DNA of 64,000 nt from Sulfuritalea sp. (lineage in GTDB: Bacteria; Pseudomonadota; Gammaproteobacteria; Burkholderiales; Rhodocyclaceae): positions 1 through 64,000 of the forward strand of contig JALHPU010000014.1 in NCBI GenBank assembly GCA_022842325.1. The letters run 5' to 3'. The notes beneath the pieces are model-generated. The model was not told the origin of the DNA, did not search any database, and saw only the letters and a program-made list of their open reading frames with translations. Position 1 is the first letter of the stretch. Every line of letters begins with the position of its first letter. The translations under genes were made by a program, and so were the position numbers. Below are positions 1-64,000 of this stretch, piece by piece.

Positions 1-108
1 CCCAGGATGCTAGCCATCGCCCCAGCCAATTTCAGCCCGATAAGCGCACGTCTCGGCAGCTTTTCAAAAAATGTCGATCACATCCTGGCATCGTTTGCTC
101 CGAGGCCC

Positions 109-582
109 TTAGTCGGCGACAACCACGCTGGTTTCGCAAAACGGGCAGTGATCGGTATGTTTGCTGCCGGCGTCGTACATGAACGCCGCATTGCACACCT
201 GGCACGGCACGAGCATGACGATTTTTACCCGCACGTCACGAGCGGCAAAGTAGGCGGCGTTGATGTCCAGGGGACCGCAAATCCGCTGATATTCCCGCCA
301 TGCCGTCATCAGACTGGTCGTCGTCAAGTCTGAGGCAAAAATGCGTTGATGGAGTGCGGCAAACGCCGACAGTCGGGCCGCAGAGTCACGATCCTTGATG
401 AAGGACAGTACGGTCTCCGGCAATTTCCCGTTCGAGGGTTTTACACCGTGAACATCTTTCCACCATTGCCGCAATGTTCGCGTCCCGATGCGTGTCATGC
501 CTCGAATGATGGACAGTCTCAGCCCGGCGCGAATGAGCTCGTGGGCCTGTTGAAGATTTTCTAGTTCAGCTAAGGCGACCAT
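109..582 (-). CDS. flhC: Flagellar transcriptional regulator FlhC
   Basis: Subunit of the FlhD4C2 master activator of flagellar genes; it is the DNA-contacting, zinc-binding partner of FlhD. The 157-residue product has a helical N-terminal domain and the two C-terminal cysteine pairs typical of FlhC, CQVC (about residues 127-130) and CPFC (146-149), which would hold zinc. The frame stays open to an ATG at 711, but I chose the ATG at 582. It has a GGGAG seven bases upstream, and the extra 43 residues do not resemble FlhC. The sequence is divergent compared with enterobacterial or Burkholderia FlhC. It follows flhD on the same strand with an unusually wide gap of about 230 bases. Identification rests on the Zn motifs plus the flhD neighbour. 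Confidence 0.82.
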   Translation of the reverse strand: MVALAELENLQQAHELIRAGLRLSIIRGMTRIGTRTLRQWWKDVHGVKPSNGKLPETVLSFIKDRDSAARLSAFAALHQRIFASDLTTTSLMTAWREYQRICGPLDINAAYFAARDVRVKIVMLVPCQVCNAAFMYDAGSKHTDHCPFCETSVVVAD

Positions 583-813
583 CACCGAACTCCCTATCGC
601 CTCGGTTCGATAAACGTGAAGACTTGCCGCTTCTGCGGAAATGCTCGTCGTGCTCTGAGCAGTGCATCCTGCTTTGATGTGAAAGACACGTTGCCGTTTG
701 GCGTAGTCCATGGCTGCTGACCGCCAAGGAAACCATCAAACGCGAAGCTCGCCTCTCGGAACAAAGCGTCAAGGGTGTGAGCCTGACAATTCCTCACGCT
801 GAAATCCCTGGCC

Positions 814-1137
814 TCATGCTTCAGTTGCCTGTTGGGATGTCGGGAAGGAGCCTGTCCCTTCCCGTGGTCTGGCAGATGCCGCAATAGAGATCGAATAGGC
901 CGCTTTTTGCAAGCCCTGGAGCGACAGAAGACGATCCATTTCGGTTTCCGTCAGTCTGATGCTGATGACGCTGATGCCTATGTCTTGCGCCATCGCATCG
1001 ATCTCATCCAGAGTCATCTGGGCGATGCGGTCCAGAGCGGTCCGGGATAACCCCGTCATGATCTCTCCGGACCTGGACTTCGATGCTTCTCTCGCCATTA
1101 TGAGAAACTGGCGGTTAATCGAAATGATGTCATTCAT
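814..1137 (-). CDS. flhD: Flagellar transcriptional regulator FlhD
   Basis: A 107-residue all-helical protein of the size of FlhD (about 105-120 residues), the partner of FlhC in the flagellar master regulator. It begins MNDIISINRQFLIMAREA, matching the FlhD N-terminal pattern in which a helix with IxxINxxFLxxAR is followed by a dimerising helix bundle. The Asp/Met-rich middle and the polar C-terminal tail also fit. It is the upstream gene of the flhDC pair and is divergent from an XRE-type regulator, with about 90 bases between the two starts. That places a shared control region directly upstream. No flagellar structural genes are in the window. Confidence 0.8.
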   Translation of the reverse strand: MNDIISINRQFLIMAREASKSRSGEIMTGLSRTALDRIAQMTLDEIDAMAQDIGISVISIRLTETEMDRLLSLQGLQKAAYSISIAASARPREGTGSFPTSQQATEA

Positions 1138-1175
1138 GTCGCTTTTCCAAAATGGGACTACTATCCACGGTGACT

Positions 1176-1191
1176 AACGATATACATCGTT
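1176..1191. promoter_or_regulatory. Perfect palindrome between flhD and the XRE gene (candidate operator)
   Basis: In the 90-base divergent gap, AACGAT and ATCGTT form a perfect 6-bp inverted repeat around a 4-base spacer. The size and position suit a dimeric HTH repressor site. The adjacent XRE protein is the obvious candidate binder, which would make it autoregulated and a possible regulator of flhDC. The palindrome is seen directly; the regulatory role is inference. Confidence 0.45.
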
Positions 1192-1227
1192 CGGTCTGTT
1201 GTCAATTGTAAAAGAAACCGAAAGAGG

Positions 1228-1668
1228 ATGCTTTTGAATTCAACACCCGAAAACGACATCGCCGATCGGCTTCGACTCTGGCGGAAAGACGTGCTTGAAA
1301 TGACTCAGGTGAGGTTCGCCGAGGCAACAGGGGTTCATCTCAGCGCCATCCGAAAGTACGAGGGCCGCCATAGCGTGCCGAGCGGTGAATCATTGCTTGC
1401 CATTGCGGGCACGGGGGTGGATCTGCACTGGCTGCTCACTGGTGAAGGTGATATGCGGGCGCCAACCAACAGCTCGGCAAATAGCCCAAAGACACACGCT
1501 GACGCCGATGTCGTCAGACGTCTGATGGCGATCGAGGGACTTTTAAACGGAATTCAGGGCGACAAGCGGTCTGCCGTCCTGGAGGAAATTTTTTCACGCG
1601 TTCAGGAAGCGAAACGAGTAGCCGAGTTGGAGCATCTAGTCAGCAAGATAAAACACAAGCGTGCTTGA
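1228..1668 (+). CDS. XRE-family helix-turn-helix regulator
   Basis: A 146-residue protein with an N-terminal lambda-repressor-like HTH. The segment from about residue 10 to 70 contains LRLWRKDVL, then TQVRFAEATGVHLSAIRKYE and a following helix ending in DLHWLLTGEGDM, the usual end of phage-repressor/XRE DNA-binding domains. The C-terminal half is helical and charged and probably dimerises; no LexA-type peptidase domain is visible. The ATG directly abuts AAAGAGG, so a TTG six bases further on (1234) could be the real start. It is divergent from flhDC across a short region holding a perfect palindrome, so a role in autoregulation or motility control is plausible but unproven. Confidence 0.75.
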   Translation: MLLNSTPENDIADRLRLWRKDVLEMTQVRFAEATGVHLSAIRKYEGRHSVPSGESLLAIAGTGVDLHWLLTGEGDMRAPTNSSANSPKTHADADVVRRLMAIEGLLNGIQGDKRSAVLEEIFSRVQEAKRVAELEHLVSKIKHKRA

Positions 1669-1774
1669 CCAGAAATGCGGAAGGCTACGAATCTGTTCTT
1701 TGAATGAGCCCCCCCAAAATAGCCGAAGGCTTACCTCTATGAGTTGCTCTCCACCTCGCCCCACAACGATGTAG

Positions 1775-4615
1775 CTACCTTCGACTGCAGATCTGTGTAT
1801 CCGCGAGGGCAGCATTGATGACTTCCTTTTGCTGCAGGACGTGCTTGGCCGCATAACCGACTGCGGGTGACGCAGATGCCGGACGCGCGACCACACCCAG
1901 CGTCTGGCCCTTCTTGACCAACCGCTCCAGGCGATGATGCTTGGCATACCAGGCGCCCTGATTCATCGGCTCTTCCTGGCACCAGATCAGTTCCTTGAGA
2001 TTCGGATACTTCTGCATCTCGTCGAAGAGTCGGCGATCGTCAAAGGGATACAACTGCTCGACACGCACCAGGACGACGTTGTCGATCTTCTTTTCGCGCC
2101 GCGCCGCAAGCAGGTCGAAATACACCTTGCCGGCGCAGGTGACCATGCGCGTCACCTTCTTCGGATCGACCTTGTCGATCTCGCCGATGATGGTCTGGAA
2201 GGTGCCGTTGGCCAGTTCCTCGAGCGAACTGGTGGCGTCCTTGTGGCGCAGCAGCGACTTCGGCGTCATGACGATCAGCGGCTTGCGCTGCTTGCGCAGC
2301 ATCTGGCGGCGCAGCATGTGATAGACCTGCGCGGCATTCGAGGGCACGCAGACTTCCCAGTTGAAATCGGCCGAGAGTTGCATGTAGCGCTCGAGGCGCG
2401 CCGACGAATGTTCGGGCCCCTGCCCTTCGTAGCCGTGCGGCAGCAGCATCACCAGGCCGCAACCGCGGCCCCATTTTGCTTCGCCGGAGGATAGAAACTG
2501 GTCGATCACCACCTGGGCGCCGTTGGCGAAGTCGCCGAACTGGGCTTCCCAGACAACCATCTCGTTGGGCGCCGCCGTGGCGAAGCCGTATTCGAAGGCC
2601 AACACGGCTTCCTCGGACAGCACCGAGTCGAAGCACATGAAGCGGCCCTGGTGCTCCTGGATGTTCTGCAGCGGCCAGTAGGTGCCCTCGTCCCACTTCT
2701 CGCGGTTCTGGTCGTGCAGTGCGGCGTGGCGGTGGAAGAAGGTACCGCGGCCGACGTCCTCACCCGACACGCGGATGTTGTAGCCGGCGGAGACCAGGGA
2801 CGCGTAGGCCAGGTTCTCGGCCATGCCCCAGTCCACCGGCGCCTTGCCCTCGCCCATCAGCTTGCGGTCGTCGATGATTTTCTGCACCCGCGAATGCAGC
2901 GTGAAATTGTCCGGAACAGTGGTGAGGCGCGTCGCCAGGCGCTGCATCTCGATCATCGACACCGTGGTGTCGCACTTCTCGCTGTAAGGCACGTTGATGT
3001 AGGGCGTCCAGTCGATGGAGAATTTGCTCTGGTAGTCGCTGATCACCGGGTCGATCAGGTGCCGGCCTTCATCCAGCGCGGCGCGATAGTCCTTGATCAT
3101 CTGCTCGGCGTCGCCCTTGGCGATGACGCCCTGGGCTTCGAGCTTGTCGGCATAGAGCCGGCGCGTGCCGGGATGCTGGGCGATCTTCTTGTACATCAAG
3201 GGCTGGGTCACCATCGGCTCGTCCTGCTCGTTGTGGCCGAGCTTGCGGAAGCAGACGACGTCGATCACCACGTCCTTCTTGAATTCCTGGCGGTACTCCA
3301 TGGCGATCTGGGTGACCAGCGCGACCGCTTCGGGATCGTCGCCATTGACGTGGAAGATCGGCGCCTCGATCATCTTGAAGATGTCGGTGCAATACAACGA
3401 GGAGCGGTAGTCGCGCAGGTCGGAGGTGGTGAAGCCGATCTGGTTGTTCACCACGATATGAATGGTGCCGCCGGTGCCATAGCCGCGCGTGTTGGAGAAG
3501 TTGAGCATCTCCTGGTTCACGCCCTGGCCGGCCACCGCGGCGTCGCCGTGGATCAGCACCGGCAGCGCCTGGAGTTTGCCTTCGTGGCCGCGGCGCACCT
3601 GGCGGGCATAAACCGAACCGGCGACCACGGGATTGACGATTTCCAGATGCGAGGGATTGAAGGCCAGCGTCAGGTGCACCGGACCGCCCGGCGTACCGAC
3701 GTCCGACGAATAGCCCATGTGGTACTTGACGTCGCCGGCGGAGAGCGCCGACTTCTTCTTGCCCTCGAACTCGTCGAACAGCATCGAGGGCAGCTTGCCC
3801 AGGGTATTGACTAGAACGTTGAGACGTCCGCGGTGGGCCATGCCAATCACGATTTCCTGCACGCCGACCGTGCCGGCGGTGCGAATCAGTTGATCCATCG
3901 CCAGAATCAGCGCTTCGCCGCCCTCGAGCGAGAAGCGCTTCTGGCCGACGTACTTGGTGTGCAGGTAACGCTCCAGCGTCTCGGCATGGGTCAGTTGCAC
4001 CAGAAAACGCTTCTTCTCTTCCGCCGTACAAGCCGGCGTGCCGCGAATTGGTTCCAGCTTGCCTTGCAGCCAGCGCTTCTGGCCGACATCCGAGAGATAC
4101 ATGAACTCGGTACCGATGGTGCCGCAGAAGGTCTGCCGGCAGGCTTCGAGGATCTCGCGCAGGGTGGCCGTTTCGGACACCGCCGAGAAGGACTCGGCCT
4201 GGAATACCTGACCCAGATCGGCCTCGGTGAAGCCATAGTAAGACGGCTCGAGTTCGGCCACAGCCGGGCGCTCCGCGCGCTTCAGTGGATCCAGTTGCGC
4301 CCAGCGGTTGCCGAGGAATCGATAGGCATTGATCAACTGCAGTACCTTGATCTGCTTGCCGTCCGATTGCGCGGTGGCGCGCCCTGCCTGCAGGGTTCCG
4401 TCCTTGGCACGTTGCGCGAAGGAGGTGATCACCGGATGGTGGGCCACGTCCGGGCCCGTGTAGTTGCCTGCGCCCGGCAGGGTGCCGAGCTTGTCGAAAT
4501 AATCGCGCCAGACCGGCTCGACGGAAGCCGGGTTGGCGAGGTAGGCGTCGTAGAGTTCCTCGATGTACGGCGCGTTGGTGCCGTACAGATACGAGTTGGA
4601 CAGCATCTGCTTCAT
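1775..4615 (-). CDS. sucA: 2-oxoglutarate dehydrogenase E1 component
   Basis: Thiamine-diphosphate-dependent E1 of the oxoglutarate dehydrogenase complex, decarboxylating 2-oxoglutarate and transferring the succinyl group to E2 lipoate. At 946 residues it is full length. Family blocks are intact: MKQMLSNSYLYGTNAPYIEELY at the N-terminus, GMAHRGRLNVLVN, GDAAVAGQGVNQE, RGYGTGGTIHIVVNNQIGF, RKLGHNEQDEPMVTQPLMYK, EDVGRGTFFHRHA and EEPMNQGAWY. The frame is open to 4726, but the ATG at 4615 starts the conserved N-terminus and has AGGTG upstream. It is the last gene of a decayed TCA block. The sucB (E2) and lpd (E3) genes that normally follow are absent and the next gene downstream is unrelated. The protein would need E2/E3 from elsewhere in the genome. 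Confidence 0.95.
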   Translation of the reverse strand: MKQMLSNSYLYGTNAPYIEELYDAYLANPASVEPVWRDYFDKLGTLPGAGNYTGPDVAHHPVITSFAQRAKDGTLQAGRATAQSDGKQIKVLQLINAYRFLGNRWAQLDPLKRAERPAVAELEPSYYGFTEADLGQVFQAESFSAVSETATLREILEACRQTFCGTIGTEFMYLSDVGQKRWLQGKLEPIRGTPACTAEEKKRFLVQLTHAETLERYLHTKYVGQKRFSLEGGEALILAMDQLIRTAGTVGVQEIVIGMAHRGRLNVLVNTLGKLPSMLFDEFEGKKKSALSAGDVKYHMGYSSDVGTPGGPVHLTLAFNPSHLEIVNPVVAGSVYARQVRRGHEGKLQALPVLIHGDAAVAGQGVNQEMLNFSNTRGYGTGGTIHIVVNNQIGFTTSDLRDYRSSLYCTDIFKMIEAPIFHVNGDDPEAVALVTQIAMEYRQEFKKDVVIDVVCFRKLGHNEQDEPMVTQPLMYKKIAQHPGTRRLYADKLEAQGVIAKGDAEQMIKDYRAALDEGRHLIDPVISDYQSKFSIDWTPYINVPYSEKCDTTVSMIEMQRLATRLTTVPDNFTLHSRVQKIIDDRKLMGEGKAPVDWGMAENLAYASLVSAGYNIRVSGEDVGRGTFFHRHAALHDQNREKWDEGTYWPLQNIQEHQGRFMCFDSVLSEEAVLAFEYGFATAAPNEMVVWEAQFGDFANGAQVVIDQFLSSGEAKWGRGCGLVMLLPHGYEGQGPEHSSARLERYMQLSADFNWEVCVPSNAAQVYHMLRRQMLRKQRKPLIVMTPKSLLRHKDATSSLEELANGTFQTIIGEIDKVDPKKVTRMVTCAGKVYFDLLAARREKKIDNVVLVRVEQLYPFDDRRLFDEMQKYPNLKELIWCQEEPMNQGAWYAKHHRLERLVKKGQTLGVVARPASASPAVGYAAKHVLQQKEVINAALADTQICSRR

Positions 4616-4685
4616 CGTTGAATCACCTGGTCGTGAATGAGATACACAAAAAGAATGGGGAGCGCATCGCGCGCGCCCTCGGAAC

Positions 4686-5090
4686 TCAATGTTGGGTCCG
4701 CGGCGTGACATCCCGACACACGGCACCGATATAAAGCTGACGCGGACGACCGATCTTGTATTCCGGATCGGTGATCATTTCCTCCCACTGCGTCATCCGG
4801 CCGACGGTACGCGCCAGGGCGAAGATGCAGGTGAACATCGAGGCCGAAATGCCGAGCTCCTTGGCCAGCTTGAACAGCCGGTCGTTCTCCAGGCCGAGTT
4901 CGCCGAGAACATCGGCGCAGATCTTGCCCATCAGCTTGGCGCGCGGATCGAAGTTCTTGTATACCCGATGGCCGAAACCCATCTGCTTGGAACTGTCGTT
5001 CTTGTCCTTGGCACTTGATGTACTCGCCGTCACGGAGAACTCGAAAGTCATGCCATTTACGGCATGACTTGCGGTGCGATACGTTCTCAT
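4686..5090 (-). pseudogene. gltA: Citrate synthase remnant, truncated and internally deleted
   Basis: Only the C-terminal third of a citrate synthase is recognisable: [20 protein letters not shown], which keeps one active-site His, then LFKLAKELG joined directly to [16 protein letters not shown], and finally QWEEMI and [12 protein letters not shown]. Normal enzymes have about 30 more residues between LFKLA and SMFT, including the stretch with the catalytic Asp (PNVDFYSG); these are gone. The N-terminal two-thirds with the other active-site His is missing. A short piece resembling EYIK lies in another frame just before AKDKND, which indicates a frameshift as well. The 5' part contains a perfect 10-bp inverted repeat (5045-5070). 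It lies between sdhE and sucA, where gltA belongs, so it is a decayed copy in place. Confidence 0.88.
5045..5070. repeat. 10-bp perfect inverted repeat inside the gltA remnant
   Basis: AAGTCATGCC and GGCATGACTT flank a six-base loop, making a perfect 10-bp hairpin in the unrecognisable 5' part of the citrate synthase remnant. It lies about 50 bases from where recognisable gltA sequence resumes, so it may mark a rearrangement or deletion scar. No T-run follows on either strand, so it is not an obvious intrinsic terminator. Confidence 0.5.
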
Positions 5091-5151
5091 CGTCGGATCT
5101 TCTGGTCAGGTCCGTTGAGGTGCTGCTGCTGACACAAAAAATTGCTCTCGG

Positions 5152-5400
5152 TCAATTTTCCCGCAGCCGCTCAATCATGCCCACCAATTGCGGATCTTCA
5201 GTGACATCCTTGCCGCTCACCAATGCCCAGAGGTCGTGGTCTTCCAGTTCCAGCAAGCGTGTCAGCGTTGCCTCGCCTTGCGCATCGAGATCGTCACCGT
5301 GACGTTCCCAGAAATGCTGAAAAACCAGATCCAGTTCCAGCAGAGCGCGACGGCAATGCCATTTCAGCCGCCCAATACGCGCTCCGCGTTCTTTATCCAT
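5152..5400 (-). CDS. sdhE: FAD assembly factor SdhE (succinate dehydrogenase flavinylation)
   Basis: An 82-residue member of the SdhE/YgfY family, small soluble proteins that promote covalent FAD attachment to SdhA. It shows RLKWHCRRALLELDLVFQHF followed by LLELEDHDLWALVSG, matching the family's RRGxxELDxxLxxF and LLxxxDxDLxxWxxG blocks. The Gly of the functional RGxxE motif is Ala here (RRALLE); whether this is normal in close relatives cannot be judged from sequence alone. I chose the ATG at 5400, which starts MDKERGARIG; a 14-residue longer frame runs into sdhB. It overlaps the last 8 bases of the sdhB remnant, as expected for a coupled sdhBE pair. It appears intact although both neighbours (sdhB, gltA) are broken. 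Confidence 0.85.
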   Translation of the reverse strand: MDKERGARIGRLKWHCRRALLELDLVFQHFWERHGDDLDAQGEATLTRLLELEDHDLWALVSGKDVTEDPQLVGMIERLREN

Positions 5401-5939
5401 TCTCAGACCGCCCGGCGGACCATTGTTCATTGATCTTGCCAATCAACTTGCCCGGTTCAGTCTTCTGGAACAAGCGTCGATGCAGTTCATGATGGTGCAG
5501 CAACGAAACAGGCAGTGGGTCCTCAAGATCGCCGAAGCGCTCGCGTTCGGACGGCGGATCGTTGTTGATCAGGTAGGGCTTGATCGAGTTGTACACCTTG
5601 AAAAACTGCGACATGTCCACGATCAGGTCGCGGATCACCGGCAGTCCGGGCAGCGGGCGCAGCACTATCGGCTTGCCCGCGGGAAATCTGTCCAGCGCCG
5701 TCAGGCAGGCCAGCCCGTTCTTGCCGTTGATGTTCATGGCGTCGGAGCCGTAGACGCCTTCGCGGCAGGAGCGGCGGAAGGAGATGGAGTCATCCTGCGC
5801 CTTCAGTTTGAATGGCGTCGAGCAGCTTGCGGTCCGTGGATTCCAACTCCACTGAGATGTCCTGCATATAGGGTTTGGCGTCCTGATCCGGATTGTAGCG
5901 ATATATCCTGAACTGGACGGTACGTGTAGCGTTCGTCAT
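5393..5939 (-). pseudogene. sdhB: Succinate dehydrogenase iron-sulfur subunit, broken
   Basis: The gene begins normally at 5939 (MTNATRTVQFRIYRYNPDQD) but shifts frame near 5815, just before the [2Fe-2S] domain. The expected block then continues in another frame, with SCREGV followed by Tyr where the second cluster Cys belongs, then GSDAMNINGKNGLACLT and RPLPGLPVIRDLIVDM. After SERER about 55-60 residues are missing; these should carry the cysteines for the [4Fe-4S] and [3Fe-4S] clusters (LYECILCACCSTSCP region). The end has two compensating frame changes around the last Cys motif, whose intended frame would read LFRCCTIMNCIDAC, before LIGKI. Total length is about 547 bases against roughly 700 expected. 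It cannot make a working iron-sulfur subunit. It lies 12 bases after sdhA. Confidence 0.9.
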
Positions 5940-5951
5940 CGTCGGTTCCTT

Positions 5952-7739
5952 TTAGAAGAGGCGCTTCTTCAAATCGATGGTGTCGACGCTCATCGGCTTC
6001 ATCTGCACAGGCTTGTAATCGAGGCGATTGCCTTCGCGATACCACAGCGTGTGCTTCAGCCAGTTCTTGTCATCGCGACCATCCGGCGTATCGGTCGTAT
6101 CGGTCGCGTCGTCGCGAACGTGGGCGCCACGTGACTCGGTGCGGGCATTGGCCGAGACGATGGTGGCCTTGGCGACTTCGATCAGGTTGTCGAGTTCCAG
6201 CGCCTCGATGCGGGCGGTGTTGAACACCTTGGACTTATCCTTGATCTGGGTCCGGGCGACCTGCTCAGCGATTTCGCCGATACGCTGCACACCTTCGGCG
6301 AGCATGTCCTTGAAGCGGAACACACCGGCATGCTTTTGCATCGTGCGCTGCATCGCCAGGCGGGTCTGGTGCACATCGGCGCCGTCCTTCTGGTTGTTCA
6401 GGCGATCGACACGCGCCAGGGTACGGTCGATGGATTCCTGCGCCAGCGGCTTGTGCGCCTTGACGTTGTTCTTCAGGTCATTGACCGCCGTCTCGCCGGC
6501 CGACTTGCCGAACACCAGCAGGTCGAGCAGGGAATTGGTACCTAGCCGGTTCGCGCCATGCACGGAAGCACAGGCGCATTCTCCCGCGGCATAGAAGCCA
6601 GGAACAGGCGTGCTCTGGTTGCCGGCCTGCGGCACAACAACCTGACCCAGGTAATTGGTCGGAATACCGCCCATCTGGTAGTGGGCAGTCGGCACCACGG
6701 GAATCGGTTCTATTAGTGCGTCGACATTGGCAAATTGCAAGGCAATCTCATGAATGCCAGGCAGGCGCCTCATGATGGTCTCGGGCGGCAGATGAGTGAC
6801 GTCTAGCAGCACAAAATCCTTGTTCGGCCCGCAACCGCGGCCTTCGTTGATCTCGATTACCATAGCGCGCGACACCACGTCGCGCGCGGCCAGGTCCTTG
6901 GCGTTGGGTGCATAGCGTTCCATGAAACGTTCGCCGACCGAGTTGCGCAGGATGCCGCCCTCGCCGCGCACGCCTTCGGTAATCAACACGCCGGCACCGG
7001 CGACACCGGTCGGGTGGAACTGCCAGAACTCCATGTCTTCCAGCGGTATGCCGGCGCGCGCCGCCATGCCGACGCCATCACCGGTATTGATGAACGCGTT
7101 GGTCGAGGAGTAGTAGATGCGTCCCGCTCCGCCGGTGGCGAAGATGGTAGCCTTGGCGTGGAAGACGACAATCTCGCTGGTTTCCATGTCCATCGCGGTA
7201 ACGCCTAGCACGTCGCCCTCGGCATCGCGCACCAGATCCAGCGCCTGCCATTCGACGAAGAACTGCGTATTGACCTTGATGTTGCGCTGATACATCGCGT
7301 GCAGCATGGCATGACCGGTGCGGTCGGCCGCGGCGCAGGAACGGCGCACCGGCTTTTCGCCGAAGTTCGACATGTGGCCGCCGAAGGGGCGCTGGTAGAT
7401 CTTGCCGTTGTCGAGGCGGTCGAAAGGCATGCCGTAGTGTTCCAGTTCGACCACGACTTCATTGGCCTTGCGGCACATGAACTCGATCGCGTCCTGGTCA
7501 CCGAGCCAGTCCGAGCCCTTAACCGTGTCGTACATGTGCCAGTGCCAGTGGTCTTCCTCGGAGTTGCCCAGGCTGGCGGCGACGCCGCCCTGGGCGGCCA
7601 CGGTATGCGAACGTGTGGGAAACACTTTGGTCAGCACGGCGGTCTTGAAACCGGCCTCTGACAATTGAATCGCGGCACGCAGGCCGGCGCCGCCGGCGCC
7701 GACGATGACCGCATCGAATTTTCGGACAGTATAGCTCAT
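5952..7739 (-). CDS. sdhA: Succinate dehydrogenase flavoprotein subunit
   Basis: The 595-residue flavoprotein that oxidises succinate to fumarate in complex II, of normal length. The FAD-binding N-terminus ([20 protein letters not shown]) and the [16 protein letters not shown] block with the His for covalent FAD are present. So are the active-site region [40 protein letters not shown] and the C-terminal [17 protein letters not shown] chose the ATG at 7739 (MSYTVRKFD), preceded by GGAAG; the frame is open 33 codons further. Downstream come a broken sdhB and then sdhE. The membrane anchors sdhC and sdhD, which normally precede sdhA, are absent. The subunit therefore looks intact but orphaned, and a second complete sdh locus elsewhere is likely. 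Confidence 0.95.
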
Positions 7740-8303
7740 GATTGTCTTCCGCAGAGCCACCCCAAGAGATGCAACAAAAAAATTGGGCCTGATTGTCGAT
7801 GAACCCCAGCTGAAATCATGGTGGCCAAGGTGGAGCAAGTAAATACGAATGACCTAGAATCCTCGAGAATTTCATCGACTTTGCTCACATATTGATGGTA
7901 CGGCGATGATACGGGGCATTCCCCATGCCAGTCAAAAAAAATGCCCCAAAGCCATCGGGGCGAAGCTCCCAAAACAGGAGCGAGGAGAAACTTTGAACCA
8001 AGCCATCGCGTACGCAAACGTGCGTATGCACTACCGTGGGCACTGAACGGTCCTGTCTGACCGCCACGGAATCGTTAGTACAATCAATTTGAGGCAGTTG
8101 CGAAACTCCACTCTGTAGCTGATAGGATTTATCTGCACATGGAAGACGCCGATGGAGATGGAAACTCGGGTTTCGACCACCGGAGCGGTATGATGACGTT
8201 GTCAATACGATCATGCGAAACCGGCGATGAATGTCACCATCAAGAGCCAGCTGACACAATTCCGAGTCATGTCCAGGAACGACCGTTTTCTTTCCTGGCG
8301 GGA
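7740..8303. other. Intergenic region without a recognisable gene
   Basis: About 560 bases between sdhA and a transposase remnant. Short frames exist on both strands but none resembles a protein family. No trace of sdhC or sdhD, which would be expected here, can be recognised. The only clear element is a minus-strand intrinsic terminator at 7932-7961. A promoter for sdhA should lie in 7740-7930, but I could not pick a convincing -35/-10 pair. Confidence 0.5.
7932..7961 (-). terminator. Intrinsic terminator on the minus strand, upstream of sdhA
   Basis: Read on the minus strand, GCCCC and GGGGC pair around a 9-base loop and are followed by A and eight T residues, a classic rho-independent terminator. 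It stops minus-strand transcription about 190 bases before the sdhA start. The gene it once served is gone, since no minus-strand gene lies between it and the TRAP permease at 8956. A second possible pairing (GGGGCATT at 7913 with AATGCCCC at 7940) overlaps it. Confidence 0.65.
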
Positions 8304-8873
8304 ATGGATGAGGAGTTCGCACCCACGCTCAAGCAGGTCGTGACCGCACTGGAGACGATTGAGATCGAACTCTTTTTGCCGGACAGTCGCGGCGCGGGAC
8401 GCCCCGCCAATGATCATGGGGCGCTGGCCCGTACTTTTGTTGCCACGGCCACGTTGAGCCTGCCGACGACGGAAGCGCTGATTGATCTCCTCGAGACAGC
8501 TCAACCGCTGCGGCGTTTGTGTGGATTCTCCACGTACCATAGGATTTTGGACAAGCATCGCATCTCGCGAGCGTTGGCCGAGTTTGTGGAAATTCGACTG
8601 GTCGAACGTAGCCATGAAGCCTTGGTCCAGAGGCCTCCGGTGAATCATATGGAGGGGCACGTGGCGCGCGACCGCACGACCATCGAAGCGGGGGAGAAGT
8701 CCACAGCCAAAGTGCCGACGGTGGCGACCAAAACGCCTCGTCGTTGCGGAAGACCGCAGCGCGGGAAGGTACGTCCGCCCGGGCCCGCAACCGACTCTGC
8801 CTATCAACGGCTGTTCCTGACTATCCGAGTCGAAAGAAAACGCATTCCACATACGAGTTACCACATTCAGTAA
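8304..8873 (+). pseudogene. DDE transposase, N-terminal fragment
   Basis: The frame from MDEEFAPTLK matches the N-terminal half of a common proteobacterial IS transposase family. It has an SRGAGRPANDH block, then LARTFVATATLSLPTTEALI, RRLCGF, a FAEF-like segment read as RALAEFVEIRL, VGHISRD-like EGHVARDRTTIEA and a basic linker (GRPQRGKVRPPG). The catalytic DDE domain that should follow is missing: after about residue 170 the sequence loses similarity and stops. The frame can be extended upstream to 8139 but that part is unrelated. No terminal inverted repeats were found. It is a dead, truncated IS remnant between the TCA block and the TRAP operon, and may mark the rearrangement that removed sdhCD. 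Confidence 0.72.
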
Positions 8874-8955
8874 AGTTAATGCCATCTTGCGATTGGCAGC
8901 GATACCGTGGTCGGGCAGGCGCCACGTTGCCGGATCCGCAATGCGGAGACCGACG

Positions 8956-10881
8956 TCAGCGGGGCAGGGTTCCCTCGGCACCAAGCGCCACCGATCCCTG
9001 CCGCCGCCGCAGGGCCATCAGGGCGACGACCGCGATCACGCTGGCCCCACCCTGCAGCGCCAGTGATGGAGTCATGAGTCCGACCCCGGCGACGAGGAAC
9101 AGCAAGCGACCCGCGGTTCCAATCGGGTGTTTCCAAAATCCTTCTGCGGCCAGGCACAGACAGCCCACTGCAGCCGTGACGGCGATGCAGGCGAAGACAA
9201 CATGCCAAGCGTTTCCGGACAGAAGAATGCCGTTGTTGTAAACGAAGGCGAAGGGGACGACGAAGGCGGTGATGGAAATTCTCACCGCAGCCAGGCCGAT
9301 CGCTAGCGGGTTGGCCAGCGCGATCGGCGCCGCCGCGAATGCGGCGACCGCAATCGGTGGCGTCATGGCGGAGAGGCTCGCGTAATAGACCAGGAAGAGG
9401 TGGGCGGCCATCAGGGAGACGCCCAGCTGGGTGAGGGCGGGAGCAATCAGCACCGCCGCCAGGATATACACGCTTGGGGTGGGCATGCCCATGCCCAGTA
9501 GCAGCGTGATGGCGGCGGCGACCACCAGCGAGAGGAAAACATCGGCGCCAGCTAGGATGAAGATGAGTTCGGTCACCTTGGCGCCGAGCCCGGTCATCGA
9601 CAGCCCCCCCACCACCAACCCGGCCGCGGCGCAGGCGGCGACCACCGGCACCACGCGCAGGGTCGATTCGGCAAGAATTTCATAGAGTGACTTGAGACCC
9701 AGGCGCGTTTCACGCTTCAGCATCGCCACGGCGATTACCGCCAAGGTGCCGAAAACGGCGACGAAGTTGGGCGAGTAGCCGATCAGCAGCGCGATGACCA
9801 GCGCCAGCAGCGGCACCAGAAACATGCCGCCACGGCGCATGGTATCGAGAAACCCGGGCACGTCCTGGAGCCCAGTAATCCCCAGCTTGATCGAGCGCAG
9901 ATGCACTTGCAGGTACACGCAGAAGTAGTAGAGGAAGGCGGGAACGATTGCCGCCACCGCAATCTCGGCGTAACGGATGCCGGTGAACTCGGCCATAATG
10001 AAAGCCGCCGAGCCCATCACCGGCGGCAGGATGCTACCACCGGTGGACGCCGCCACTTCGATGCCGCCGGCGAGCGCCGGCGAGTAGCCGAGCTTTTTCA
10101 TCATCGGGATGGTGACCGAACCGGTGGTCACCACGTCCGCCGTTGGACTACCGGAAATAGTGCCGTAGAGCCCTGAGGACACCACCGCGATCTTGGCCGG
10201 TCCGCCCGGGCTCTTGCCGCTCACCGCCGCAGCGGCATCGAAGAAGAAATCGCCGCCGCCGGTGCGCGAGAGAAAGGTTCCGAAGAGGCCAAACAGGAAG
10301 ACGTAGGTCAGCGCCACCCGGATCGGCGCGCCGAAGATGCCGTCGGTGGTGAACGCCAGGACATCGAGGAAGTGCCGGTAGTCGATCACCCCATGGCCGA
10401 GGACCCCGGGCAGGGCGTCGCCCCACAGGTTGTAGGCGAGGAACAGCAGCACGACCGAGGTGAGTCCTGCCCCGACCGTGCGCCGGGTGGCCTCGAGGAC
10501 GGCGAGCATCAGTCCGCTGCCGCAGACGACGTCCCAGACGCTCAGTTCGTCGAGCAGGGTGATGCGGGTGATGATGCGTTCGTTGTGATACCAGAAGTAG
10601 GCGGCAATGCCGATGCTCGCCACCGCCAGCATCAGGTCCCAGGGTGGCACACGTGTGCGGCTGGAACTCACGGTGACGCCCGTGGTCAGGAACACCAGTG
10701 CCAGCATCAGGCCGAGGAAGACGATGGTCATGGCGTAGATCTGTACGATCTGCACCGTCGTCACCCACACGATGCCAAGCGCGATCAGCGCCGAGAAGGG
10801 CTTTAGCAGCCGGCCGACCAGCCCATCGGGAGCCCGCCGCGCACCGGTCGAGAGAAGTTTTCCGACGAATGTGAGGCTCAT
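8956..10881 (-). CDS. TRAP transporter fused permease (TAXI type)
   Basis: A 641-residue integral membrane protein fusing the small (DctQ-like, 4-helix) and large (DctM-like, 12-helix) TRAP permease subunits, as usual in TAXI-type TRAP systems. Hydrophobic segments run the whole length. The DctM core shows GGDFFFDAAAAVSGKSPGGP, SGLYGTISGSPTADVVTTG and GSILPPVMGSAAFIMAE, then GMGMPTPSVYILAAVL later on. It is driven by a Na+ or H+ gradient and works with a periplasmic TAXI receptor, encoded immediately upstream with only 5 bases between the genes. The substrate is not evident; TAXI systems often carry C4-dicarboxylates, glutamate or aromatic acids. Confidence 0.92.
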   Translation of the reverse strand: MSLTFVGKLLSTGARRAPDGLVGRLLKPFSALIALGIVWVTTVQIVQIYAMTIVFLGLMLALVFLTTGVTVSSSRTRVPPWDLMLAVASIGIAAYFWYHNERIITRITLLDELSVWDVVCGSGLMLAVLEATRRTVGAGLTSVVLLFLAYNLWGDALPGVLGHGVIDYRHFLDVLAFTTDGIFGAPIRVALTYVFLFGLFGTFLSRTGGGDFFFDAAAAVSGKSPGGPAKIAVVSSGLYGTISGSPTADVVTTGSVTIPMMKKLGYSPALAGGIEVAASTGGSILPPVMGSAAFIMAEFTGIRYAEIAVAAIVPAFLYYFCVYLQVHLRSIKLGITGLQDVPGFLDTMRRGGMFLVPLLALVIALLIGYSPNFVAVFGTLAVIAVAMLKRETRLGLKSLYEILAESTLRVVPVVAACAAAGLVVGGLSMTGLGAKVTELIFILAGADVFLSLVVAAAITLLLGMGMPTPSVYILAAVLIAPALTQLGVSLMAAHLFLVYYASLSAMTPPIAVAAFAAAPIALANPLAIGLAAVRISITAFVVPFAFVYNNGILLSGNAWHVVFACIAVTAAVGCLCLAAEGFWKHPIGTAGRLLFLVAGVGLMTPSLALQGGASVIAVVALMALRRRQGSVALGAEGTLPR

Positions 10882-10886
10882 GTCGG

Positions 10887-11873
10887 CTACCTCAGCAAAC
10901 CGGCTTCCCGGTAATACTTTTCCGCACCCTTGTGGTAGGGAATGACATGCTGGCTCGCCAGAAACTCGGGGGTGATAGACTTCATGGTGCCGTGCGCGCC
11001 CTGGAGCTTGTCGATGTTCTTGTGCAGTGCGCTGGCCAGATCGTAGGCCGTCTTCCCCTCCATTTTGCTATTCACGACCAGGGCCGCACCCAGTGCCACC
11101 GTCAGCACATCCTCGGGCTGCCACGTATAGCTGCCGCCCTTGACCACAAAAGGTGCAACACTCAGTTCCTGCGACACTTTCTTGACGACCCCTTCCGAAA
11201 CCGGCAGGAGGACGAGTTCGACGGCGTCGCCGGCTTGGACGATGAAACTGGTGCGGACGAAAACGCCGTTGGTGAACATGTCGATGCGCTTGTCCTTCAT
11301 CAGGTCGCCCTGCTCGTCGGAGGCGGCGTAGATCACGTCGCCGCCCCACTTCTTGAAGTCCTCCAGGTCGACGCCGATGGCGTTGAACATCTTCACCGCC
11401 ACGTGCTCGGTGATGTTGCCCCGCTTGTTGAAGGCGATCCGCAGGGGCGGCTTCTTGAGCGCGATATCGTCGAAGTTGCGGATACCGTGTTTTTGGGCGA
11501 AAGCCTTGGTGATGACCATCTGCATCGGCGCCCAGTTGTAGAGCAGGGCAATCGCCCGCAGACTGGTGACCGGCTTGGCGAAGGGTTTGCCGCCCTCGGT
11601 GGCGATGCGCAGTTCGGCGTCGTGGGCAATGCCCAGTTCGACCTTGCCCTGGTCCAGCAGCGCGATGTTGGCCAGCCCGCCGCCGGAGGTCTGGTAGGTA
11701 ACGTGCGAGCCGGGGTAGGACGTCTTCACCGCCCCGTCGATGCCGATGCCGAGCACTGTCCATAGGCCGCTGGGACTGGCCCCGGAGAGTGTCATCTTGT
11801 AAGTCTGGGCCGTGGCCCCGAGGCAAAACAGCGATAGCGTCAATCCAAGTACGGCAGTACGCAGAATACTCAT
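10887..11873 (-). CDS. TAXI-family TRAP solute-binding protein
   Basis: A 328-residue periplasmic receptor. A typical signal peptide (MSILRTAVLGLTLSLFCLGATAQ) precedes the TAXI domain: LSGASPSGLWTVLGIGI, SHVTYQTSGGGLANIALLDQG, then ELGIAHDAEL and a central stretch MQMVITKAFAQKHGIRNFDD. The C-terminal part has LASQHVIPYHKGAEKYYREA, typical of TAXI receptors. It is the first gene of a two-gene operon with the fused TRAP permease. A GGAG-rich run sits just upstream of the ATG. The operon ends near a transposase remnant. Confidence 0.92.
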   Translation of the reverse strand: MSILRTAVLGLTLSLFCLGATAQTYKMTLSGASPSGLWTVLGIGIDGAVKTSYPGSHVTYQTSGGGLANIALLDQGKVELGIAHDAELRIATEGGKPFAKPVTSLRAIALLYNWAPMQMVITKAFAQKHGIRNFDDIALKKPPLRIAFNKRGNITEHVAVKMFNAIGVDLEDFKKWGGDVIYAASDEQGDLMKDKRIDMFTNGVFVRTSFIVQAGDAVELVLLPVSEGVVKKVSQELSVAPFVVKGGSYTWQPEDVLTVALGAALVVNSKMEGKTAYDLASALHKNIDKLQGAHGTMKSITPEFLASQHVIPYHKGAEKYYREAGLLR

Positions 11874-12540
11874 CGTCTCCTCCTTCTGGCAGTGATCAAG
11901 CGCACGAGTGTGCGCAGGCCGTCAGTCCAGCTAATGGAATGTGTAATTGTTTTGGGGACCATCAACAGACACTGACCAACCTGAGGATACTATCGCTTCT
12001 CTTAAGGAAGCTAGCCAGCGTCGCCTCGTGCCGGAAGAAATCCGTCCATATACCGGACGTCTCGTTGAAGCTGTAGAAAAACCCCTTTTTGCACGTCGCA
12101 GAGCCCCTCGAATGGCGCGGAATCTTCCACGCCATTCGTCATTTCACCGTCGAAGTAATCGGGTCGCCGTGCCACCAGCACCGACATTTGGCTCAAGCCG
12201 CCGACATGTTCTGCCGGACGGTTCTTCCTGTCCCTTTTTCCCTACTGCGCATACCCGTGCCATGAGCCCAGGTTTCAACGATGATCTAGTGGCGGTCGAT
12301 GTGCTTGTAGCGGGCGCCGACAATCAATCCCTCAATTTGCTTAACGCCTTACTACCCCGAGCCCCTTCCTTTGCCGCCTTTTTGGTGAATGATCCGGGCT
12401 GGCCGGCAACCTCTTCCGTTGCATGGGCTACGGTAAGATTGTGGAATCGGTGGAAGCAGCATCGCACACCGAGAACGTCGCGACACGAACGTGCCAGACC
12501 GCCGTAGCGGCCGTGGTCACTCCTTGCACATCGGACTGCC
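11874..12540. other. Long intergenic region, no gene recognised
   Basis: About 670 bases between the TAXI receptor start and the end of boxB. Several short frames exist (a plus-strand frame 11947-12507 and a minus-strand one 12011-12196 beginning MSQMSVLVARRPDYF), but none matches a family I know and none has a good ribosome-binding site. It may hold degenerate mobile-element sequence. The part next to 11873 should hold the TRAP operon promoter. Confidence 0.4.
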
Positions 12541-13965
<1,425 letters not shown>

Positions 13966-14025
13966 GGCATTCTCCTGATTGGGGTTGGGGTCGTTGCAAG
14001 CATGAAACGAGTGTTTCGGTCGCTG

Positions 14026-14098
14026 GTGATATCGAGCGAAGCGAGCCGTTTAGTAACCCCCCGCGAGGGGGGCGAAGGGGGGCGGGCCGAGCTTGCCA
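14026..14098 (+). repeat. Dispersed palindromic intergenic repeat, copy 1
   Basis: In the boxC-boxB gap, GGTGAT-A-TCGAGCGAAGCGAGCC is followed by a short AT-rich spacer and a C/G palindrome (CCCCCCGCGAGGGGGG) ending in a G-rich run. The same arrangement occurs in reverse orientation at 54373-54443. The strong C-run/G-run palindrome would form a hairpin in the box mRNA. It resembles REP/BIME-like intergenic repeats. Confidence 0.6.
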
Positions 14099-14171
14099 GC
14101 CCATGGCAGACAAAGGTGCAAGCGTTTCATGATTTGCGAGTGATTGTCGAAGCCATGGGCGTTGGTTTGCG

Positions 14172-15854
14172 TCAGACGCGTTCCCAGTTGAACTTGGCCT
14201 TGTTGCCGCTGCCGAAGACCTTCAGGGCGCCGGCTTCGCCGACGGCGTTGGGGCGGATGAAAATCCAGTTCTGCCAGGCCGAGAGACGGCCGAAGACGCG
14301 GGTTTCCATGGTCTCGCCGGGGCCGAAGCGCAGGTTGGCTTCCATCGCCGTCAGCGCGTCGGGCGACAGGCTGGCGCGCTCTTCGAGCACGATGCGGATT
14401 TCGTCTTCCCAGTCGAGGTCGTCCGGCGTCGCGGTGACCAGGCCCAGTTCCAGCGCGGCGGCTGCGCCCAGCGGCTTGCCGGTGGCGGCTTTGGCCGCCG
14501 CGATCGGGCCTTCCTCGCCATAGAAGCGCGCAGCGATGCGGTACTGCCCATTGACCATCGGGTAGCTGCCGAAATTCATCGCCGACAGCGTGATTCTGGC
14601 TTCGCCCTGTTCGTCCTTGGGCAGCGACAGCATGTAGCTGCGGTCTGCCGACAGCAGCAGTTCCGCCAGGGTGCCGGCGAAGCAGCTGTCGCGCTCGGCC
14701 AGCGCGATCAGGGTGCGCGAGGTGACGTCGAGGCGCGCCAGCGTCCGGCGCAGCATGCCGATGGTTTCGCGCACGAACCAGTGTTTCTGGTGCTGGGCCA
14801 GCGCCGCATCGGCGGCAAGCACATGCGCTGCGTCGCCACGGGTCTTCAACACCCAGGTGCCGATTTCGAGGTCGTTGGTGCGCAGCATCAGGATCGCGTC
14901 GTCGAGTTCGCGTGCCATCAGCAGCGGCCACCAGGATGCGCCGGCGGTGACGATGCCGTCGATGTCATTTGCCACCGCCGTCGCGGGAGCGGAAACCGTC
15001 AGCGTGGCGCGCCGCGCCTTGCGGTCGATCAGCACATCGACGGTTTCGTAGTGGTAGCCGGCCTCGTCGATGCTGCGCTTGAGCGTGGGCAGGGCGACGC
15101 CTTTGGCGTTGGCCGGGCGATCGCTCTGCGCGGCGAGTTCCGTGGCGCGCTGCTTTACCTTCTCGGCAAATACCTGCGGCTTGGCGAAATCGTCGATCAG
15201 GCGCCATTCCTTGGCACGCTGGGCGCGGATGCCTTCGGTCAGGGTGCAGAAGATGTCGGCGTGGTCGCGCCGCACGCGGCGCTTGTCGGTGACGCGGGTC
15301 AGGCCGCCGGTGCCGGGCAGCACGCCGAGCAAAGGAACCTCGGGCAGGCTGACGGCGGAGGAGCGGTCATCGACCAGGATGATCTCGTCGCAGGCCAGGG
15401 CCAACTCGTAGCCGCCGCCGGCGGTGGTGCCATTGCAGGCAGCGAGGAACTTGAGCCCCGAGTGGCGGCTGGAATCTTCGATGCCGTTGCGCGTCTCGTT
15501 GGTGAATTTGCAGAAATTGACCTTCCACGCATGGGTCGACAGGCCCAGCATGAAGATGTTGGCGCCGGAGCAGAAGATGCGGTCCTTGCCGCTGGTCACT
15601 ACCACGCTGCGCACTTCGGGATGCTCGAAGCGCACGCGCTGCAGCGCATCGTGCAGCTCGATATCGACGCCGAGGTCGTAGGAATTCAACTTCAGCTTGT
15701 AGCCGGGCTTGATGCCGCAATCCTCGTTGATATCGAGATGCAGCGTGGCGATTGGGTCGTCGTAGCTCAGGCGCCAGTGCTTGTAGCGCGTCGGATCGAC
15801 CTGGTAGTCGACGCGGTCGACGGCTTGGACTTCGGCTTTTATTGTTGCGTTCAC
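14172..15854 (-). CDS. boxC: Benzoyl-CoA-dihydrodiol lyase BoxC
   Basis: Crotonase-superfamily lyase that opens the 2,3-epoxide/dihydrodiol of benzoyl-CoA hydrolytically, yielding dehydroadipyl-CoA semialdehyde and formate. The 560-residue length is typical. It begins with the BoxC-specific DRVDYQVDPTRYKHWRLSYD. A crotonase core follows (VRSVVVTSGKDRIFCSGANIFML, then CNGTTAGGGYELALACDEI with the oxyanion-hole glycines and VPLLGVLPGTGGLTRVTDKR). The C-terminal half ends FGRLSAWQNWIFIRPNAVGE. It is the upstream gene of the boxCB pair. An IclR regulator precedes it by 81 bases on the same strand and may control it. Confidence 0.95.
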   Translation of the reverse strand: MNATIKAEVQAVDRVDYQVDPTRYKHWRLSYDDPIATLHLDINEDCGIKPGYKLKLNSYDLGVDIELHDALQRVRFEHPEVRSVVVTSGKDRIFCSGANIFMLGLSTHAWKVNFCKFTNETRNGIEDSSRHSGLKFLAACNGTTAGGGYELALACDEIILVDDRSSAVSLPEVPLLGVLPGTGGLTRVTDKRRVRRDHADIFCTLTEGIRAQRAKEWRLIDDFAKPQVFAEKVKQRATELAAQSDRPANAKGVALPTLKRSIDEAGYHYETVDVLIDRKARRATLTVSAPATAVANDIDGIVTAGASWWPLLMARELDDAILMLRTNDLEIGTWVLKTRGDAAHVLAADAALAQHQKHWFVRETIGMLRRTLARLDVTSRTLIALAERDSCFAGTLAELLLSADRSYMLSLPKDEQGEARITLSAMNFGSYPMVNGQYRIAARFYGEEGPIAAAKAATGKPLGAAAALELGLVTATPDDLDWEDEIRIVLEERASLSPDALTAMEANLRFGPGETMETRVFGRLSAWQNWIFIRPNAVGEAGALKVFGSGNKAKFNWERV

Positions 15855-15935
15855 GGTTTATCTCCTCTGGGGGGATATCTATTGGGGTGTTTCGGTTGGA
15901 GGCCAGCGCACCAATCACCTTGACGCGCGCCGCGA

Positions 15936-16727
15936 TCAAGGGTGCGCGGTATCCTCGATGGACGATTCCAGGGTTTCTATTTCCTCCCTGATCATTGAGG
16001 CGAGTTCGTTTTGCCGCTCCGCAGTCATTCGGCTCGATATTGCGCCGATACTGATTGCGAGCACGGGTTCTCCGGACCGGGAGCGAATCGGCAGGCCTAC
16101 CGAGGTCGCGCCCGGCGTGACTTGGGAATCATTCAGGGCAAAGCCACGGTCTTGGCATCGCTTGAGCAGCTTCATCAGAACAGGCACGGTCAGATTGTTG
16201 TACGCACCAAAGCGCAGGGCATTGGCAGAGACAATCTCCTGTTTAGTCTGCTCGGGTAAATTCATCAGAAGCGCCAAGCCGCCCGCACCCACGCCCAGCG
16301 GTCGGCGCGTTCCGATTTCCAAAGTCAGGGTCTTGATGGGATACGAACCTTCCACCCGGTCTATGCAAACCGAATCGGCGCCACTGCGAATCGTCAGAAA
16401 AACCGTGTCGCCGGATTTATCGGCAAGCCGCACGAGCGACGGGCGGCAGATGTCGCGCAAGTTGAAATTTGAAGATGCCGCCAGCCCGAGTTCGAAAATC
16501 AGGTGTCCAAGAAAGTAGCGGTGGGTCTCGGAGTTTTGCCGAACCATGCCTTCCGTTATCAGGCACTTCAGAATGCGATGGGCCGTTGGGCGCTCGAGCT
16601 TCGCTTGCCTGGAGATGTCCACCAGGCGCAAGCCCACACTGTTGCGGGCGGCAATGATGCGCAGGACGTGGGTCGCTCGCTCAATGCTCTGCGTGCCGGC
16701 GATGGATTTGCCTGTGATCGTGTCCAT
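15936..16727 (-). CDS. IclR-family transcriptional regulator
   Basis: A 263-residue IclR protein. An N-terminal winged HTH (IERATHVLRIIAARNSVGLRLVDISRQAKLERPTAHRILKCL, residues about 15-60) is followed by the effector domain with DKSGDTVFLTIRSGADSVCIDRVEG, GTRRPLGVGAGGLALL and the C-terminal VTPGATSVGLPIRS. It precedes boxC on the same strand, so it may sit in the same transcript. IclR proteins commonly sense aromatic acids or CoA esters. The canonical box regulator is BoxR, an XRE/shikimate-kinase fusion, so this would be a different arrangement. It is divergent from idi across an AT-rich region. Confidence 0.88.
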   Translation of the reverse strand: MDTITGKSIAGTQSIERATHVLRIIAARNSVGLRLVDISRQAKLERPTAHRILKCLITEGMVRQNSETHRYFLGHLIFELGLAASSNFNLRDICRPSLVRLADKSGDTVFLTIRSGADSVCIDRVEGSYPIKTLTLEIGTRRPLGVGAGGLALLMNLPEQTKQEIVSANALRFGAYNNLTVPVLMKLLKRCQDRGFALNDSQVTPGATSVGLPIRSRSGEPVLAISIGAISSRMTAERQNELASMIREEIETLESSIEDTAHP

Positions 16728-16988
16728 AAATTTGGTCTCTTTCGTAGGCCGCTATTTGGAATTATATTTCTATAACTATCGCTGTCATCGTCACGATATA
16801 TTGCTATATTACTGATAACTACGCAGTATACGTCTATTAAATATAAATCATAACGTCCTTATTGTGGACTATTGTTGGTAGAGATTGTTGATACTTTGCT
16901 TGCCAAGCTGACGGCGCCGGTTCGAAACTGACGTCATGGAGCCATGCGGGAGAATATCCCCGCGACGATTTCTGTTTAGGCTGTGCTC
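16728..16988. promoter_or_regulatory. AT-rich divergent control region between IclR gene and idi
   Basis: About 260 bases with a markedly AT-rich core (16760-16860) in otherwise GC-rich DNA, between two divergent starts. This composition fits overlapping promoters and regulator binding. I could not define a single convincing -35/-10 pair or operator. Confidence 0.4.
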
Positions 16989-17579
16989 ATGGAAGACCGT
17001 GTAATCCTGGTGAACGAAAATGACATCGAAATGGGTGTCGAGTGCAAGCTGGTCGCGCACCGCAGCGGCAAGCTGCACCGCGCTATTTCAATTTTCGTCT
17101 TCGACGCGAACAACAGGCTGCTGCTGCAGAAACGCGCGTCCACCAAGTACCACTCCGGGGGGCTATGGAGCAATACATGCTGTAGCCACCCTCGACCCAA
17201 TGAGGACAATCTCGCGGCGGCAAGCCGGCGCCTGCGGGAGGAAATGGGCATCGAATGCGATCTCGCGAAGATATTCAGTTTTGTCTACCTGACCACATTC
17301 CCGAACGGTCTGATTGAACACGAATATGATCATGTCTTTTTCGGCAGCCACGCCGGCGATCCGGTGCCGAACCCGGGAGAGGCGGAGGATTGGAAATGGA
17401 TGGAGATTACCGAACTGAGCGTCGACGTGAAGACGAATCCGGGGGCCTACAGTTCCTGGCTGGCAATCTGCCTGGATCAGGTTGTTGCTTGCAGGGAGAG
17501 TCGGACCGCTGCGGCGATCACGAGCGAGCGCGGGTCCGCGCTGATGAGTTTGACCATGATGCCAGCCGATCCCGCCTGA
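16989..17579 (+). CDS. idi: Isopentenyl-diphosphate delta-isomerase, type I
   Basis: Nudix-fold enzyme interconverting IPP and DMAPP in isoprenoid synthesis. In the 196-residue product, the active-site Cys lies in SNTCCSHP (about residue 65). The catalytic Glu pair is in GLIEHEYDHVF (about 110 and 112), and a Nudix-like helix reads RRLREEMGIE. The N-terminus EDRVILVNENDIEMG matches Idi proteins. A GTG two codons upstream is possible, but the ATG at 16989 begins the conserved sequence. It stands alone on the plus strand between two minus-strand catabolic clusters. Type I idi is optional in MEP-pathway bacteria, so this may be an acquired or accessory gene. Confidence 0.9.
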   Translation: MEDRVILVNENDIEMGVECKLVAHRSGKLHRAISIFVFDANNRLLLQKRASTKYHSGGLWSNTCCSHPRPNEDNLAAASRRLREEMGIECDLAKIFSFVYLTTFPNGLIEHEYDHVFFGSHAGDPVPNPGEAEDWKWMEITELSVDVKTNPGAYSSWLAICLDQVVACRESRTAAAITSERGSALMSLTMMPADPA

Positions 17580-17633
17580 ACGCGCGAATTTTTTCGGCTG
17601 TTCAATGCCCGTCGCGCCGTCAGTCAATCAAAG

Positions 17634-18638
17634 TCAACACGCTATGCGTAACACCACCTTGCCGACCGTGCTGCGGCCAAGCAGCGCATCCTGCGCCTCG
17701 GCGAAGCGCTCCAGCGGATAGATCTGCGCCGCAAGCGGCCGGATATACCCTTGTCCATACCATTCGAAAAGTTGTTTGAAAATGGCGCGCACCCGGGACT
17801 CGTAGCGGACGCGCTCATCCACCGGCGACCAACCGATGTAGGCGCCAAAATTGAAGCCGACCACTGCGATGTTCTTGACCAGCAGAATGTTTGGCTGAAT
17901 CTGCGGCATCGTCCCGCTCGCAAAGCCGATGGTGACCAGGCGCCCACCCGGTCGCAGGCTGCGCAGCGCCACCTCGGAGAATTCGCCACCGACCGGATCG
18001 AACACGACATCGATGCCCTGGCCATCGGTCAGACGCCGGATAGCCGTGCGCAGATCTTCGCCGCGGTAGTCGATCGTGGCGTCGGCGCCGTGACCATGCG
18101 CAATGGCACATTTCTCCGGCCCGCCGGCGGCGGCGATGACGCGCGCGCCGAGCGCCTTGCCGACTTCGACCGCGGCAAGGCCGGCGCCTCCTGCCGCCGC
18201 CAGCACCAATAAGGTCTGGCCCGCCTGGAGCCCGGCCCGCCAAACGAGTCCGCCGTACGCAGTGCAATACGAGACGCCAAGATGCAGGGCCGCATCCGAC
18301 GCGATCTCGTCCGGCAGCGGATACACCGTGGCTTCGGGACTGACCGCCTGCTCAGCGAAGCCGCCGGAGCCGATCAGCGCGAGCACGCGCTGTCCTGGCT
18401 CGCAGGCCGTGACGCCGGGAGCGATTTCGAGCACGCGACCGACAACTTCAGCGCCGGGAACGAAGGGCAAGGACGGCTTGACCTGGTACTTGCCGGCGAT
18501 CCACAGGCTGATCGAAAAACTCAGGCTCGCGTATTCGACGGCAATGCGCACGCCATGAAGCGGCAGCACGGGAGTTGGAAAATCCTCGACCCGCAGGTCG
18601 TGGTAGTCACAGAATTGATGACATACGAGTGCGCGCAT
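17634..18638 (-). CDS. NAD(P)H:quinone oxidoreductase-like MDR protein
   Basis: A 334-residue zinc-independent medium-chain dehydrogenase/reductase of the quinone-oxidoreductase/enoyl reductase group. It has the N-terminal GroES-like domain with FVPGAEVVGRVLEIAPGV, then GVSYCTAYGGL and a Rossmann motif LAAAGGAGLAAVEVGKALGARVIA. DVVFDPVGGEFSEVALRSLRPGGRLV and a C-terminal STVGKVVLR complete it. No structural-zinc cysteine lobe is seen. It is the last gene of a minus-strand set with an NMT1-like binding protein, UbiD decarboxylase and amidohydrolase. It may therefore reduce an enoyl or quinoid intermediate of that pathway; the substrate is not deducible. Confidence 0.85.
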   Translation of the reverse strand: MRALVCHQFCDYHDLRVEDFPTPVLPLHGVRIAVEYASLSFSISLWIAGKYQVKPSLPFVPGAEVVGRVLEIAPGVTACEPGQRVLALIGSGGFAEQAVSPEATVYPLPDEIASDAALHLGVSYCTAYGGLVWRAGLQAGQTLLVLAAAGGAGLAAVEVGKALGARVIAAAGGPEKCAIAHGHGADATIDYRGEDLRTAIRRLTDGQGIDVVFDPVGGEFSEVALRSLRPGGRLVTIGFASGTMPQIQPNILLVKNIAVVGFNFGAYIGWSPVDERVRYESRVRAIFKQLFEWYGQGYIRPLAAQIYPLERFAEAQDALLGRSTVGKVVLRIAC

Positions 18639-18741
18639 ACCAACGCGGCGACTGCCGCTCCCCTCCCTTCTTGCTCAACGAATACGGCACCGGTTCCGGC
18701 TCTTGGCCACCAATGAGTTTCCCTCGCCCGTGAAGTCAATG

Positions 18742-19827
18742 TTACTTCTTTTCGGTCGGCGGGCGATACGCTCCAAGCTCCTTGAGCACTTCTTCGGCAA
18801 TTGAGCTGTCGATGACCTGCTCGACGCTGACGTTGCCCTCGATCAAGCCCTCGCCCTTGAAGAACCGAAAATCATTTTTCAGACTCGCCTCATGCACTTT
18901 GCCGTCAGGATTGCAGCCGTGGGGCGTCGTCGCGCGGTACACCGCCGGATCCTTGATTGATGTCGATTCGGTCAAAATGGAAATGATTTCGTCCGCACCC
19001 GGACCGTCCAGCTTGCCGTCCCGAAGGGCATCGTTGTAGTCGCGGGCCGCCCGGATGTAGGCACGCATGAAGCGTTTCGCGCTGTCGGGGTTTTTCTGGA
19101 TGAAATCACCCGCGTACAGCACCACCGCCAACTGATGATAGGGGTAGACCTCGTCGTCCCCGAGTACTCGCACGGCCGCACCGCTGCGCACGGCCCTGGT
19201 AGCCGAGGGCTCGGTGGTCAGGCTGGCGTCGACGGCCCGATTCTGCAAAGCCAGCACATGCTGGGGGAACCCCATGTACAGGCGCTCAACATCGGAAAGT
19301 TTGAGGCCGGCCTGCTTCAGAATCTCGTTCAGCGTCGAGTTAGAGGCGCTACCGGGCGCGCTCGCCGCGATCTTCATGCCTTTCAGATCTTTCAGGCTCT
19401 TGTAGCGACCGCTGTCCACCAGATCCTTGCGCACCAGCAACGGCTGCAGTCCATAGCCGGGTGGCGTTGATCCCTTGTCCGCCACAATCTTGATTGAAAC
19501 GCCCCGGGCAACCGCATTATAGAGACCTGCCGAAGACGATCCGCCGCCAACCTCAATCTGCCCGGTGCCGAGTGGCGCAATCATTTTCGCTGCGGAATCG
19601 AAGGCGATGAAGCGAACCTCCAGCCCCTCCTGCCGAAAGTAGCCTTTCTTGTCGGCGATGAAGAACGTGACGTCGCTGCTGGCGTTCGTGATGCCTACCC
19701 GGACCGGCGTCGCCGCCGCCACAGTCCCGCTCCCCGTTCCGAGACACCACACCACGGCCCCGACCAGCAGCCGCCAACGGTGCACGCAGGCGCGCCGCCG
19801 GGATGAGGTTGAAAGAAAAGAGAACAT
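18742..19827 (-). CDS. NMT1/SsuA-like ABC substrate-binding protein
   Basis: A 361-residue periplasmic binding protein. An Arg-rich N-region and a hydrophobic core (WRLLVGAVVWCLGTGSGTVAAA) form a signal peptide. The mature part begins RVGITNASSDVTFFIADKKGYFRQEGLEV, the hallmark of NMT1/THI5/SsuA receptors for sulfonates, aromatic acids and similar anions. LKGMKIAASAPGSASNSTL and LTTEPSATRAV follow. No cognate permease or ATPase is adjacent, so it may serve a transporter elsewhere. It is co-oriented with the UbiD and amidohydrolase genes, which suggests uptake of the same aromatic substrate. Confidence 0.85.
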   Translation of the reverse strand: MFSFLSTSSRRRACVHRWRLLVGAVVWCLGTGSGTVAAATPVRVGITNASSDVTFFIADKKGYFRQEGLEVRFIAFDSAAKMIAPLGTGQIEVGGGSSSAGLYNAVARGVSIKIVADKGSTPPGYGLQPLLVRKDLVDSGRYKSLKDLKGMKIAASAPGSASNSTLNEILKQAGLKLSDVERLYMGFPQHVLALQNRAVDASLTTEPSATRAVRSGAAVRVLGDDEVYPYHQLAVVLYAGDFIQKNPDSAKRFMRAYIRAARDYNDALRDGKLDGPGADEIISILTESTSIKDPAVYRATTPHGCNPDGKVHEASLKNDFRFFKGEGLIEGNVSVEQVIDSSIAEEVLKELGAYRPPTEKK

Positions 19828-19881
19828 GTCGATGTCTCCTCCAGAATATGGAACGCAGCCGCGTCGGGGCGCGGTCGGGAT

Positions 19882-21312
19882 TTAGAAACCGTACTCCTTC
19901 CAGTTCGTCCGCACGCGCTGCAAGTGCTCGGCCGGCGGCAAGGCGATCGGGGGGAACTTGTGTTTCTTCGTCGCATCGATGCCGATCTTGCTCGAAGTAA
20001 CGCGGCTCGGGTCGAGTTGCGGCACCTCTTCCGCTGCCTGAGAGGGATCGAGCCGCCCGGCCGAAGTGTTGGGAGCGATCAGAATATCCTTCTGGGGCTG
20101 CACGCGGAAGCTTAAGGCCCAGTTGATCATGAACGGGTCGCGGACATCAATATCGTCATCGACGATAACGGTAAATTTGCCCAGCGTCGGATCCACCGCC
20201 CAGGCGCCGAACATTACCTGCTGAGCCTGCCCCACATATTGCTTCTTGATCGAAATGGCGAGGTAGCCCGTGGCGCCGCCGGCGTGCAGAAGGTGCACAT
20301 CCTTTACCGGCAGCTTCAGGTCGAGAAGGTGTCGGCGGATCGCCGCCTCGCGTCCGAAGCCACGAATCGTGCTCGACTCGCTGGGCGGCATCTGGCTCAG
20401 GAAGGCCTGGAAAATTGGCTGGTGACGATGGGTAATGGCGGTTACGTCAAGCACGTAGGACTCGGAGTGCGGGCCCATGTAGCCGGTGAACTCACCGAAC
20501 GGTCCTTCCCACTCAAGCTCGTTCTTGCGAATAAAGCCTTCGATGACGATCTCGGCGGTGGCGGGCACCATCAGATCCACGGTCTTCGCCCGCACCACTG
20601 GGACAGGCTCGCCGCGCAACGCGCCCGCCACCGCAAGCTCGTCGACGCCATAAGGAATCTTGGCGACGGAACACAGGCCTATGCTGGGGTCGGTGCCGAG
20701 GGCAATGGCCACCGGCGTCGGGCGGCCGAGCTGGTTGTGCATTTCGACATGATTGCGCCCATGCTGCACATGCGCGATGAACAGGCCGATCTTGCGCGGC
20801 CCCTTGATCTGGCAGCGATAGGTGCCGATGTTCTGAACGCCCGTTTCAGGATCCTTGGTGATGACGAAAGGCGCCGTCAGATAGGGCCCGGGGTCGTGCT
20901 CCACGGTCCACGTCGGAACTGGCAGCGACAGCAGGTTGGCGGCCTCGCCCAGATGCACCTCCTCATGCACCGGCCCGTCGCGTTCTTCGACGGGCGGAAT
21001 CGGCTGGCGCAGGGCTCGGGTCCATGCGTCGGCGATATCGTCGATGCCGTTGGACTGAAGCGCCAGCGAGTAAATTGACCGCGAACCGCCGAGCAGCCCG
21101 AAGGTGACGGGGATGTCGAAGCCCTGCACGTTCTCGAACAGCAGCGCACAACGCTGCTCATCGGGGATACTCTGAAAGTTCACCCGCCCCACCGCGGCGA
21201 TTTCCCAGTCCTTGTCGACCGCCTTGCTGATGCGCTTGAGCTTGCCGTGTTGCTCGAGCACCTTCAGGTACTCGCGCAAGTCCGCGTAGGGCTTGTTGCG
21301 AAGTTGATTCAT
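19882..21312 (-). CDS. UbiD-family (prenyl-FMN) decarboxylase
   Basis: A 476-residue UbiD-type decarboxylase, whose family reversibly (de)carboxylates aromatic or alpha,beta-unsaturated acids using prenylated FMN made by UbiX. Visible blocks are YADLREYLKVLEQHGKLKRI at the start, IGTYRCQIKGPRKIGLFIA, the acidic active-site region AEIVIEGFIRKNELEWEGPF followed by GEFTGYMGP, and FTVIVDDDIDVRDPFMINWA. I chose the ATG at 21312 (MNQLRNKPYAD); the frame is open 10 codons further. No UbiX partner is in the window. It sits between an amidohydrolase-2 protein and an NMT1-like receptor. A role in aromatic acid decarboxylation fits, but whether it acts on a phthalate-like, hydroxybenzoate-like or other substrate cannot be told. 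Confidence 0.9.
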   Translation of the reverse strand: MNQLRNKPYADLREYLKVLEQHGKLKRISKAVDKDWEIAAVGRVNFQSIPDEQRCALLFENVQGFDIPVTFGLLGGSRSIYSLALQSNGIDDIADAWTRALRQPIPPVEERDGPVHEEVHLGEAANLLSLPVPTWTVEHDPGPYLTAPFVITKDPETGVQNIGTYRCQIKGPRKIGLFIAHVQHGRNHVEMHNQLGRPTPVAIALGTDPSIGLCSVAKIPYGVDELAVAGALRGEPVPVVRAKTVDLMVPATAEIVIEGFIRKNELEWEGPFGEFTGYMGPHSESYVLDVTAITHRHQPIFQAFLSQMPPSESSTIRGFGREAAIRRHLLDLKLPVKDVHLLHAGGATGYLAISIKKQYVGQAQQVMFGAWAVDPTLGKFTVIVDDDIDVRDPFMINWALSFRVQPQKDILIAPNTSAGRLDPSQAAEEVPQLDPSRVTSSKIGIDATKKHKFPPIALPPAEHLQRVRTNWKEYGF

Positions 21313-21376
21313 TGGCTTTGCTGCCTTTCGTAAAATGGTCAATCCGTAGGGCTTTGAGTGCGACCGTCCACCGCGG

Positions 21377-22384
21377 CTAATCCAGTTTCAGCAGGCGCCT
21401 GGCATTGCCCTCGTAAATCGAATGGCGCTGCGCCGGGCTCAGATCGAGCCGGTCGATGATGTCAATGGTCCAGCGAATATACGCCGAGCCCTTTTCCGGA
21501 TCGAATGGCGCATCCGAGGAAAACAGGACGTTGTCGACGCCGAAGAATTCGAGACCCAGTTCGGTGGCGCCGCGGGCGCCGAACAGAGCGGTATCGGCGT
21601 AGAACATGCGGAAGTAGTCGAGCGGGCGCTTCTTGAGCGACTTGAGCAGCAGTGTGTAGTCTTCGTCGGAGGTGCGGCTGCCGAGCTGGTCCCAGCCCGG
21701 GCCGACGCGCCCCTCGAAATACGGAATCATGCCACCCATGTGGTGGGTAATGATTTTCAGTTGGGGGTGCTTGTCGAACAGGCCGGCGAACACCATGTGC
21801 GCCATAGCGGCGCTGGTTTCGTAGGGCCAGCCGAGGGTCCACCAGATTTCGTAGTGACTCTTGCTCTCGCCCTTGTAATCGGCGAAATCGGCGCCGCGCG
21901 CCGGGTGCAACCAGATCGGAAGATCCAGCTGCGCCATCAGGTCGAACAGAGGCAGGGTCTCCAGCGCGGTGAGCGGTTTGCCCAGTACGTTGGTGAACAC
22001 CTGCACACCGACCGCGCCCAGTTCCTTGACCGCTCGCGTTGCCTCGTCGAGCAGCCCCTGCGGGTCGTTCATCGGCAACGAGGCAATGAAGGCGGGAAAG
22101 CGCTCCGGATATTTCCGCACCAGCTCGGCCATGCCGTCGTTGGCGAGCTTCGCCATGTCTGTAGACACCGGCGGCGGACCGAACACTTCGATCGGCGGCG
22201 AGCCCAGGCAGATCACCTGCGCGTAATCACCGAACTTGTCCATGATGCGAAAGCGCTCGTCCAGATCGACGATGCAGGGTATTTCCCGCACGCGCCGGTG
22301 CATGTCCTTGCCCTTGGGCGCCACCTCGATCATTTTGTCGAAGTAGGCCTTGGGAAAAATGTGATTGAAAATATCCAGTTTCAT
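21377..22384 (-). CDS. Amidohydrolase-2 family protein (ACMSD/LigW-like)
   Basis: A 335-residue TIM-barrel metalloenzyme of the ACMSD-like group, which contains decarboxylases (ACMSD, gamma-resorcylate, 5-carboxyvanillate) and hydrolases. The start MKLDIFNHIFPKAYF holds the strand-1 site as F-N-H rather than the classic H-x-H, so one strand-1 His is replaced. LPIWLHPARG gives the strand-5 His, KIITHHMGGMIPYF the strand-6 His and VLFSSDAPFDPEKG the catalytic Asp. It is the first gene of a minus-strand cluster with UbiD, a binding protein and an MDR reductase, and is divergent from a LysR regulator. A decarboxylation or ring-cleavage hydrolysis step is likely; the substrate is unknown. Confidence 0.87.
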   Translation of the reverse strand: MKLDIFNHIFPKAYFDKMIEVAPKGKDMHRRVREIPCIVDLDERFRIMDKFGDYAQVICLGSPPIEVFGPPPVSTDMAKLANDGMAELVRKYPERFPAFIASLPMNDPQGLLDEATRAVKELGAVGVQVFTNVLGKPLTALETLPLFDLMAQLDLPIWLHPARGADFADYKGESKSHYEIWWTLGWPYETSAAMAHMVFAGLFDKHPQLKIITHHMGGMIPYFEGRVGPGWDQLGSRTSDEDYTLLLKSLKKRPLDYFRMFYADTALFGARGATELGLEFFGVDNVLFSSDAPFDPEKGSAYIRWTIDIIDRLDLSPAQRHSIYEGNARRLLKLD

Positions 22385-22458
22385 GTGTCCTCCCTTTAGC
22401 TTCGATTGCCGCGTCTGCGCGCACGGTACAGCGAATGACCCCTATTAAATATCCCCGT

Positions 22459-22474
22459 AATTGATAAGGCAATT
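22459..22474. promoter_or_regulatory. LysR-type operator candidate in divergent gap
   Basis: Within the AT-rich gap between the amidohydrolase and the LysR gene (22385-22622), AATTG and CAATT form an inverted repeat around ATAAGG, the size of a LysR T-N11-A half-palindrome. A second, shorter pair (ATCA...TGAT, 22483-22495) lies one turn and a half away. Two such sites are usual at LysR-regulated divergent promoters. The sequence is seen; the function is inferred. Confidence 0.45.
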
Positions 22475-22622
22475 GACTTATTATCATGCTTTGATGATTA
22501 TTATTTATTAATGCTGAAGCTTGGACGCTCGCGCTCGCCTACCAATGACGCGGGCACGCCAGCGACGCGAAAAGCATTTCCGGGAAAACGCGAAAACATG
22601 CGATGCGAATGAGGTTTCGAGG

Positions 22623-23534
22623 ATGAATATAAGCCTGCGTCAGATTCGGGCGTTCGTCGCCGTGGCACAGTTCGGAGGATTCACTGCGGCAGCGGAACGC
22701 CTGCATCTGACTCAATCTGCGCTGAGCGTATTGGTGCGCAGTCTGGAACGGGAATTTGGCACACGCCTGTTCGACCGGACCACACGCGTGGTCCAGTTGA
22801 CCGACGCCGGCAGAGAATTTTTTCCGGTCGCGGAAAAAATGCTGGGCGACCTGTTCAGCGCCATGGCCAACTCGAAGGCGCTGGCGGAGAAGAAACGCGG
22901 CCGGGTCATCATCGCGGCAACCCCTGTGATCTCATCGATGATTTTGCCCAAGGCGATTGCACGCTACGGCAAGACGTATCCCGGCATCAGATTCGTGCTC
23001 AAGGACGGCGCGCCGGCAAGCCAGATTCAGCGCATGGTCCAGGACGGCGAGGTGGATATCGGCATCGGTCCCATTGCCATATCGGAGCGCAATGTTTGCG
23101 CCGAACCGTTCATGGTCGGCGCTCTGGTACTCGCCTGCCCAAGGGATCATCCTCTGGCGAGAAAAGCCCGCGTAAGCTGGCGGGATCTCGCTGGCCATCC
23201 CTTCGTTGCATTGTCCTCCGACAACGCGGTCCAGCAGCTGACAGACAGTTACATTGCGCTCGCCGGCATTAACGTCGAGACGGCCTACGAGGTCTTTCAT
23301 ATGGCGACGGCTATCGGCCTGGTCGATGCGGGCCTCGGCATCTCGGTACTGCCATCCCATGCACGCGCCATCGGACGCCTCTACCGCATCAAGTTCCGCA
23401 AGCTGGGCTCGCCGACCATAAAGCGGGAAGTGCATGTCATGACGCACCGCGCCCGTCCGCTCTCGCCCGCCGCCGAGAGCTTCAAGAAGTTTCTACTCGA
23501 ATTCGCCGAAGAGCTTGATCTGCCGAAGGACTAG
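22623..23534 (+). CDS. LysR-family transcriptional regulator
   Basis: A 303-residue LysR regulator with the N-terminal winged HTH (LRQIRAFVAVAQFGGFTAAAERLHLTQSALSVLVRSLE, residues about 5-42). The PBP2-like effector domain contains RVIIAATPVISSMILPKAI and VDIGIGPI. I chose the ATG at 22623, which starts the conserved HTH (MNISLRQIRAF); the 34 codons upstream do not resemble the family. It is divergent from the amidohydrolase-UbiD-receptor-MDR cluster with an AT-rich, palindrome-containing gap, the classic layout for control of that cluster. It converges with the DMT carrier gene. Confidence 0.92.
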   Translation: MNISLRQIRAFVAVAQFGGFTAAAERLHLTQSALSVLVRSLEREFGTRLFDRTTRVVQLTDAGREFFPVAEKMLGDLFSAMANSKALAEKKRGRVIIAATPVISSMILPKAIARYGKTYPGIRFVLKDGAPASQIQRMVQDGEVDIGIGPIAISERNVCAEPFMVGALVLACPRDHPLARKARVSWRDLAGHPFVALSSDNAVQQLTDSYIALAGINVETAYEVFHMATAIGLVDAGLGISVLPSHARAIGRLYRIKFRKLGSPTIKREVHVMTHRARPLSPAAESFKKFLLEFAEELDLPKD

Positions 23535-23565
23535 CCGAAGCCGACGGCGCCGCGAGCTCTTGCGC

Positions 23566-24504
23566 TTATTGCCAGACGATGAGCGCCGTGCCGATCGATC
23601 CCAGCCCCGCCGCCAGGAGAACCGAGCCCGTCAGCCCTTCGCGCGAGCGGAAAATGACGACCATAAGCAGAATCGTGACGAAGGTCTCCATTGAGGTGAT
23701 CAGCGCCACCCGCGAGATGCTGCTGTAGTTGAGCGCCAGGAAGAAAAGAATCTGCCCAGCCGAACTCATGACCCCGGCGCCGACCAGCCACGGGCTGACG
23801 GCCTTGAACGTGCTGCGCAGGGCCTGCCGGTAACTTCCGACGAAGCCTGACGTCAGCACGAAAACCAGTGCCCCGACCACCGCGCCGATCATCGTGCCGA
23901 AGGCGGCATCGGGCATTTGCGTCAGTCCCTGCTTGCGCGCCACGTACCCGGTCGCATAGGCCAGCGCCGACACCAGGCCGTAGACATAGCCGAGGTTGAC
24001 CAGCTTGCCCATCAAGGCCCGCCTGGAACCGCTGCTGTCCGCCGCGCCAATGTTCGCGGCGCGCATCGACTGCCTGACCAGCAGGCCGAAGCTCGAAAAT
24101 ATCAACAGCATGCCGGCGATCGTTGGCGCATCGAGCGTTTCACCGAGCACGGAGACGCCAAGCAGCACGGAGAACATCGGGTTGAGACGTTTCACGGCCG
24201 AGGCGCGGACCGCCCCCAGATGCTGAACCGAGGCGAAGACAAATACGCGCCCGATAAACATGGTCAATACACCGGCGGCGGCAAACCAGGCAACGCCCGC
24301 CATGCGGACCGGCAACCAGCCATCGCGCAGGCCGAAGTAGAGCCAGAGGATTGAAGCCATCGCGGTGGTAATCAGAATGGACAGAAAGGCGCCATTGTCC
24401 TGCGTCTCGCGTGTTGATCCGCGTGCGATGAACAGATTGGCCGAAGCGAAACAACACATCGACAGCAACGCCAGAAGCTCACCCACCCAGGCGTGCGCCT
24501 CCAA
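23566..24504 (-). CDS. DMT-superfamily (EamA-type) transporter
   Basis: A 312-residue inner-membrane protein with ten hydrophobic segments arranged as two EamA repeats; the first ends around a variable basic linker at residue about 150 (RQSMRAANIGAADSSGSRRA). LLALLSMCCFASANLFIARGS is the first helix, and SVLGETLDAPTIAGMLLI and FVTILLMVVIFRSREGLTG are the repeated family signatures. DMT carriers export or import small metabolites. It is the last gene of a minus-strand operon, overlapping the 3' end of the primase-like gene by 26 bases, so it is translationally tied to it and to the MFS carrier before it. Confidence 0.87.
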   Translation of the reverse strand: MEAHAWVGELLALLSMCCFASANLFIARGSTRETQDNGAFLSILITTAMASILWLYFGLRDGWLPVRMAGVAWFAAAGVLTMFIGRVFVFASVQHLGAVRASAVKRLNPMFSVLLGVSVLGETLDAPTIAGMLLIFSSFGLLVRQSMRAANIGAADSSGSRRALMGKLVNLGYVYGLVSALAYATGYVARKQGLTQMPDAAFGTMIGAVVGALVFVLTSGFVGSYRQALRSTFKAVSPWLVGAGVMSSAGQILFFLALNYSSISRVALITSMETFVTILLMVVIFRSREGLTGSVLLAAGLGSIGTALIVWQ

Positions 24505-25225
24505 CCGCGTCGCCGACGTCGGCCAGGCGCGCGGTGATCTCGCTCAAGCGTTCACGGCTCAGCGGCACGACTGCATCGAGTCTTGAGAAATCCACGCGCT
24601 GATCATAATCGCCGGGATCGAAGCGCGCCAGGTCGTCGATGAACACGGAGCGATTGCCCTGGTTGGAATTGACCCGCAAGGGCAGCCAGACCTTGTCGCC
24701 ATTGTGCGTCGCCGTGATCTCGGTGCGCACCGGCTTGAAGGCATGGCCTTCGATTGCGGATTTCACCAGCGCCCGCGACATCCAGGCCCGGATTTCGACC
24801 GCCGGCTGCGGTTCGGCGTAAAACAACCACAGGTGATAGCCGGTACCGCTGAACTCCAGCAGCAGGTTTTCCCGCGCGATGCCGATGTCGTAGAGCGTGG
24901 CGCACATGTGCAGCACCAGCGGCTTGAGCATTCGCAACTGGCGCAGCATTTCCGGCGCCGGCGCGGTACGTGGATGGGCATCCATGTCATACATCGAGAA
25001 ATTCACCCGATTCTGTGCATCGAGCAGATGGATGCCATAGGATCTCCCCTCCCCGCTCGCGTGCTCGACGAAGCGCTCCGCCGTAAGCACTTCCTCGGGC
25101 AGGAACACGCCATTGTTTTCGCTTACTTCGAAGCGGCCTCTTTCCCAGATGCCGCGCTCGCGGCCCCGATAGAGCCGGCTGAACCGGGCAAAATGTTGAG
25201 CCGCGTGCCTTTCCTGCAAGTTCAT
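24479..25225 (-). CDS. Stand-alone archaeo-eukaryotic primase (AEP)-like protein
   Basis: A 248-residue protein that looks like a bare AEP nucleotidyltransferase domain of the type named in TOTE conflict systems. Visible motifs, in the AEP order: YDMDAH with an Asp-x-Asp metal pair (about 80-82), then EFSGTGYHLWLF with the S-G-x-G-x-H catalytic motif (about 125-135), then KPVRTEI and VWLPLRV, and RSVFIDDL with the third acidic position (about 192-199). No helicase, nuclease or zinc finger is attached. I chose the ATG at 25225, with AAGGAA upstream; it overlaps the stop of the MFS gene as ATGA. The longer frame to 25675 only shadows that gene. The 3' end overlaps the DMT gene by 26 bases. An AEP between two metabolite carriers is very unusual. 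The family assignment is by motif only. Confidence 0.68.
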   Translation of the reverse strand: MNLQERHAAQHFARFSRLYRGRERGIWERGRFEVSENNGVFLPEEVLTAERFVEHASGEGRSYGIHLLDAQNRVNFSMYDMDAHPRTAPAPEMLRQLRMLKPLVLHMCATLYDIGIARENLLLEFSGTGYHLWLFYAEPQPAVEIRAWMSRALVKSAIEGHAFKPVRTEITATHNGDKVWLPLRVNSNQGNRSVFIDDLARFDPGDYDQRVDFSRLDAVVPLSRERLSEITARLADVGDAVGGARLGG

Positions 25226-26463
25226 GTGCTTTCCTTCGCGGCGCCGGTAGCGGCCGGCATGAAAAAAATGAAAATATTGGCCATCACTATGGTCCCGGCG
25301 AGGAAATAGAAGGTCGCCCCCAGTCCGTAACGGTCCGCCAGCACGCCGCCGAGAATCGGGCCGATTGACGAACCTATGGCTTGCGTGCCGAACAGGATGC
25401 CGATGCTGGTCCCCCCCATGTTCTTCGGCGTCGATTCGAGCAGCCAGGCCTGCAGCACCGGGCGGATGGCATACAGAAAGAACCCGAGCAGCGCGATAAA
25501 CAACACGAAAACCGCCGAATGGCCGGCCAGCGCCATCGCCAACAGGATCACGGCGGTCATCAGCATGCTCGTCATGACGATGCGGCGCCGGCCCATGCTG
25601 TCCGAAAGATGGCCGGCGACAGGGGCCGCGGCGAAGCCCGCCGCCTGAAGCGCAAACATGCAGGCGCCGACCCATAGCGGCGAATAGCCCATTTCATAGG
25701 CGAGGAAAACCGGCACGAAGGTCAGCAGCGTGTTCTGGGTCATCGAGCGCAGGGCCGAGCTGGTCGAGAGCAGGACCAGATTCCGGTTCCTGAACAAGGC
25801 GCGCAGGCCGGAAAAATAGTCTTTCAGCGATTGCCCCTCGTGTTCCGCCGTTGCCGCCTTGCCTTTGCCACCGAGGCGCAGCGAGCCGAGGAAGACCACT
25901 ATCAGGCAGGCCATGACCAGCCCGGGGATGACGTTCATTGCCACCACTTCGCGCCAACTGAAAGTCGCCAGCAGGGCGCCCACCGCCAGCGGCGCCAGGG
26001 CGTCGCCGGCGTTGCCGCCCATGCCGTGCAGCGACAGGACGAAGCCCTTGCGCGCCGGGACCAGTTGGGCCAGCGTCGGAATCGCCGTCGGATGCCAGAG
26101 GTTGTTGCCGATACCGACCAGGCCAACGCACAGCAGCAACATCCAGTAGTTCGTGGTGAAGCCCATCAGCAGATACGGAAAACCGACCCAGAACAGCGAC
26201 AGGGCCATGAGGAATCCCTTCCTGCCCACGGTATCCACCAGCATGCCGCCAGGCACGCTGGAAACGGCGCCGGCGATGTACTGACAACTCATGACGAGTC
26301 CGATCTGGCTGTAGCTCAGACCAAGTTCCTTGCCGATCAGGGGCAGCAGCAAATAAAAGGTGGCCGGATACCAGTGGGTCACGGCATGACCCAGGACGAT
26401 GATCCAGACCTCTCGCAAGGGTTGTCCCGACGCACTCTCGGGCGTTGTGGCAATGGCAGTCAT
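25222..26463 (-). CDS. MFS transporter
   Basis: A 413-residue major facilitator with twelve hydrophobic segments. The first cytoplasmic loop motif appears as GGMLVDTVGRKGFLM (family form GxLaDrxGRkxxl) and is repeated in the second half as VAGHLSDSMGRRRIVM. A typical MFS central loop (LGGKGKAATAEHEGQSLKDYF) separates the halves. I chose the ATG at 26463 (MTAIATTPES), with GGAG nine bases before it; the frame is open 14 codons further, into the preceding gene. It follows an iron-type binding protein by about 30 bases and shares an ATGA overlap with the primase-like gene. The substrate is unknown. Confidence 0.9.
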   Translation of the reverse strand: MTAIATTPESASGQPLREVWIIVLGHAVTHWYPATFYLLLPLIGKELGLSYSQIGLVMSCQYIAGAVSSVPGGMLVDTVGRKGFLMALSLFWVGFPYLLMGFTTNYWMLLLCVGLVGIGNNLWHPTAIPTLAQLVPARKGFVLSLHGMGGNAGDALAPLAVGALLATFSWREVVAMNVIPGLVMACLIVVFLGSLRLGGKGKAATAEHEGQSLKDYFSGLRALFRNRNLVLLSTSSALRSMTQNTLLTFVPVFLAYEMGYSPLWVGACMFALQAAGFAAAPVAGHLSDSMGRRRIVMTSMLMTAVILLAMALAGHSAVFVLFIALLGFFLYAIRPVLQAWLLESTPKNMGGTSIGILFGTQAIGSSIGPILGGVLADRYGLGATFYFLAGTIVMANIFIFFMPAATGAAKEST

Positions 26464-26491
26464 GCTTGCTCCGGACGCTGGCGCTGGGAGG

Positions 26492-27538
26492 TCACGGCCC
26501 GGCACGTTTGATCACGACGTCCTCATAGAGCCTGGTCCACTTCTCCATCTCGTCGAGCGTGACCGCCGGGTCGACCAGCTTGGTGCGCATGTTCTTCAGC
26601 GGCGACGGGACGCTGGTGTTGGTCGGCACATAGTCCATCGAAACCAGGAACTTCTGCGCTTCGGTGATCATGTAGTCGTAGAACAGCAGCGCGGCATTGG
26701 GGTGGGGAGCATGCCGCATGATGCCTATCGCATTGGAGCGGGCAATCGCCGGCTCGATGGCGAACCAGTCGATCGGCGCGCCTTTCTGCTTCGCCTGCTC
26801 CGGCATGTAGTTGTACACGGTAAGCGCCAGCGGCACCTCGCCCGACACCACCATGTTGGTCAGCAGGGAATGCCCCTTGCGCACCGAAATACCGTTGCGG
26901 CTCACCAGATCGCGGAAGAACTTGAGGCCCTGCTCCTCGCCCATCTCCTTCACCACCATGGAGAACCAGTCCTGATTCTTGGCCTCGATGCCGAGCTTGC
27001 CCTTCCACTTTGGATTGAGCAGATCCTGATAGGTTTTCGGCAGATCTTCCTTCTTGATCGCGCCGGTGTTGTAGGCCTGCACCCAGACCGAGAGCAGGGT
27101 CGCCACCCATTCGCGATGAGCCGGGACGGCGCCGGGAACCAGGTCCTTGAAGTAGGGTGAATTGACCTTCTGCAGGACTTTTTCGCGATGCAGGGCCTCC
27201 ATCTCCGGCCCCGAGATATGCACGGCATCGGCCTCGTGGCGCTTGGCGCCGGCTTCGGTCAGAGTCCGTTGCAACACCTTGTCGGTCCCCGCGCGCCACA
27301 CCCTGACCTTGATGCCGTATTTTTTCTCGAACGGCGCTACCACTGTCTGCACGTCCTTGTCGGCGATACTCGTGTACAGGGTCAGCGTCCCCTCCTGCCT
27401 GGCCGCCGCAAGGATTTTCTCCTGCCGGTCCGCTCCTTCGTAGAGCAACAAGGCGGCGTCCTGCGCCACCGCCGGCAAGGCCGCAACCAGGCCCGCGATC
27501 ATCACCCCTACCCGCACCGCACTATTTAGCCAGTTCAT
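26492..27538 (-). CDS. FbpA-type ABC substrate-binding protein (paralog 1)
   Basis: A 348-residue periplasmic receptor of the iron(III)/family-1 solute-binding type. Signal peptide: MNWLNSAVRVGVMIAGLVAA, with cleavage after AVAQ. The mature protein has GADRQEKILAAARQEGTLTLYTS, FEKKYGIKVRVWRAGTDKVLQR, SGPEMEALHREKVLQ, LPKTYQDLLNPKWKGKLGIE and ISVRKGHSLLTNMVVSGEVP, all repeated in the other paralogs of this window. The ATG at 27538 has GGAGG upstream. No metal-binding Tyr pair typical of true FbpA can be assigned, so the ligand may be organic. It is the third of three such genes in one long minus-strand array. Confidence 0.88.
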   Translation of the reverse strand: MNWLNSAVRVGVMIAGLVAALPAVAQDAALLLYEGADRQEKILAAARQEGTLTLYTSIADKDVQTVVAPFEKKYGIKVRVWRAGTDKVLQRTLTEAGAKRHEADAVHISGPEMEALHREKVLQKVNSPYFKDLVPGAVPAHREWVATLLSVWVQAYNTGAIKKEDLPKTYQDLLNPKWKGKLGIEAKNQDWFSMVVKEMGEEQGLKFFRDLVSRNGISVRKGHSLLTNMVVSGEVPLALTVYNYMPEQAKQKGAPIDWFAIEPAIARSNAIGIMRHAPHPNAALLFYDYMITEAQKFLVSMDYVPTNTSVPSPLKNMRTKLVDPAVTLDEMEKWTRLYEDVVIKRAGP

Positions 27539-27602
27539 CTTTGATCCTCCGTGTTCACTATGGATTTCAGGCAACTCCCCGCGCAAATCAGCGCGCTTCG
27601 GC

Positions 27603-28682
27603 CTATTTCGATTGTTTGGTGATGATTTCGGCATAGAGCTTCTCCCACTTGCCGCCTTCATCCAGTATCATTTTCGGGTCGACGAACATGAGTTGCATCT
27701 TGCCGGCCATGGTCTCGATACGCTTGCTGGTCGGCGTGTAATCGCGCTGCGCCAGAAGCGCCTGCGCGTCGCTCAGCATGAAGTCGAAGAACAGCACCGC
27801 CGCATGCGGATGCGGCGCGCCCTTGGCCACGGCAACCCCGTTCGGTCGGGCAATCGCCGGCGGAATGGCGAACCAGTCGATCGGCGCACCCTTGTTCTTC
27901 AACTGCTCGGCCTTGTAACCGTACACCGTCAGGGCGAACGGCACTTCACCCGAGGCGACCAGATTGGTCAACAGTGTATGACCCTTGCGCACCGAGATGC
28001 CATTGCTGGCGACGATGTCCCGGAACAGCTTCAGACCCTTTTCCTCGCCTAACTGGCCGATGACGACGGCGAACCAGTCCAGGTCCTCCGCCTCGATGCC
28101 CAGCTTGCCCTTCCACTTCGGATCGAGCAGGTCATAGTAGGTTTTGGGCAGATCCTCCTTCTTGACCAGGTTGGTGTTGTAGGCCTGGGTGAATATGTTC
28201 AGCCGCGTGGCAATCCATTCCCGGTGCGGCGTGATTGCCTGCGGAATCAAATCGGCGATATGGGGTGACTTGACTTCCTGCAGCAGTTTTTCGCGGGACA
28301 GGGCTTCCAGTTCCGGGCCATTGGTCTCGACCACATCCATGTCGAAGCGTTTGGCTTGCGCCTCGTTGACTGCGCGCTGCAGGACTTTTTCCGACCCGGC
28401 GCGCCAGACACGCACCTTGATGCCGTACTTCTTTTCGAACGCGGTCGTCAACACCGCCATGTCGTCGACTGGCGCCGATGTGTAGATAGTCAGCTCGCCC
28501 TCTTTTTTTGCTCGTTCGACCAGCCACGACGTGCGGTCCGCGCCCTGGTAGGTGGCCGCCGCGGCGCTGCTGCGGGTCTGCGCCAGCGGCGCTTGAACGC
28601 CCAGTGCGAACAGTGCCACGCCCGCCACCCACAGCGGCCATGCGCGCCGCTCAACCCGCTTCGGATATCGACTCAAATTCAT
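27603..28682 (-). CDS. FbpA-type ABC substrate-binding protein (paralog 2)
   Basis: A 359-residue paralog of the preceding receptor. The basic N-terminus (SRYPKRVERRAWPLW) and hydrophobic stretch (VAGVALFALGVQAPLAQ) form a signal peptide. YQGADRTSWLVERAKKEGEL, FEKKYGIKVRVWRAGSEKVL, ETNGPELEALSREKLLQEVK and LPKTYYDLLDPKWKGKLGIE are the shared blocks. GAGGAG precedes the ATG. It lies between a small cupin and the next receptor in the same orientation, with 64-base gaps, so the three are probably cotranscribed. The only permease/ATPase pair in the window, at the head of this array, is the natural partner. Confidence 0.88.
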   Translation of the reverse strand: MNLSRYPKRVERRAWPLWVAGVALFALGVQAPLAQTRSSAAAATYQGADRTSWLVERAKKEGELTIYTSAPVDDMAVLTTAFEKKYGIKVRVWRAGSEKVLQRAVNEAQAKRFDMDVVETNGPELEALSREKLLQEVKSPHIADLIPQAITPHREWIATRLNIFTQAYNTNLVKKEDLPKTYYDLLDPKWKGKLGIEAEDLDWFAVVIGQLGEEKGLKLFRDIVASNGISVRKGHTLLTNLVASGEVPFALTVYGYKAEQLKNKGAPIDWFAIPPAIARPNGVAVAKGAPHPHAAVLFFDFMLSDAQALLAQRDYTPTSKRIETMAGKMQLMFVDPKMILDEGGKWEKLYAEIITKQSK

Positions 28683-28724
28683 GGAATTCTCTCCTCAAAA
28701 AGTCTTCTCGCCTCAATCCGTCAA

Positions 28725-29282
28725 TCAAGATGACGAATGATTGTAGTCATTCTCGTCGTGCCGCGGCTCGAAGCCCGCGCCACCGGGAGTCGGCTCCTTG
28801 GGGCGGGGGATCACCTGTTGCTGGAACAGCAGGTTCATGAACATCATCATCGGCTTGGGTTTGATCACCAGGGCCCGCGCCGGTTTCAGCGGATCGGCGT
28901 TGAAGTGCTGGTGCACGCAGTTGTTGTGCACGATGGCGACGTCGCCGGCGTTCCAGTCGTAGCGAATGCCGTCGTGGATCTCGTAGCCGATGCCGTCCAG
29001 GATGTAGAACGCCGCCTCGTTCACGTGCCCGTGCTTTTGTGTGCGGCCCCCCGGAGCGTATTCCTCGAGATGAATATGCAGGGTCTGGGTCATGCCGTCC
29101 ACCGGCTCGACAAAGTGCTTGCTGAACGACTGCGGGCCGTCCTGAAACTTCAGTTCCCTGCCCTTGATCACGCGCGGCAGCGAACGCAGCCGCGCGAGCT
29201 CATCCTTGAGGTTATAGGCGCCGGCGATCGCCCGCAGGAAAACTCTATCCTTCGTGCTGTTGTAATGCGATTCCTTGCCCAT
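28725..29282 (-). CDS. Small cupin protein, duplicate of 33879-34433
   Basis: A 185-residue single-domain cupin. The cupin core shows HLEEYAPGG, then QKHGHVNEAAFYILDGIGYE, giving H-x-H and a downstream Glu, and a second motif HNNCVHQHFN, so a mononuclear metal site looks complete. It is nearly the same length as, and clearly a close paralog of, the product at 33879-34433; long stretches such as RAIAGAYNLKDELARLR and WxAGDxAIVHNNCVHQHFNA are shared. Cupins of this kind are dioxygenases, isomerases or sensors; the reaction is unknown. AAGGAAG precedes the start. It is embedded between two receptor genes of the array. Confidence 0.85.
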   Translation of the reverse strand: MGKESHYNSTKDRVFLRAIAGAYNLKDELARLRSLPRVIKGRELKFQDGPQSFSKHFVEPVDGMTQTLHIHLEEYAPGGRTQKHGHVNEAAFYILDGIGYEIHDGIRYDWNAGDVAIVHNNCVHQHFNADPLKPARALVIKPKPMMMFMNLLFQQQVIPRPKEPTPGGAGFEPRHDENDYNHSSS

Positions 29283-29366
29283 ATGACTTCCTTTGTCCGC
29301 ATGCCGACCCTGACGCCGGATCCTGAGGCTGAACGCCGAGGCCCGGCGCCGCTGGGCGCCAGCCGA

Positions 29367-30464
29367 TCAATCGGCTTCCTTCTTGATCCCCTGCCCCTTG
29401 AGGAACAGCGTCGACCAGTGTTTCTCCCATTTTTCCGATTCATCGAGGACGATGGCGGGATCGATCATCTGATACTTGAACTTGTTGAGCGGGCTGTCCA
29501 CGGCGCTGCTGGCGGGCACGCGGTTGCGCTGCTTGATGAGTTCCTGGCCTTCGCGCGACAACATGAAATCGGCGAACAGCAGCGCCGCGTGCGGGTGCGG
29601 CGCGTTACGCGCGACACCGATGGCGTTGGGCCGGCCAAAGGTCGGCTCGAGGGGCTTCCAGCGCACCGGCGCGCCCTTTTGCACCAGGCGCTCGATATTG
29701 TGGTTGTAAGCCGAAACGGTCAGCGGGATCTCTCCCGACGCGACCAGTTCGGCCATCAGCGTATGACCGGTGCGCATTTGCGGCTTGGATTCGGCAAGCT
29801 TGCGGAAGAACTCCAGCCCCTTCTTCTCGCCCATGCTCTTGACCACCGCGCCGAACCAATCGACATCCCCCGCCTCGATACCGATCTTTCCCGCCCAGCG
29901 GGGATGCAGCAGATCCTCATAGGTGTTGGGCACGTCTTCCGGCTTGACCAGATTGGTGTTGTAGCCGAGGGTAAAGAAATTGAAGCGGTCGGCGACGTAC
30001 TGGCGATGGGCAGGAAACGCCGCCGCTGGGAGTTCCTTGAAAGTCGGGCTGTGGAACTCGGTGAGCAGCTTCTCGCGATACAGGATCTCCATCTCCGGGC
30101 CGTTGGTTTCGAACACGTCGGGAGTGAAGCGACCGGCCTGCGCCTCGGTAATCGAGCGTTGCACGACTTTCTCGCTGCCGGCGCGCCAGAGCGAGGTCTT
30201 GACGCCGGTTTTCTTCTCGAAGGCCTCGGTGATCGGGATCGAGTCCTTGAGGTTGAGCGAGGTATAGATCACCACCACGCCTTCCTTGCGAGCCGCTGCG
30301 AGCAGACGCTGCTCGCGGTCCGCGCCCTGGTACAGGTAGATCTCGGCGGGCTTGGCGGTGGCCTTGGCCGCATCGGCGGCGAGGATCGGGGCCGGCAGGG
30401 CCACCAGGCCGGCAAGCAGCAGACCGCAAAGCATTCGCCTGGCGTTGAACGATGAAATTGGCAT
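29367..30464 (-). CDS. FbpA-type ABC substrate-binding protein (paralog 3)
   Basis: A 365-residue paralog. Signal peptide: RRMLCGLLLAGLVALPAPILAA after MPISSFNA. The shared receptor blocks appear as YQGADREQRLLAAARKEGVV, FEKKTGVKTSLWRAGSEKVV, ETNGPEMEILYREKLLTE and EDLLHPRWAGKIGIEA. It is the most divergent of the three in this array (the KKYGIKV block reads KKTGVKT) and groups by eye with the receptor at 60399-61463, sharing MRTGHTLMAELVASGEIPLT-like and SREGQEL segments. The ATG at 30464 has AGGAG upstream; the frame is open 28 codons further. It follows the porin by 80 bases. Confidence 0.88.
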   Translation of the reverse strand: MPISSFNARRMLCGLLLAGLVALPAPILAADAAKATAKPAEIYLYQGADREQRLLAAARKEGVVVIYTSLNLKDSIPITEAFEKKTGVKTSLWRAGSEKVVQRSITEAQAGRFTPDVFETNGPEMEILYREKLLTEFHSPTFKELPAAAFPAHRQYVADRFNFFTLGYNTNLVKPEDVPNTYEDLLHPRWAGKIGIEAGDVDWFGAVVKSMGEKKGLEFFRKLAESKPQMRTGHTLMAELVASGEIPLTVSAYNHNIERLVQKGAPVRWKPLEPTFGRPNAIGVARNAPHPHAALLFADFMLSREGQELIKQRNRVPASSAVDSPLNKFKYQMIDPAIVLDESEKWEKHWSTLFLKGQGIKKEAD

Positions 30465-30544
30465 GGCTGTTTCTCCTGAAAATGGATGACGCGCGGGACT
30501 GCTGGCGACCCGGATCTGGCCCGGGTCGCCAGCAAGTGGCTCCA

Positions 30545-31810
30545 TCAAAAGCTGAAATTGACCCCGACCGCGAGCTGATTGACATCGGTGCCCGGTTCCA
30601 GGGCAGTGGTGTCATTTTCCCTGGTGTCGAACTTTGCCGATGAGCCGTTGTTGAGCCTGGAGTACAGAATAAACAGATCTGCCTCGGGCAGCGCATACGA
30701 AACGCCGAGGTTGAGCTGCTTGCCCTCCAGGCCGTTGGTGGTGCATGCGGCGCCACCGACCAGCGTGCAGGAACCCGCAGCAGAGTTCGCGTAGCTGGCC
30801 TGCGCGGTCAGCTTGCCGAACTTCTGCTGGAGGCCGAGCGAATAGCTATTTTTCTTGTAGCTCTCGAATTTGCCGGCAGCACCACCGGATTCCGACAACT
30901 TGATGGTGGCGAGGTTGAGCTCAACCCTGGTATTTCCGAACTTGTAGCCGGCCGTCGCCCGCGTCCCGGTGTCCCTGGAATGGGCGCCAGCGGTGCCGAT
31001 ATTGCTCAGGGCGGTATTCTTTGATCCGCCGAAAAAATCATTGTGGATTTCATGCGCCAGGGCCAGGTAAAGACCCTTGTTCTTGTAGCTGACGCCCGTA
31101 GACCACAGATCGGCATTCGTGGTAGCGGTCTTCACTTCGTCCGGAGAGTACTGGAGGTGCAACTGCGCTCCGCCGAACCTGGGTGACTGGTACTGGAGGC
31201 TGTTTGCCCTGCGCAAGTGAAAACTGGAAGCGGAACTGAGGCTGACGTCTTTTTTGGCAAAACCGGTTTTGGACAAGATCGAGCTGTTCGACACGAAGTT
31301 GCCGCTACTCACGCCGAGAAAACTCAGCGTATCGCCAATTTCCTTGTACACCGTGTCCATGACGCCGAGCTTGACCGTGCCGAAACCGCCCTCCAGACCT
31401 AGAAAGGAATTACGCGCCGAGAGATTGACGCCGCTGGTTTCGTGCGCAATCTTGTATTCGAGCTGCGCCATCGCGGTAAGACCGCTGCCCAAGGTTTTAT
31501 GCCCTCGAATTCCCACTCGGGAATTCGAGGTGGCAAGCGCGTTGAAGTTCGTTGGATTGACCCCTTTGGTGGCGGCAACTGTAGAGGAGCCCGCGAGCGT
31601 GGCCGCACTTACCCCGCCGGCGGTGGCGCCACTGTGGCTGACGCTGACGAACTCGGGGTAGAGCTTGCCGTAAAGCTCCCATTCCACGGTCGACAGCACC
31701 GCCTTCAGCTTGCTCTTGTCCTTGCCGGCGGCATCCTGTGCCAGAGCCAGGCCCGGCAGCGCCAGAGCCGACAACACCGCGAGCGCCAGTTTCGATTTAC
31801 TTTGCATCAT
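30545..31810 (-). CDS. Gram-negative general porin
   Basis: A 421-residue outer-membrane trimeric porin of the betaproteobacterial type. Signal peptide: KSKLALAVLSALALPGLALAQ. VEWELYGKLYPEF is the first strand, SRVGIRGHKTLGSGLTAMAQLEY the porin N-terminal signature and GLEGGFGTVKLGVMDT the loop-3 region. The protein ends in the aromatic residue required for Bam insertion (VGVNFSF). AGGAGG precedes a tandem ATGATG. It sits in the middle of the uptake array, so it probably supplies outer-membrane passage for the same ligands. Its coding sequence holds a perfect 12-bp inverted repeat at 31503-31530. Confidence 0.93.
   Translation of the reverse strand: MMQSKSKLALAVLSALALPGLALAQDAAGKDKSKLKAVLSTVEWELYGKLYPEFVSVSHSGATAGGVSAATLAGSSTVAATKGVNPTNFNALATSNSRVGIRGHKTLGSGLTAMAQLEYKIAHETSGVNLSARNSFLGLEGGFGTVKLGVMDTVYKEIGDTLSFLGVSSGNFVSNSSILSKTGFAKKDVSLSSASSFHLRRANSLQYQSPRFGGAQLHLQYSPDEVKTATTNADLWSTGVSYKNKGLYLALAHEIHNDFFGGSKNTALSNIGTAGAHSRDTGTRATAGYKFGNTRVELNLATIKLSESGGAAGKFESYKKNSYSLGLQQKFGKLTAQASYANSAAGSCTLVGGAACTTNGLEGKQLNLGVSYALPEADLFILYSRLNNGSSAKFDTRENDTTALEPGTDVNQLAVGVNFSF
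31503..31530. repeat. Perfect 12-bp inverted repeat inside the porin gene
   Basis: CCTCGAATTCCC and GGGAATTCGAGG flank a 4-base loop within the coding sequence for the N-terminal NSRVGIRG region of the porin. The mRNA would form a very stable 28-base hairpin about 280 bases after the start codon. No T-run follows. Confidence 0.6.
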
Positions 31811-32023
31811 TTTGTTCCTCCTAGGTGGATGATTGAGCGACCGGATCGCGAAATTCCCGATCGCCTTACTGCCCCGTGAAAACCATGGGTTCTACACAAC
31901 AGGAGCGCCGCCGTTCCCTGCCAGTTGGCGATCGGCACTCCGGTAAACCGCTACAAACAATTGAGTCGCCACGTCGCATCTCCTGTCGCTTGCGTCATGG
32001 TGTCGGATATCGAGTGGACGCCA

Positions 32024-33163
32024 TCAGGGCCGGGCCTCTGCGGCAACCACCCGTTTCGGCGGCAAATCCGCCAGTTCGGCCTGGTAGGCTTCCTCCATGC
32101 GCGGCTGCGTACCATGCGCGGCCAGCGCCTCGGCGAAATAGGTGCGCACGATCGGGCTTTCGTCGGCATAGTCGATCTGGTCGCCGCCCAGCCGCTTGCT
32201 GATCCAGGCCTTGGGCACTCCCTGCGCGTTGCGGATCGAGACCACTTCGTGCTTGAAGGCCAGATACCTGGCCGGCGTGGTACCGGTGTTGAAGTGCTGG
32301 TGATACCAGAGGTTCGGCGGCACGATCATGGTCCCGACTTCCCACTCGTAACGCCGTGGCTCCTCGCCCTCCTGCCACATCAGCGTGTAGCCCTCGCCGC
32401 CGAGAACGATCACATGCGCGCCGGGGCCATGGCAGTGGGCCTTCTTGTAGGTGGCCACGGGAAACTGGGAGATGTGGCTGTTCATCGAACCCTTGGCCAT
32501 GTTGAAGCGGATATGACCGCCGCCCGCGCCTCGCTCCTTGGCGCTGATCAGCGGCAGATTGACAGCGTCGGCGACAAAATTGGTCTCCAGCAGGAGGCCC
32601 TTCTGCTCGCCCTTGTTGGCAAAGTAGTCGGGCTCGCCGCCAAAGCGGTCCTTGAAGTCGTAAGGCGTGTTGAAGATAAAGCCTTCGTCTTCGTACAGGT
32701 TGATCACCGCCGGGCCGTTGGTTACCGCCACGTAGCGCGCCGGCTCCTTGCCCGAACCATTGAAATGCTGATGCCATGCATTCAGCGGAATGGCGAACAG
32801 CGCGCCGGCCTTCCATTCGAAGGTGTTGCGCTGGCCGGCATCGTTCCAGACGGTGGTCGAGCCGCGACCGTCAAGCACGTAGATCATTTCCTCGAACAAC
32901 TGGCGCTGGGGCGCCAGTTCCCCCCCGGCGGGAATCTCGCAGACGTAGCAATCGTTCGAGGTACGCGACGCTTCGTGGTTGATGTAGACGCCGCGCCCGC
33001 CGCGCCTTGGCCAGGGCTTCAGCTCGACGCTGCGCAGATTGCGCACGTAGTGGGCGCTGATGATGTCCAGCCCCTGGTGGCCGACCCAGCGGGTATACGG
33101 GGAGTCCTTCTCGGTGGCGAACTTCTTTGCCATTTCGTCTGAAACGATTGCATCCTTGGACAT
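32024..33163 (-). CDS. Bicupin protein (named EAL-activating-like in databases)
   Basis: A 379-residue two-domain cupin, homologous to the bicupins at 43640 and 47849. The N-terminal cupin (about 50-150) reads GGELAPQRQLFEEMIYVLDG and PLNAWHQHFNGS, so its H-x-H is lost. The C-terminal cupin (about 220-310) reads TYKKAHCHGPGAHVIVLGG and YHQHFNTG, keeping a full metal site (His-x-His, a third His/Glu and a late His). The last 60 residues include GGDQIDYADESP, also shared with the paralogs. Family relatives include gentisate-type ring-cleavage dioxygenases. GGAG precedes the ATG. It is followed by a 213-base gap before the porin, so a new transcript could begin there. Confidence 0.85.
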   Translation of the reverse strand: MSKDAIVSDEMAKKFATEKDSPYTRWVGHQGLDIISAHYVRNLRSVELKPWPRRGGRGVYINHEASRTSNDCYVCEIPAGGELAPQRQLFEEMIYVLDGRGSTTVWNDAGQRNTFEWKAGALFAIPLNAWHQHFNGSGKEPARYVAVTNGPAVINLYEDEGFIFNTPYDFKDRFGGEPDYFANKGEQKGLLLETNFVADAVNLPLISAKERGAGGGHIRFNMAKGSMNSHISQFPVATYKKAHCHGPGAHVIVLGGEGYTLMWQEGEEPRRYEWEVGTMIVPPNLWYHQHFNTGTTPARYLAFKHEVVSIRNAQGVPKAWISKRLGGDQIDYADESPIVRTYFAEALAAHGTQPRMEEAYQAELADLPPKRVVAAEARP

Positions 33164-33214
33164 CTGCTGCTCCTGCCAGAAATACGGTTTAAGGGTTGCG
33201 CGTTGCGCCGGGCC

Positions 33215-33826
33215 TCAGGCCGGCGCCGGGATTTTCGTCATGTACTGTTCCACCCGTTCGGCGGTCAGTTTGACTCCGGCTTGATACTCGGGCGCGTTCT
33301 CGATCTGTTCCAGATCGTTAAGCCCAAACTTCTGGTAGATCCGGTTGATCGCCGATATCAGGCGCACCGGGCGCTCCGGATCGGCATTGAAATGCTGATG
33401 GACGGTGTTCGGCGGGATGTAGATCACATCCCCGGCTTCCCACTCGTAACGCTTCACTTCGTCCTGCACTTTCCAGTGGTAGGTGTCGGTGATTTCCACG
33501 TCGCAGTCCTGATGCAAGTCGTAGCCACGCCCTTCGAGCACGTACAGGCATTCCTCCGCCAGGTGCCGGTGCTTGCCCGAGCAACTGCCGGGTGGAATGA
33601 TCTGCATGTAGGCATCCACCGTCTCCATCCGCGTGTTCATCTGCTCGTTGAGCAGATGCTTGAGCAAACCCTGCCGCGCCATCTCCCACGGCATCTCCTC
33701 GGGATGCACCACCTTCTTGCGCTTGGCGTTGCGCGCCGGTGCTGCCGCCGCATCGTCCAGTAAACCCGCGTACAGTTCCTGGTTCTCGCCGCCCTTCAAC
33801 CAAACCTTCGATTCATCCCAAGCCAT
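33215..33826 (-). CDS. Cupin-domain protein
   Basis: A 203-residue single cupin with an N-terminal extension (MAWDESKVWLKGGENQELYA). The core has PPGSCSGKHRHLAEECLYVLEG, giving H-x-H and Glu, and VIYIPPNTVHQHFNAD with the last His, so a metal centre is likely. I chose the ATG at 33826, with GGAG upstream; nine extra codons are possible. It is distinct from the 185-residue type cupins but has the same HQHFNADP end motif. It is second in a run of three cupin genes between the dehydrogenase and the porin, each with short gaps, so the three are probably coexpressed and act on the same pathway. Confidence 0.82.
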   Translation of the reverse strand: MAWDESKVWLKGGENQELYAGLLDDAAAAPARNAKRKKVVHPEEMPWEMARQGLLKHLLNEQMNTRMETVDAYMQIIPPGSCSGKHRHLAEECLYVLEGRGYDLHQDCDVEITDTYHWKVQDEVKRYEWEAGDVIYIPPNTVHQHFNADPERPVRLISAINRIYQKFGLNDLEQIENAPEYQAGVKLTAERVEQYMTKIPAPA

Positions 33827-33878
33827 GATCTTTTTCTCCTGAGTTCTCGTCACACAAATGCTTGTTAGCCATTCCCGC

Positions 33879-34433
33879 TCAGCGGGGATGGTTGTAGTCG
33901 TCCTCCAGATGCCGCGCCTCGAAACCCTCGCCGCCAGGCATTGCTTCCGCCGGACGCGGTTCCACCTGGTACTGGAACAGCATGTTCATGAACATGTACA
34001 TGGGCTTGGTCTTGATCACCAGCGCCCGTGCCGGCCGCAACGGGTCGGCGTTGAAATGCTGATGCACGCAGTTGTTGTGCACAATCGCTATGTCGCCGGC
34101 CTTCCAGTCGTAGCGGACGCCGTCATGAATTTCATACCCCTTGCCGTCGAGGATGTAGAACGCCGCCTCGTTGACATGGCCATGCTTCTGCGACTTGCCC
34201 CCCGGCCCATACTCTTCCAGGTGGAGATGAAAGGTCTGCGTGATGCCGTCCTTGGGCTCGACGTAATGCCGACTGAAGGCCTGCGGGCCGTCGTTGAATT
34301 TGATCTCGCTGCCCTTGCGCACGCGCGGCATGGCGCGCAGCCGTGCCAGTTCGTCCTTGAGGTTGTAGGCGCCGGCGATGGCGCGCACGAAGACCCGGTC
34401 TTTTTTGCTGTGATAGTGCGATTCATTGCTCAT
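33879..34433 (-). CDS. Small cupin protein, duplicate of 28725-29282
   Basis: A 184-residue single-domain cupin whose metal motifs are QKHGHVNEAAFYILDGKGYE and HNNCVHQHFN. It is a close paralog of the product at 28725-29282; by eye about three-quarters of positions are identical, including RAIAGAYNLKDELARLR. AGGAG precedes the ATG. It directly follows the HIBADH-like dehydrogenase. The retention of both copies in one array suggests dosage or slightly different substrates. The enzymatic reaction is unknown. Confidence 0.85.
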   Translation of the reverse strand: MSNESHYHSKKDRVFVRAIAGAYNLKDELARLRAMPRVRKGSEIKFNDGPQAFSRHYVEPKDGITQTFHLHLEEYGPGGKSQKHGHVNEAAFYILDGKGYEIHDGVRYDWKAGDIAIVHNNCVHQHFNADPLRPARALVIKTKPMYMFMNMLFQYQVEPRPAEAMPGGEGFEARHLEDDYNHPR

Positions 34434-34474
34434 TTGCTTCTCCTGTAATGCCTTGAAAGCGCCGCCACACTGAC

Positions 34475-35302
34475 TCAGATCCCATATTCTTCAAGTCGGT
34501 AACGTTTTGGCTTCAGCGCGCGGCAGATCTCGCGCACCACGCCGGATTGCGGCAAGGCAATGCCGCAATCCGCAGCCATCTCGGCGACGATCGCCATGTC
34601 ATCCTCAGCCCAGGCCATGGTCTGCGTGCCCCATTTGGCCAGGGCGCTGTTGGTCGCGCTGCTGATCAGCAGCGCCTGGCGCAGTGCCTCGACATCGACG
34701 CCGTAACGCTGCGCTAGCGCCAGGCCTTCGTGGTCGGCCACCAGACAGGCCCACAGGATCAGGTTGTTAACCGCCTTGGCGACCTGCGCCGTGCCGACGC
34801 CGCCGCAGTGCACGACGTCCGACGAGTACGCCGAGAGAACCGGTCTGATTTTTTCCACAACATCTCCGGGGCCGCCGACGAAAGACAGCAGCGCGCCTTG
34901 GTCGGCCGCCTCGCCGCCGCGGCAAACCGTGGAGTCGATCACATGCAGGCCACGTGGCTCGGCTTGCCGCGCCAGTTCCTGCACCGTTCTCGGTTGAATG
35001 GTGCTGAGGATCGCGATGACCGCGCCAGGCTGTGCCAAATCCAGCAGCCCGTCCGGCGCCTGCATCAACTCGCGCACTTCGCGGTCGAAGCCGACACAGA
35101 TGAGCATCGCCTGCGCCTGCGCCGCCAATTCACCAAGCTCGGCGCTCCAGGTCGCGCCGCGAGCTTCCACCTCGTCGCGCCGGGCGGCGTCGCGCTCGTT
35201 CACCAGCACCCGGAAGCCGACGCGCGCCAGGTGGCCAATGATCGGCATGCCCATCCGTCCGGCGCCGATCACGCCCACGGTTTGCATTGCGGCGTCGCTC
35301 AT
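34475..35302 (-). CDS. NAD(P)-dependent oxidoreductase, 3-hydroxyisobutyrate dehydrogenase family
   Basis: A 275-residue beta-hydroxyacid dehydrogenase. Rossmann motif: VGVIGAGRMGMPIIGHLARVGF. The substrate loop reads DSTVCRGGEAADQGALLSFVGG, and the catalytic Lys lies in GGVGTAQVAKAVNNLI. These are the three family signatures. The C-terminal domain is all helical. I chose the ATG at 35302 (MSDAAMQ); a GTG three codons earlier is possible. It follows the ThDP enzyme by 38 bases. The pair suggests a route in which a 2-oxo acid is decarboxylated or a hydroxy acid oxidised. No specific substrate can be assigned. Confidence 0.87.
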   Translation of the reverse strand: MSDAAMQTVGVIGAGRMGMPIIGHLARVGFRVLVNERDAARRDEVEARGATWSAELGELAAQAQAMLICVGFDREVRELMQAPDGLLDLAQPGAVIAILSTIQPRTVQELARQAEPRGLHVIDSTVCRGGEAADQGALLSFVGGPGDVVEKIRPVLSAYSSDVVHCGGVGTAQVAKAVNNLILWACLVADHEGLALAQRYGVDVEALRQALLISSATNSALAKWGTQTMAWAEDDMAIVAEMAADCGIALPQSGVVREICRALKPKRYRLEEYGI

Positions 35303-35340
35303 GCTTCGCACCCTGTCGGATTAGTGGTCATCCCCTCTCC

Positions 35341-37158
35341 TCACCGCTTTTGGGTAAGGGTGTCGAGCAAGGCCGGCTGGCCCGCCTTGACCCGTTCGAT
35401 GGCCCGCTTCAGGGCCGGACCGACGTCTTCGCCGCGCGTGATCGGGCCTTCGGCGTACCACCCCATGGACCGCGCCAGACTGGCGAAATCGGGCGCCGGG
35501 CCATCCAGATCCATGCCAATATGGGCGCGCTCGAGCGGCGTCTCGCGCTGCTTCGCCATACGGATCTGGTGTTCCCAGTCGTTGTAATACGCCCGGTTGT
35601 TGTACATCACGATGAGCATGGGAATCTTGTGCTTGGCGGCAACCCAGAGCGCGCCGGCGTCGAACATCAGATCGCCATCGGGCTGAATGTCCACCACCAG
35701 TCGACCGGCATCGCGATGCGCCAGCGCCACGCCGAGCGAAATCCCGATTTGCGTGGCGGTGCCCAGCGACCTGCCCGGATGCCGGTAAGGCTTGTCGAAA
35801 TCCCACAACTTGCGAGTCCAGTCATCCAGCGTTCCGGCGGTCAGTACCCAATCCTCGTCGCGAATGACCTCCCACACTTCGCTCGCCAGCCGCGGCAACG
35901 ACAGCGGGCTGGCGTTCCAGTCTTCACGCGCCGCCAGCGCCCACCGGGCACGCGCAGCGCGGTGTCTTTCGGCGTTGCGCGCAAAGCGCGCGCTGGCGCG
36001 CTCGACCGCCAGCGGGTCGCCCTCCTGCAGATCCCTGCAAAGTTGCGTCAGTGCCGGTATGGCCTGGGTGGTATCGCCCAGAATGCGCAGATCGGCTTGC
36101 ATCAGCCGCTGGTAATCCATGGCCCAGCTCGACAGTTCGATATCGCCGAAGCCGATGTCGATCCAGCGACAGTCTTCCGGTACCAGGCTGGTCATGGTCC
36201 GGGTAGTACTGACCAGTTCCGTGGTCGGCTTCTCCCAGTCGCGCACGTCGAGGCAGAGCACCAGATCGGCATCGCGGAAGATGTCTTTCACCATGCTCAG
36301 ATTGAGCGGATGACAGCCGGGAAAATTAAGTCGGCTGTTGATGTCATACACTGCCGCGCCGAGTGTTTCGGCGAGCTCGACCAGCGCATCGAAACCACGC
36401 GGGTCGCGGCCGACATATTCGGCCAGGATCACCGGTCGTTGCGCTTGCATCAGCATCACGGCCGCCTGCCGCAAAGCCGCCGGGTCGGCCGCCAGCGGCG
36501 CCGGCACGGGCATGGCGTGGATCGGCGGCAAGGCGACCTCGTGATCGAGCGGCTGCTCCTGCAGCCAGGCGTCGTAACACATGTAAATAGGGCCACGGGG
36601 CTCGGTCATCATGACGCCGTAGGCCCGGGCAAACGACTCCGGCACGCCGTCGATCACGGTCGGCTGGTAGTCCCATTTCGTGTAATCGCGAACCGCCTGC
36701 CCCTGTACGTTGGCGCTATGGGTCCAGTCGATTCTTGGCCGGCGCTTGGTTTCATCCATGGGTCCGGTGGCGCCAACGATGAAAATCGGAACACGATCGA
36801 TATAGGCGTAATAGACAGCCATGTTGGCGTGCAGCAGGCCGACCAGGTTGTGCAGGATGGCGACCATCGGCCTGCCACTTGCCTTGGCGTAGCCATGGGC
36901 AATCTGCACCGCCGTCTCTTCGTGCTGGCAAAGCATCATGCAGGGGTAATTCTGCCCATAGTTGACGATCGAGTCGTGCAGCCCCCGGTAGCTCGCCCCC
37001 GGATTCAGTGCCGCGTAGGGCAGTTGATAGCGATGCAGCAAATCGACGATGACGTCGGATGCCCAGCGCTGAGGCGCCGGCAAGACGGCAGGGGGCGCAG
37101 CAGTGGCGCCAATGGTCTCAACCGAGTCCGGGTGAGGCGCGTTGCCGTGCCAACCCAT
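35341..37158 (-). CDS. Thiamine-diphosphate-dependent enzyme (acetolactate synthase/benzoylformate decarboxylase-like)
   Basis: A 605-residue three-domain ThDP enzyme. The Pyr domain has ALNPGASYRGLHDSI and the cofactor-activating Glu in MLCQHEETAVQIAHGYAKAS (about 80). The PP domain has the Mg/ThDP motif as PDGDLMFDAGALW through to MYNNRAYYNDW (about residues 490-525). The central domain carries YVGRDPRGFDALVELAETLG. It is longer than typical benzoylformate decarboxylases and could be a 2-oxoacid decarboxylase or a carboligase. Its start at 37158 overlaps the stop codon of the ABC ATPase gene (TGATG), so translation is coupled. Gene order transporter-ThDP-dehydrogenase-cupins implies the imported compound or its product is a 2-oxo acid. 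Confidence 0.85.
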   Translation of the reverse strand: MGWHGNAPHPDSVETIGATAAPPAVLPAPQRWASDVIVDLLHRYQLPYAALNPGASYRGLHDSIVNYGQNYPCMMLCQHEETAVQIAHGYAKASGRPMVAILHNLVGLLHANMAVYYAYIDRVPIFIVGATGPMDETKRRPRIDWTHSANVQGQAVRDYTKWDYQPTVIDGVPESFARAYGVMMTEPRGPIYMCYDAWLQEQPLDHEVALPPIHAMPVPAPLAADPAALRQAAVMLMQAQRPVILAEYVGRDPRGFDALVELAETLGAAVYDINSRLNFPGCHPLNLSMVKDIFRDADLVLCLDVRDWEKPTTELVSTTRTMTSLVPEDCRWIDIGFGDIELSSWAMDYQRLMQADLRILGDTTQAIPALTQLCRDLQEGDPLAVERASARFARNAERHRAARARWALAAREDWNASPLSLPRLASEVWEVIRDEDWVLTAGTLDDWTRKLWDFDKPYRHPGRSLGTATQIGISLGVALAHRDAGRLVVDIQPDGDLMFDAGALWVAAKHKIPMLIVMYNNRAYYNDWEHQIRMAKQRETPLERAHIGMDLDGPAPDFASLARSMGWYAEGPITRGEDVGPALKRAIERVKAGQPALLDTLTQKR

Positions 37159-38282
37159 CACTCGACAACCCTTTCCCGTTCCCCGCCATTCGGAATGGCA
37201 ATGCATTTATCCGGATTCATGCGAGCGTAGATCTTGCTGCCGACCGCCGCCGTCAGCGATGGGTGCGCTCGCGCCAGCAACTGGCGTTCGGCCACCTTGA
37301 TCTGGAAGTCGAGATACTCACCAAGAAACACCTTGGCGACGACGACGCCTTCGCAGACGTTGATCCCCTCCGGTCTTTGTTCAAACAGCTCGACGTCTTC
37401 CGGCCGGATCGAGATCACTGCGGATTCACCCATGTTCAGGCGGTCGGCGGCGTAGGTGCGGAGTTCGCAAATGTCGATGCTCATGCGGTAGTAGCCGTCC
37501 TCGGGGGCGACGCCGCAAACGGTTCCTTCGATGAAGTTCGCGAGCCCGACGAAGTCGGCGACGAATTTGTTGCGTGGCCTTTCGTAGATGTCTCGCGGCG
37601 TGCCGATCTGTACGATATGACCCTCGTTCATGACCGCGATTTCGTGCGACAGCGCCAGCGCTTCTCCCTGATCGTGCGTAACGTAAATAGTGGTAATTCC
37701 AAGCTCACGCTGCAAGCGCTTCAACTCGAAGCGCATGCGCTCGCGCAACTTGGCGTCGAGATTCGACAAGGGTTCGTCCAGCAGCAGCAGGTGCGGCTCC
37801 ATCGCCAGCGCGCGGGCCAGGGCCAGTCGCTGCTGCTGTCCGCCCGACAACTTGGTCGCTTCGCGCCCGGCGAGATGGTCGAGCCCGACAACGGTAAGCA
37901 CGTTCATCACCTTGTCCTCCACCTGTTTCTTGGAGAACTTGCGATCGCCGACCTCAAGAGGAAATGCGGCATTCTTGAACACGTTCATGTGCGGCCAGAT
38001 CGCGTAGGACTGGAACACCATGCCGAAACCGCGCTTGTTTGGCGCGACGAAAACGTTGCTGGCGGACGAATAGACCACCCGTCCGCTAACGGAAATCTCG
38101 CCGGATTGGGGCTTCTCCAGCCCGGCGATCGAGCGCAGAGTGGTCGTTTTGCCGCAACCGCTGGGGCCAAGCAGCGTGAACAGCTTGCCCTCCGGCACAT
38201 CGAGGTTAATATTCTGCGCCGCCTTGACGGGCTCGCCCCGTTCGTTGATGTACTCCGTATACAGCGCCTTGACATTAAGCAT
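37158..38282 (-). CDS. ABC transporter ATP-binding protein (FbpC/PotA-like)
   Basis: A 374-residue importer ATPase. Walker A GPSGCGKT (residues 39-46), signature LSGGQQQR (145-152), Walker B HLLLLDEP (ending near 171), a switch His in IYVTHDQGEA and a C-terminal TOBE domain (RPEDVELFEQRPEGINVCEG) place it in the Fe3+/polyamine/sulfate importer group. It follows the double permease by 30 bases and overlaps the ThDP gene by one base. It is the only ATPase in the window, so it probably energises the system served by several of the seven FbpA-type receptors. Confidence 0.95.
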   Translation of the reverse strand: MLNVKALYTEYINERGEPVKAAQNINLDVPEGKLFTLLGPSGCGKTTTLRSIAGLEKPQSGEISVSGRVVYSSASNVFVAPNKRGFGMVFQSYAIWPHMNVFKNAAFPLEVGDRKFSKKQVEDKVMNVLTVVGLDHLAGREATKLSGGQQQRLALARALAMEPHLLLLDEPLSNLDAKLRERMRFELKRLQRELGITTIYVTHDQGEALALSHEIAVMNEGHIVQIGTPRDIYERPRNKFVADFVGLANFIEGTVCGVAPEDGYYRMSIDICELRTYAADRLNMGESAVISIRPEDVELFEQRPEGINVCEGVVVAKVFLGEYLDFQIKVAERQLLARAHPSLTAAVGSKIYARMNPDKCIAIPNGGERERVVE

Positions 38283-38312
38283 GCTTCTCCTTCCTCCAGG
38301 CTTGTTTTCTTC

Positions 38313-40061
38313 TCAAGATTCCTTGACCCCGAACTTCTTCCCGACCCACTGCGCCAGAACCACCAGGAAGAACAGGGCCATGATGAACATCACGCCAAGT
38401 GCAGACAATTCGACGTATTGGCCGTTTTCCCACAATTCCCATATGACGATGGCAATCACTTCGGTACCGGGGCTGTAAAGCAGAATCGAGGTGGACAATT
38501 CACGAATGGAAACGATCACAATGTAAATCCAGCCGGCCACCAGCCCCGGCTTGAGCAGCGGCAGGATGATTCTGCGGAAGGTGGTCCACCACGAGGCGCC
38601 GCTCATCGCCGCCGATTCCTCCAGTTCCTTGTGGATCTGCAGCATCGACGTGGTGTTGTAGCGCAGACCGTAGGGCATGAAGCGCGTTACGTAGGCGAGG
38701 AACATGATCCACATCGTGCCGTAGATGCCGATGTCGAAATTCAGGTAGAAGATCATCACCGCCAGACCCAGCACCAAGCCTGGAAACACCATCGGCAGCG
38801 AAGCGATGTTGTCGAGCAGCCAGCGTCCCGGAATCTTGGTCTTGACCACGATCCAGCAGATGACCGAGGTCAGCAGCATGACCAGGGTGGCGGTACCGAA
38901 GGCGAGCAGCGCGCTGTTCCAGACGGAATTGATCAACGTCGGGTAGCTCAAAATGAACCGGTAGGGATCCAGCGTCAGGTTTTGCAGCGCGGTCATGGAG
39001 GGCACGCTATAAAACTTCTGGAATGACGACCAGAGCAGGACGAGGAATGGAAGAGCGACAATCGTCAGGAAATAGACGATGAACATCGCCGCCGTGACAT
39101 AGCGCCATTTGCCGAGATCCATGGCGCGTGGCCGGAAACCCTTGCCGGTCATTGTCGAGTACTTGTTGCCCTGACTGGACAGACGGGACTGGAAATAGAC
39201 GCCGAGACTGGTGATCAGCAGCAGGGTCACCGCGTACGCCGATGCCAGCCCGACGTTGCTCGGATACTGGTGGATGGCCTGATAAATCGACGATGTGAAC
39301 ACCTGTATGCCGACTGGAAGCCCGATCAGCGCCGGCACCTCGAACGATTCGATGGCGCGGACGAAAAGGATCAGCATGGTCGCAAAGATGGCCGGCCAGG
39401 TAAGCTTGAGGGTGATGCGCCAGGCGACCTGGCGAATGCTGGCGCCGCTCATGATCGCCGACTCCTCGAGCGACGGGTCCATCGACCTGAATGCAGCGGT
39501 CATGATGAGAAACGCCATCGGAGAGTAGTGCAGGCCCTCGACCCAGATCATCCCCCACATCGAATAGACGTTGAAGAAAACGTAGTCGGTGCCGAACCAT
39601 GCTTGCAGCGCCAGATTGAGGAGGCCGATCTTGGGACTGGCGAGCAGTATCCACGAGACGGTGAACAGAATCCCCGGAATGATCAGCGGAATGATCGACA
39701 GCGCAAAGAACAGATTCTTGAACGGAGTGTTGGTCCTCTCGTTCATCCACGCCAGTGTGGTACCGGTGAGAAAGGCGAAAACGGCGGTACCCGCCGCGAA
39801 CTGCAGCGAGTTCAGGAACAGCCGGACCGTCTCCAAACTGGTATAGGCAGTGCGGAAATTGCCGAGGGTAAATTCGGCGGGCTTGGCGACGGTATGCGGC
39901 GTAAAAAAGCTTTGCCATAACAGGAAGCCGAGCGGGACGATGGCGATATAAGTGACTACCACCGCACAGAGACCGAGAATGATCCATTTTGCATCGATGC
40001 GGCGCCACGCCGACAAGCGCTTCTCGTTTCCGTCAGCGGACAGTTGACCAGCGATTTCCAT
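38313..40061 (-). CDS. ABC transporter permease, fused double domain (FbpB-like)
   Basis: A 582-residue inner-membrane protein with about twelve helices in two homologous halves, each carrying the EAA loop that contacts the ATPase. The first reads EESAIMSGASIRQVAWRIT and the second EESAAMSGASWWTTFRRIIL. This architecture is that of ferric-iron type permeases. I chose the ATG at 40061 (MEIAGQLSADG), with GGAGG upstream; the frame is open 10 codons further. It is the first gene of the 16-kb minus-strand array. The divergent region upstream faces another FbpA-type receptor gene. Confidence 0.93.
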   Translation of the reverse strand: MEIAGQLSADGNEKRLSAWRRIDAKWIILGLCAVVVTYIAIVPLGFLLWQSFFTPHTVAKPAEFTLGNFRTAYTSLETVRLFLNSLQFAAGTAVFAFLTGTTLAWMNERTNTPFKNLFFALSIIPLIIPGILFTVSWILLASPKIGLLNLALQAWFGTDYVFFNVYSMWGMIWVEGLHYSPMAFLIMTAAFRSMDPSLEESAIMSGASIRQVAWRITLKLTWPAIFATMLILFVRAIESFEVPALIGLPVGIQVFTSSIYQAIHQYPSNVGLASAYAVTLLLITSLGVYFQSRLSSQGNKYSTMTGKGFRPRAMDLGKWRYVTAAMFIVYFLTIVALPFLVLLWSSFQKFYSVPSMTALQNLTLDPYRFILSYPTLINSVWNSALLAFGTATLVMLLTSVICWIVVKTKIPGRWLLDNIASLPMVFPGLVLGLAVMIFYLNFDIGIYGTMWIMFLAYVTRFMPYGLRYNTTSMLQIHKELEESAAMSGASWWTTFRRIILPLLKPGLVAGWIYIVIVSIRELSTSILLYSPGTEVIAIVIWELWENGQYVELSALGVMFIMALFFLVVLAQWVGKKFGVKES

Positions 40062-40918
40062 TGAAACGAGTCCTCCCTTGATTGGCACCACTATCGAGCG
40101 CCGTTGTTGCGTCCGCCAGCGATGTTTCGCCGAGCGTCGCCCAATTATTATCGGTTCCTCTATCCGGAACGACGGTCCGTACTGGAAACCGCATGGGACG
40201 GAAGCTATAGGCCACTGACGCCGATGTCAACCCATCCGATCACACGAATATCCTTTCTCTGCTTCCCCTTTTTGCGATGCAGCAGAGCCTTTTAAAAACA
40301 CAAGCTCGGCGGGCCCCGGGTAACGCGACACCCGTGCCAACAATCGGGAAACCATGACATAAGACTGGCATCAGCATTTGTGGCAACGCATCAATTCCGC
40401 CTATGCTCGCCCCCCCCCAAAGACAACATCGCATTTACCCGAGACGTATGTCACGGATCATGCAAGGGACGTTCTCTGCGGGAATTTCTTTGCATGTAAG
40501 GCTGACGTTGACGGAGCACAATGCGCCTCATCGCACCGCACCATTTACGGCCACTGGTTCGATTCGATTGGCATTGGTTGGCGAGCCGAAACGGATCGGA
40601 GCAAAGCGTCGGGAAATCGAGAAGTGCCCCTTCTATCCGCGCCAAGCTTGGCAAGTCGTCCGCCGCTAGCTTCCACCACCGACCCGAATATGGTCCATAT
40701 TGTGAGATTGTTTATGCCGTGCTACGGGTGAAATTGAGACATCTGCGGTTAAAGTGCTTCCACTAGCCTTGTCATGCGTCCATCATGTGGTCGCCATGAA
40801 GAAAGTTTTTGTTCAGTCTCGCAGCCCGCGTGGGCGCGGGATTCAGGTTTTCCGGTCGGCGGTGCCACATCGAGATAGGGAAATCAACGGCAGGCAAACG
40901 TTCAGAACGGAGGATTGC
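40062..40918. other. Long divergent intergenic region, no gene seen
   Basis: About 860 bases between the permease and the next receptor gene, which diverge. Short frames exist on both strands (for example 40378-40731 plus) but have no family resemblance or good start. It must hold the promoters for the minus-strand array and the plus-strand receptor-EutA-bicupin operon. I checked for a cobalamin riboswitch because EutA-like genes follow; no recognisable B12-box could be assigned. Confidence 0.45.
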
Positions 40919-41986
40919 ATGAAGTATATTTTCCAAAAAACAGGTTTGATGCTGTCGCTGTTGATACTCCCTATCCATACCCCGGCCATCGCCCAGGCAT
41001 CGCCCGGGGCCTCTACCCTCGTCGCGATAGCCGGCGCGGAAGGCGCAAACCGTTCGCAGCAACTGATCGATGGCGCCAGGAAGGAGGGCGAATTGACCAT
41101 TTACGAATCAATGACCGGCGAAGACATTACCCCGATCATCGACGCCTTCAGCAAAAAGTACGGCATCAAGGTGAAGGTCTGGCGCTCGAGTTCGGAGAAC
41201 GTTCTGCAGCGGGTCGTGAACGAAGCGAAAGCGGGCCGTACTGATGTCGACGTGGTCGAAAACAATGCGCCCGAAATGGAGGCCTTGCATCGTGAAAAGT
41301 TGTTGCAGCAGGTCAAGTCGCCCCACCTGAAAGGCCTGATGCCGCAAGCCATTCCCGCCCACAAGGAGTGGGTCGGACACACCATCGATGTCTTTGTCCA
41401 GGCCTACAACACCGACAAGGTCAAAAAGGAAGAACTGCCGAAGTCGTATCAGGATTTGCTCGATTCCAAGTGGAAAGGCCGTTTGGGCGTCGAAGCAAAT
41501 GATCAGGCCTGGTTTGCCACACTCGCCAAGGAACTGGGTGAGGAAAAGACCATCAAGCTGTTCAGGGACATCGGCGCCGGCAACGGCCTCTCGGTGCGCA
41601 AGGGGCATACGCTGCTGACCAATCTCGTTGCGGCGGGAGAAGTCCCGCTCGGGCTGACGATATACAACAACAAGCCGGAGCAGTTGAAAGAGAAGGGCGC
41701 GGCCATCGACTGGTTCGTCATGCAACCGGTGATCGCCCAGTTCCGCAGCGTCGGAGTAATCAAGACCGCCCCCCACCCTCACGCGGCGGTGCTGTTCTTC
41801 GATTTCATGCTTGACGAAGGACAGGCGATTTCACACGGACGAAAATACCTTACAACCAACACCAAATTCGACGCATCCCTGAGAAAACAGCCGCTCAAGT
41901 TCATTGATCCGGCGCTGGCGCTCGACATGGCGGACAAGTGGCTGAAGAGCTACGAAGACAACATTACCAAGCAAGCCGGAAAATAG
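40919..41986 (+). CDS. FbpA-type ABC substrate-binding protein (paralog 4)
   Basis: A 355-residue receptor. Signal peptide: MKYIFQKTGLMLSLLILPIH. Shared blocks are EGANRSQQLIDGARKEGELT, FSKKYGIKVKVWRSSSENVL, ENNAPEMEALHREKLLQQVK, LPKSYQDLLDSKWKGRLGVE and LSVRKGHTLLTNLVAAGEVP. It is closest by eye to the IS-interrupted receptor at 56662-59063 (ENNAPEMEALHREKLLQ and RSSSE identical). GGAGG precedes the ATG at 40919; the open frame upstream is spurious. It is the first gene of a tight plus-strand operon: 15 bases to a EutA-like gene, then 15 bases to a bicupin. A receptor in one transcript with EutA suggests they handle the same ligand. Confidence 0.9.
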   Translation: MKYIFQKTGLMLSLLILPIHTPAIAQASPGASTLVAIAGAEGANRSQQLIDGARKEGELTIYESMTGEDITPIIDAFSKKYGIKVKVWRSSSENVLQRVVNEAKAGRTDVDVVENNAPEMEALHREKLLQQVKSPHLKGLMPQAIPAHKEWVGHTIDVFVQAYNTDKVKKEELPKSYQDLLDSKWKGRLGVEANDQAWFATLAKELGEEKTIKLFRDIGAGNGLSVRKGHTLLTNLVAAGEVPLGLTIYNNKPEQLKEKGAAIDWFVMQPVIAQFRSVGVIKTAPHPHAAVLFFDFMLDEGQAISHGRKYLTTNTKFDASLRKQPLKFIDPALALDMADKWLKSYEDNITKQAGK

Positions 41987-42001
41987 CCGGGGCGCCGCGC
42001 G

Positions 42002-43624
42002 ATGAATCATCGAGGAGAACTATTCCCGGAGCCAAAGACGCAGCCGCAGCCGAGACACGGCCACGACGGAGACGGCGAACACTTTCACGACATCTCGGTG
42101 GATGCGCGTGGCGCGATCTCGGAGTTCATATGGAAGGTCGATAACGTCGAGCTAACCACGGTCGGTATCGACATTGGGAGTTCAACCTCTCATCTCATGT
42201 TTTCCAGGGTTCGCCTGCAGCGCAGGACGCAATTGCTGTCGAGCCAGTTCATCGTCGTAGAGCGCAAAATATTGTGGCGCTCGCCGATCATCCTGACGCC
42301 GTTTCTGCCCGATGACACGATAGACGCCGCCGGCCTCGGGGTCTTTTTTGAACATAGCTTTCGGCTGGCCGGCCTATTGCCCACGGATATCGACAGCGGC
42401 GCGGTGATTCTGACGGGCGAAGCGATCAGGAAGCACAATGCCCGGGCGATCGCCGACCTGTTCGCCGGCGAGTCCGGCAAATTTGTTTGCGCCTCGGCCG
42501 GACACCATCTGGAATGCGCGCTCGCCGCCCACGGTTCGGGAGCGGTCGCCCTGTCGAGAGCGTCTTCGCAGGTGGTTCTGAACGTCGATATCGGTGGCGG
42601 CACCACCAAGCTAGCCCTGATCCGAAACGGCGAGATCGTCAGCACCTGCGCCTTCGCGATCGGCGGTCGGCTGATCGCACACGACACCGAAGGCCGACTG
42701 GTGCGCATCGATGGCGCCGCGCGGATTGCGGCCAAGGAGCTTGGTCTGGACTTGCGCCTGAATGAACGAGCGGTGCCCGCCGACATCGACCGTCTGGTCG
42801 CGGCGCTCGGCGCCACCACCATTTCGCTGATCCGGCAGGAGCCACTGGGCGAGCTGGCGAAACAATTACTGTTGACTGAGCGGCTGCCGCCCGGCATCAC
42901 GCCCGACATCATCACTTTTTCCGGCGGCGTATCCGAATACATTTACGGTCGCGAAAGCGCGCTTTTCGGGGACATCGCCAAGCCCCTGGCCGACAACATC
43001 GCAGCGGCTTTTGGCGCCGGCAGCTTTGCCGCTCGCGTGCTCGATCCGGGCCAGGGCATCCGCGCCACGGTCATCGGCGCCTCGCAATTTGCGGTTCAGG
43101 TCAGTGGCAAGACCATCCATATTTCGCAAGGGACGCCGCTGCCCGTGCGCAATGTTCCGGTCTTGTTCCCGCGCCTCGCGCTCGACGGGGATTTCAGCGC
43201 GCCCTTGGTAGCCACGGCAATCATAGCCGCGTTTGCGCGCACGCACCTCGATGCGGGGGAGCCTGTGGCCCTCGCGCTGAGGTGGCGGGGCGACCCCGAT
43301 TATCTCCGGCTGCGCAGCCTGGCCGAGGGAATCGCACAGGCCACGGCGACCGGGTCCGACAGTGCGGCGCCCTTGATCTTGCTGGTGGACGGCGATATCG
43401 GCAAAACCCTTGGCCTGATCCTCGAGCGGGAACTGCGCCTGCCGCGTCATCTGGTGTCGATTGACGGCATTCAGTTGAAGGAACTGGACTACGTCGATAT
43501 CGGCGATCTCATCGAACCAAGCAAGGTTGTCCCGATCGTCATCAAGTCACTGTTGTTTTCGACCGGCAGCGACGCCGCAAAGCCTGGAAAAGCGGGAACC
43601 CGCTACCGTCATTCGCTTCATTAA
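42002..43624 (+). CDS. EutA-like ATPase (ethanolamine ammonia-lyase reactivase family), copy 1
   Basis: A 540-residue member of the EutA family, ASKHA-fold ATPases that in enteric bacteria reactivate B12-dependent ethanolamine ammonia-lyase. Phosphate-1 motif VGIDIGSSTSHLMFSRV (about 54-70), phosphate-2 LNVDIGGGTTKLAL and adenosine motif FSGGVSEYIYGRES are intact. The N-terminus adds a His-bearing tail (PRHGHDGDGEHFHD, about 17-30) not needed for the fold. No eutB, eutC or other eut genes are present, so the client enzyme is unlikely to be ethanolamine ammonia-lyase encoded here. It sits between a receptor and a bicupin, with 15-base gaps. The client may be another enzyme; a chaperone-like or metal-handling role is inference. 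Confidence 0.85.
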   Translation: MNHRGELFPEPKTQPQPRHGHDGDGEHFHDISVDARGAISEFIWKVDNVELTTVGIDIGSSTSHLMFSRVRLQRRTQLLSSQFIVVERKILWRSPIILTPFLPDDTIDAAGLGVFFEHSFRLAGLLPTDIDSGAVILTGEAIRKHNARAIADLFAGESGKFVCASAGHHLECALAAHGSGAVALSRASSQVVLNVDIGGGTTKLALIRNGEIVSTCAFAIGGRLIAHDTEGRLVRIDGAARIAAKELGLDLRLNERAVPADIDRLVAALGATTISLIRQEPLGELAKQLLLTERLPPGITPDIITFSGGVSEYIYGRESALFGDIAKPLADNIAAAFGAGSFAARVLDPGQGIRATVIGASQFAVQVSGKTIHISQGTPLPVRNVPVLFPRLALDGDFSAPLVATAIIAAFARTHLDAGEPVALALRWRGDPDYLRLRSLAEGIAQATATGSDSAAPLILLVDGDIGKTLGLILERELRLPRHLVSIDGIQLKELDYVDIGDLIEPSKVVPIVIKSLLFSTGSDAAKPGKAGTRYRHSLH

Positions 43625-43639
43625 ACAAGAAAGGGCAAC

Positions 43640-44722
43640 ATGGATAACACCAGCACACCGCAAGTAATGATCGACTCATACCTGGAATGGGTAAAAAAGG
43701 AAGGCCTTCCGATAACCGAGGATTTCGGGGTCGACCTGTTAGGGGTTGAAACCGCGCTTTGGCCACGCTTCGACGCGAAGGGTGCAGCAGTACACCTGAA
43801 GGGGCGCGGCGACTTCATCAGCATGTTCGTGCTCGAAATCGCTCCCTCGGCGTCGACTTCGCCGCAGCGCCACCTGTACGAAGAAGTGGTCTATGTGCTC
43901 GCCGGACGGGGCAGCACGACGATCGAGACCAGCGACGGCCGTAAGCACATGTTCGAATGGGGCCCGATGAGCATGTTCGCCATTCCGCTCAACGCAAAAT
44001 ACAGGCATTTCAACGGCAGCGGCGCCGAGCCGGCGCGGCTCGTGTCGACGACCAGCATGCCAGCGGTCATGAACATGTTTCACAACGAGGAGTTCATTTT
44101 CAATAACGAGTGGCAATTCGACGAGCGGATCGGCGAGTCGAAGTACTTCAGCGGCGAGGGTGACTTCATTCCGGTGCGCCCCGGCAATCACATGTGGGAA
44201 ACCAATTTCGTGCCGGATCTGAGCGCCATCGAACTCAAGCCCTGGGGCGACCGCGGCGCGGGTGGAAGCAACATCATGTTCATCCTCGCCGATGGGACCA
44301 TCCATGCCCACATCTCGGAAATGCCCGTCGGCACCTACAAGAAAGCTCACCGTCACGGTGCCGACTTTCACGTCATGTGCGTTACCGGCAGCGGCTATTC
44401 CCTGTTGTGGTACGAAGGCGAGCAGGACTTTCATCGGGTGGACTGGAAGCACGGCACGGTATTCGCGCCCCCCGACCAGATGTTCCATCAGCACTTCAAC
44501 ACCAGCCCCCAGCCAGCGCGCTATTTCGCCACCGCTTACGGCAGCCTGCGGTATCCCTTTACCGAAAGCAAGCGCAAGTCGCTGTTCGGCGGAGTCTCGA
44601 CCAGTCTGAAGGATGGTGGTGACCAGATCGAGTACGCAGACCAGTCACCGCGAATTCAGCAGCTCTACGAGGAAGCGACGGCAAGATCCGGAGTCACGCC
44701 ACGGATGGCGGCGTTTTTCTGA
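43640..44722 (+). CDS. Bicupin protein, partner of EutA-like copy 1
   Basis: A 360-residue two-domain cupin. The N-terminal cupin has SPQRHLYEEVVYVLAGRGST, with a single His, and PLNAKYRHFNGS. The C-terminal cupin has TYKKAHRHGADFHVMCVTG and FHQHFNTSPQPARYF, a complete metal-binding set. It shares the closing DGGDQIEYADQSP segment with the bicupin at 32024. AAAGGG precedes the ATG, 15 bases after the EutA-like stop. Databases often label such proteins ethanolamine ammonia-lyase-activating because of this adjacency. Their activity has not, to my knowledge, been fixed; a dioxygenase or isomerase role is possible. It converges with EutA-like copy 2. Confidence 0.85.
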   Translation: MDNTSTPQVMIDSYLEWVKKEGLPITEDFGVDLLGVETALWPRFDAKGAAVHLKGRGDFISMFVLEIAPSASTSPQRHLYEEVVYVLAGRGSTTIETSDGRKHMFEWGPMSMFAIPLNAKYRHFNGSGAEPARLVSTTSMPAVMNMFHNEEFIFNNEWQFDERIGESKYFSGEGDFIPVRPGNHMWETNFVPDLSAIELKPWGDRGAGGSNIMFILADGTIHAHISEMPVGTYKKAHRHGADFHVMCVTGSGYSLLWYEGEQDFHRVDWKHGTVFAPPDQMFHQHFNTSPQPARYFATAYGSLRYPFTESKRKSLFGGVSTSLKDGGDQIEYADQSPRIQQLYEEATARSGVTPRMAAFF

Positions 44723-44746
44723 CCGTTCCATCCTGAAACCCTGTCC

Positions 44747-44772
44747 GGGCGCTGCCGTGTGGAGCAGCGCCC
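44747..44772. terminator. Hairpin between convergent genes
   Basis: GGGCGCTGC and GCAGCGCCC make a perfect 9-bp stem with an 8-base loop in the 110-base gap between the ends of the bicupin (plus) and EutA-like copy 2 (minus). There is no T-run, so it is only a terminator-like structure, possibly stopping transcription in both directions or protecting the mRNA 3' ends. Confidence 0.45.
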
Positions 44773-44832
44773 CGGTTGGTGCGCCTGCGCCTGGCTTGAA
44801 CTGCCGCTGACGCACCGGGGCCCTGTGCCGGA

Positions 44833-46551
44833 TCAAACCGGCTTCAGCGGGGCATGGGTATGGTCGTGGCCATGGTCGGCGTGGGAGTGATCGCCATGGT
44901 TGTGGGAGTGGCGGGTACGATACCGATACGCGTGGCCCTTGGGAGCGCGCGGATCCTCGCCGAACACGAGTGATTTCACTGTCACCGGGACGGTCTGGGA
45001 AGGCATGCGGATGCGCCCCAGGTCGATGAAATCGAAATCCCACAGAACGATGCCGTCGATCACCAGGATCTCGCTCGCGATCCCCATTTCCTCTCGCAAC
45101 AGCGCGCCCAGCGTCTGGGCCAGATCGCCGTCCAGGATCAGGTAGATGGGCTTGCCCTGAGCAATGGTGCCGGCGAGGCCCAGAACGATGCCCGCGCCGA
45201 GCGCCAAGACCCGTTTGTACGACGGCGGTCCGCGCCAGCGCAATGCAAGCGCGACATCGCTTGCGCCCTCGACCAGATCGAATGCCGTGAAGTGCTTGCG
45301 GATGGCCTGCGCCACCCGCTCTGGATCGATCTCTTCGCCGCATTCAAGGAGCGGCTGCAGCACCGGCAGGTTCTTGCGCGGCAACAGCGCTCCCGGACTG
45401 GAAATGTAGAGCGTGTTGCCGCTCAACTGCACCGAGTATTCGGACGCCCCGAGAGCCGTGGCGCGGATGCATTCACCCGGTGGCAGCAGTCTCCAGGGCA
45501 GTTCGCCGGCGTCGATTTTTCGGCGTAGCGCGGAACCCAACAACTTGCCCATGTCTCCGAAGTCGCGGTCCTCCCTCGCATACACATACTCGGCAACCCC
45601 ACCCGAAAACATGACGCCGTCAAGATCGAGCGGGCCCTCAAGCGGTTCGGTAAGAAAGAGTCGCCCGATTCGCTCCGGCAGCGGCTGACCGCGCATCGTC
45701 TGGACCAGTGCGTCGGCCATCCACTCGGCGACGTGCTCCATGGCCGCCCGATCGACCCGCTCACCGATCCGCCACGGATGACCGGCCATCGAGGCCAGGT
45801 GGTGGCCGGCGGGGTCCAGGCGAACCAGGCGCTGATCCTTGTCAACCACATGCAAACGGCCGCCGATATGGGTCGCGGCGGTGGCCACTACTCGCCCGTT
45901 GTCGACCACCGCCAGCTTGGTCGTGCCGCCACCGATGTCGACGTTAAGAACCCGGCTACCCCGATCGTGGGACACGCGGGCGGCTCCCGAGCCATAGGCG
46001 GCCAGCATGGCTTCCATATGATGTCCAGCCGTCGCACAGACGAACTCACCGCCCTGCTCCGCCAGCACCCTGGCTATCGCCTCGGCATTCTCGCGGCGTA
46101 ACGCCTCGCCGGTGAGAATGACCACGCCCGTGTCAATATTGTCCGGATGCAGGCGCGCCGCGGCGTAGGCGCGATCAATGATGTCGCCGAGAGCAGTTTC
46201 GTCGATGAGCGTCTCGCTTTGATACGGCGTGAGCGCGACCGGTGACTGGAACAGGGTTTCTCGCGAAACCACGAAGTAGCGGCTGGATAGATCTTCTCCG
46301 CGCCGCCGCAAGTTGATCCGTGAAAAAATGACCTGCGTACCGGAAGATCCGATGTCGATGCCGACGCTCACCAGTGAAACATGATCCTGAATCCAGATTG
46401 GGTTGTCCTCGATGGCGCCCGACGAGTCGAAGTGATCGTGATCGTGATCGGCAATCTCGCCGTCGTCGTGGTGGTGATCGAAGTCCTCCCCGTAGAGATG
46501 GTCGGCAAGTTTGTGTGTCGGATTGCCGTTCCTGTGTTCGTCATTCGACAT
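44833..46551 (-). CDS. EutA-like ATPase with His-rich termini, copy 2
   Basis: A 572-residue EutA-family protein: VSVGIDIGSSGTQVIFSRI, LNVDIGGGTTKLAVV and FSGGVAEYVYAREDRD are the ATPase motifs. Both ends are His/Asp-rich: an N-terminal cluster (DHHHDDGEIADHDHDHFD, about 25-42) and a C-terminal tail with nine His in the last 26 residues (HSHNHGDHSHADHGHDHTH). Such tails are typical of nickel, cobalt or zinc handling proteins. I chose the ATG at 46551 (MSNDEHRNG); the frame is open to 47043 but that part overlaps an IclR gene in another frame and is junk-like. It follows the IclR gene by about 130 bases on the same strand, so that regulator may control it. No EutBC is nearby. Confidence 0.85.
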   Translation of the reverse strand: MSNDEHRNGNPTHKLADHLYGEDFDHHHDDGEIADHDHDHFDSSGAIEDNPIWIQDHVSLVSVGIDIGSSGTQVIFSRINLRRRGEDLSSRYFVVSRETLFQSPVALTPYQSETLIDETALGDIIDRAYAAARLHPDNIDTGVVILTGEALRRENAEAIARVLAEQGGEFVCATAGHHMEAMLAAYGSGAARVSHDRGSRVLNVDIGGGTTKLAVVDNGRVVATAATHIGGRLHVVDKDQRLVRLDPAGHHLASMAGHPWRIGERVDRAAMEHVAEWMADALVQTMRGQPLPERIGRLFLTEPLEGPLDLDGVMFSGGVAEYVYAREDRDFGDMGKLLGSALRRKIDAGELPWRLLPPGECIRATALGASEYSVQLSGNTLYISSPGALLPRKNLPVLQPLLECGEEIDPERVAQAIRKHFTAFDLVEGASDVALALRWRGPPSYKRVLALGAGIVLGLAGTIAQGKPIYLILDGDLAQTLGALLREEMGIASEILVIDGIVLWDFDFIDLGRIRMPSQTVPVTVKSLVFGEDPRAPKGHAYRYRTRHSHNHGDHSHADHGHDHTHAPLKPV

Positions 46552-46679
46552 GCGTTTCCCCGCTGGTAGAGGTGGCAAGCACGTGCGGTGCCACAAGATG
46601 GTGAATAAAATGGCGCTATAGGCGCTGCGTCGTGCGCGGCGGCTTCGGACGCGACCGAAGCTCCTGCCCAGGGCTGCTG

Positions 46680-47486
46680 TTATGCCGGACGCCGGGGCAG
46701 ATATCCCAGTCGCTGGGAAATCGCATCGGCGGCGCCGATCACGTCGGGCGCATAGGCCATAAGCTTTTTCTTGGTGAGACGCTGCGTGGGTCCGGCCACG
46801 CCCGTCGCCGCAATCACCTTGCCGGCGCTGTCCCGAACCGGCGCCGCGATGCATCGCATGCCGGCCTCGCTTTCCTCGTCGTCGATCGCGTAGCCTCGGG
46901 TACGAATCGCCGCCAGTTCCTTGCGCAGCGCGGCAGGGTCGATAATTGTCTTGACCGTGCGTTGCGCAAGACCGCCCCGAATGATCTGCTCGATGGATTC
47001 CGCTGACTGAAAAGCCATCAGGGCTTTTCCCTCGCCGGTGCAATAGGCCGGTTTGCGCATGCCCAGTTCCGTGCTCATGCGAATCACCTGGCGACTTGCG
47101 AGATAGTTGATATAGATAATGCTCGCGTGCTCAAGAATCGCCAGATGCACCGTTTCCCCGGTCGTGTCCCTCAGCATCGTCAAAAAAGGCCTCGCCTCGG
47201 TTGAAAAATCCATTTGCCGCCGCACCAGCGTACCCATCTCGAACAAAGCCATTCCGAGCCTGTATTTGCCCGTCTCCCGAGTTTGCTCCAGCATATCCGC
47301 TCCGATCAGCGTGGAAGCCAGGCGATGCACGGTACTCTTGGCCAAATTGAGCTGCTTGGCCAATTGACTGAGGCCAATCTCGTATTCTTCATCGGAAAAG
47401 GCCTTGAGCAGCCGCATCGCATTGGCAACCGAAGACAACCGCTTGGTGTCGCCTTCCTTTGCCTTTGACATAGATTTGCGTTCCAT
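46680..47486 (-). CDS. IclR-family transcriptional regulator
   Basis: A 268-residue IclR protein. The N-terminal HTH (LSSVANAMRLLKAFSDEEYEIGLSQLAKQLNLAKSTVHRLAST, about 18-62) is followed by the effector domain with TGETVHLAILEHASIIYINY, the substrate-loop region MRKPAYCTGEGKALMA and DDEESEAGMRCIAAPVRD near the end. I chose the ATG at 47486, nine bases after GGAG; a TTG two codons earlier is possible. It stands upstream of EutA-like copy 2 and is divergent from the bicupin at 47849, so it is well placed to regulate the EutA/bicupin cassettes on both sides. The effector is unknown. Confidence 0.92.
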   Translation of the reverse strand: MERKSMSKAKEGDTKRLSSVANAMRLLKAFSDEEYEIGLSQLAKQLNLAKSTVHRLASTLIGADMLEQTRETGKYRLGMALFEMGTLVRRQMDFSTEARPFLTMLRDTTGETVHLAILEHASIIYINYLASRQVIRMSTELGMRKPAYCTGEGKALMAFQSAESIEQIIRGGLAQRTVKTIIDPAALRKELAAIRTRGYAIDDEESEAGMRCIAAPVRDSAGKVIAATGVAGPTQRLTKKKLMAYAPDVIGAADAISQRLGYLPRRPA

Positions 47487-47848
47487 TGACAAGAACTCCG
47501 GTTCATATGTTGGAACTCAGTCTATCAGCGCTCCCATCGCCCGACAAGCAATAGCATGGTCAAATAGGATTTTAGCAACGACGAAAACCAGGAACGCCGG
47601 CCAGGTGCGAAACATAAAAAGAGCGCACCACCGGGCACAAAAGTCGGCGCTGGCGATACGGCGAACCAATGCCACGGGATGCGCGGCATTGTCGGCATGA
47701 CGATGGCGAACGGCAGGCCACGGCGCTGGCTATGCAATCAAAAGGTGAAGTATGATTCATGCGTTTTTATCGGCCTTCCGCATGGGAATACATCAACGCC
47801 GGCGCAGTAGAGGATTCTTGGATCTTATTTTGAAAAGGTATCACTGAA
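47487..47848. promoter_or_regulatory. Divergent intergenic region between IclR and bicupin genes
   Basis: About 360 bases with no gene. It must contain promoters for the IclR gene on the minus strand and the bicupin-EutA pair on the plus strand. I saw no clear palindrome or riboswitch in it. Confidence 0.4.
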
Positions 47849-49063
47849 ATGACGAATAATGGCGGCGAAAATCCCTCGGCCAACGAACATGTCCTGGTCA
47901 AGCAGGCTAAGGTTCTGATTGATCCATACCGTGATTGGGCTGAAGGCGAGGGAATACCGATACATCTCGATTTCGGTCACAACCTGCTCGAGTTGGAGAC
48001 CGGTCCCTGGGATCGTTATGAAGCTCGGGGGTGCTTTGCCCATACCCATGGCGCGGGCGATTTCATGGCTAATTACGTGCTCGAAATTTCTCCCAGCGGA
48101 AAGACCCGCCCGCTAAAGCATCTATATGAAATATTTTGTTTTGTGCTCGCTGGTCATGGCTCGACAAAGGTCTGGCTACCAAATGGCGAGACACGCGTAT
48201 TCGAGTGGGGACCAAAGGCGCTGTTCGCGATCCCGCTCAATTGTCAATATCAGATATTTAACAGCACGAGCTTGAAGCCGGTCCGGATTTCATGCACCAA
48301 CGACGCGCCCATCACGATTAACCTGTATCACAATCTTGATTTCGTCTTTGATAATCCATGCGTTTTTCCGGAACGCGCGGGGCTGTCAAAGCATTTTGAT
48401 GGCGAAGGCGATCATTCTGAATGGATTGCCGCGAACACGATCAAGCGAAATCTATGGGAAACAAATTTTGTTCATGATCTGTCGAGCTTCAAGCTTTATG
48501 AATTTGAAGAGAGAGGCAAGGGATCAACCAACGTCAGTTTCATCCTTGCCGACGGAACGATGCATGCCCATGTATCGCAAATTCCAAAGGGGCGTTACAA
48601 GAAAGCGCATCGTCATGCTGCCGGCACCCATGTGCATGCCGTCGATGGCGTGGGATATTCGCTTTTGTGGCACGAGGGCGATTCGGAATTCAAGGAATTC
48701 CCGTGGCGGCACGGATTCATGTACACACCACCGTTCTGGATGTTCCATCAGCATTTCAACACCGGCCCGAGCCCGGCGCGTTATCTAGCTTGCAGTCTCG
48801 GCAGCCGACGCTATCCGTTCATTTCGCTTAGACGCAAAAGTTCCGAAGGCGCGGGATCCATATCGATTTCGCAAGGCGGTCGCCAAATCGAATACACGGA
48901 TCAGGACGCTCGCATTCATCGCAAATGGCTCGAGGCACTGCGCAAGACCGGTGTGCCGTCTGAAATGGGCGAGATATTCGACGAGCCCGCGATCCTTGAA
49001 TTACCCTCTGAAGCGTTAAGTGGTGTCATACGCACGCCGCGATCAATTGGCCCTGCCGTCTAA
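47849..49063 (+). CDS. Bicupin protein, partner of EutA-like copy 3
   Basis: A 404-residue bicupin. The first cupin (SGKTRPLKHLYEIFCFVLAG, PLNCQYQIFNST) lacks the H-x-H and the late His. The second (RYKKAHRHAAGTHVHAVDG, FHQHFNTGPSPARYLACSLG) keeps the metal ligands. It has a C-terminal extension of about 35 residues compared with the copy at 43640, ending in a basic/Pro segment. The base composition is lower in G+C than the surrounding genes. AAAGGT precedes the ATG. Here the bicupin comes before the EutA-like gene, the reverse of the 42-44.7 kb pair, which argues for independent capture of cassettes rather than a simple tandem duplication. Confidence 0.85.
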   Translation: MTNNGGENPSANEHVLVKQAKVLIDPYRDWAEGEGIPIHLDFGHNLLELETGPWDRYEARGCFAHTHGAGDFMANYVLEISPSGKTRPLKHLYEIFCFVLAGHGSTKVWLPNGETRVFEWGPKALFAIPLNCQYQIFNSTSLKPVRISCTNDAPITINLYHNLDFVFDNPCVFPERAGLSKHFDGEGDHSEWIAANTIKRNLWETNFVHDLSSFKLYEFEERGKGSTNVSFILADGTMHAHVSQIPKGRYKKAHRHAAGTHVHAVDGVGYSLLWHEGDSEFKEFPWRHGFMYTPPFWMFHQHFNTGPSPARYLACSLGSRRYPFISLRRKSSEGAGSISISQGGRQIEYTDQDARIHRKWLEALRKTGVPSEMGEIFDEPAILELPSEALSGVIRTPRSIGPAV

Positions 49064-49151
49064 GCACCTGGCCAGGATCAAACTTGCCCAGACCGGTATG
49101 CAATAGGCGTGTTCGCGTTGTTGGCTGCTCTGGTTTAAGGAGGATTTTCGC

Positions 49152-50678
49152 GTGCCGCATGATATCGATCTTGATCATGAACATGAGCAAATGTCTGAAG
49201 CCGACAGTACCGTGGTCGCCCAAGCCATATGGGAACAGGAAACCATAGAGCTGCGGACGGTCGGCATAGATATTGGAAGCTCCACTTCACATCTGCTGTT
49301 CGCGCGCGTCACTCTCAAACGGTTGGCGGAGGGACTATCCAGTCGGTTTGTTGTGATCGACAGGCAGGTTCTGTGGCGCTCTCCAATCATGTTGACACCA
49401 TTTTTGCCCGATGGCGCGATTGACGCCCGCCAATTGGAGCGCTTTATACGCCATGCATACCATGATGCCGGTCTGCGTCGGGGCGATATTGACAGTGGCG
49501 CGGTGATCCTCACCGGCGAAGCAATAAAGCGCAAAAATGCCCGAGCGATTGACGAAATCTTTGCGGAAGAATCCGGAAAGTTTGTTTGTGCAACCGCCGG
49601 CCACAAATTCGAATGCATTTTGGCGGCACATGGGTCTGGAGCAACGGCGCTGTCGAGACGCAGAGATGAATGCGGGCTTCATGTCGATGTTGGCGGCGGT
49701 ACCACGAAGCTGGCATTGATTGATCGCGGCGAAATTATTGGCGTAGCCGCTTTCGCTGTCGGCGGTCGCCTTCTTGCGCAAGACGAGAATGGAGCGTGGA
49801 CACGTATCGATGACTCCGCGCATCTAGTGGCCAAACAAATGGGGATTGAGGCCTCACCGTGCAGATTTGCGGACGAGTCTGTCCGCCAAGCAATTGCAGA
49901 ACGGTTAGCGATGATTGTTGTAGATCAGATTTGCGGAACAGCGCTCGACGAGTTGGGTCATGCTCTTGAGTTAACCGAGCCGTTACCGAGAACAATGACG
50001 CCGCGTTTTATTACGTTTTCCGGTGGGGTCGCCGAGTACATTTTTGGCCGTGAGAGCGCCAGTCACGGTGACATCGCCAAGCCACTTGCCAACGAAATCG
50101 TCAAGCAGATCAAGGCCCGTATTTCGATTCCAATCATCGAACCCCTGGAGCGCATTCGCGCGACGGTTATCGGCGCCTCGCAATTCACGGTACAGGTGAG
50201 CGGCAAGACCATCTACCTGCCGGATATGGACGTGTTGCCCGTTCACAACATTCCCGTGATCCATCTCGGCCTGGACATCTCCAATCACATCGACACCGAT
50301 GAGATCGTGGGCGCCTTTAAGAGAAATGCGGACATTCTCGATCTCGAGCCAAGCTGCCGTCTGGCGGTCGCGTTTACGTGGGACGGTGCGCCAGAGCATT
50401 GGCGCCTCTTGGCGATGGCCAAAGCCATCATGAAGTTTGCGGCGCCATCAGGAAAAAGGAACGAAATACTTTTCTTGATGATTGACGGCGACGTAGGCGC
50501 CTCCCTTGGTCGAATATTGCACGATGAGCTTCATCTCGATGGAAAAATCGTCTCGATCGACGGTATAAAGTTGCGCGAACTGGACTTCGTTGACGTTGGA
50601 GAATTGCTCGACCCGCCGGGCGTGGTGCCAGTCGTGATCAAGTCCTTGCTGTTTCCGGGCAATCTCCCCTGCAAATAA
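49152..50678 (+). CDS. EutA-like ATPase, copy 3
   Basis: A 508-residue EutA-family protein that starts at a GTG eight bases after AAGGAGG. The N-terminal tail (HDIDLDHEHEQ) is acidic and His-containing. The ATPase motifs VGIDIGSSTSHLLFARV, LHVDVGGGTTKLALI and FSGGVAEYIFGRESASHGDI are intact, and the C-terminal IVSIDGIKLRELDFVDVGEL is shared with copies 1, 2 and 4. It follows the bicupin at 47849 by 88 bases, the reverse order to copy 1. The conserved C-terminal end suggests the same client type. No ethanolamine ammonia-lyase subunits are found. Confidence 0.85.
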   Translation: MPHDIDLDHEHEQMSEADSTVVAQAIWEQETIELRTVGIDIGSSTSHLLFARVTLKRLAEGLSSRFVVIDRQVLWRSPIMLTPFLPDGAIDARQLERFIRHAYHDAGLRRGDIDSGAVILTGEAIKRKNARAIDEIFAEESGKFVCATAGHKFECILAAHGSGATALSRRRDECGLHVDVGGGTTKLALIDRGEIIGVAAFAVGGRLLAQDENGAWTRIDDSAHLVAKQMGIEASPCRFADESVRQAIAERLAMIVVDQICGTALDELGHALELTEPLPRTMTPRFITFSGGVAEYIFGRESASHGDIAKPLANEIVKQIKARISIPIIEPLERIRATVIGASQFTVQVSGKTIYLPDMDVLPVHNIPVIHLGLDISNHIDTDEIVGAFKRNADILDLEPSCRLAVAFTWDGAPEHWRLLAMAKAIMKFAAPSGKRNEILFLMIDGDVGASLGRILHDELHLDGKIVSIDGIKLRELDFVDVGELLDPPGVVPVVIKSLLFPGNLPCK

Positions 50679-50781
50679 ACCTGACTCCCCTCGTGTTGCC
50701 GACCGGAAGCGCGCCCGACCAGCAAACCCGGAGGGCCCCGGTCGCCGGCCTCGGCGCCCAACACATCACGAAGGGACATGC

Positions 50782-51837
50782 TCAATTCGCCGACATAGTG
50801 TCCTTGAAAATCCTTTCCCATTTCGCCTGTTCATCGAGCGCAACGGTGGGATCAATAAGCACGAGCTTCAGGTTTCCCAGCGGTGATTTGACCTTGGTAT
50901 TGCTCGGCACGTAGTCCATGCCAACCAAGAGATTCTGCCCCTCGCCAAGGATGAATTCATAGAACAGTAACGCAGCGTTTGGATGCGGCGCATTACGCGC
51001 AATGCCAGCGCCGTTGGCGCGGGTAATGGCCGGTTCGATGACAAACCAGTCAACCGGGGCGCCCTTGCGCATGAGCCGCGGCGGCATGTAGTTGTAAACC
51101 GTCAGCGCCAACCCAATCTCTCCGGCGGCCACCAGGTTGGTCAACAGCGAATGCCCTTTTCGTATCGAGATGCCGTTGGTGGCCACGATGTCCCGGAACA
51201 GTTTGATCCCTGCTTCGCCCCCCTGCTGCGTGACTACCGAGGCAAACCAATCCTCGTCCTTGGCCTCTATGCCAAGTCGGCCTTTCCATTTTGGATCGAG
51301 CAGATCCTTGTAGGTTTTCGGTAGATCCTCTTTTTTTACCAGGTTTGTGTTGTAGGCTTGGACAAACACGGAGAGAAGGGTTGCCACCCACTCGCGGTGT
51401 TTGGGTACCGCGCCGGCATGCAAATCCTTGAAGACGGGAGAATTCACCGGCTGGAGAATCTTTTCTCGCGACAGCGCCTCCAGCTCCGGGGTTTGCGTTT
51501 GAATCAGATCGACTTCGTGCCTCTTGGCATTCGATTCCGAGATCGTGCGTTGCAGCACCTTGTCGGAGCCGGCGCGCCACGTGTTCACCTTGACGCCGTA
51601 TTTTGCCTCGAATGGCTTGATCAATGTCGGCAAGTCCTGTTCCGAGATGCTGGTGTACAGATTCAGCGACCCTTCTTTCTTGGCGGCCGCAATGATGCGA
51701 TCCATCCGCTCGGGACCGCTGTAATCAAGCAGCGACGCATCGGCCTTTTGCGCAACCGCAGGCAGGCCCAGCAAGGCCTGCGCGGCGATGACGGCAAGCA
51801 TCATGCATCGTAAGGAATTACTCTTGAATTTGTACAT
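50782..51837 (-). CDS. FbpA-type ABC substrate-binding protein (paralog 5)
   Basis: A 351-residue paralog. Signal peptide: SLRCMMLAVIAAQALLGLPAVAQ. Shared blocks are ERMDRIIAAAKKEGSLNLYTS, FEAKYGVKVNTWRAGSDKVL, QTPELEALSREKILQPVNSP, LPKTYKDLLDPKWKGRLGIE and ISIRKGHSLLTNLVAAGEIG. The ATG at 51837 has AGGAGG eight bases before it. It is closest by eye to paralog 1 (26492), sharing VGMDYVPSNTKVKSPL-type C-terminal blocks. It converges with EutA-like copy 3 and follows an ornithine-cyclodeaminase-type gene by 90 bases. Confidence 0.88.
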   Translation of the reverse strand: MYKFKSNSLRCMMLAVIAAQALLGLPAVAQKADASLLDYSGPERMDRIIAAAKKEGSLNLYTSISEQDLPTLIKPFEAKYGVKVNTWRAGSDKVLQRTISESNAKRHEVDLIQTQTPELEALSREKILQPVNSPVFKDLHAGAVPKHREWVATLLSVFVQAYNTNLVKKEDLPKTYKDLLDPKWKGRLGIEAKDEDWFASVVTQQGGEAGIKLFRDIVATNGISIRKGHSLLTNLVAAGEIGLALTVYNYMPPRLMRKGAPVDWFVIEPAITRANGAGIARNAPHPNAALLFYEFILGEGQNLLVGMDYVPSNTKVKSPLGNLKLVLIDPTVALDEQAKWERIFKDTMSAN

Positions 51838-51927
51838 TTCCAATGCCTCCTGTTTTGGTAAAAATATTGCCGCCCAAGATCGTCCGACAACAGGGTCTTG
51901 CCGAATTTGCGCCGTGTTGGCTGACCC

Positions 51928-53025
51928 TCAGTCTCGAATATCCTGCAAGAACCACTCGGTTGGGAGGGTACGTCCGAGCCCGCGCTCTACGGCGGCTTCA
52001 TAAACCACCGCAGCAACGCTGTAAAACTGCGCGCCCTGAATGTTGCCGCGCTCCGAGTAGGTGATCTGGTCGCGACCGCCGCGTCCTTGTTCCCGCTCCG
52101 CCACGATATCGGCGAAGAACACGTCGTCGCCGCGCCCGGTCACTCGCGACGCACGTTTTCCAATAAGCTCACTCTGCCAGCGCGGGTCATCCGGTCGTGC
52201 GAGATAGGCGAGATACTCGTCGGCCGTTCCCAGTTCCGGACGGCCAACCGGCGCCGGCGCCGTCCCCAGCCTGAGCGTGCGATCAAAACGCCCGCGCGCG
52301 CCCTCGGTAGGTCGACCGCCGATTGAAATGACATGCATCCCCGGTTCCAGCCATTCGGGCTGAATCACCGGTACCGAGGAATCCGTGCAGGAAGCCAGAA
52401 TGTCCGCACCGCGGCAAGCGTCGGCGGGATTATCGAGCGCCTCGCAGGCGATGCCGAAGCGCTCCGACATTTCAGCGGCATATCGATCACGATTCGCCTT
52501 GGTCGGGCTGTATACCTTCACGCTGCGAATGTCGCGAACCTCGCGCAGCGCTTCCAGATGGGATCGCGCCATGCCGCCAGCGCCGATCATCGCCAGCGCC
52601 GTCGAATCCTCGCGCGCCATGATATTGGTTCCGATCGCGCTGTCGGCAGCGACCCGCATATGCTGCAGGTAGCCGTCATTGAGGATTGCCAGCGGCTCCC
52701 CGGTGTCAATGCTGGTGAGCCAGATCAGGCCGCAAAAAAGCCCTGGGCGCGAGGCGTATTTTTCCTGGGTCCGCACCCCGTTGTATGCTTGCTCGTAAAT
52801 CACGTCCGACTTCATGCGCACAGCAAAATAGCCGCGCGTCGATCCGCCCTCCATCGTTCCCCATTGATAAACGCGGCCCGGTTCGGCGGTCGGAATGCGA
52901 ATATCAATGCGCGGACGGCATACGGCCTCCTGCGCTGCCAGATCCATATAAGCCTGGAAAAGCGCATCCCGGGTCATGGCCGGAGTCAGCAATTGTTCTA
53001 CGTCGGAATTGTTGAGGAAAAGCAT
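51928..53025 (-). CDS. Ornithine cyclodeaminase/mu-crystallin family dehydrogenase, copy 1
   Basis: A 365-residue OCD-family NAD(P)-dependent protein. The N-terminal part (MLFLNNSDVEQLLTPAMTRDALFQAYMDLA) is the family opening. The Rossmann motif is LAMIGAGGMARSHLEALREV, followed by KVYSPTKANRDRYAAEMSE and ASCTDSSVPVIQPEWLEPGM. Family members are ornithine, alanine, lysine or imine dehydrogenases and reductases. It is the downstream one of three consecutive, co-oriented OCD genes. It shares with copy 3 the C-terminal WFLQDIRD/WFVQDIRD end. It may act on an amino acid or imino acid produced by this region. Confidence 0.88.
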   Translation of the reverse strand: MLFLNNSDVEQLLTPAMTRDALFQAYMDLAAQEAVCRPRIDIRIPTAEPGRVYQWGTMEGGSTRGYFAVRMKSDVIYEQAYNGVRTQEKYASRPGLFCGLIWLTSIDTGEPLAILNDGYLQHMRVAADSAIGTNIMAREDSTALAMIGAGGMARSHLEALREVRDIRSVKVYSPTKANRDRYAAEMSERFGIACEALDNPADACRGADILASCTDSSVPVIQPEWLEPGMHVISIGGRPTEGARGRFDRTLRLGTAPAPVGRPELGTADEYLAYLARPDDPRWQSELIGKRASRVTGRGDDVFFADIVAEREQGRGGRDQITYSERGNIQGAQFYSVAAVVYEAAVERGLGRTLPTEWFLQDIRD

Positions 53026-53136
53026 TGTCTGTTCCTTATTCAGAGGTGTAACTATCGCCGCCAGATCGATACCCGAACCAAGCGTAGCGCCGGTCCCATG
53101 TCTCGGGTCTGAGGTTCTGCCTTCATGGTCTTGCGT

Positions 53137-54204
53137 TCAGGGATGCACGGACTCGGTAAACCATTCGCTCGGCAATTCGTGCCCGAGGCCTCGACTGCGC
53201 GCGCGCTCCAGGATCAAGGCGCCAACGGCGGCGAATTGCAATCCGAGGCCGACATTATTGACGAAGCAGCTAATCTCTGTTTCGTGCTCCCGAGCGGAAG
53301 CCCGTCCGACCAGCAGATCGGCGAGGTCGGCAAAGTCTCCCCAGCGCATGCCCTCCTGGTTCCACCAGCCATCGACAGTCTCCCTGGTCAGGTTTGGCGT
53401 CCCCGGCATGATGTTGTTCATCTGCTTCGCCTGGTGCTTGGTGTGAACCACGGTCCGACCACAGGCCTCGATCACGGCACGGTCAAGTTCCTGGGCCTTG
53501 ATGCAACTGAGGTGAACGCCCGGACGCAACCACGACGGATCGATTACCGGTGTCATCGATGAGGTGGCGGCGATGATGATATCGGCATCGCGCACACATT
53601 GCTCAGGGTTATCCACCAGCGTAACCGTGATGCCCATGCGTTCGGCATCGCGGGCAAAGGCCTCGCGGCTTTCCTGGCGCGGACTGTAGACATTGATTTC
53701 GGTCACCGGACGCACCGCAAGGATCGCCATCAGTTGCGCACCAGCCTGCCAACCGGCGCCGATCATTCCGACGCGGAACGACTCGGGCCGCGCCAGATAC
53801 TTGGCGGCAAGCCCGTTGGTCGCACCCACCCGCATGCGCTGCGCGACTCCGTCCGGAAATATCGCCAGCAGCTCCCCGGTTTCGGTGCTGAACAGCTCCA
53901 CCAGACCGACCCAGCGACCATTCGCCAGGGGCACCTTGACCCGCCGCTGCTTGCCGGCAATGGTCGGGTGAGTAACGATGTCTGAATTGATCCGAAGCGC
54001 TTGAATCTGGCGCGCAGGCCACGTCCCGCCCATATGCTTGAAAGCGTAGAAAGCGTCATCGCTGCTGCACGGTGAGATATTATCGACGCGCGGCGAGTTG
54101 AGCGCTAGTCCATGGGCGAAATCGCGATAGGCCTGCTCGATGATATCAATGCAGTCCTCCATGGAAATAAGTTGCTCGATATCTTCGTTACTCAAAACCA
54201 GCAT
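53137..54204 (-). CDS. Ornithine cyclodeaminase/mu-crystallin family dehydrogenase, copy 2
   Basis: A 355-residue paralog that starts at 54204 (MLVLSNEDIEQLISMEDC) after GGAG; a longer frame to 54390 is not supported. The Rossmann motif is VGMIGAGWQAGAQLMAILAV, with NVYSPRQESREAFARDAERM and AATSSMTPVIDPSWLRPGVH. The Gly-Trp-Gln variant of the cofactor motif differs from copies 1 and 3 (both GGMAR), so it is the outlier of the three. It is separated from copy 1 by about 110 bases and from copy 3 by a 263-base gap with the dispersed repeat. Confidence 0.87.
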   Translation of the reverse strand: MLVLSNEDIEQLISMEDCIDIIEQAYRDFAHGLALNSPRVDNISPCSSDDAFYAFKHMGGTWPARQIQALRINSDIVTHPTIAGKQRRVKVPLANGRWVGLVELFSTETGELLAIFPDGVAQRMRVGATNGLAAKYLARPESFRVGMIGAGWQAGAQLMAILAVRPVTEINVYSPRQESREAFARDAERMGITVTLVDNPEQCVRDADIIIAATSSMTPVIDPSWLRPGVHLSCIKAQELDRAVIEACGRTVVHTKHQAKQMNNIMPGTPNLTRETVDGWWNQEGMRWGDFADLADLLVGRASAREHETEISCFVNNVGLGLQFAAVGALILERARSRGLGHELPSEWFTESVHP

Positions 54205-54372
54205 GATATGTCTCCGATCAAATTGACTGCCGAGTGAAGCACTGGCACATACGAAGACACCGCCAGTGAACGCAGTCCGGCATTCTGAAAAGCATGGCCA
54301 TCGACTGCGCTCCCCTAACTTGCATGGCCGCCAAGGCCACCCCCGTGCCATGAAATTGTTAAAGGCGAATTG

Positions 54373-54443
54373 AAGGCCCGCCCCTCCCATCCTCCCCTCG
54401 CGGGGAGGCTATTAATTGGCTCGCTTCGCTCGACTATCACCAA
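54373..54443 (-). repeat. Dispersed palindromic intergenic repeat, copy 2
   Basis: Read on the minus strand this has GGTGATAGTCGAGCGAAGCG followed by AGCC, a short AT-rich spacer and CTCCCCGCGAGGGGAGG, then a G-rich run ending GGGGCGGG. It matches the element at 14026-14098 in order and spacing with small differences. It lies between two OCD genes. Two copies 40 kb apart in intergenic DNA indicate a REP-like repeat family. Confidence 0.6.
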
Positions 54444-54467
54444 TCGCTCCGAACGAGTTATTTCACG

Positions 54468-55574
54468 CTAATCTCGGATGTCTTGCACAAACCACTCTGT
54501 GGGCACTTGACGACCGATATCGAGAGCCAAAACCGTTCGATAGACAAGGCCGCCAACCGCAGCAAACTGCAACCCCTGATTTCCTATGTTGTGATAGAAG
54601 GTGATTTGATCCTCCAAAGTCCGGCCTTGCGCCCGCCCGTAAATAAGATCGCAATAGCTCGGGTAATCACCCGCGAAGCCGCTCCCATGGGTCTTGCCCG
54701 GCAGACGTTGCATCTGCTCCTGGGTGCCGGCGATCCACGCGACGGGACTCATGCCGATCTCCGTCCGAATCCGCTCCGTCTCCGGCATTTTGAGCCCGCC
54801 GATTCCTTGCCGTATTTTCACATCGAATCTGGACTCCGTATCTGGCGCCACTTCGCCGGGCCCCAACATGGCGACATGCATGCCCGGCTCAAGCCAATCC
54901 GGTTCGAACGTCGGGCTCATGCTGTCGGTCGCAGTCGAAAGAATATCAACGCCGCGCACAGCTTCGCGCGCAGAATCTACGGGCAAAACTTCGATCCCCA
55001 GCTTTTCACTCATGTCGCGCGCGTATGCCTCTCGGTTTTTCGGCGTTGGACTGTAAACTTTACAGGTCTTAATAGGCCGTACCGCACAGAATGCTTGCAG
55101 AAATGTACGGGCCATTCCTCCAGATCCGAGCATGCCAACCACGCTGGCATCTTTGCGCGCCAAATGTTTTGTCCCAATGCCCGCCCCACCGCCAACGCGC
55201 ATGTGTTGCAGAACGCCATCATTTATCAGCGCCAAGGGCTCGCCATTTTTCGAAGAAAACAGCAGAATCAGGCCACAGAACGTCCCCGGTTCGATACAGT
55301 ACTTCTCCTCAGTCCAGCCACCGTCGGTCGTTTGCGGCCATGTGATCACGTCGGACTTCATTCGGATGGCTAATATTCCGTCATACCATCCTTCCATGGT
55401 TCCCCAGCGGTAATATCCCTCCGCGCGATCTGTCGGCGCATACATGTCGATGCGCGGACGGTGAATGGAATCACCGGTTTCAAGCGCCTTGAACGCCCGT
55501 TCCTGAACATCGATGCAGTCCTTCATCAAAAGGACCCGGTCGACCGTATTGTTATCGATGAATAGCACTAGCAC
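54468..55574 (-). CDS. Ornithine cyclodeaminase/mu-crystallin family dehydrogenase, copy 3
   Basis: A 368-residue paralog with VGMLGSGGMARTFLQAFCAV as Rossmann motif, KVYSPTPKNREAYARDMSEK, TATDSMSPTFEPDWLEPGMH and a C-terminal WFVQDIRD. The start is a GTG at 55574 (or a GTG two codons later), with GGGAG close upstream. It is the first of the three OCD genes, and a dihydroxyphthalate-decarboxylase-like gene lies 83 bases before it. Similarity by eye is greater to copy 1 than to copy 2. Three OCD copies in a row is an unusual local amplification. Confidence 0.87.
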   Translation of the reverse strand: MLVLFIDNNTVDRVLLMKDCIDVQERAFKALETGDSIHRPRIDMYAPTDRAEGYYRWGTMEGWYDGILAIRMKSDVITWPQTTDGGWTEEKYCIEPGTFCGLILLFSSKNGEPLALINDGVLQHMRVGGGAGIGTKHLARKDASVVGMLGSGGMARTFLQAFCAVRPIKTCKVYSPTPKNREAYARDMSEKLGIEVLPVDSAREAVRGVDILSTATDSMSPTFEPDWLEPGMHVAMLGPGEVAPDTESRFDVKIRQGIGGLKMPETERIRTEIGMSPVAWIAGTQEQMQRLPGKTHGSGFAGDYPSYCDLIYGRAQGRTLEDQITFYHNIGNQGLQFAAVGGLVYRTVLALDIGRQVPTEWFVQDIRD

Positions 55575-55657
55575 CCACTCCCATAAGTTGATTCAGTTGC
55601 GGCTTCCCGTGCCCGCCTTCCGAAGGATGTGCAAACGGCAGATAGATTCATCGGCGC

Positions 55658-56641
55658 TCAGGTGTCGAGGGTTGACTCCACGAACAGCCGCTCGGGCGGG
55701 TAACGCTCGCCGATAAGACCCTGGTCGTGGGAATACTTGATCAATTGTTCGAGGTTGGCCTTGTTGGCGGCAAATCCTATGGGCCACGGGTCGGCAGGAA
55801 GTAGACTTCGTTCCTGCTCGTAGTAATGTCGTCCCCAGGCGAGCCGCGACCAGTTTGGATCCTCGTAGTAGCTGTCGCAAACCGCCATCGCGTGAGCATA
55901 GACATCCATCAGCGCTTTGGCCACCCAGGGTTCGCGGCGGACCAGATCCTCGCGAAAGGCCAACACGTGCATAATCGGGAAGTAGCCGTATTTATTGAAG
56001 TACCGTATCTCTTCCTGCCGGGTGTCGGCGAACAGCCGTCGCGCCTTGACTTGGCCCGACATCACCGAATGCGGCGGGTGCGGCATGAGAAACGCATCGA
56101 TCTCACGGTTCGCCAGCATCAGGCCAAGATCGACGCCCTTCGGTAGCCGGTCGATCCTGACACCGGGCTTGGGTTGGAACGGAACCTTTTCCTCGGTCGT
56201 GACCAGCCAGTGGATGTCTTCCCAGGGCACGCCATATTCAAACTTGAGGTCGCCCTTTGCCAGCAGCGACAGCGTCGTCTGGAACGACGACAGCGCCACC
56301 TTCTTGCTGACAAGGTCTTTTGGTTCCCACAGGTCGGAGAGGGGATGGACGAACATCTGGCTGGTCGAGAACAGGCGACGCGGAAACACCGGCACCGCCG
56401 TCAGATCCAGCCCTCGATTGCGCGCCATCAGGTAGGTGGACATCGAGAACTCGGCAACGTCGAAAGCGCGGTCGTGAATCATCCTCTCGTGGCGACCCGC
56501 TCCGTCGCGCAACGATGCCGCCTGGCCGACCTGAAGCACCTTCAGATCAAGGCCAGCCCGCGACCTCGCAGTGCCGTCGAAAAACGGCACGTGCCGGTCA
56601 TAGCGCTCGAGCGCAATAGTCAAAGTAAGCGCGCGCGTCAT
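55658..56641 (-). CDS. 4,5-dihydroxyphthalate decarboxylase-like protein (NMT1-type fold)
   Basis: A 327-residue protein without a signal peptide. It matches the family named after Pht5/4,5-dihydroxyphthalate decarboxylase, which structurally resembles periplasmic-binding folds: the start LTIALERYDRHVPFFDGT, then DVAEFSMSTYLMARNRGLDL, VFPRRLFSTSQMFVH and DAFLMPHPPHSV, with the C-terminal ALMDVYAHAMAVCDSYYED. Some members are real decarboxylases, others are unassigned. The protein begins 5' of the OCD genes and follows the IS-cut receptor gene by 20 bases, so it probably belonged to the same operon. Whether it decarboxylates a phthalate-derived diol is unverified. Confidence 0.75.
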   Translation of the reverse strand: MTRALTLTIALERYDRHVPFFDGTARSRAGLDLKVLQVGQAASLRDGAGRHERMIHDRAFDVAEFSMSTYLMARNRGLDLTAVPVFPRRLFSTSQMFVHPLSDLWEPKDLVSKKVALSSFQTTLSLLAKGDLKFEYGVPWEDIHWLVTTEEKVPFQPKPGVRIDRLPKGVDLGLMLANREIDAFLMPHPPHSVMSGQVKARRLFADTRQEEIRYFNKYGYFPIMHVLAFREDLVRREPWVAKALMDVYAHAMAVCDSYYEDPNWSRLAWGRHYYEQERSLLPADPWPIGFAANKANLEQLIKYSHDQGLIGERYPPERLFVESTLDT

Positions 56642-56661
56642 TTTTTATGGCCTCCGAAGCA

Positions 56662-57346
56662 TCACTGTTTCGCTCTTTTTGTGACTGTCTCTTCAAACAT
56701 TTTTATCCACTTATCGTTCATGTCCAGGAAAACCCCTGGGTCGATAAATTTGAGCGGCAGTTTCTTTAGCGGTGCATCGATGCTATTGCTCGCCGGAACA
56801 TAGTATTGCCTGGATAAAATTCGCTGGGCTTCGCTAAGCATGAAATCGTAAAACAGCATTGCGGCGTGCGGGTGCGGCGCTTTTCTAAGCAAACCTATGG
56901 TTCTGAACTGGGCAATGACCGGAGCAATGACAAACCAATCGATCGGCGCTCCCTTTTCTTTCAACTGCACGGGCTTGTTGCTGTATAGCGTCAAACCCAG
57001 CGGTACTTCTCCTGAGGCCACCAGATTGGTTAGCAGCGCATGGCCCTTGCGCACCGATATGCCGTTGGCGTCAACGATGTCCTTAAAAAGTTTTGTTCCT
57101 TTGGCTTGCCCCAATTCTTGCATTACGGCAGCAAACCAATGCTGGTCCCCGGCTTCGATGCCCAAGCGGCCTTTCCACTTGGGGTCGAGCAAGTCCTGAT
57201 ACGCGACGGGAAGCTCTTCCTTCTTGATTTTGTCCGTGTTGTAGCCCTGGACGAAGATATCGATGAAGGTCCCCACCCATTCGTTGTGCGCCGGAATGGC
57301 CTGAGGCATCAAGTCGCCGTAGTAAGGCGATTTAGCCTGCTGCAAC
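56662..57346 (-). pseudogene. FbpA-type substrate-binding protein (paralog 6), C-terminal part, cut by an IS
   Basis: The C-terminal two-thirds of a receptor gene separated from its N-terminus by an IS4-family element. It begins within LLQQAKSPYYGDLMPQAIPA and runs through VGTFIDIFVQGYNTDKIKKE, LLDPKWKGRLGIEAGDQHWF, ISVRKGHALLTNLVASGEVP and the terminal KLPLKFIDPGVFLDMNDKW. Removing the IS and one 9-bp target copy rejoins the reading frame exactly (REKLLQ then QAKSPYY), so the disruption is a single recent event. Closest by eye to paralog 4. Confidence 0.92.
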
Positions 57347-58665
57347 CAGTAGTGTCCCAACGTTAATCGAACAAGATCAACTGGTTGGGATATTCCAGTA
57401 GATCTGATGAAGGTGGAATACGAGCAAGTAGCTGATCCAATGGAGTTCTCTCAAACATGGTGAGACTCAGGATTTGTAGGATTTCGTAGAGCGAGGCAGA
57501 GAGTTTGAGTCGCTTCTTCAAGATAGCGACGAGCACATAAACGGAGACGGCAATCCAGATCTGGGACTTGACCGCATTCTCCGAAGTACCGAAGAAGGAC
57601 TTGATACGCAGATGCTGTTTGATCCACTTGAAGAACAACTCGACCTGCCACCGGCAGCGATACAGTTCGGCGATGGTTCGCGCCGGCAGTTCGGTGTTGT
57701 TCGTCAGGAAAACCAGCGTCTTGCCTACGTCGTCCTTGATGCGAATTCGGCGCAGCGGCGTTGGGTAGTCCTGGGTCGAGTAGAAGCCGGTCAGTGTGCC
57801 AATCTGATCGCAGATGATGCCGGCCGCTCGATCCGATTCCAGGGAGTACCGGCGCTGGAAGCGCAGGTTCGACTTGGCGCGAATGACGTAGAAGCTCCCG
57901 GCCTGATGCAAGCGATGCAGCTGCTCGAAGTCGATGTAGCCGCGGTCCATGATGTAGAACGCGCCGGCTTCCGGCACCAGCATGTCGAAGACATTGACCT
58001 CGTGCCACTTGCCGTCGCTGATGTGAATGAAGCTGGGAATGTTGCCACGCAGGTCGAGCAAGGTATGCATCTTCACCGCGGCCTTGGTGGAACGGAACGG
58101 CGCCCACGGAAATACGGACAAGCACAGGTCGATGGTCGTCGCATCCAGGGCATACACGGTATTGGACAGATCGACAGCAAAGGGCTCTTCGGCGTAAAGC
58201 TTGCGCGCAATGTTGATCAGGCTTTGCGCGAAGTCGGCATGGATGCGCCAGTCGCGAACCGAGTTGGCGTTGGCCAGCGTGTTCCTCGCGACCGTGCTGC
58301 GAAAGCCCATGTGGTACAACTTGGCCACCTGACTGCGCAGACAGGCTTCGATGTCGCGCAGACTCTCCCGATAGGTCAGCTGCGCGAAGGCCATGCACAG
58401 ATACTGGTCGAGACAGGTGAAGTGCTTGACCTTGTGTTCCCCGTCGTAGCGAGCGACACAACGGCGAAAAGTGGTCAGCGGCAGATGCGCCATGACCTGC
58501 GCAAAAACGAGTTTGCCCGTGTTCATTGGCGACGCCCACAGTCCGGTTGGAAGAACCCGGAATGCTACGAGCGACGTTCAAATCGAGACCAGCTCCGAAC
58601 ACGGAATATCCTCAATTCTTCAACTTGTTATACGACCCCAGCGTGAGAACGTTGGGACACTACTG
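57347..58665 (-). mobile_element. IS4-family insertion sequence (1,319 bp) with 9-bp target duplication
   Basis: Both ends carry the same perfect 18-bp terminal inverted repeat, CAGTAGTGTCCCAACGTT, outermost on each side. The 9-base sequence TGCTGCAAC flanks it directly at 57338-57346 and 58666-58674, a clean target-site duplication. Inside is one intact transposase gene of 387 residues. The element splits a substrate-binding-protein gene (paralog 6) and is oriented in the same direction as that gene. The exact TIRs, exact TSD and intact transposase indicate recent insertion. Confidence 0.95.
57363..58526 (-). CDS. IS4-family transposase (DUF4372 N-terminus)
   Basis: A 387-residue DDE transposase. 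The N-terminal DUF4372-like domain (FAQVMAHLPLTTFRRCVARY, then LTYRESLRDIEACLRS) precedes the catalytic core with YALDATTIDLCLSVF (first Asp), FYIMDRGYIDFEQL (second Asp) and the Y-(2)-R-(3)-E-(6)-K signature as YRCRWQVELFFKWIK. The frame is uninterrupted and the element has matched ends, so it is probably active. It is transcribed in the same direction as the disrupted receptor gene. Confidence 0.93.
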   Translation of the reverse strand: MNTGKLVFAQVMAHLPLTTFRRCVARYDGEHKVKHFTCLDQYLCMAFAQLTYRESLRDIEACLRSQVAKLYHMGFRSTVARNTLANANSVRDWRIHADFAQSLINIARKLYAEEPFAVDLSNTVYALDATTIDLCLSVFPWAPFRSTKAAVKMHTLLDLRGNIPSFIHISDGKWHEVNVFDMLVPEAGAFYIMDRGYIDFEQLHRLHQAGSFYVIRAKSNLRFQRRYSLESDRAAGIICDQIGTLTGFYSTQDYPTPLRRIRIKDDVGKTLVFLTNNTELPARTIAELYRCRWQVELFFKWIKQHLRIKSFFGTSENAVKSQIWIAVSVYVLVAILKKRLKLSASLYEILQILSLTMFERTPLDQLLARIPPSSDLLEYPNQLILFD

Positions 58666-59063
58666 TGCTGCAACAATTTTTCACGATGAAGCGCTTCCAT
58701 TTCCGGCGCATTGTTTTCCACGATATCCGCTTCGAAGCGCCCTGCGCGTGTTTCAGATACGACTCTCTGCAAAACACTTTCCGAACTCGATCGCCAGTTT
58801 TTTACTTTAATCCCGTATTTTTTGGTGAAGGCGTCAACGATCAACACCATGTCACCCGCTGTCATGGATCCATATAAGGTCAACTCCCCCTCTTTCCTGG
58901 CGCCTTCTATCAGATCTTGAAGACGATTATCTCCCTGGAAAAGAGCAATCTCGGCTACCGTCAACTCTGCCTTCTTCGATTGTGCCAATGCGGGGATAGC
59001 CGTTAGGACATTTAGACCAAGCAGCAACAAAGTCACATAGACTTTTACGAATAAACTATTCAT
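58666..59063 (-). pseudogene. FbpA-type substrate-binding protein (paralog 6), N-terminal part
   Basis: The first part of the IS-cut receptor. The start ATG at 59063 has GGAG upstream. The signal peptide (FVKVYVTLLLLGLNVLTAIP) leads into FQGDNRLQDLIEGARKEGEL, then FTKKYGIKVKNWRSSSESVL and ENNAPEMEALHREKLLQ, which end at the IS. The rest of the gene is at 56662-57346. The truncated piece retains a signal peptide but no ligand-binding second lobe. Confidence 0.92.
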
Positions 59064-59517
59064 GCGTCTTCTCCATAAAATCGATTGAGTCCCCGACATT
59101 GCTGCGCCGGCCACCTCCGCGCTGGCGGATTTCGATTCCCACTGCCAGGCAAGCATCTTCGCCGCCTTGGTCGAGAGCGAATTGCATGTCCCCGACGAGG
59201 ACTCATTGATCCGCGGCGATATCGGGATGCGAGGATTCGCCAAGGGTCGGACGCCCTGTCGCTTGCGGGTGCAGGCATACCGCCGACGGTCCCGGCATGG
59301 ACCGCGGCGCAGCCGCCGTCCCGCCAGCGCCGACTTTCGGTGCGCGAGGGGCAGAAGGGCGAGGTCAGCACTTATTACCTGACCCAGCGGGTGCGGCTGT
59401 GGGTTGGCGCGGTATCTCGTGGCGCCGGCGTTCGGGGATGCCAAGGATTTCGTCCACAGAAAACAAGCCCCCCATCCTTTGAGCTTCAGTGTGTAATGGA
59501 ATCTGACAAAGTGGGAA
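59064..59517. other. Intergenic region with possible small gene fragment
   Basis: About 450 bases with no confident gene. A plus-strand frame (about 59089-59382) reads coding-like in its first half, for example HCQASIFAALVESELHV and DEDSLIRGDIGMRGFAKG, then turns Arg-rich and shadow-like. It has no start codon before 59167 and a poor ribosome site. It may be a fragment of a gene lost by rearrangement; I cannot name the family. Confidence 0.35.
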
Positions 59518-60318
59518 CTAGGCCGGTCGCGAGAGCCGGACCGCGAGCGTATAGCTCGCGAGCAACACCGCGACCAAGGCAAAACCGAGCAACAGGCCGG
59601 CGCTCTCGACCATTGCCGCGACCCCCGGAACAAAATACTTGGCGAGTCCAACGCTGGCGATGGCGAGACTTACGAATGCGATGACCAATCCCATGATTCG
59701 AGAGACAACCAGCGCGCGCAGATCGTTTCCTCTCAGCAGGCGAGCGATCCACAGACCGTTCGCGCCGTCGGTCACCATCATGCCGAACATGAAGATCACG
59801 CCTAGTGCAACGGAAAAACCCCATCCGCCGAGCGCCGAAGCTGTCAGCGAAAACAGAGCGGCCTGGCTCAGGGTGTCCAGGGAAAGCGCGAAGGCCGCCC
59901 CGACAAAGGCGATGACCACGGGATGCCGGGCTTCCGAGAATTTTCTCAGAAATCGCCCCTTAAGGCCGACCGGGCGAACCACCTTGTCATGGGGTGCGCG
60001 CAGCACCGCCCACAGGTTGGCGATTCCCAGCGCGAGCAGGAACAGGATGGAGATCCACGCGCCGACAGCTTCGAGCCATGACGGCGCCGACCACTCGGTC
60101 GCTGCCAGTGCGACGATCGCGGCGACCGACGTGACCACCAGTCCGTGACCAAGTGAAAACAGGAATCCGGACCATCGCGACAGACGCGGCCTGCGCAGCC
60201 CGTTGAAACGGGTCAGACCGTCGATGGTGGCCAGATGATCCGGGTCCATGCCGTGCTTGAGCCCAAGCAGGAAAACCACCACTATCAAGCCCAGCCAGTC
60301 GTGCGGCATCGTCTGCAT
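59518..60318 (-). CDS. Nickel/cobalt transporter, NiCoT family (HoxN/NixA-like)
   Basis: A 266-residue inner-membrane protein with about seven to eight hydrophobic segments. The first helix region carries LKHGMDPDHLATIDGLTR, the NiCoT signature H-(4)-D-H (about 22-28) that binds the metal. FLFSLGHGLVVTSVAAIV is the second conserved motif, and ALGVIFMFGMMVTDGANG the later one. NiCoTs are secondary importers of Ni2+ or Co2+. It lies between the IS-disrupted receptor and another receptor of the same family, in a region with His-rich EutA-like proteins and metal cupins. Cobalt supply for a B12-type or metal-dependent enzyme is an attractive but unproven link. Confidence 0.85.
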   Translation of the reverse strand: MQTMPHDWLGLIVVVFLLGLKHGMDPDHLATIDGLTRFNGLRRPRLSRWSGFLFSLGHGLVVTSVAAIVALAATEWSAPSWLEAVGAWISILFLLALGIANLWAVLRAPHDKVVRPVGLKGRFLRKFSEARHPVVIAFVGAAFALSLDTLSQAALFSLTASALGGWGFSVALGVIFMFGMMVTDGANGLWIARLLRGNDLRALVVSRIMGLVIAFVSLAIASVGLAKYFVPGVAAMVESAGLLLGFALVAVLLASYTLAVRLSRPA

Positions 60319-60398
60319 TTTTTTGAACCTTCCACGAATAGTCGCGCTGCCCGGTCACGTTCAAGTCACGTTCACGGTTTAGTTGGCGCCAGGGCCAC

Positions 60399-61463
60399 TT
60401 ATTTCCTGAGAAACAAATCGTTCCAGGTCTTTTCCCACTTCTCCGCTTCGTCGAGCACCGTCGCCATATCAACCATCGTGTAAGGGAATTTGTTCAGATT
60501 GGTCTTCACTTTGAGGCTCGCCGGGACACGCCCCATGGAGCTGAACAGCTCCTGGCCCTCTGGCGACAGTACGAAGTCAGCGAACAGCAGCGCCGCATGG
60601 GGATGCGGTGCATTGCGGGCGATACCAATACCCTGCGGGCGCCCCACCACCGGATCGACAGGCACCCAGTCAACCGGCCCCCCTCTGCGTTTCATCGACT
60701 CGGCATAGGCGTTGTACACCGTCAGCCCGACCGGAACTTCGCCGGCCGCGATGAGCTCGGATAACAACGTGTGGCCCTTGCGTACGTCCGGTTTCATCTC
60801 CGCGAGCTTGCGGAAAAAGCCCAGGCCTCTTTCCGGCCCCCACTGCTTTACGATCGTGGCGAGCCATTCATGGTCGGTCGCTTCGATGCCGATTTTTCCC
60901 TTCCACTTCGGGTCCAGGAATCCCTCGTAGGTCTTGGGCAGTTCCTCGCGGCGGACCAGGTTCGTGTTGTAGGCAACGACAAAAAAATTCAGCCTGTCGG
61001 AAATCCACTTCCGGTGGGACGGAACGGCGACCGGCGGCAAGTCCTCAATGTAGGGGCTATAAAACTCTGAAAACAGATTCTCCCGGGTCAGCATTTCCAT
61101 TTCCGGCCCATTGGTTTCGATCACATCGACGGCAAAGCGCTTGGCACGTCCCTCGGCGACCGCGCGCTGCACGACTTTCTCGCTCACAGCGCGCCAGAGT
61201 TCAACCTTGACGCCGTATTTCTTCTCGAAGGCTTGGGTCAGGGGAATCGACTCCGTTGTTGCCAACGAGGTGTAGAGCACCACCTTCCCTTCCAGACGCG
61301 CCTTTTCGATGAGCCGCGCGTCCCGATCTGCCCCGCGATACATGTGGATCGACTCGTTCGGTCCTGGCACGACTTGCGCTCCCGCGTCGGCCAGCCATGC
61401 CCATGCCGCCACCAGCGCAACAAGTTGCAGCAACACCATTTTGCGGTAACGGAACCAGCTCAT
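60399..61463 (-). CDS. FbpA-type ABC substrate-binding protein (paralog 7)
   Basis: A 354-residue paralog. Signal peptide: MVLLQLVALVAAWAWLADAG, ending near GAQ. Shared blocks are YRGADRDARLIEKARLEGKV, FEKKYGVKVELWRAVSEKVV, ETNGPEMEMLTRENLFSEFY, LPKTYEGFLDPKWKGKIGIE and VRKGHTLLSELIAAGEVPVG. GGAG precedes the ATG at 61463; the open frame to 61523 is not needed. It is nearest by eye to paralog 3 (29367), especially in SPEGQELFSSMGRVPAS-type C-terminal sequence. It precedes the NiCoT gene by about 80 bases on the same strand, so metal transport and this receptor may be coexpressed. Confidence 0.88.
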   Translation of the reverse strand: MSWFRYRKMVLLQLVALVAAWAWLADAGAQVVPGPNESIHMYRGADRDARLIEKARLEGKVVLYTSLATTESIPLTQAFEKKYGVKVELWRAVSEKVVQRAVAEGRAKRFAVDVIETNGPEMEMLTRENLFSEFYSPYIEDLPPVAVPSHRKWISDRLNFFVVAYNTNLVRREELPKTYEGFLDPKWKGKIGIEATDHEWLATIVKQWGPERGLGFFRKLAEMKPDVRKGHTLLSELIAAGEVPVGLTVYNAYAESMKRRGGPVDWVPVDPVVGRPQGIGIARNAPHPHAALLFADFVLSPEGQELFSSMGRVPASLKVKTNLNKFPYTMVDMATVLDEAEKWEKTWNDLFLRK

Positions 61464-61804
61464 TTCGCGACTCCTCTCATCGGAAAGAATTTTTTTATAA
61501 CTCTGCCGTTTTGCCCCGGACATTCGCGCCTCCTCCGCCGGGAAACGGGTTCACCCCAGCATCGAAGCATGGTGCATTGTAGAAGGAAATTTTCTCAATG
61601 GCAAATAAATGGAACTAAGTTCCGTATAGAAGAACTATCAATTGATAGACTCAATGCCGTCTCCACCTCTTGCACGACCTTCGTCCGACACGCAGCCACC
61701 GATGGGTCGCAAACAACCAAGGGAGACTCCGATCGGCGCTACCTGGCGGATTCATGTCGCGCGCGACCACCGCTTCAACACGCAAGCACAATGGCAACAC
61801 TTTT
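61464..61804. other. Intergenic region, no gene seen
   Basis: About 340 bases between the receptor start and the end of the iminopeptidase gene, with an AT-rich stretch near 61580-61660 that could hold the receptor promoter. No family resemblance in any frame. Confidence 0.4.
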
Positions 61805-62779
61805 TCAGGCACCGCCAAAGGCATCGGTCGCGGCGATGATGCGCCGCAGGATGCCCGCTTCGCTCGATGCGTGACCGGCATCGGGCACGATCTGGAGTTC
61901 AGCCCGGGGCCACGCCCGCCGAAGATCCCACGCGGACCGGGCGGGGGTCACGCAGTCGTAACGGCCCTGCACGATAACGCCCGGAATATGCCGCAATCGG
62001 AGCGCGCGCGCGAGGATCTGACCTTCTTCGAGAAACGCGCCATTGACGAAATAGTGCGTTTCGATACGGGCGAGCGCGACGAGATCAATGTCCCCGGCGT
62101 GATTCCGACTTATCCCTTTCGTTGGCAACAAGGTCATGATCTCATCCTCCCATGCGCACCACGCACGTGCCGCCGCCAACTCGACCGCCGGATCGTCGCT
62201 CGCAAGTCGGGCGTGATAGGCGGCGATCAGATTGCCGCGTTCACTTTCGGGAATCGGCGCGAGAAAACGCTCCCACGCCTCGGGAAACAGGGATGAGGCC
62301 CCCTCCTGGTAGAGCCAACGCAATTCCGAGCGCCGCGCCATGAATACTCCGCGCAGAACCAGGGCGGCAACCCGCCGCGGATAGGCCTCCGCGTAGATCA
62401 GCGCCAGGGTGGCGCCCCACGACCCGCCTAGAACCAGCCACTGATCGATTGCCAGCGTCTGGCGCAAAGCTTCCATGTCGGCGACCAGATGCGCCGTCGT
62501 GTTGGCCTCGATGCACGCTCGCGGGCGCGAGCGGCCGCAACCACGCTGATCAAACAGAACGATCCGGTAGCGAGCCGGATCAAACAGCCTCCGATTATCC
62601 CGACTGCATCCACCGCCGGGGCCACCGTGCAGGAACAGAGCCGGCTTGCCGAGCGGATTGCCGCACATTTCCCAGTAGATGCGGTGACCGCCATCGACCT
62701 CGATGAAGCCGCCGTCGTACGCCTCGACCGGCGGATAAAGGCCAGGCGGCCGCACGCAGGCCTGCGGATCCCCTCTCAT
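61805..62779 (-). CDS. pip: Proline iminopeptidase (S33 alpha/beta hydrolase)
   Basis: A 324-residue S33-family prolyl aminopeptidase. The oxyanion region HGGPGGGCSRDNRRLFDP and FDQRGCGRSRP are family hallmarks. The nucleophile is Ser in LGGSWGATLALIYA (about residue 120), with GRYDCVTP (Asp about 275) and PDAGHASSE (His about 303) completing the triad. The ATG at 62779 overlaps the stop of the upstream EutA-like gene as ATGA, so it is translationally coupled to it. Pip normally releases N-terminal proline from peptides; here the coupling to a EutA-like ATPase suggests it may act on an amide or ester in the same pathway. That is inference. Confidence 0.9.
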   Translation of the reverse strand: MRGDPQACVRPPGLYPPVEAYDGGFIEVDGGHRIYWEMCGNPLGKPALFLHGGPGGGCSRDNRRLFDPARYRIVLFDQRGCGRSRPRACIEANTTAHLVADMEALRQTLAIDQWLVLGGSWGATLALIYAEAYPRRVAALVLRGVFMARRSELRWLYQEGASSLFPEAWERFLAPIPESERGNLIAAYHARLASDDPAVELAAARAWCAWEDEIMTLLPTKGISRNHAGDIDLVALARIETHYFVNGAFLEEGQILARALRLRHIPGVIVQGRYDCVTPARSAWDLRRAWPRAELQIVPDAGHASSEAGILRRIIAATDAFGGA

Positions 62780-64000
62780 GCCGATTTCCAGGTTTCTGAG
62801 GCCGTGTCCCCGCCCGGCGCCCCGGCGCCACCCGCAGCCAATTCCGAGCGACCGACCGCGACCGACGGAAACACCAGGGACTTGATGACAACCGGAACGG
62901 CGCCGGAGGTCTCGAGCAGCGCGCCGACGTCGATGAAGTCGAACTCGTGGAGAGTGATGCCGTCGATCGAAATGATCGGATTGGGCAGGCGCGACTCGAC
63001 GTGACAGTGGATGCCAAGCAGTCCGCCGATGTCGCCGTCGCCAACCAGGATCAGCGGCTGCCCGCGATCAAGGAACTCTGAAAGCCCGCTGACGACGCCA
63101 CGGCAGAACGCATCGAGGCGCATGAAGGTCGCCGAACCCTGCCAGCGGTAGCACAATGCGACCGCGCACCCAACGTGGTCCGGATCAAGATGCCGCGACC
63201 CGCTGCGCACCGCCTCGGCAATCCGTTCGGCATCGAGTATTTCGTCCGCGAGCGGCAATCGCGGGGCGATCACCGGCACGTTCTTCAGCGGCAGGACGTT
63301 CTGCGGCGTGACGAAGATCGTGCCCCCACTAACCTGCACCGTGTACTGCGAGGCGCCGACCACGGTGGCGCGGATACCCTCGTCGGGCTCCTCGATACGC
63401 GGCCCCCACGCCCTGATCCGTTCGATGACGGCATGGGCAAGCTGCAAACCAAGATCACCGAAAGAATCTCGTCGGCGTCCGTAGATGTACTCCGAAACGC
63501 CGCCGGAGAAGGTAATCACCTCCGGTTTGCGCTCGTTGCGCAATGGATCGAGGCGCAGCAGGGCGGCGGTCTCAACGCCGGGCGACGAGCTGTGGATGAT
63601 CTCGAACAGACGGTCGGCCATCCGCGCCACCATCCGGTTCAATGCCTCGCCATCAGGCTTCGCGCCGACCTCCAGCACCAGGCCTGTTTCCTTGGCAAAC
63701 CGCCGGCCGGCTTCCTCGACGCGGCGCACACGCCCCCCGGCATCGAACGACACGATGCGTGCGCCGATATCGACCGCAGTCAGGTCGACCACTTCCCCGG
63801 CCTCGCAGACGGCAATCTTGGAGGTGCCGCCACCGATATCAACGTTCATCACCCGCGCCGACTCGCGGATTGATCGCGCGGCGGCGCCCGAGCCGAAGGC
63901 CGCCAGTTTCGTCTCGAGGGCGTCGCCGGCGCTGACCGCAATGAACTTGCCGGCCTGGGCGGCGAACAGTTCGCCGATCGCGCGCGCATTGCTGCGGCGG
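62776..64000 (-). CDS. EutA-like ATPase, copy 4, runs off the window
   Basis: At least 408 residues of a EutA-family protein, open to the last base, so the N-terminus (with the phosphate-1 motif and any His tail) is outside. Visible: the phosphate-2 motif MNVDIGGGTSKIAVCEAGEV, the adenosine motif FSGGVSEYIYGRRRDS and the C-terminal IISIDGITLHEFDFIDVGAL. The start after MMN would be internal. It ends in an ATGA overlap with pip. This is the fourth EutA-like gene within 22 kb. It is not paired with a visible bicupin inside the window; one could lie beyond 64000. Confidence 0.85.
   Translation of the reverse strand, partial: RRSNARAIGELFAAQAGKFIAVSAGDALETKLAAFGSGAAARSIRESARVMNVDIGGGTSKIAVCEAGEVVDLTAVDIGARIVSFDAGGRVRRVEEAGRRFAKETGLVLEVGAKPDGEALNRMVARMADRLFEIIHSSSPGVETAALLRLDPLRNERKPEVITFSGGVSEYIYGRRRDSFGDLGLQLAHAVIERIRAWGPRIEEPDEGIRATVVGASQYTVQVSGGTIFVTPQNVLPLKNVPVIAPRLPLADEILDAERIAEAVRSGSRHLDPDHVGCAVALCYRWQGSATFMRLDAFCRGVVSGLSEFLDRGQPLILVGDGDIGGLLGIHCHVESRLPNPIISIDGITLHEFDFIDVGALLETSGAVPVVIKSLVFPSVAVGRSELAAGGAGAPGGDTASETWKSA

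Follow-up and report, generated by a model that had tools for sequence, protein, structure and literature searches.

What does a EutA-family ATPase act on where no ethanolamine ammonia-lyase is encoded beside it? Classical EutA exchanges damaged cobalamin for fresh cofactor in that enzyme, and a 64,000-nucleotide stretch of Sulfuritalea sp. contig C14 (hereafter the window) carries four genes that a first-pass annotation, made from the sequence alone, had assigned to EutA-family ATPases (Table 1). A profile search of the source genome and hmmscan of the window proteins bore this assignment out, each of the four matching PF06277 at 369-398 bits (cut-off 27) over almost its full length, from model position 2-3 to 474 of 475. 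The phosphate-1, phosphate-2 and adenosine motifs of ASKHA ATPases persist in slightly varied form (DIGSS; D[IV]GGGT[ST]K; SGGV), and the actin-like fold is recovered by Foldseek, with PPX/GppA, EutJ, PilM, 2-hydroxyglutaryl-CoA dehydratase component A and MreB as matches (TM 0.3-0.55). Copy 1 is 34% identical to E. coli EutA and groups with betaproteobacterial relatives in the EutA tree; the AF2 model of copy 3 has a pLDDT of 82, residues 1-14 falling below 50. None of the four reaches the NCBIfam EutA equivalog cut-off (at most 323 bits vs 598), and Pfam scans gave no HyuA-type match in them. A fifth match, on contig C3 (26 bits), was partial and was rejected; it was left out of the count because comparable matches occur in most genomes of the order (23/24 congeners and 16/16 others).

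Table 1 Genes of the window and the bicupin just beyond its end. Coordinates are window positions unless prefixed with the contig.
Feature	Coordinates	Strand	Support or remark
Bicupin 3	32024..33163	-	probable cognate subtype of EutA copy 2
Small cupin protein, B-type cassette	33215..33853	-	Cupin_2, two stretches
Small cupin protein, B-type cassette	33879..34433	-	Cupin_2
NAD-dependent beta-hydroxyacid dehydrogenase-like	34475..35311	-	NAD_binding_2; same gene in L162
Thiamine-pyrophosphate enzyme (benzoylformate decarboxylase/acetolactate synthase superfamily)	35341..37206	-	L162 protein 80% identical
ABC transporter ATPase	37158..38282	-	domain scan
ABC transporter permease, PhnU2-like	38313..40091	-	
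Periplasmic substrate-binding protein, PhnS-like	40754..41986	+	
EutA-like ATPase copy 1 (A-type)	42002..43624	+	PF06277 379 bits, ATPase motifs
Bicupin 1	43640..44722	+	Cupin_2/Cupin_1; cognate of EutA copy 1
EutA-like ATPase copy 2 (B-type)	44833..46551	-	PF06277 397 bits
IclR-family regulator	46680..47492	-	IclR_C 174 bits
Bicupin 2	47849..49063	+	A4 profile 646 bits (own sequence within profile)
EutA-like ATPase copy 3 (A-type)	49152..50678	+	PF06277 371 bits
Three ornithine cyclodeaminase/mu-crystallin-family genes	51928..55574	-	OCD_Mu_crystall in 3/3
NMT1/SsuA-like protein, 327 aa	55658..56641	-	
NicO nickel/cobalt transporter	59518..60318	-	PF03824 61 bits; HX4DH present
Alpha/beta hydrolase 3' of EutA copy 4	61805..62779	-	conserved in C-type cassette
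EutA-like ATPase copy 4 (C-type)	62776..64000, extends to C14:64338	-	PF06277
Fourth bicupin, partner of EutA copy 4	C14:64464-65555	-	profile search; just beyond window

The usual client is missing, as the first-pass annotation had maintained for EutB, EutC and EutT. Neither these proteins of E. coli nor its EutE and EutH gave a tblastn match in C14:1-100000 (E <= 1e-10), EutB had no match in the whole source assembly in a search that detected the E. coli control, and Pfam scans covering many of the window ORFs contained no microcompartment shell genes. Across 80 related EutA-like loci (stretches of 3.8-21.6 kb) neither EutB nor EutC was found; the annotation had held that its reading would fail if most homologs adjoined EutBC, and in this group they do not. 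Among 50 genomes drawn from these loci, many of them drafts or MAGs, 44 gave no EutB match (E <= 1e-20) and six encode EutB elsewhere than at the locus. At the other EutA loci whose flanks were examined, EutB and EutC were present in all eight. Classical eut function was set aside on the absence of EutB and on this comparison of loci: EutBC is very unlikely to be the client, and its place in the locus is taken by a bicupin.

The window encodes three bicupins of one family, and a fourth follows immediately outside. With two cupin barrels and conserved His residues as predicted metal ligands, they are putative metalloproteins. In an alignment of 80 of the 81 cluster members, H237, H239, H283 and H285 are each present in at least 79, the first three being the conserved residues of the second barrel of bicupin 1 (AF2 model, pLDDT 92.4); in the first barrel, H78 and E81 are each kept in 79/80, so that a metal site is possible there too. 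Oxalate decarboxylase and MncA are the best Foldseek matches (TM about 0.48). The bicupins scanned do not belong to the gentisate 1,2-dioxygenases, scoring at most 30.5 bits vs 650 with NF049978 and giving no match to TIGR02272. Gentisate-pathway ring cleavage was considered as a role for the bicupins, near which a separate gentisate-dioxygenase relative stands: one (TIGR02272 237 bits, cut-off 442) is found close to bicupins in L190, in L045 its cluster is represented next to EutA, and relatives by cluster membership only lie near bicupins in L183, L185, L196 and L198.

Within the window, the opposite gene orders described in the first-pass annotation are confirmed, EutA preceding its bicupin at 42.0-44.7 kb and following it at 47.8-50.7 kb. 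Its broader statement that the EutAs sit beside bicupins stands for these two pairs, but copy 2 meets bicupin 1 only tail to tail, on the opposite strand with the domains 237 bp apart. Judged by subtype, the cognate of copy 2 is more likely bicupin 3, at 32.0-33.2 kb: in L160 and L161 the bicupins adjoining B-type EutA are 81-82% identical to it, as is, at 81%, a bicupin ~2 kb from B-type EutA in L156. Bicupin 2 is the cognate of EutA copy 3, and the nearest relatives of the two match.

Relatives of these EutAs number at least 528 in public genomes, and the pairing extends far beyond the window. Among EutA copies of the 80 loci with at least 1.6 kb of flank on either side, 56/63 have a bicupin within 600 bp, counted by HMM search since antisense ORFs can mask bicupins (e.g. 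in L102). All but one of these 56 pairs (55) lie on the same strand, with the bicupin downstream in 31 and upstream in 24 and a median gap of 69 bp. L045, one of the seven exceptions, has its bicupin 1.3 kb downstream, and where the bicupin is absent or further off other cupins stand near: a two-cupin protein in L045 and a small cupin in L076, whose cluster also occurs in L060, L069 and L087. Adjacency is weaker in second loci (L156-L175), where 17/28 EutA domains lie no more than 600 bp from a bicupin, 15 of them on the same strand, and 3/28 have none in the stretch. A bicupin is present in 49 of the 50 EutA-bearing genomes (three of which contributed rows to the bicupin profile), the sole genome with EutA and no bicupin match being that of L069 (G462). 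Of 397 genomes of one order, seven have both genes, counting the centre genome that was chosen for having both, none has the bicupin alone and one has EutA alone, adjoined by EutBC (Fisher 1.4e-12 with the centre genome dropped). A phylum draw of 397 genomes contained the bicupin in the source genome only. Among 72,556 plasmid records, a bicupin was found in four (E <= 1e-20), the same four that carry an EutA of >60% identity.

The trees of EutA and of the bicupin are in broad agreement at the level of subtypes. Their distances correlate at 0.84 (Spearman, 86 pairs; 0/500 permutations as high), and among 23 listed pairs the nearest relatives are shared in 15, fall within the same top three in four more and differ in four. 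The EutA tree was rooted on EutBC-linked sequences and is thus no independent test of their separation; one divergent EutBC-linked EutA (L127, same gene in L214), whose branch is very long, joins the tree on the EutA-like side. The 50 genomes yielded 352 bicupin against 158 EutA hits, with up to 31 bicupins per genome; these copy numbers are lower bounds for G440, G442, G451 and G466, and in the six EutB genomes some of the EutA hits may be classical EutA. EutA is in excess in 4/50. Such an imbalance fits a helper with many clients, and one EutA could serve several bicupins per cell. We favour, at about even confidence, the reading that these EutAs are dedicated helper ATPases, acting as metal-loading or metal-exchange reactivases of bicupin metalloenzymes.

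A first alternative, which we consider unlikely, joins EutA and bicupin as subunits of a single ATP-dependent enzyme: the ASKHA protein would activate the substrate, as such subunits do in the hydantoinase/oxoprolinase/acetone carboxylase group, and the bicupin would complete the reaction. Very tight adjacency in both gene orders, the tree correlation, equal copy numbers in 18/50 genomes and a tail motif carried by one partner or the other and never by both (see below) would all suit it. It is harder to reconcile with the overall excess of bicupins, with the 28 bicupins in 19 fetched stretches without EutA (contigs chosen as lacking EutA among the matches listed), with four tandem bicupins beside one EutA on G441:C22 and with other pathway genes that differ widely between loci; classical EutA, moreover, is a helper protein and not an enzyme subunit. 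Correlated trees suit a stable two-subunit enzyme equally well.

Metal enters the helper reading through the tails. An N-terminal H-D...H-x-H motif is present in 77/86 A-type, 9/9 B-type, 0/16 C-type, 0/7 classical and 1/3 unplaced EutAs, and 149/4200 shuffled N-termini match it; the regular expression differs among these counts and was shaped after inspecting the sequences. In the window, copy 1 bears the N-terminal tail HGHDGDGEHFHD and copy 3 the tail HDIDLDHEH, both tails of copy 2 are His-rich (31 His in 572 aa), and copy 4 has none, its partner bicupin bearing the His motif instead. His-rich C-tails occur in 9/10 B-type EutAs. Across 84 pairs (two of 86 were dropped, the core motif being absent or too close to the end of the frame), the tail motif is on EutA only in 66, on the bicupin only in 11, on neither in seven and on both in none. 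C-type EutAs lack the tail and their bicupin usually bears it, with 2/13 C-type pairs having it on neither partner. The swap is essentially confined to one clade, so that its p value does not count as independent. Being rich in His, the tails suggest loading or renewal of the cupin metal; they may also be a metal store or buffer rather than an insertion device.

A second alternative, distinctly improbable in our estimate, sees the ATPase as a general storage or delivery protein for the nickel, cobalt, iron or manganese of the island that does not itself act on the bicupin. His-rich tails fit this well, as do nearby metal transporters: the window has a NicO gene (with an HX4DH signature), NicO lies directly 3' of EutA in a variant clade (L060, L069, L076 and L077), and in L065, L073 and L118 (Phyllobacterium) TerC and EutA are ~1 kb apart. 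Relatives of NicO or TerC are nevertheless present near a minority of loci only, and the tree correlation and near-exclusive co-occurrence with the bicupin point to a direct partnership.

Other neighbours vary more. The first-pass annotation had proposed a recurring unit of receptor, IclR gene, ATPase and cupin; the IclR gene and substrate-binding proteins of the window are real by Pfam scans and EutA with bicupin is widespread, but receptor and IclR gene vary among loci. Transporters, regulators and enzymes change from locus to locus, EutA and bicupin being the most constant. The NMT1/SsuA-like cluster is the commonest neighbour after the bicupin (38/83 sources, window included), and relatives of the OCD/mu-crystallin genes also lie near EutA or bicupins at other loci. 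Close relatives of the alpha/beta hydrolase stand beside C-type EutA in seven fetched loci (L157-L163), and the small cupin at 33215..33853 has relatives in L156 and L159-L163. Among the neighbours of orphan bicupins, 74 of the 95 proteins listed were scanned. Many transporters and aromatic-type enzymes at these loci, together with the island-like character of the window region, would agree with adjacency as a by-product of a composite aromatic-catabolism island inherited as a block. We regard this as very improbable: from Beta-, Alpha- and Gammaproteobacteria to a MAG labelled Chloroflexi the pair persists, in both orders, as its neighbours change, and bicupins also lie dispersed at a distance from EutA, yet in the samples searched only in EutA-bearing genomes. 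Least credible of all, and already largely contradicted, is that these are ordinary EutA reactivases for an ethanolamine ammonia-lyase or other B12 enzyme encoded elsewhere, since against the full-length PF06277 match and the six EutB-bearing genomes stand the lack of a EutB match in the source genome and in 44 of the 50 related ones, the 80 loci without EutB/EutC, the low equivalog score and an N-terminal tail absent from the classical EutAs examined.

For the helper ATPase, we envisage the following cycle. The cognate EutA would bind a bicupin that is in the apo form or has been inactivated by oxidation; by analogy with EutA, the ASKHA core would open the bicupin assembly as it binds and hydrolyses ATP; and the His/Asp tail, sitting on EutA or, in one subtype, on the bicupin itself, would remove or deliver the metal of the second-barrel His site. 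Judging from genomic context, the reactivated bicupin would then act in aromatic-acid catabolism, to which these enzymes probably belong. The fuller version, in which an ATP-driven reactivase swaps spent for fresh metal in radiated bicupins of aromatic-acid catabolism and the His/Asp tail has moved between partners, is put forward tentatively, with rather less than even confidence.

A binning artefact was set aside as an origin of the locus by GC, tetranucleotides and congener matches. C14 has a GC of 0.58-0.61, compared with 0.53-0.67 for 16 stretches taken from other contigs, and in tetranucleotide distance too it falls within their range. Window positions 1775-7766 (~6 kb) match congeners in pieces, at about 71-91%, and have a second copy on contig C11 of the same assembly (88-90% over two long pieces). 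By its sequence, C14 looks like a contig of the genus. None of 24 congeners, several of them incomplete, yielded a full EutA, which makes the region from about 7.8 kb onwards look acquired. A second congener may be the source of C11 or of C14, for which reason the absence of EutB from the source genome is not used as sole support.

No account of the EutA-bicupin pair turned up in the open-access library that was searched. In one annotated example the EutA is named after ethanolamine ammonia-lyase and the bicupin is a hypothetical protein; such names on these EutAs probably mislead. Mononuclear cupin enzymes are usually thought to acquire their metal unaided. If the helper reading is true, they have a dedicated ATP-consuming maintenance machine, the EutA family has a second client class in which a metal ion is exchanged in place of cobalamin, and the swapped tail offers a ready test of how the ATPase works. 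Environmental bacteria would thereby offer for study a large family of bicupins, so far uncharacterised, and co-expression of the cognate EutA may be needed to see bicupin activity.

Several known systems resemble the pair in part. E. coli EutA shares PF06277 over its full length and the conserved phosphate and adenosine motifs; here, in contrast, the partner is a bicupin, the loci are without EutBC (and mostly none was found in the genome), and an N-terminal H-D...H-x-H tail is present, with a His-rich C-tail in one subtype. Gentisate 1,2-dioxygenase and 5-aminosalicylate dioxygenase, type III ring-cleaving bicupins, likewise have two cupin barrels, the second barrel here is weakly similar to PDB 3bu7, and parts of the bicupin match the 5-aminosalicylate dioxygenase model. 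Gentisate dioxygenases carry their cupin His ligands in the first barrel, whereas the full set lies here in the second, and scores fall far below the cut-offs of both families. The ASKHA subunits of hydantoinase/oxoprolinase and acetone carboxylase also have a partner protein encoded beside the ATPase; the present system differs in its bicupin partner, its unmatched copy number and its lack of a HyuA-type Pfam match. Finally, the metallochaperones and insertases HypB, UreE/UreG, SlyD and CobW/ZNG1 have His-rich tails and belong to the P-loop GTPases, small carriers or isomerases. They share with the system described here such a tail, a metalloenzyme gene alongside, sometimes a nickel/cobalt transporter gene and, for some of them, nucleotide hydrolysis; what sets the present protein apart is its membership of the EutA family of ASKHA ATPases.

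The window is part of a 108-kb contig (C14) within a 4.9-Mb draft genome. It encodes three bicupins and four ATPases of the EutA family; one more bicupin lies shortly beyond its right end. The EutA proteins matched PF06277 over almost the whole model and kept the ASKHA nucleotide motifs. EutB had no match anywhere in the assembly (E. coli as positive control), and E. coli EutB, EutC, and EutT queries gave no match on C14:1-100000. We read the surroundings as a catabolic island in character, with several PhnS-like binding proteins, an ABC transporter, TPP enzymes, a beta-hydroxyacid dehydrogenase, UbiD, three ornithine cyclodeaminase/mu-crystallin (OCD) family genes, and a NicO transporter inside the window, and an aldehyde dehydrogenase gene outside it. 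An IS-type transposase (DDE_Tnp_1 and DUF4372) lies immediately next to a shortened gene for a substrate-binding protein whose domain start is missing, so that the insertion may have broken this gene. Separately, two putative ORFs overlap: one matches the primase domain of the TOTE conflict system (49 bits), and the other falls in a cluster that is a neighbor family of EutA loci. In stretch L006, genes for GTP cyclohydrolase II and a quinolinate phosphoribosyltransferase of the nadC type adjoin the island, the nadC-type cluster being seen in 16 of 83 sources.

Coordinates of the features discussed (window positions unless a contig or locus is named)
Feature	Position	Strand	Remark
EutA-like copy 1	42002-43624	+	A-type
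EutA-like copy 2	44833-46551	-	B-type
EutA-like copy 3	49152-50678	+	A-type
EutA-like copy 4	62776-64000	-	C-type; runs to C14:64338
Bicupin	32024-33163	-	
Bicupin	43640-44722	+	
Bicupin	47849-49063	+	
Bicupin	C14:64464-65555	-	beyond window
Left segment	1775-7766		matches congeners
Second copy of left segment	G000:C11:88706-95711		same assembly
ORF, primase-domain match	24479-25675	-	
Overlapping ORF	25222-26505		
Substrate-binding protein gene	56662-57360		shortened
Transposase	57363-58526		IS-type
GTP cyclohydrolase II and nadC-type genes	L006:13770-15323		next to the island

The four window EutAs were aligned and used to scan the GTDB species genomes, which gave at least 528 confirmed relatives, of which the best 80 were used; these come mainly from Alphaproteobacteria (including Rhizobiales and Rhodospirillaceae) and Betaproteobacteria, with a handful from elsewhere, one of them a MAG labelled Chloroflexi. 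De novo neighbor clustering identified the bicupin as their commonest neighbor, and by profile HMM count it lay within 600 bp of EutA in 56 of the 63 copies flanked by 1.6 kb or more on both sides. These 56 pairs share a strand in all but one case, with the bicupin downstream in 31, upstream in 24, and a median gap of 69 bp. Pairing was weaker at the later-fetched second-locus copies (L156-L175), where 17 of 28 EutA domains had a bicupin within 600 bp, 15 of them on the same strand. The first-pass annotation had proposed a recurring unit of uptake, reactivase-like ATPase, and cupin; the adjacency counts bear this out for the ATPase and bicupin, as do the genomes reached via EutA-like loci, 49/50 of which contain a bicupin (3 of these genomes supplied profile rows).

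Seven copies were exceptions to this adjacency. Five (L060, L069, L076, L077, and L087) represent a variant clade of EutA that lacks the usual bicupin, and all have the layout UbiD - EutA - ... - RidA - OCD - NMT1-like. NicO comes immediately after EutA in all of them except L087, and a small-cupin cluster is present in all except L077; Pfam confirmed NicO in L060 and a cupin and RidA in L076. By cluster membership, L061 has neither NicO nor the small-cupin cluster. In L045, a two-cupin protein lies directly upstream of EutA and is itself preceded by genes for an aromatic-ring hydroxylase and an FAH-family protein; a bicupin lies 1.3 kb downstream. Chromate-transporter-family genes (clusters c9 and c10, 13 and 12 sources, named from the L118 annotation) recur near the pair in L065, L066, L080, L089, L118, and others.

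EutB and EutC were present at 8/8 of the other EutA loci examined with flanks vs. 0/80 EutA-like loci. Among 397 evenly drawn Pseudomonadota genomes, only our own contained the bicupin (E ≤ 1e-30), and full EutA occurred in six: our own and five others, all with adjoining EutB and EutC. A sample of 397 genomes from one order yielded seven with both genes, including the EutA-like genome around which the sample was built and which was chosen for having both, one with EutA alone, and none with the bicupin alone (Fisher p = 1.4e-12 with this central genome dropped, a guide only as the genomes are related). The EutA-only genome (G719) has its EutA at the same place and with the same score as G204, in which EutA adjoins EutB and EutC. 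This G204 locus (L214) encodes a divergent EutA (229 bits) beside a 740-aa ORF spanning EutB and EutC matches, apparently a fused ethanolamine ammonia-lyase. Across 72,556 plasmid records, the bicupin occurred in only four, the same four with EutA above 60% identity. Within the samples searched, the neighbor of EutA is therefore either EutBC or, usually, the bicupin, and this client replacement is the strongest pointer to function. It makes ethanolamine ammonia-lyase very unlikely as the client and favors the first of the two options of the earlier proposal, in which the client is something else or lies far away.

The trees of the two partners are also largely congruent. Across 86 adjacent pairs, EutA and bicupin tree distances were correlated (Pearson 0.84, Spearman 0.81; 0/500 permutations as high for Spearman). 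Of 23 pairs printed, both partners had the same nearest relative outside the genome in 15, including the window's three same-strand adjacent pairs, and the same top-three set in four more; they differed in four (L165, L168, L170, and L171). The four window EutAs spread over different subclades, and other genomes have a conserved second locus (e.g., L160 and L161) where the B and C subtypes are each accompanied by a bicupin subtype of their own, by comparison with which the minus-strand bicupin inside the window is the predicted cognate of copy 2.

The bicupin itself was modeled confidently by AF2 (pLDDT 92.4). Four second-barrel histidines (H237, H239, H283, and H285) are each conserved in 79 or more of the 80 sequences, in which the position usually taken by glutamate in the cupin motif is mostly histidine. 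In the first barrel, H78 and E81 are retained (79/80 each) but there is no H-x-H, so that a second metal site there is less likely. The Foldseek neighbors of the bicupin were oxalate decarboxylase, MncA, vicilins, quercetinase, and gentisate dioxygenase; TM-scores over the whole chain were 0.4-0.5, which may reflect a different arrangement of the two barrels. The neighbors point to aromatic acids, since they include a LigXa-type Rieske oxygenase, UbiD decarboxylases, a class II aldolase weakly similar to dihydroxyphthalate decarboxylase (one among many models), and, beside orphan bicupins, a relative of gentisate dioxygenase and proteins of the Haem_oxygenas_2 type. Haem_oxygenas_2 (iron-containing redox enzyme) proteins adjoin tandem bicupins in L190, L196, L198, and L048 (the last slightly under the cut-off), and the gentisate dioxygenase relative lies nearby in L190 and, going by its cluster, also in L196 and L198; these proteins may belong to the same pathway.

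Classical EutA binds its enzyme once this is damaged and, at the expense of ATP, allows the spent cofactor to leave. By analogy, the cofactor handled by the EutA-like ATPase would be a metal ion, and our preferred reading, at about even chances, is that this ATPase is an ATP-driven metal-loading or metal-exchange reactivase of the bicupin. An N-terminal extension, absent from E. coli EutA and disordered in the AF2 model, could provide a natural His/Asp metal carrier: its H-D...H-x-H motif occurs in 77/86 A-type, 9/9 B-type, 1/3 unplaced, 0/16 C-type, and 0/7 classical proteins, and 9/10 B-type copies, including that of the window, have a His-rich C-terminal tail. In C-type pairs, the motif is missing from EutA and usually stands at the start of the bicupin instead (as in MPHD...HWHEP). 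Over 84 scored pairs, the motif was in EutA only in 66, the bicupin only in 11, neither in 7, and both in 0, which suggests that the tail acts within the pair and that the carrier partner matters little; because the motif was defined after inspecting sequences and the swap is essentially one clade, this pattern is a qualitative pointer.

The main rival, a two-subunit ATP-dependent enzyme formed by ATPase and bicupin, is unlikely given the bicupin excess and the orphan bicupins. The 50 EutA-like genomes held 352 bicupin vs. 158 EutA matches (the latter possibly including classical EutA from six genomes with EutB), with bicupins outnumbering EutAs in 28, equal in 18, and fewer in 4. In 19 fetched stretches picked for absence of EutA there were 28 bicupins. 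Although many genomes are fragmented drafts, this excess and these EutA-free stretches argue for EutA acting in trans, as one helper for many bicupin clients. The largest complement of the 50 was that of the MAG labelled Chloroflexi (G440, source of L047), with bicupin and EutA counts of at least 31 and 10, respectively.

C14 appears to share its genus with the remaining contigs of the assembly, because about 6 kb at its left matches congeners, by pieces of about 71-91%. A second copy of this segment, 88-90% identical in its two long pieces, is on contig C11, and estimated contamination is 5.15%; the bin may mix two related species, with C11 or C14 from a second species of the genus, or the duplication may be real. 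Full EutA was found in 0/24 congeners, so the EutA-bearing region was likely acquired, and the case for the pair rests on other genomes.

No description of the pair was found in the open-access full-text library searched; as much subscription literature lies outside this coverage, the pair is likely, rather than certainly, new. An annotated Phyllobacterium plasmid names its EutA after ethanolamine ammonia-lyase and its bicupin a hypothetical protein. Bicupin scores fell far below the cut-offs for both gentisate dioxygenase and 5-aminosalicylate dioxygenase. Relative to known systems, the familiar part is likely the EutA-family helper ATPase and the new part its bicupin client; a bolder reading, an ATP-driven metal-centre reactivase for a large bicupin family, is given somewhat less than even chances.
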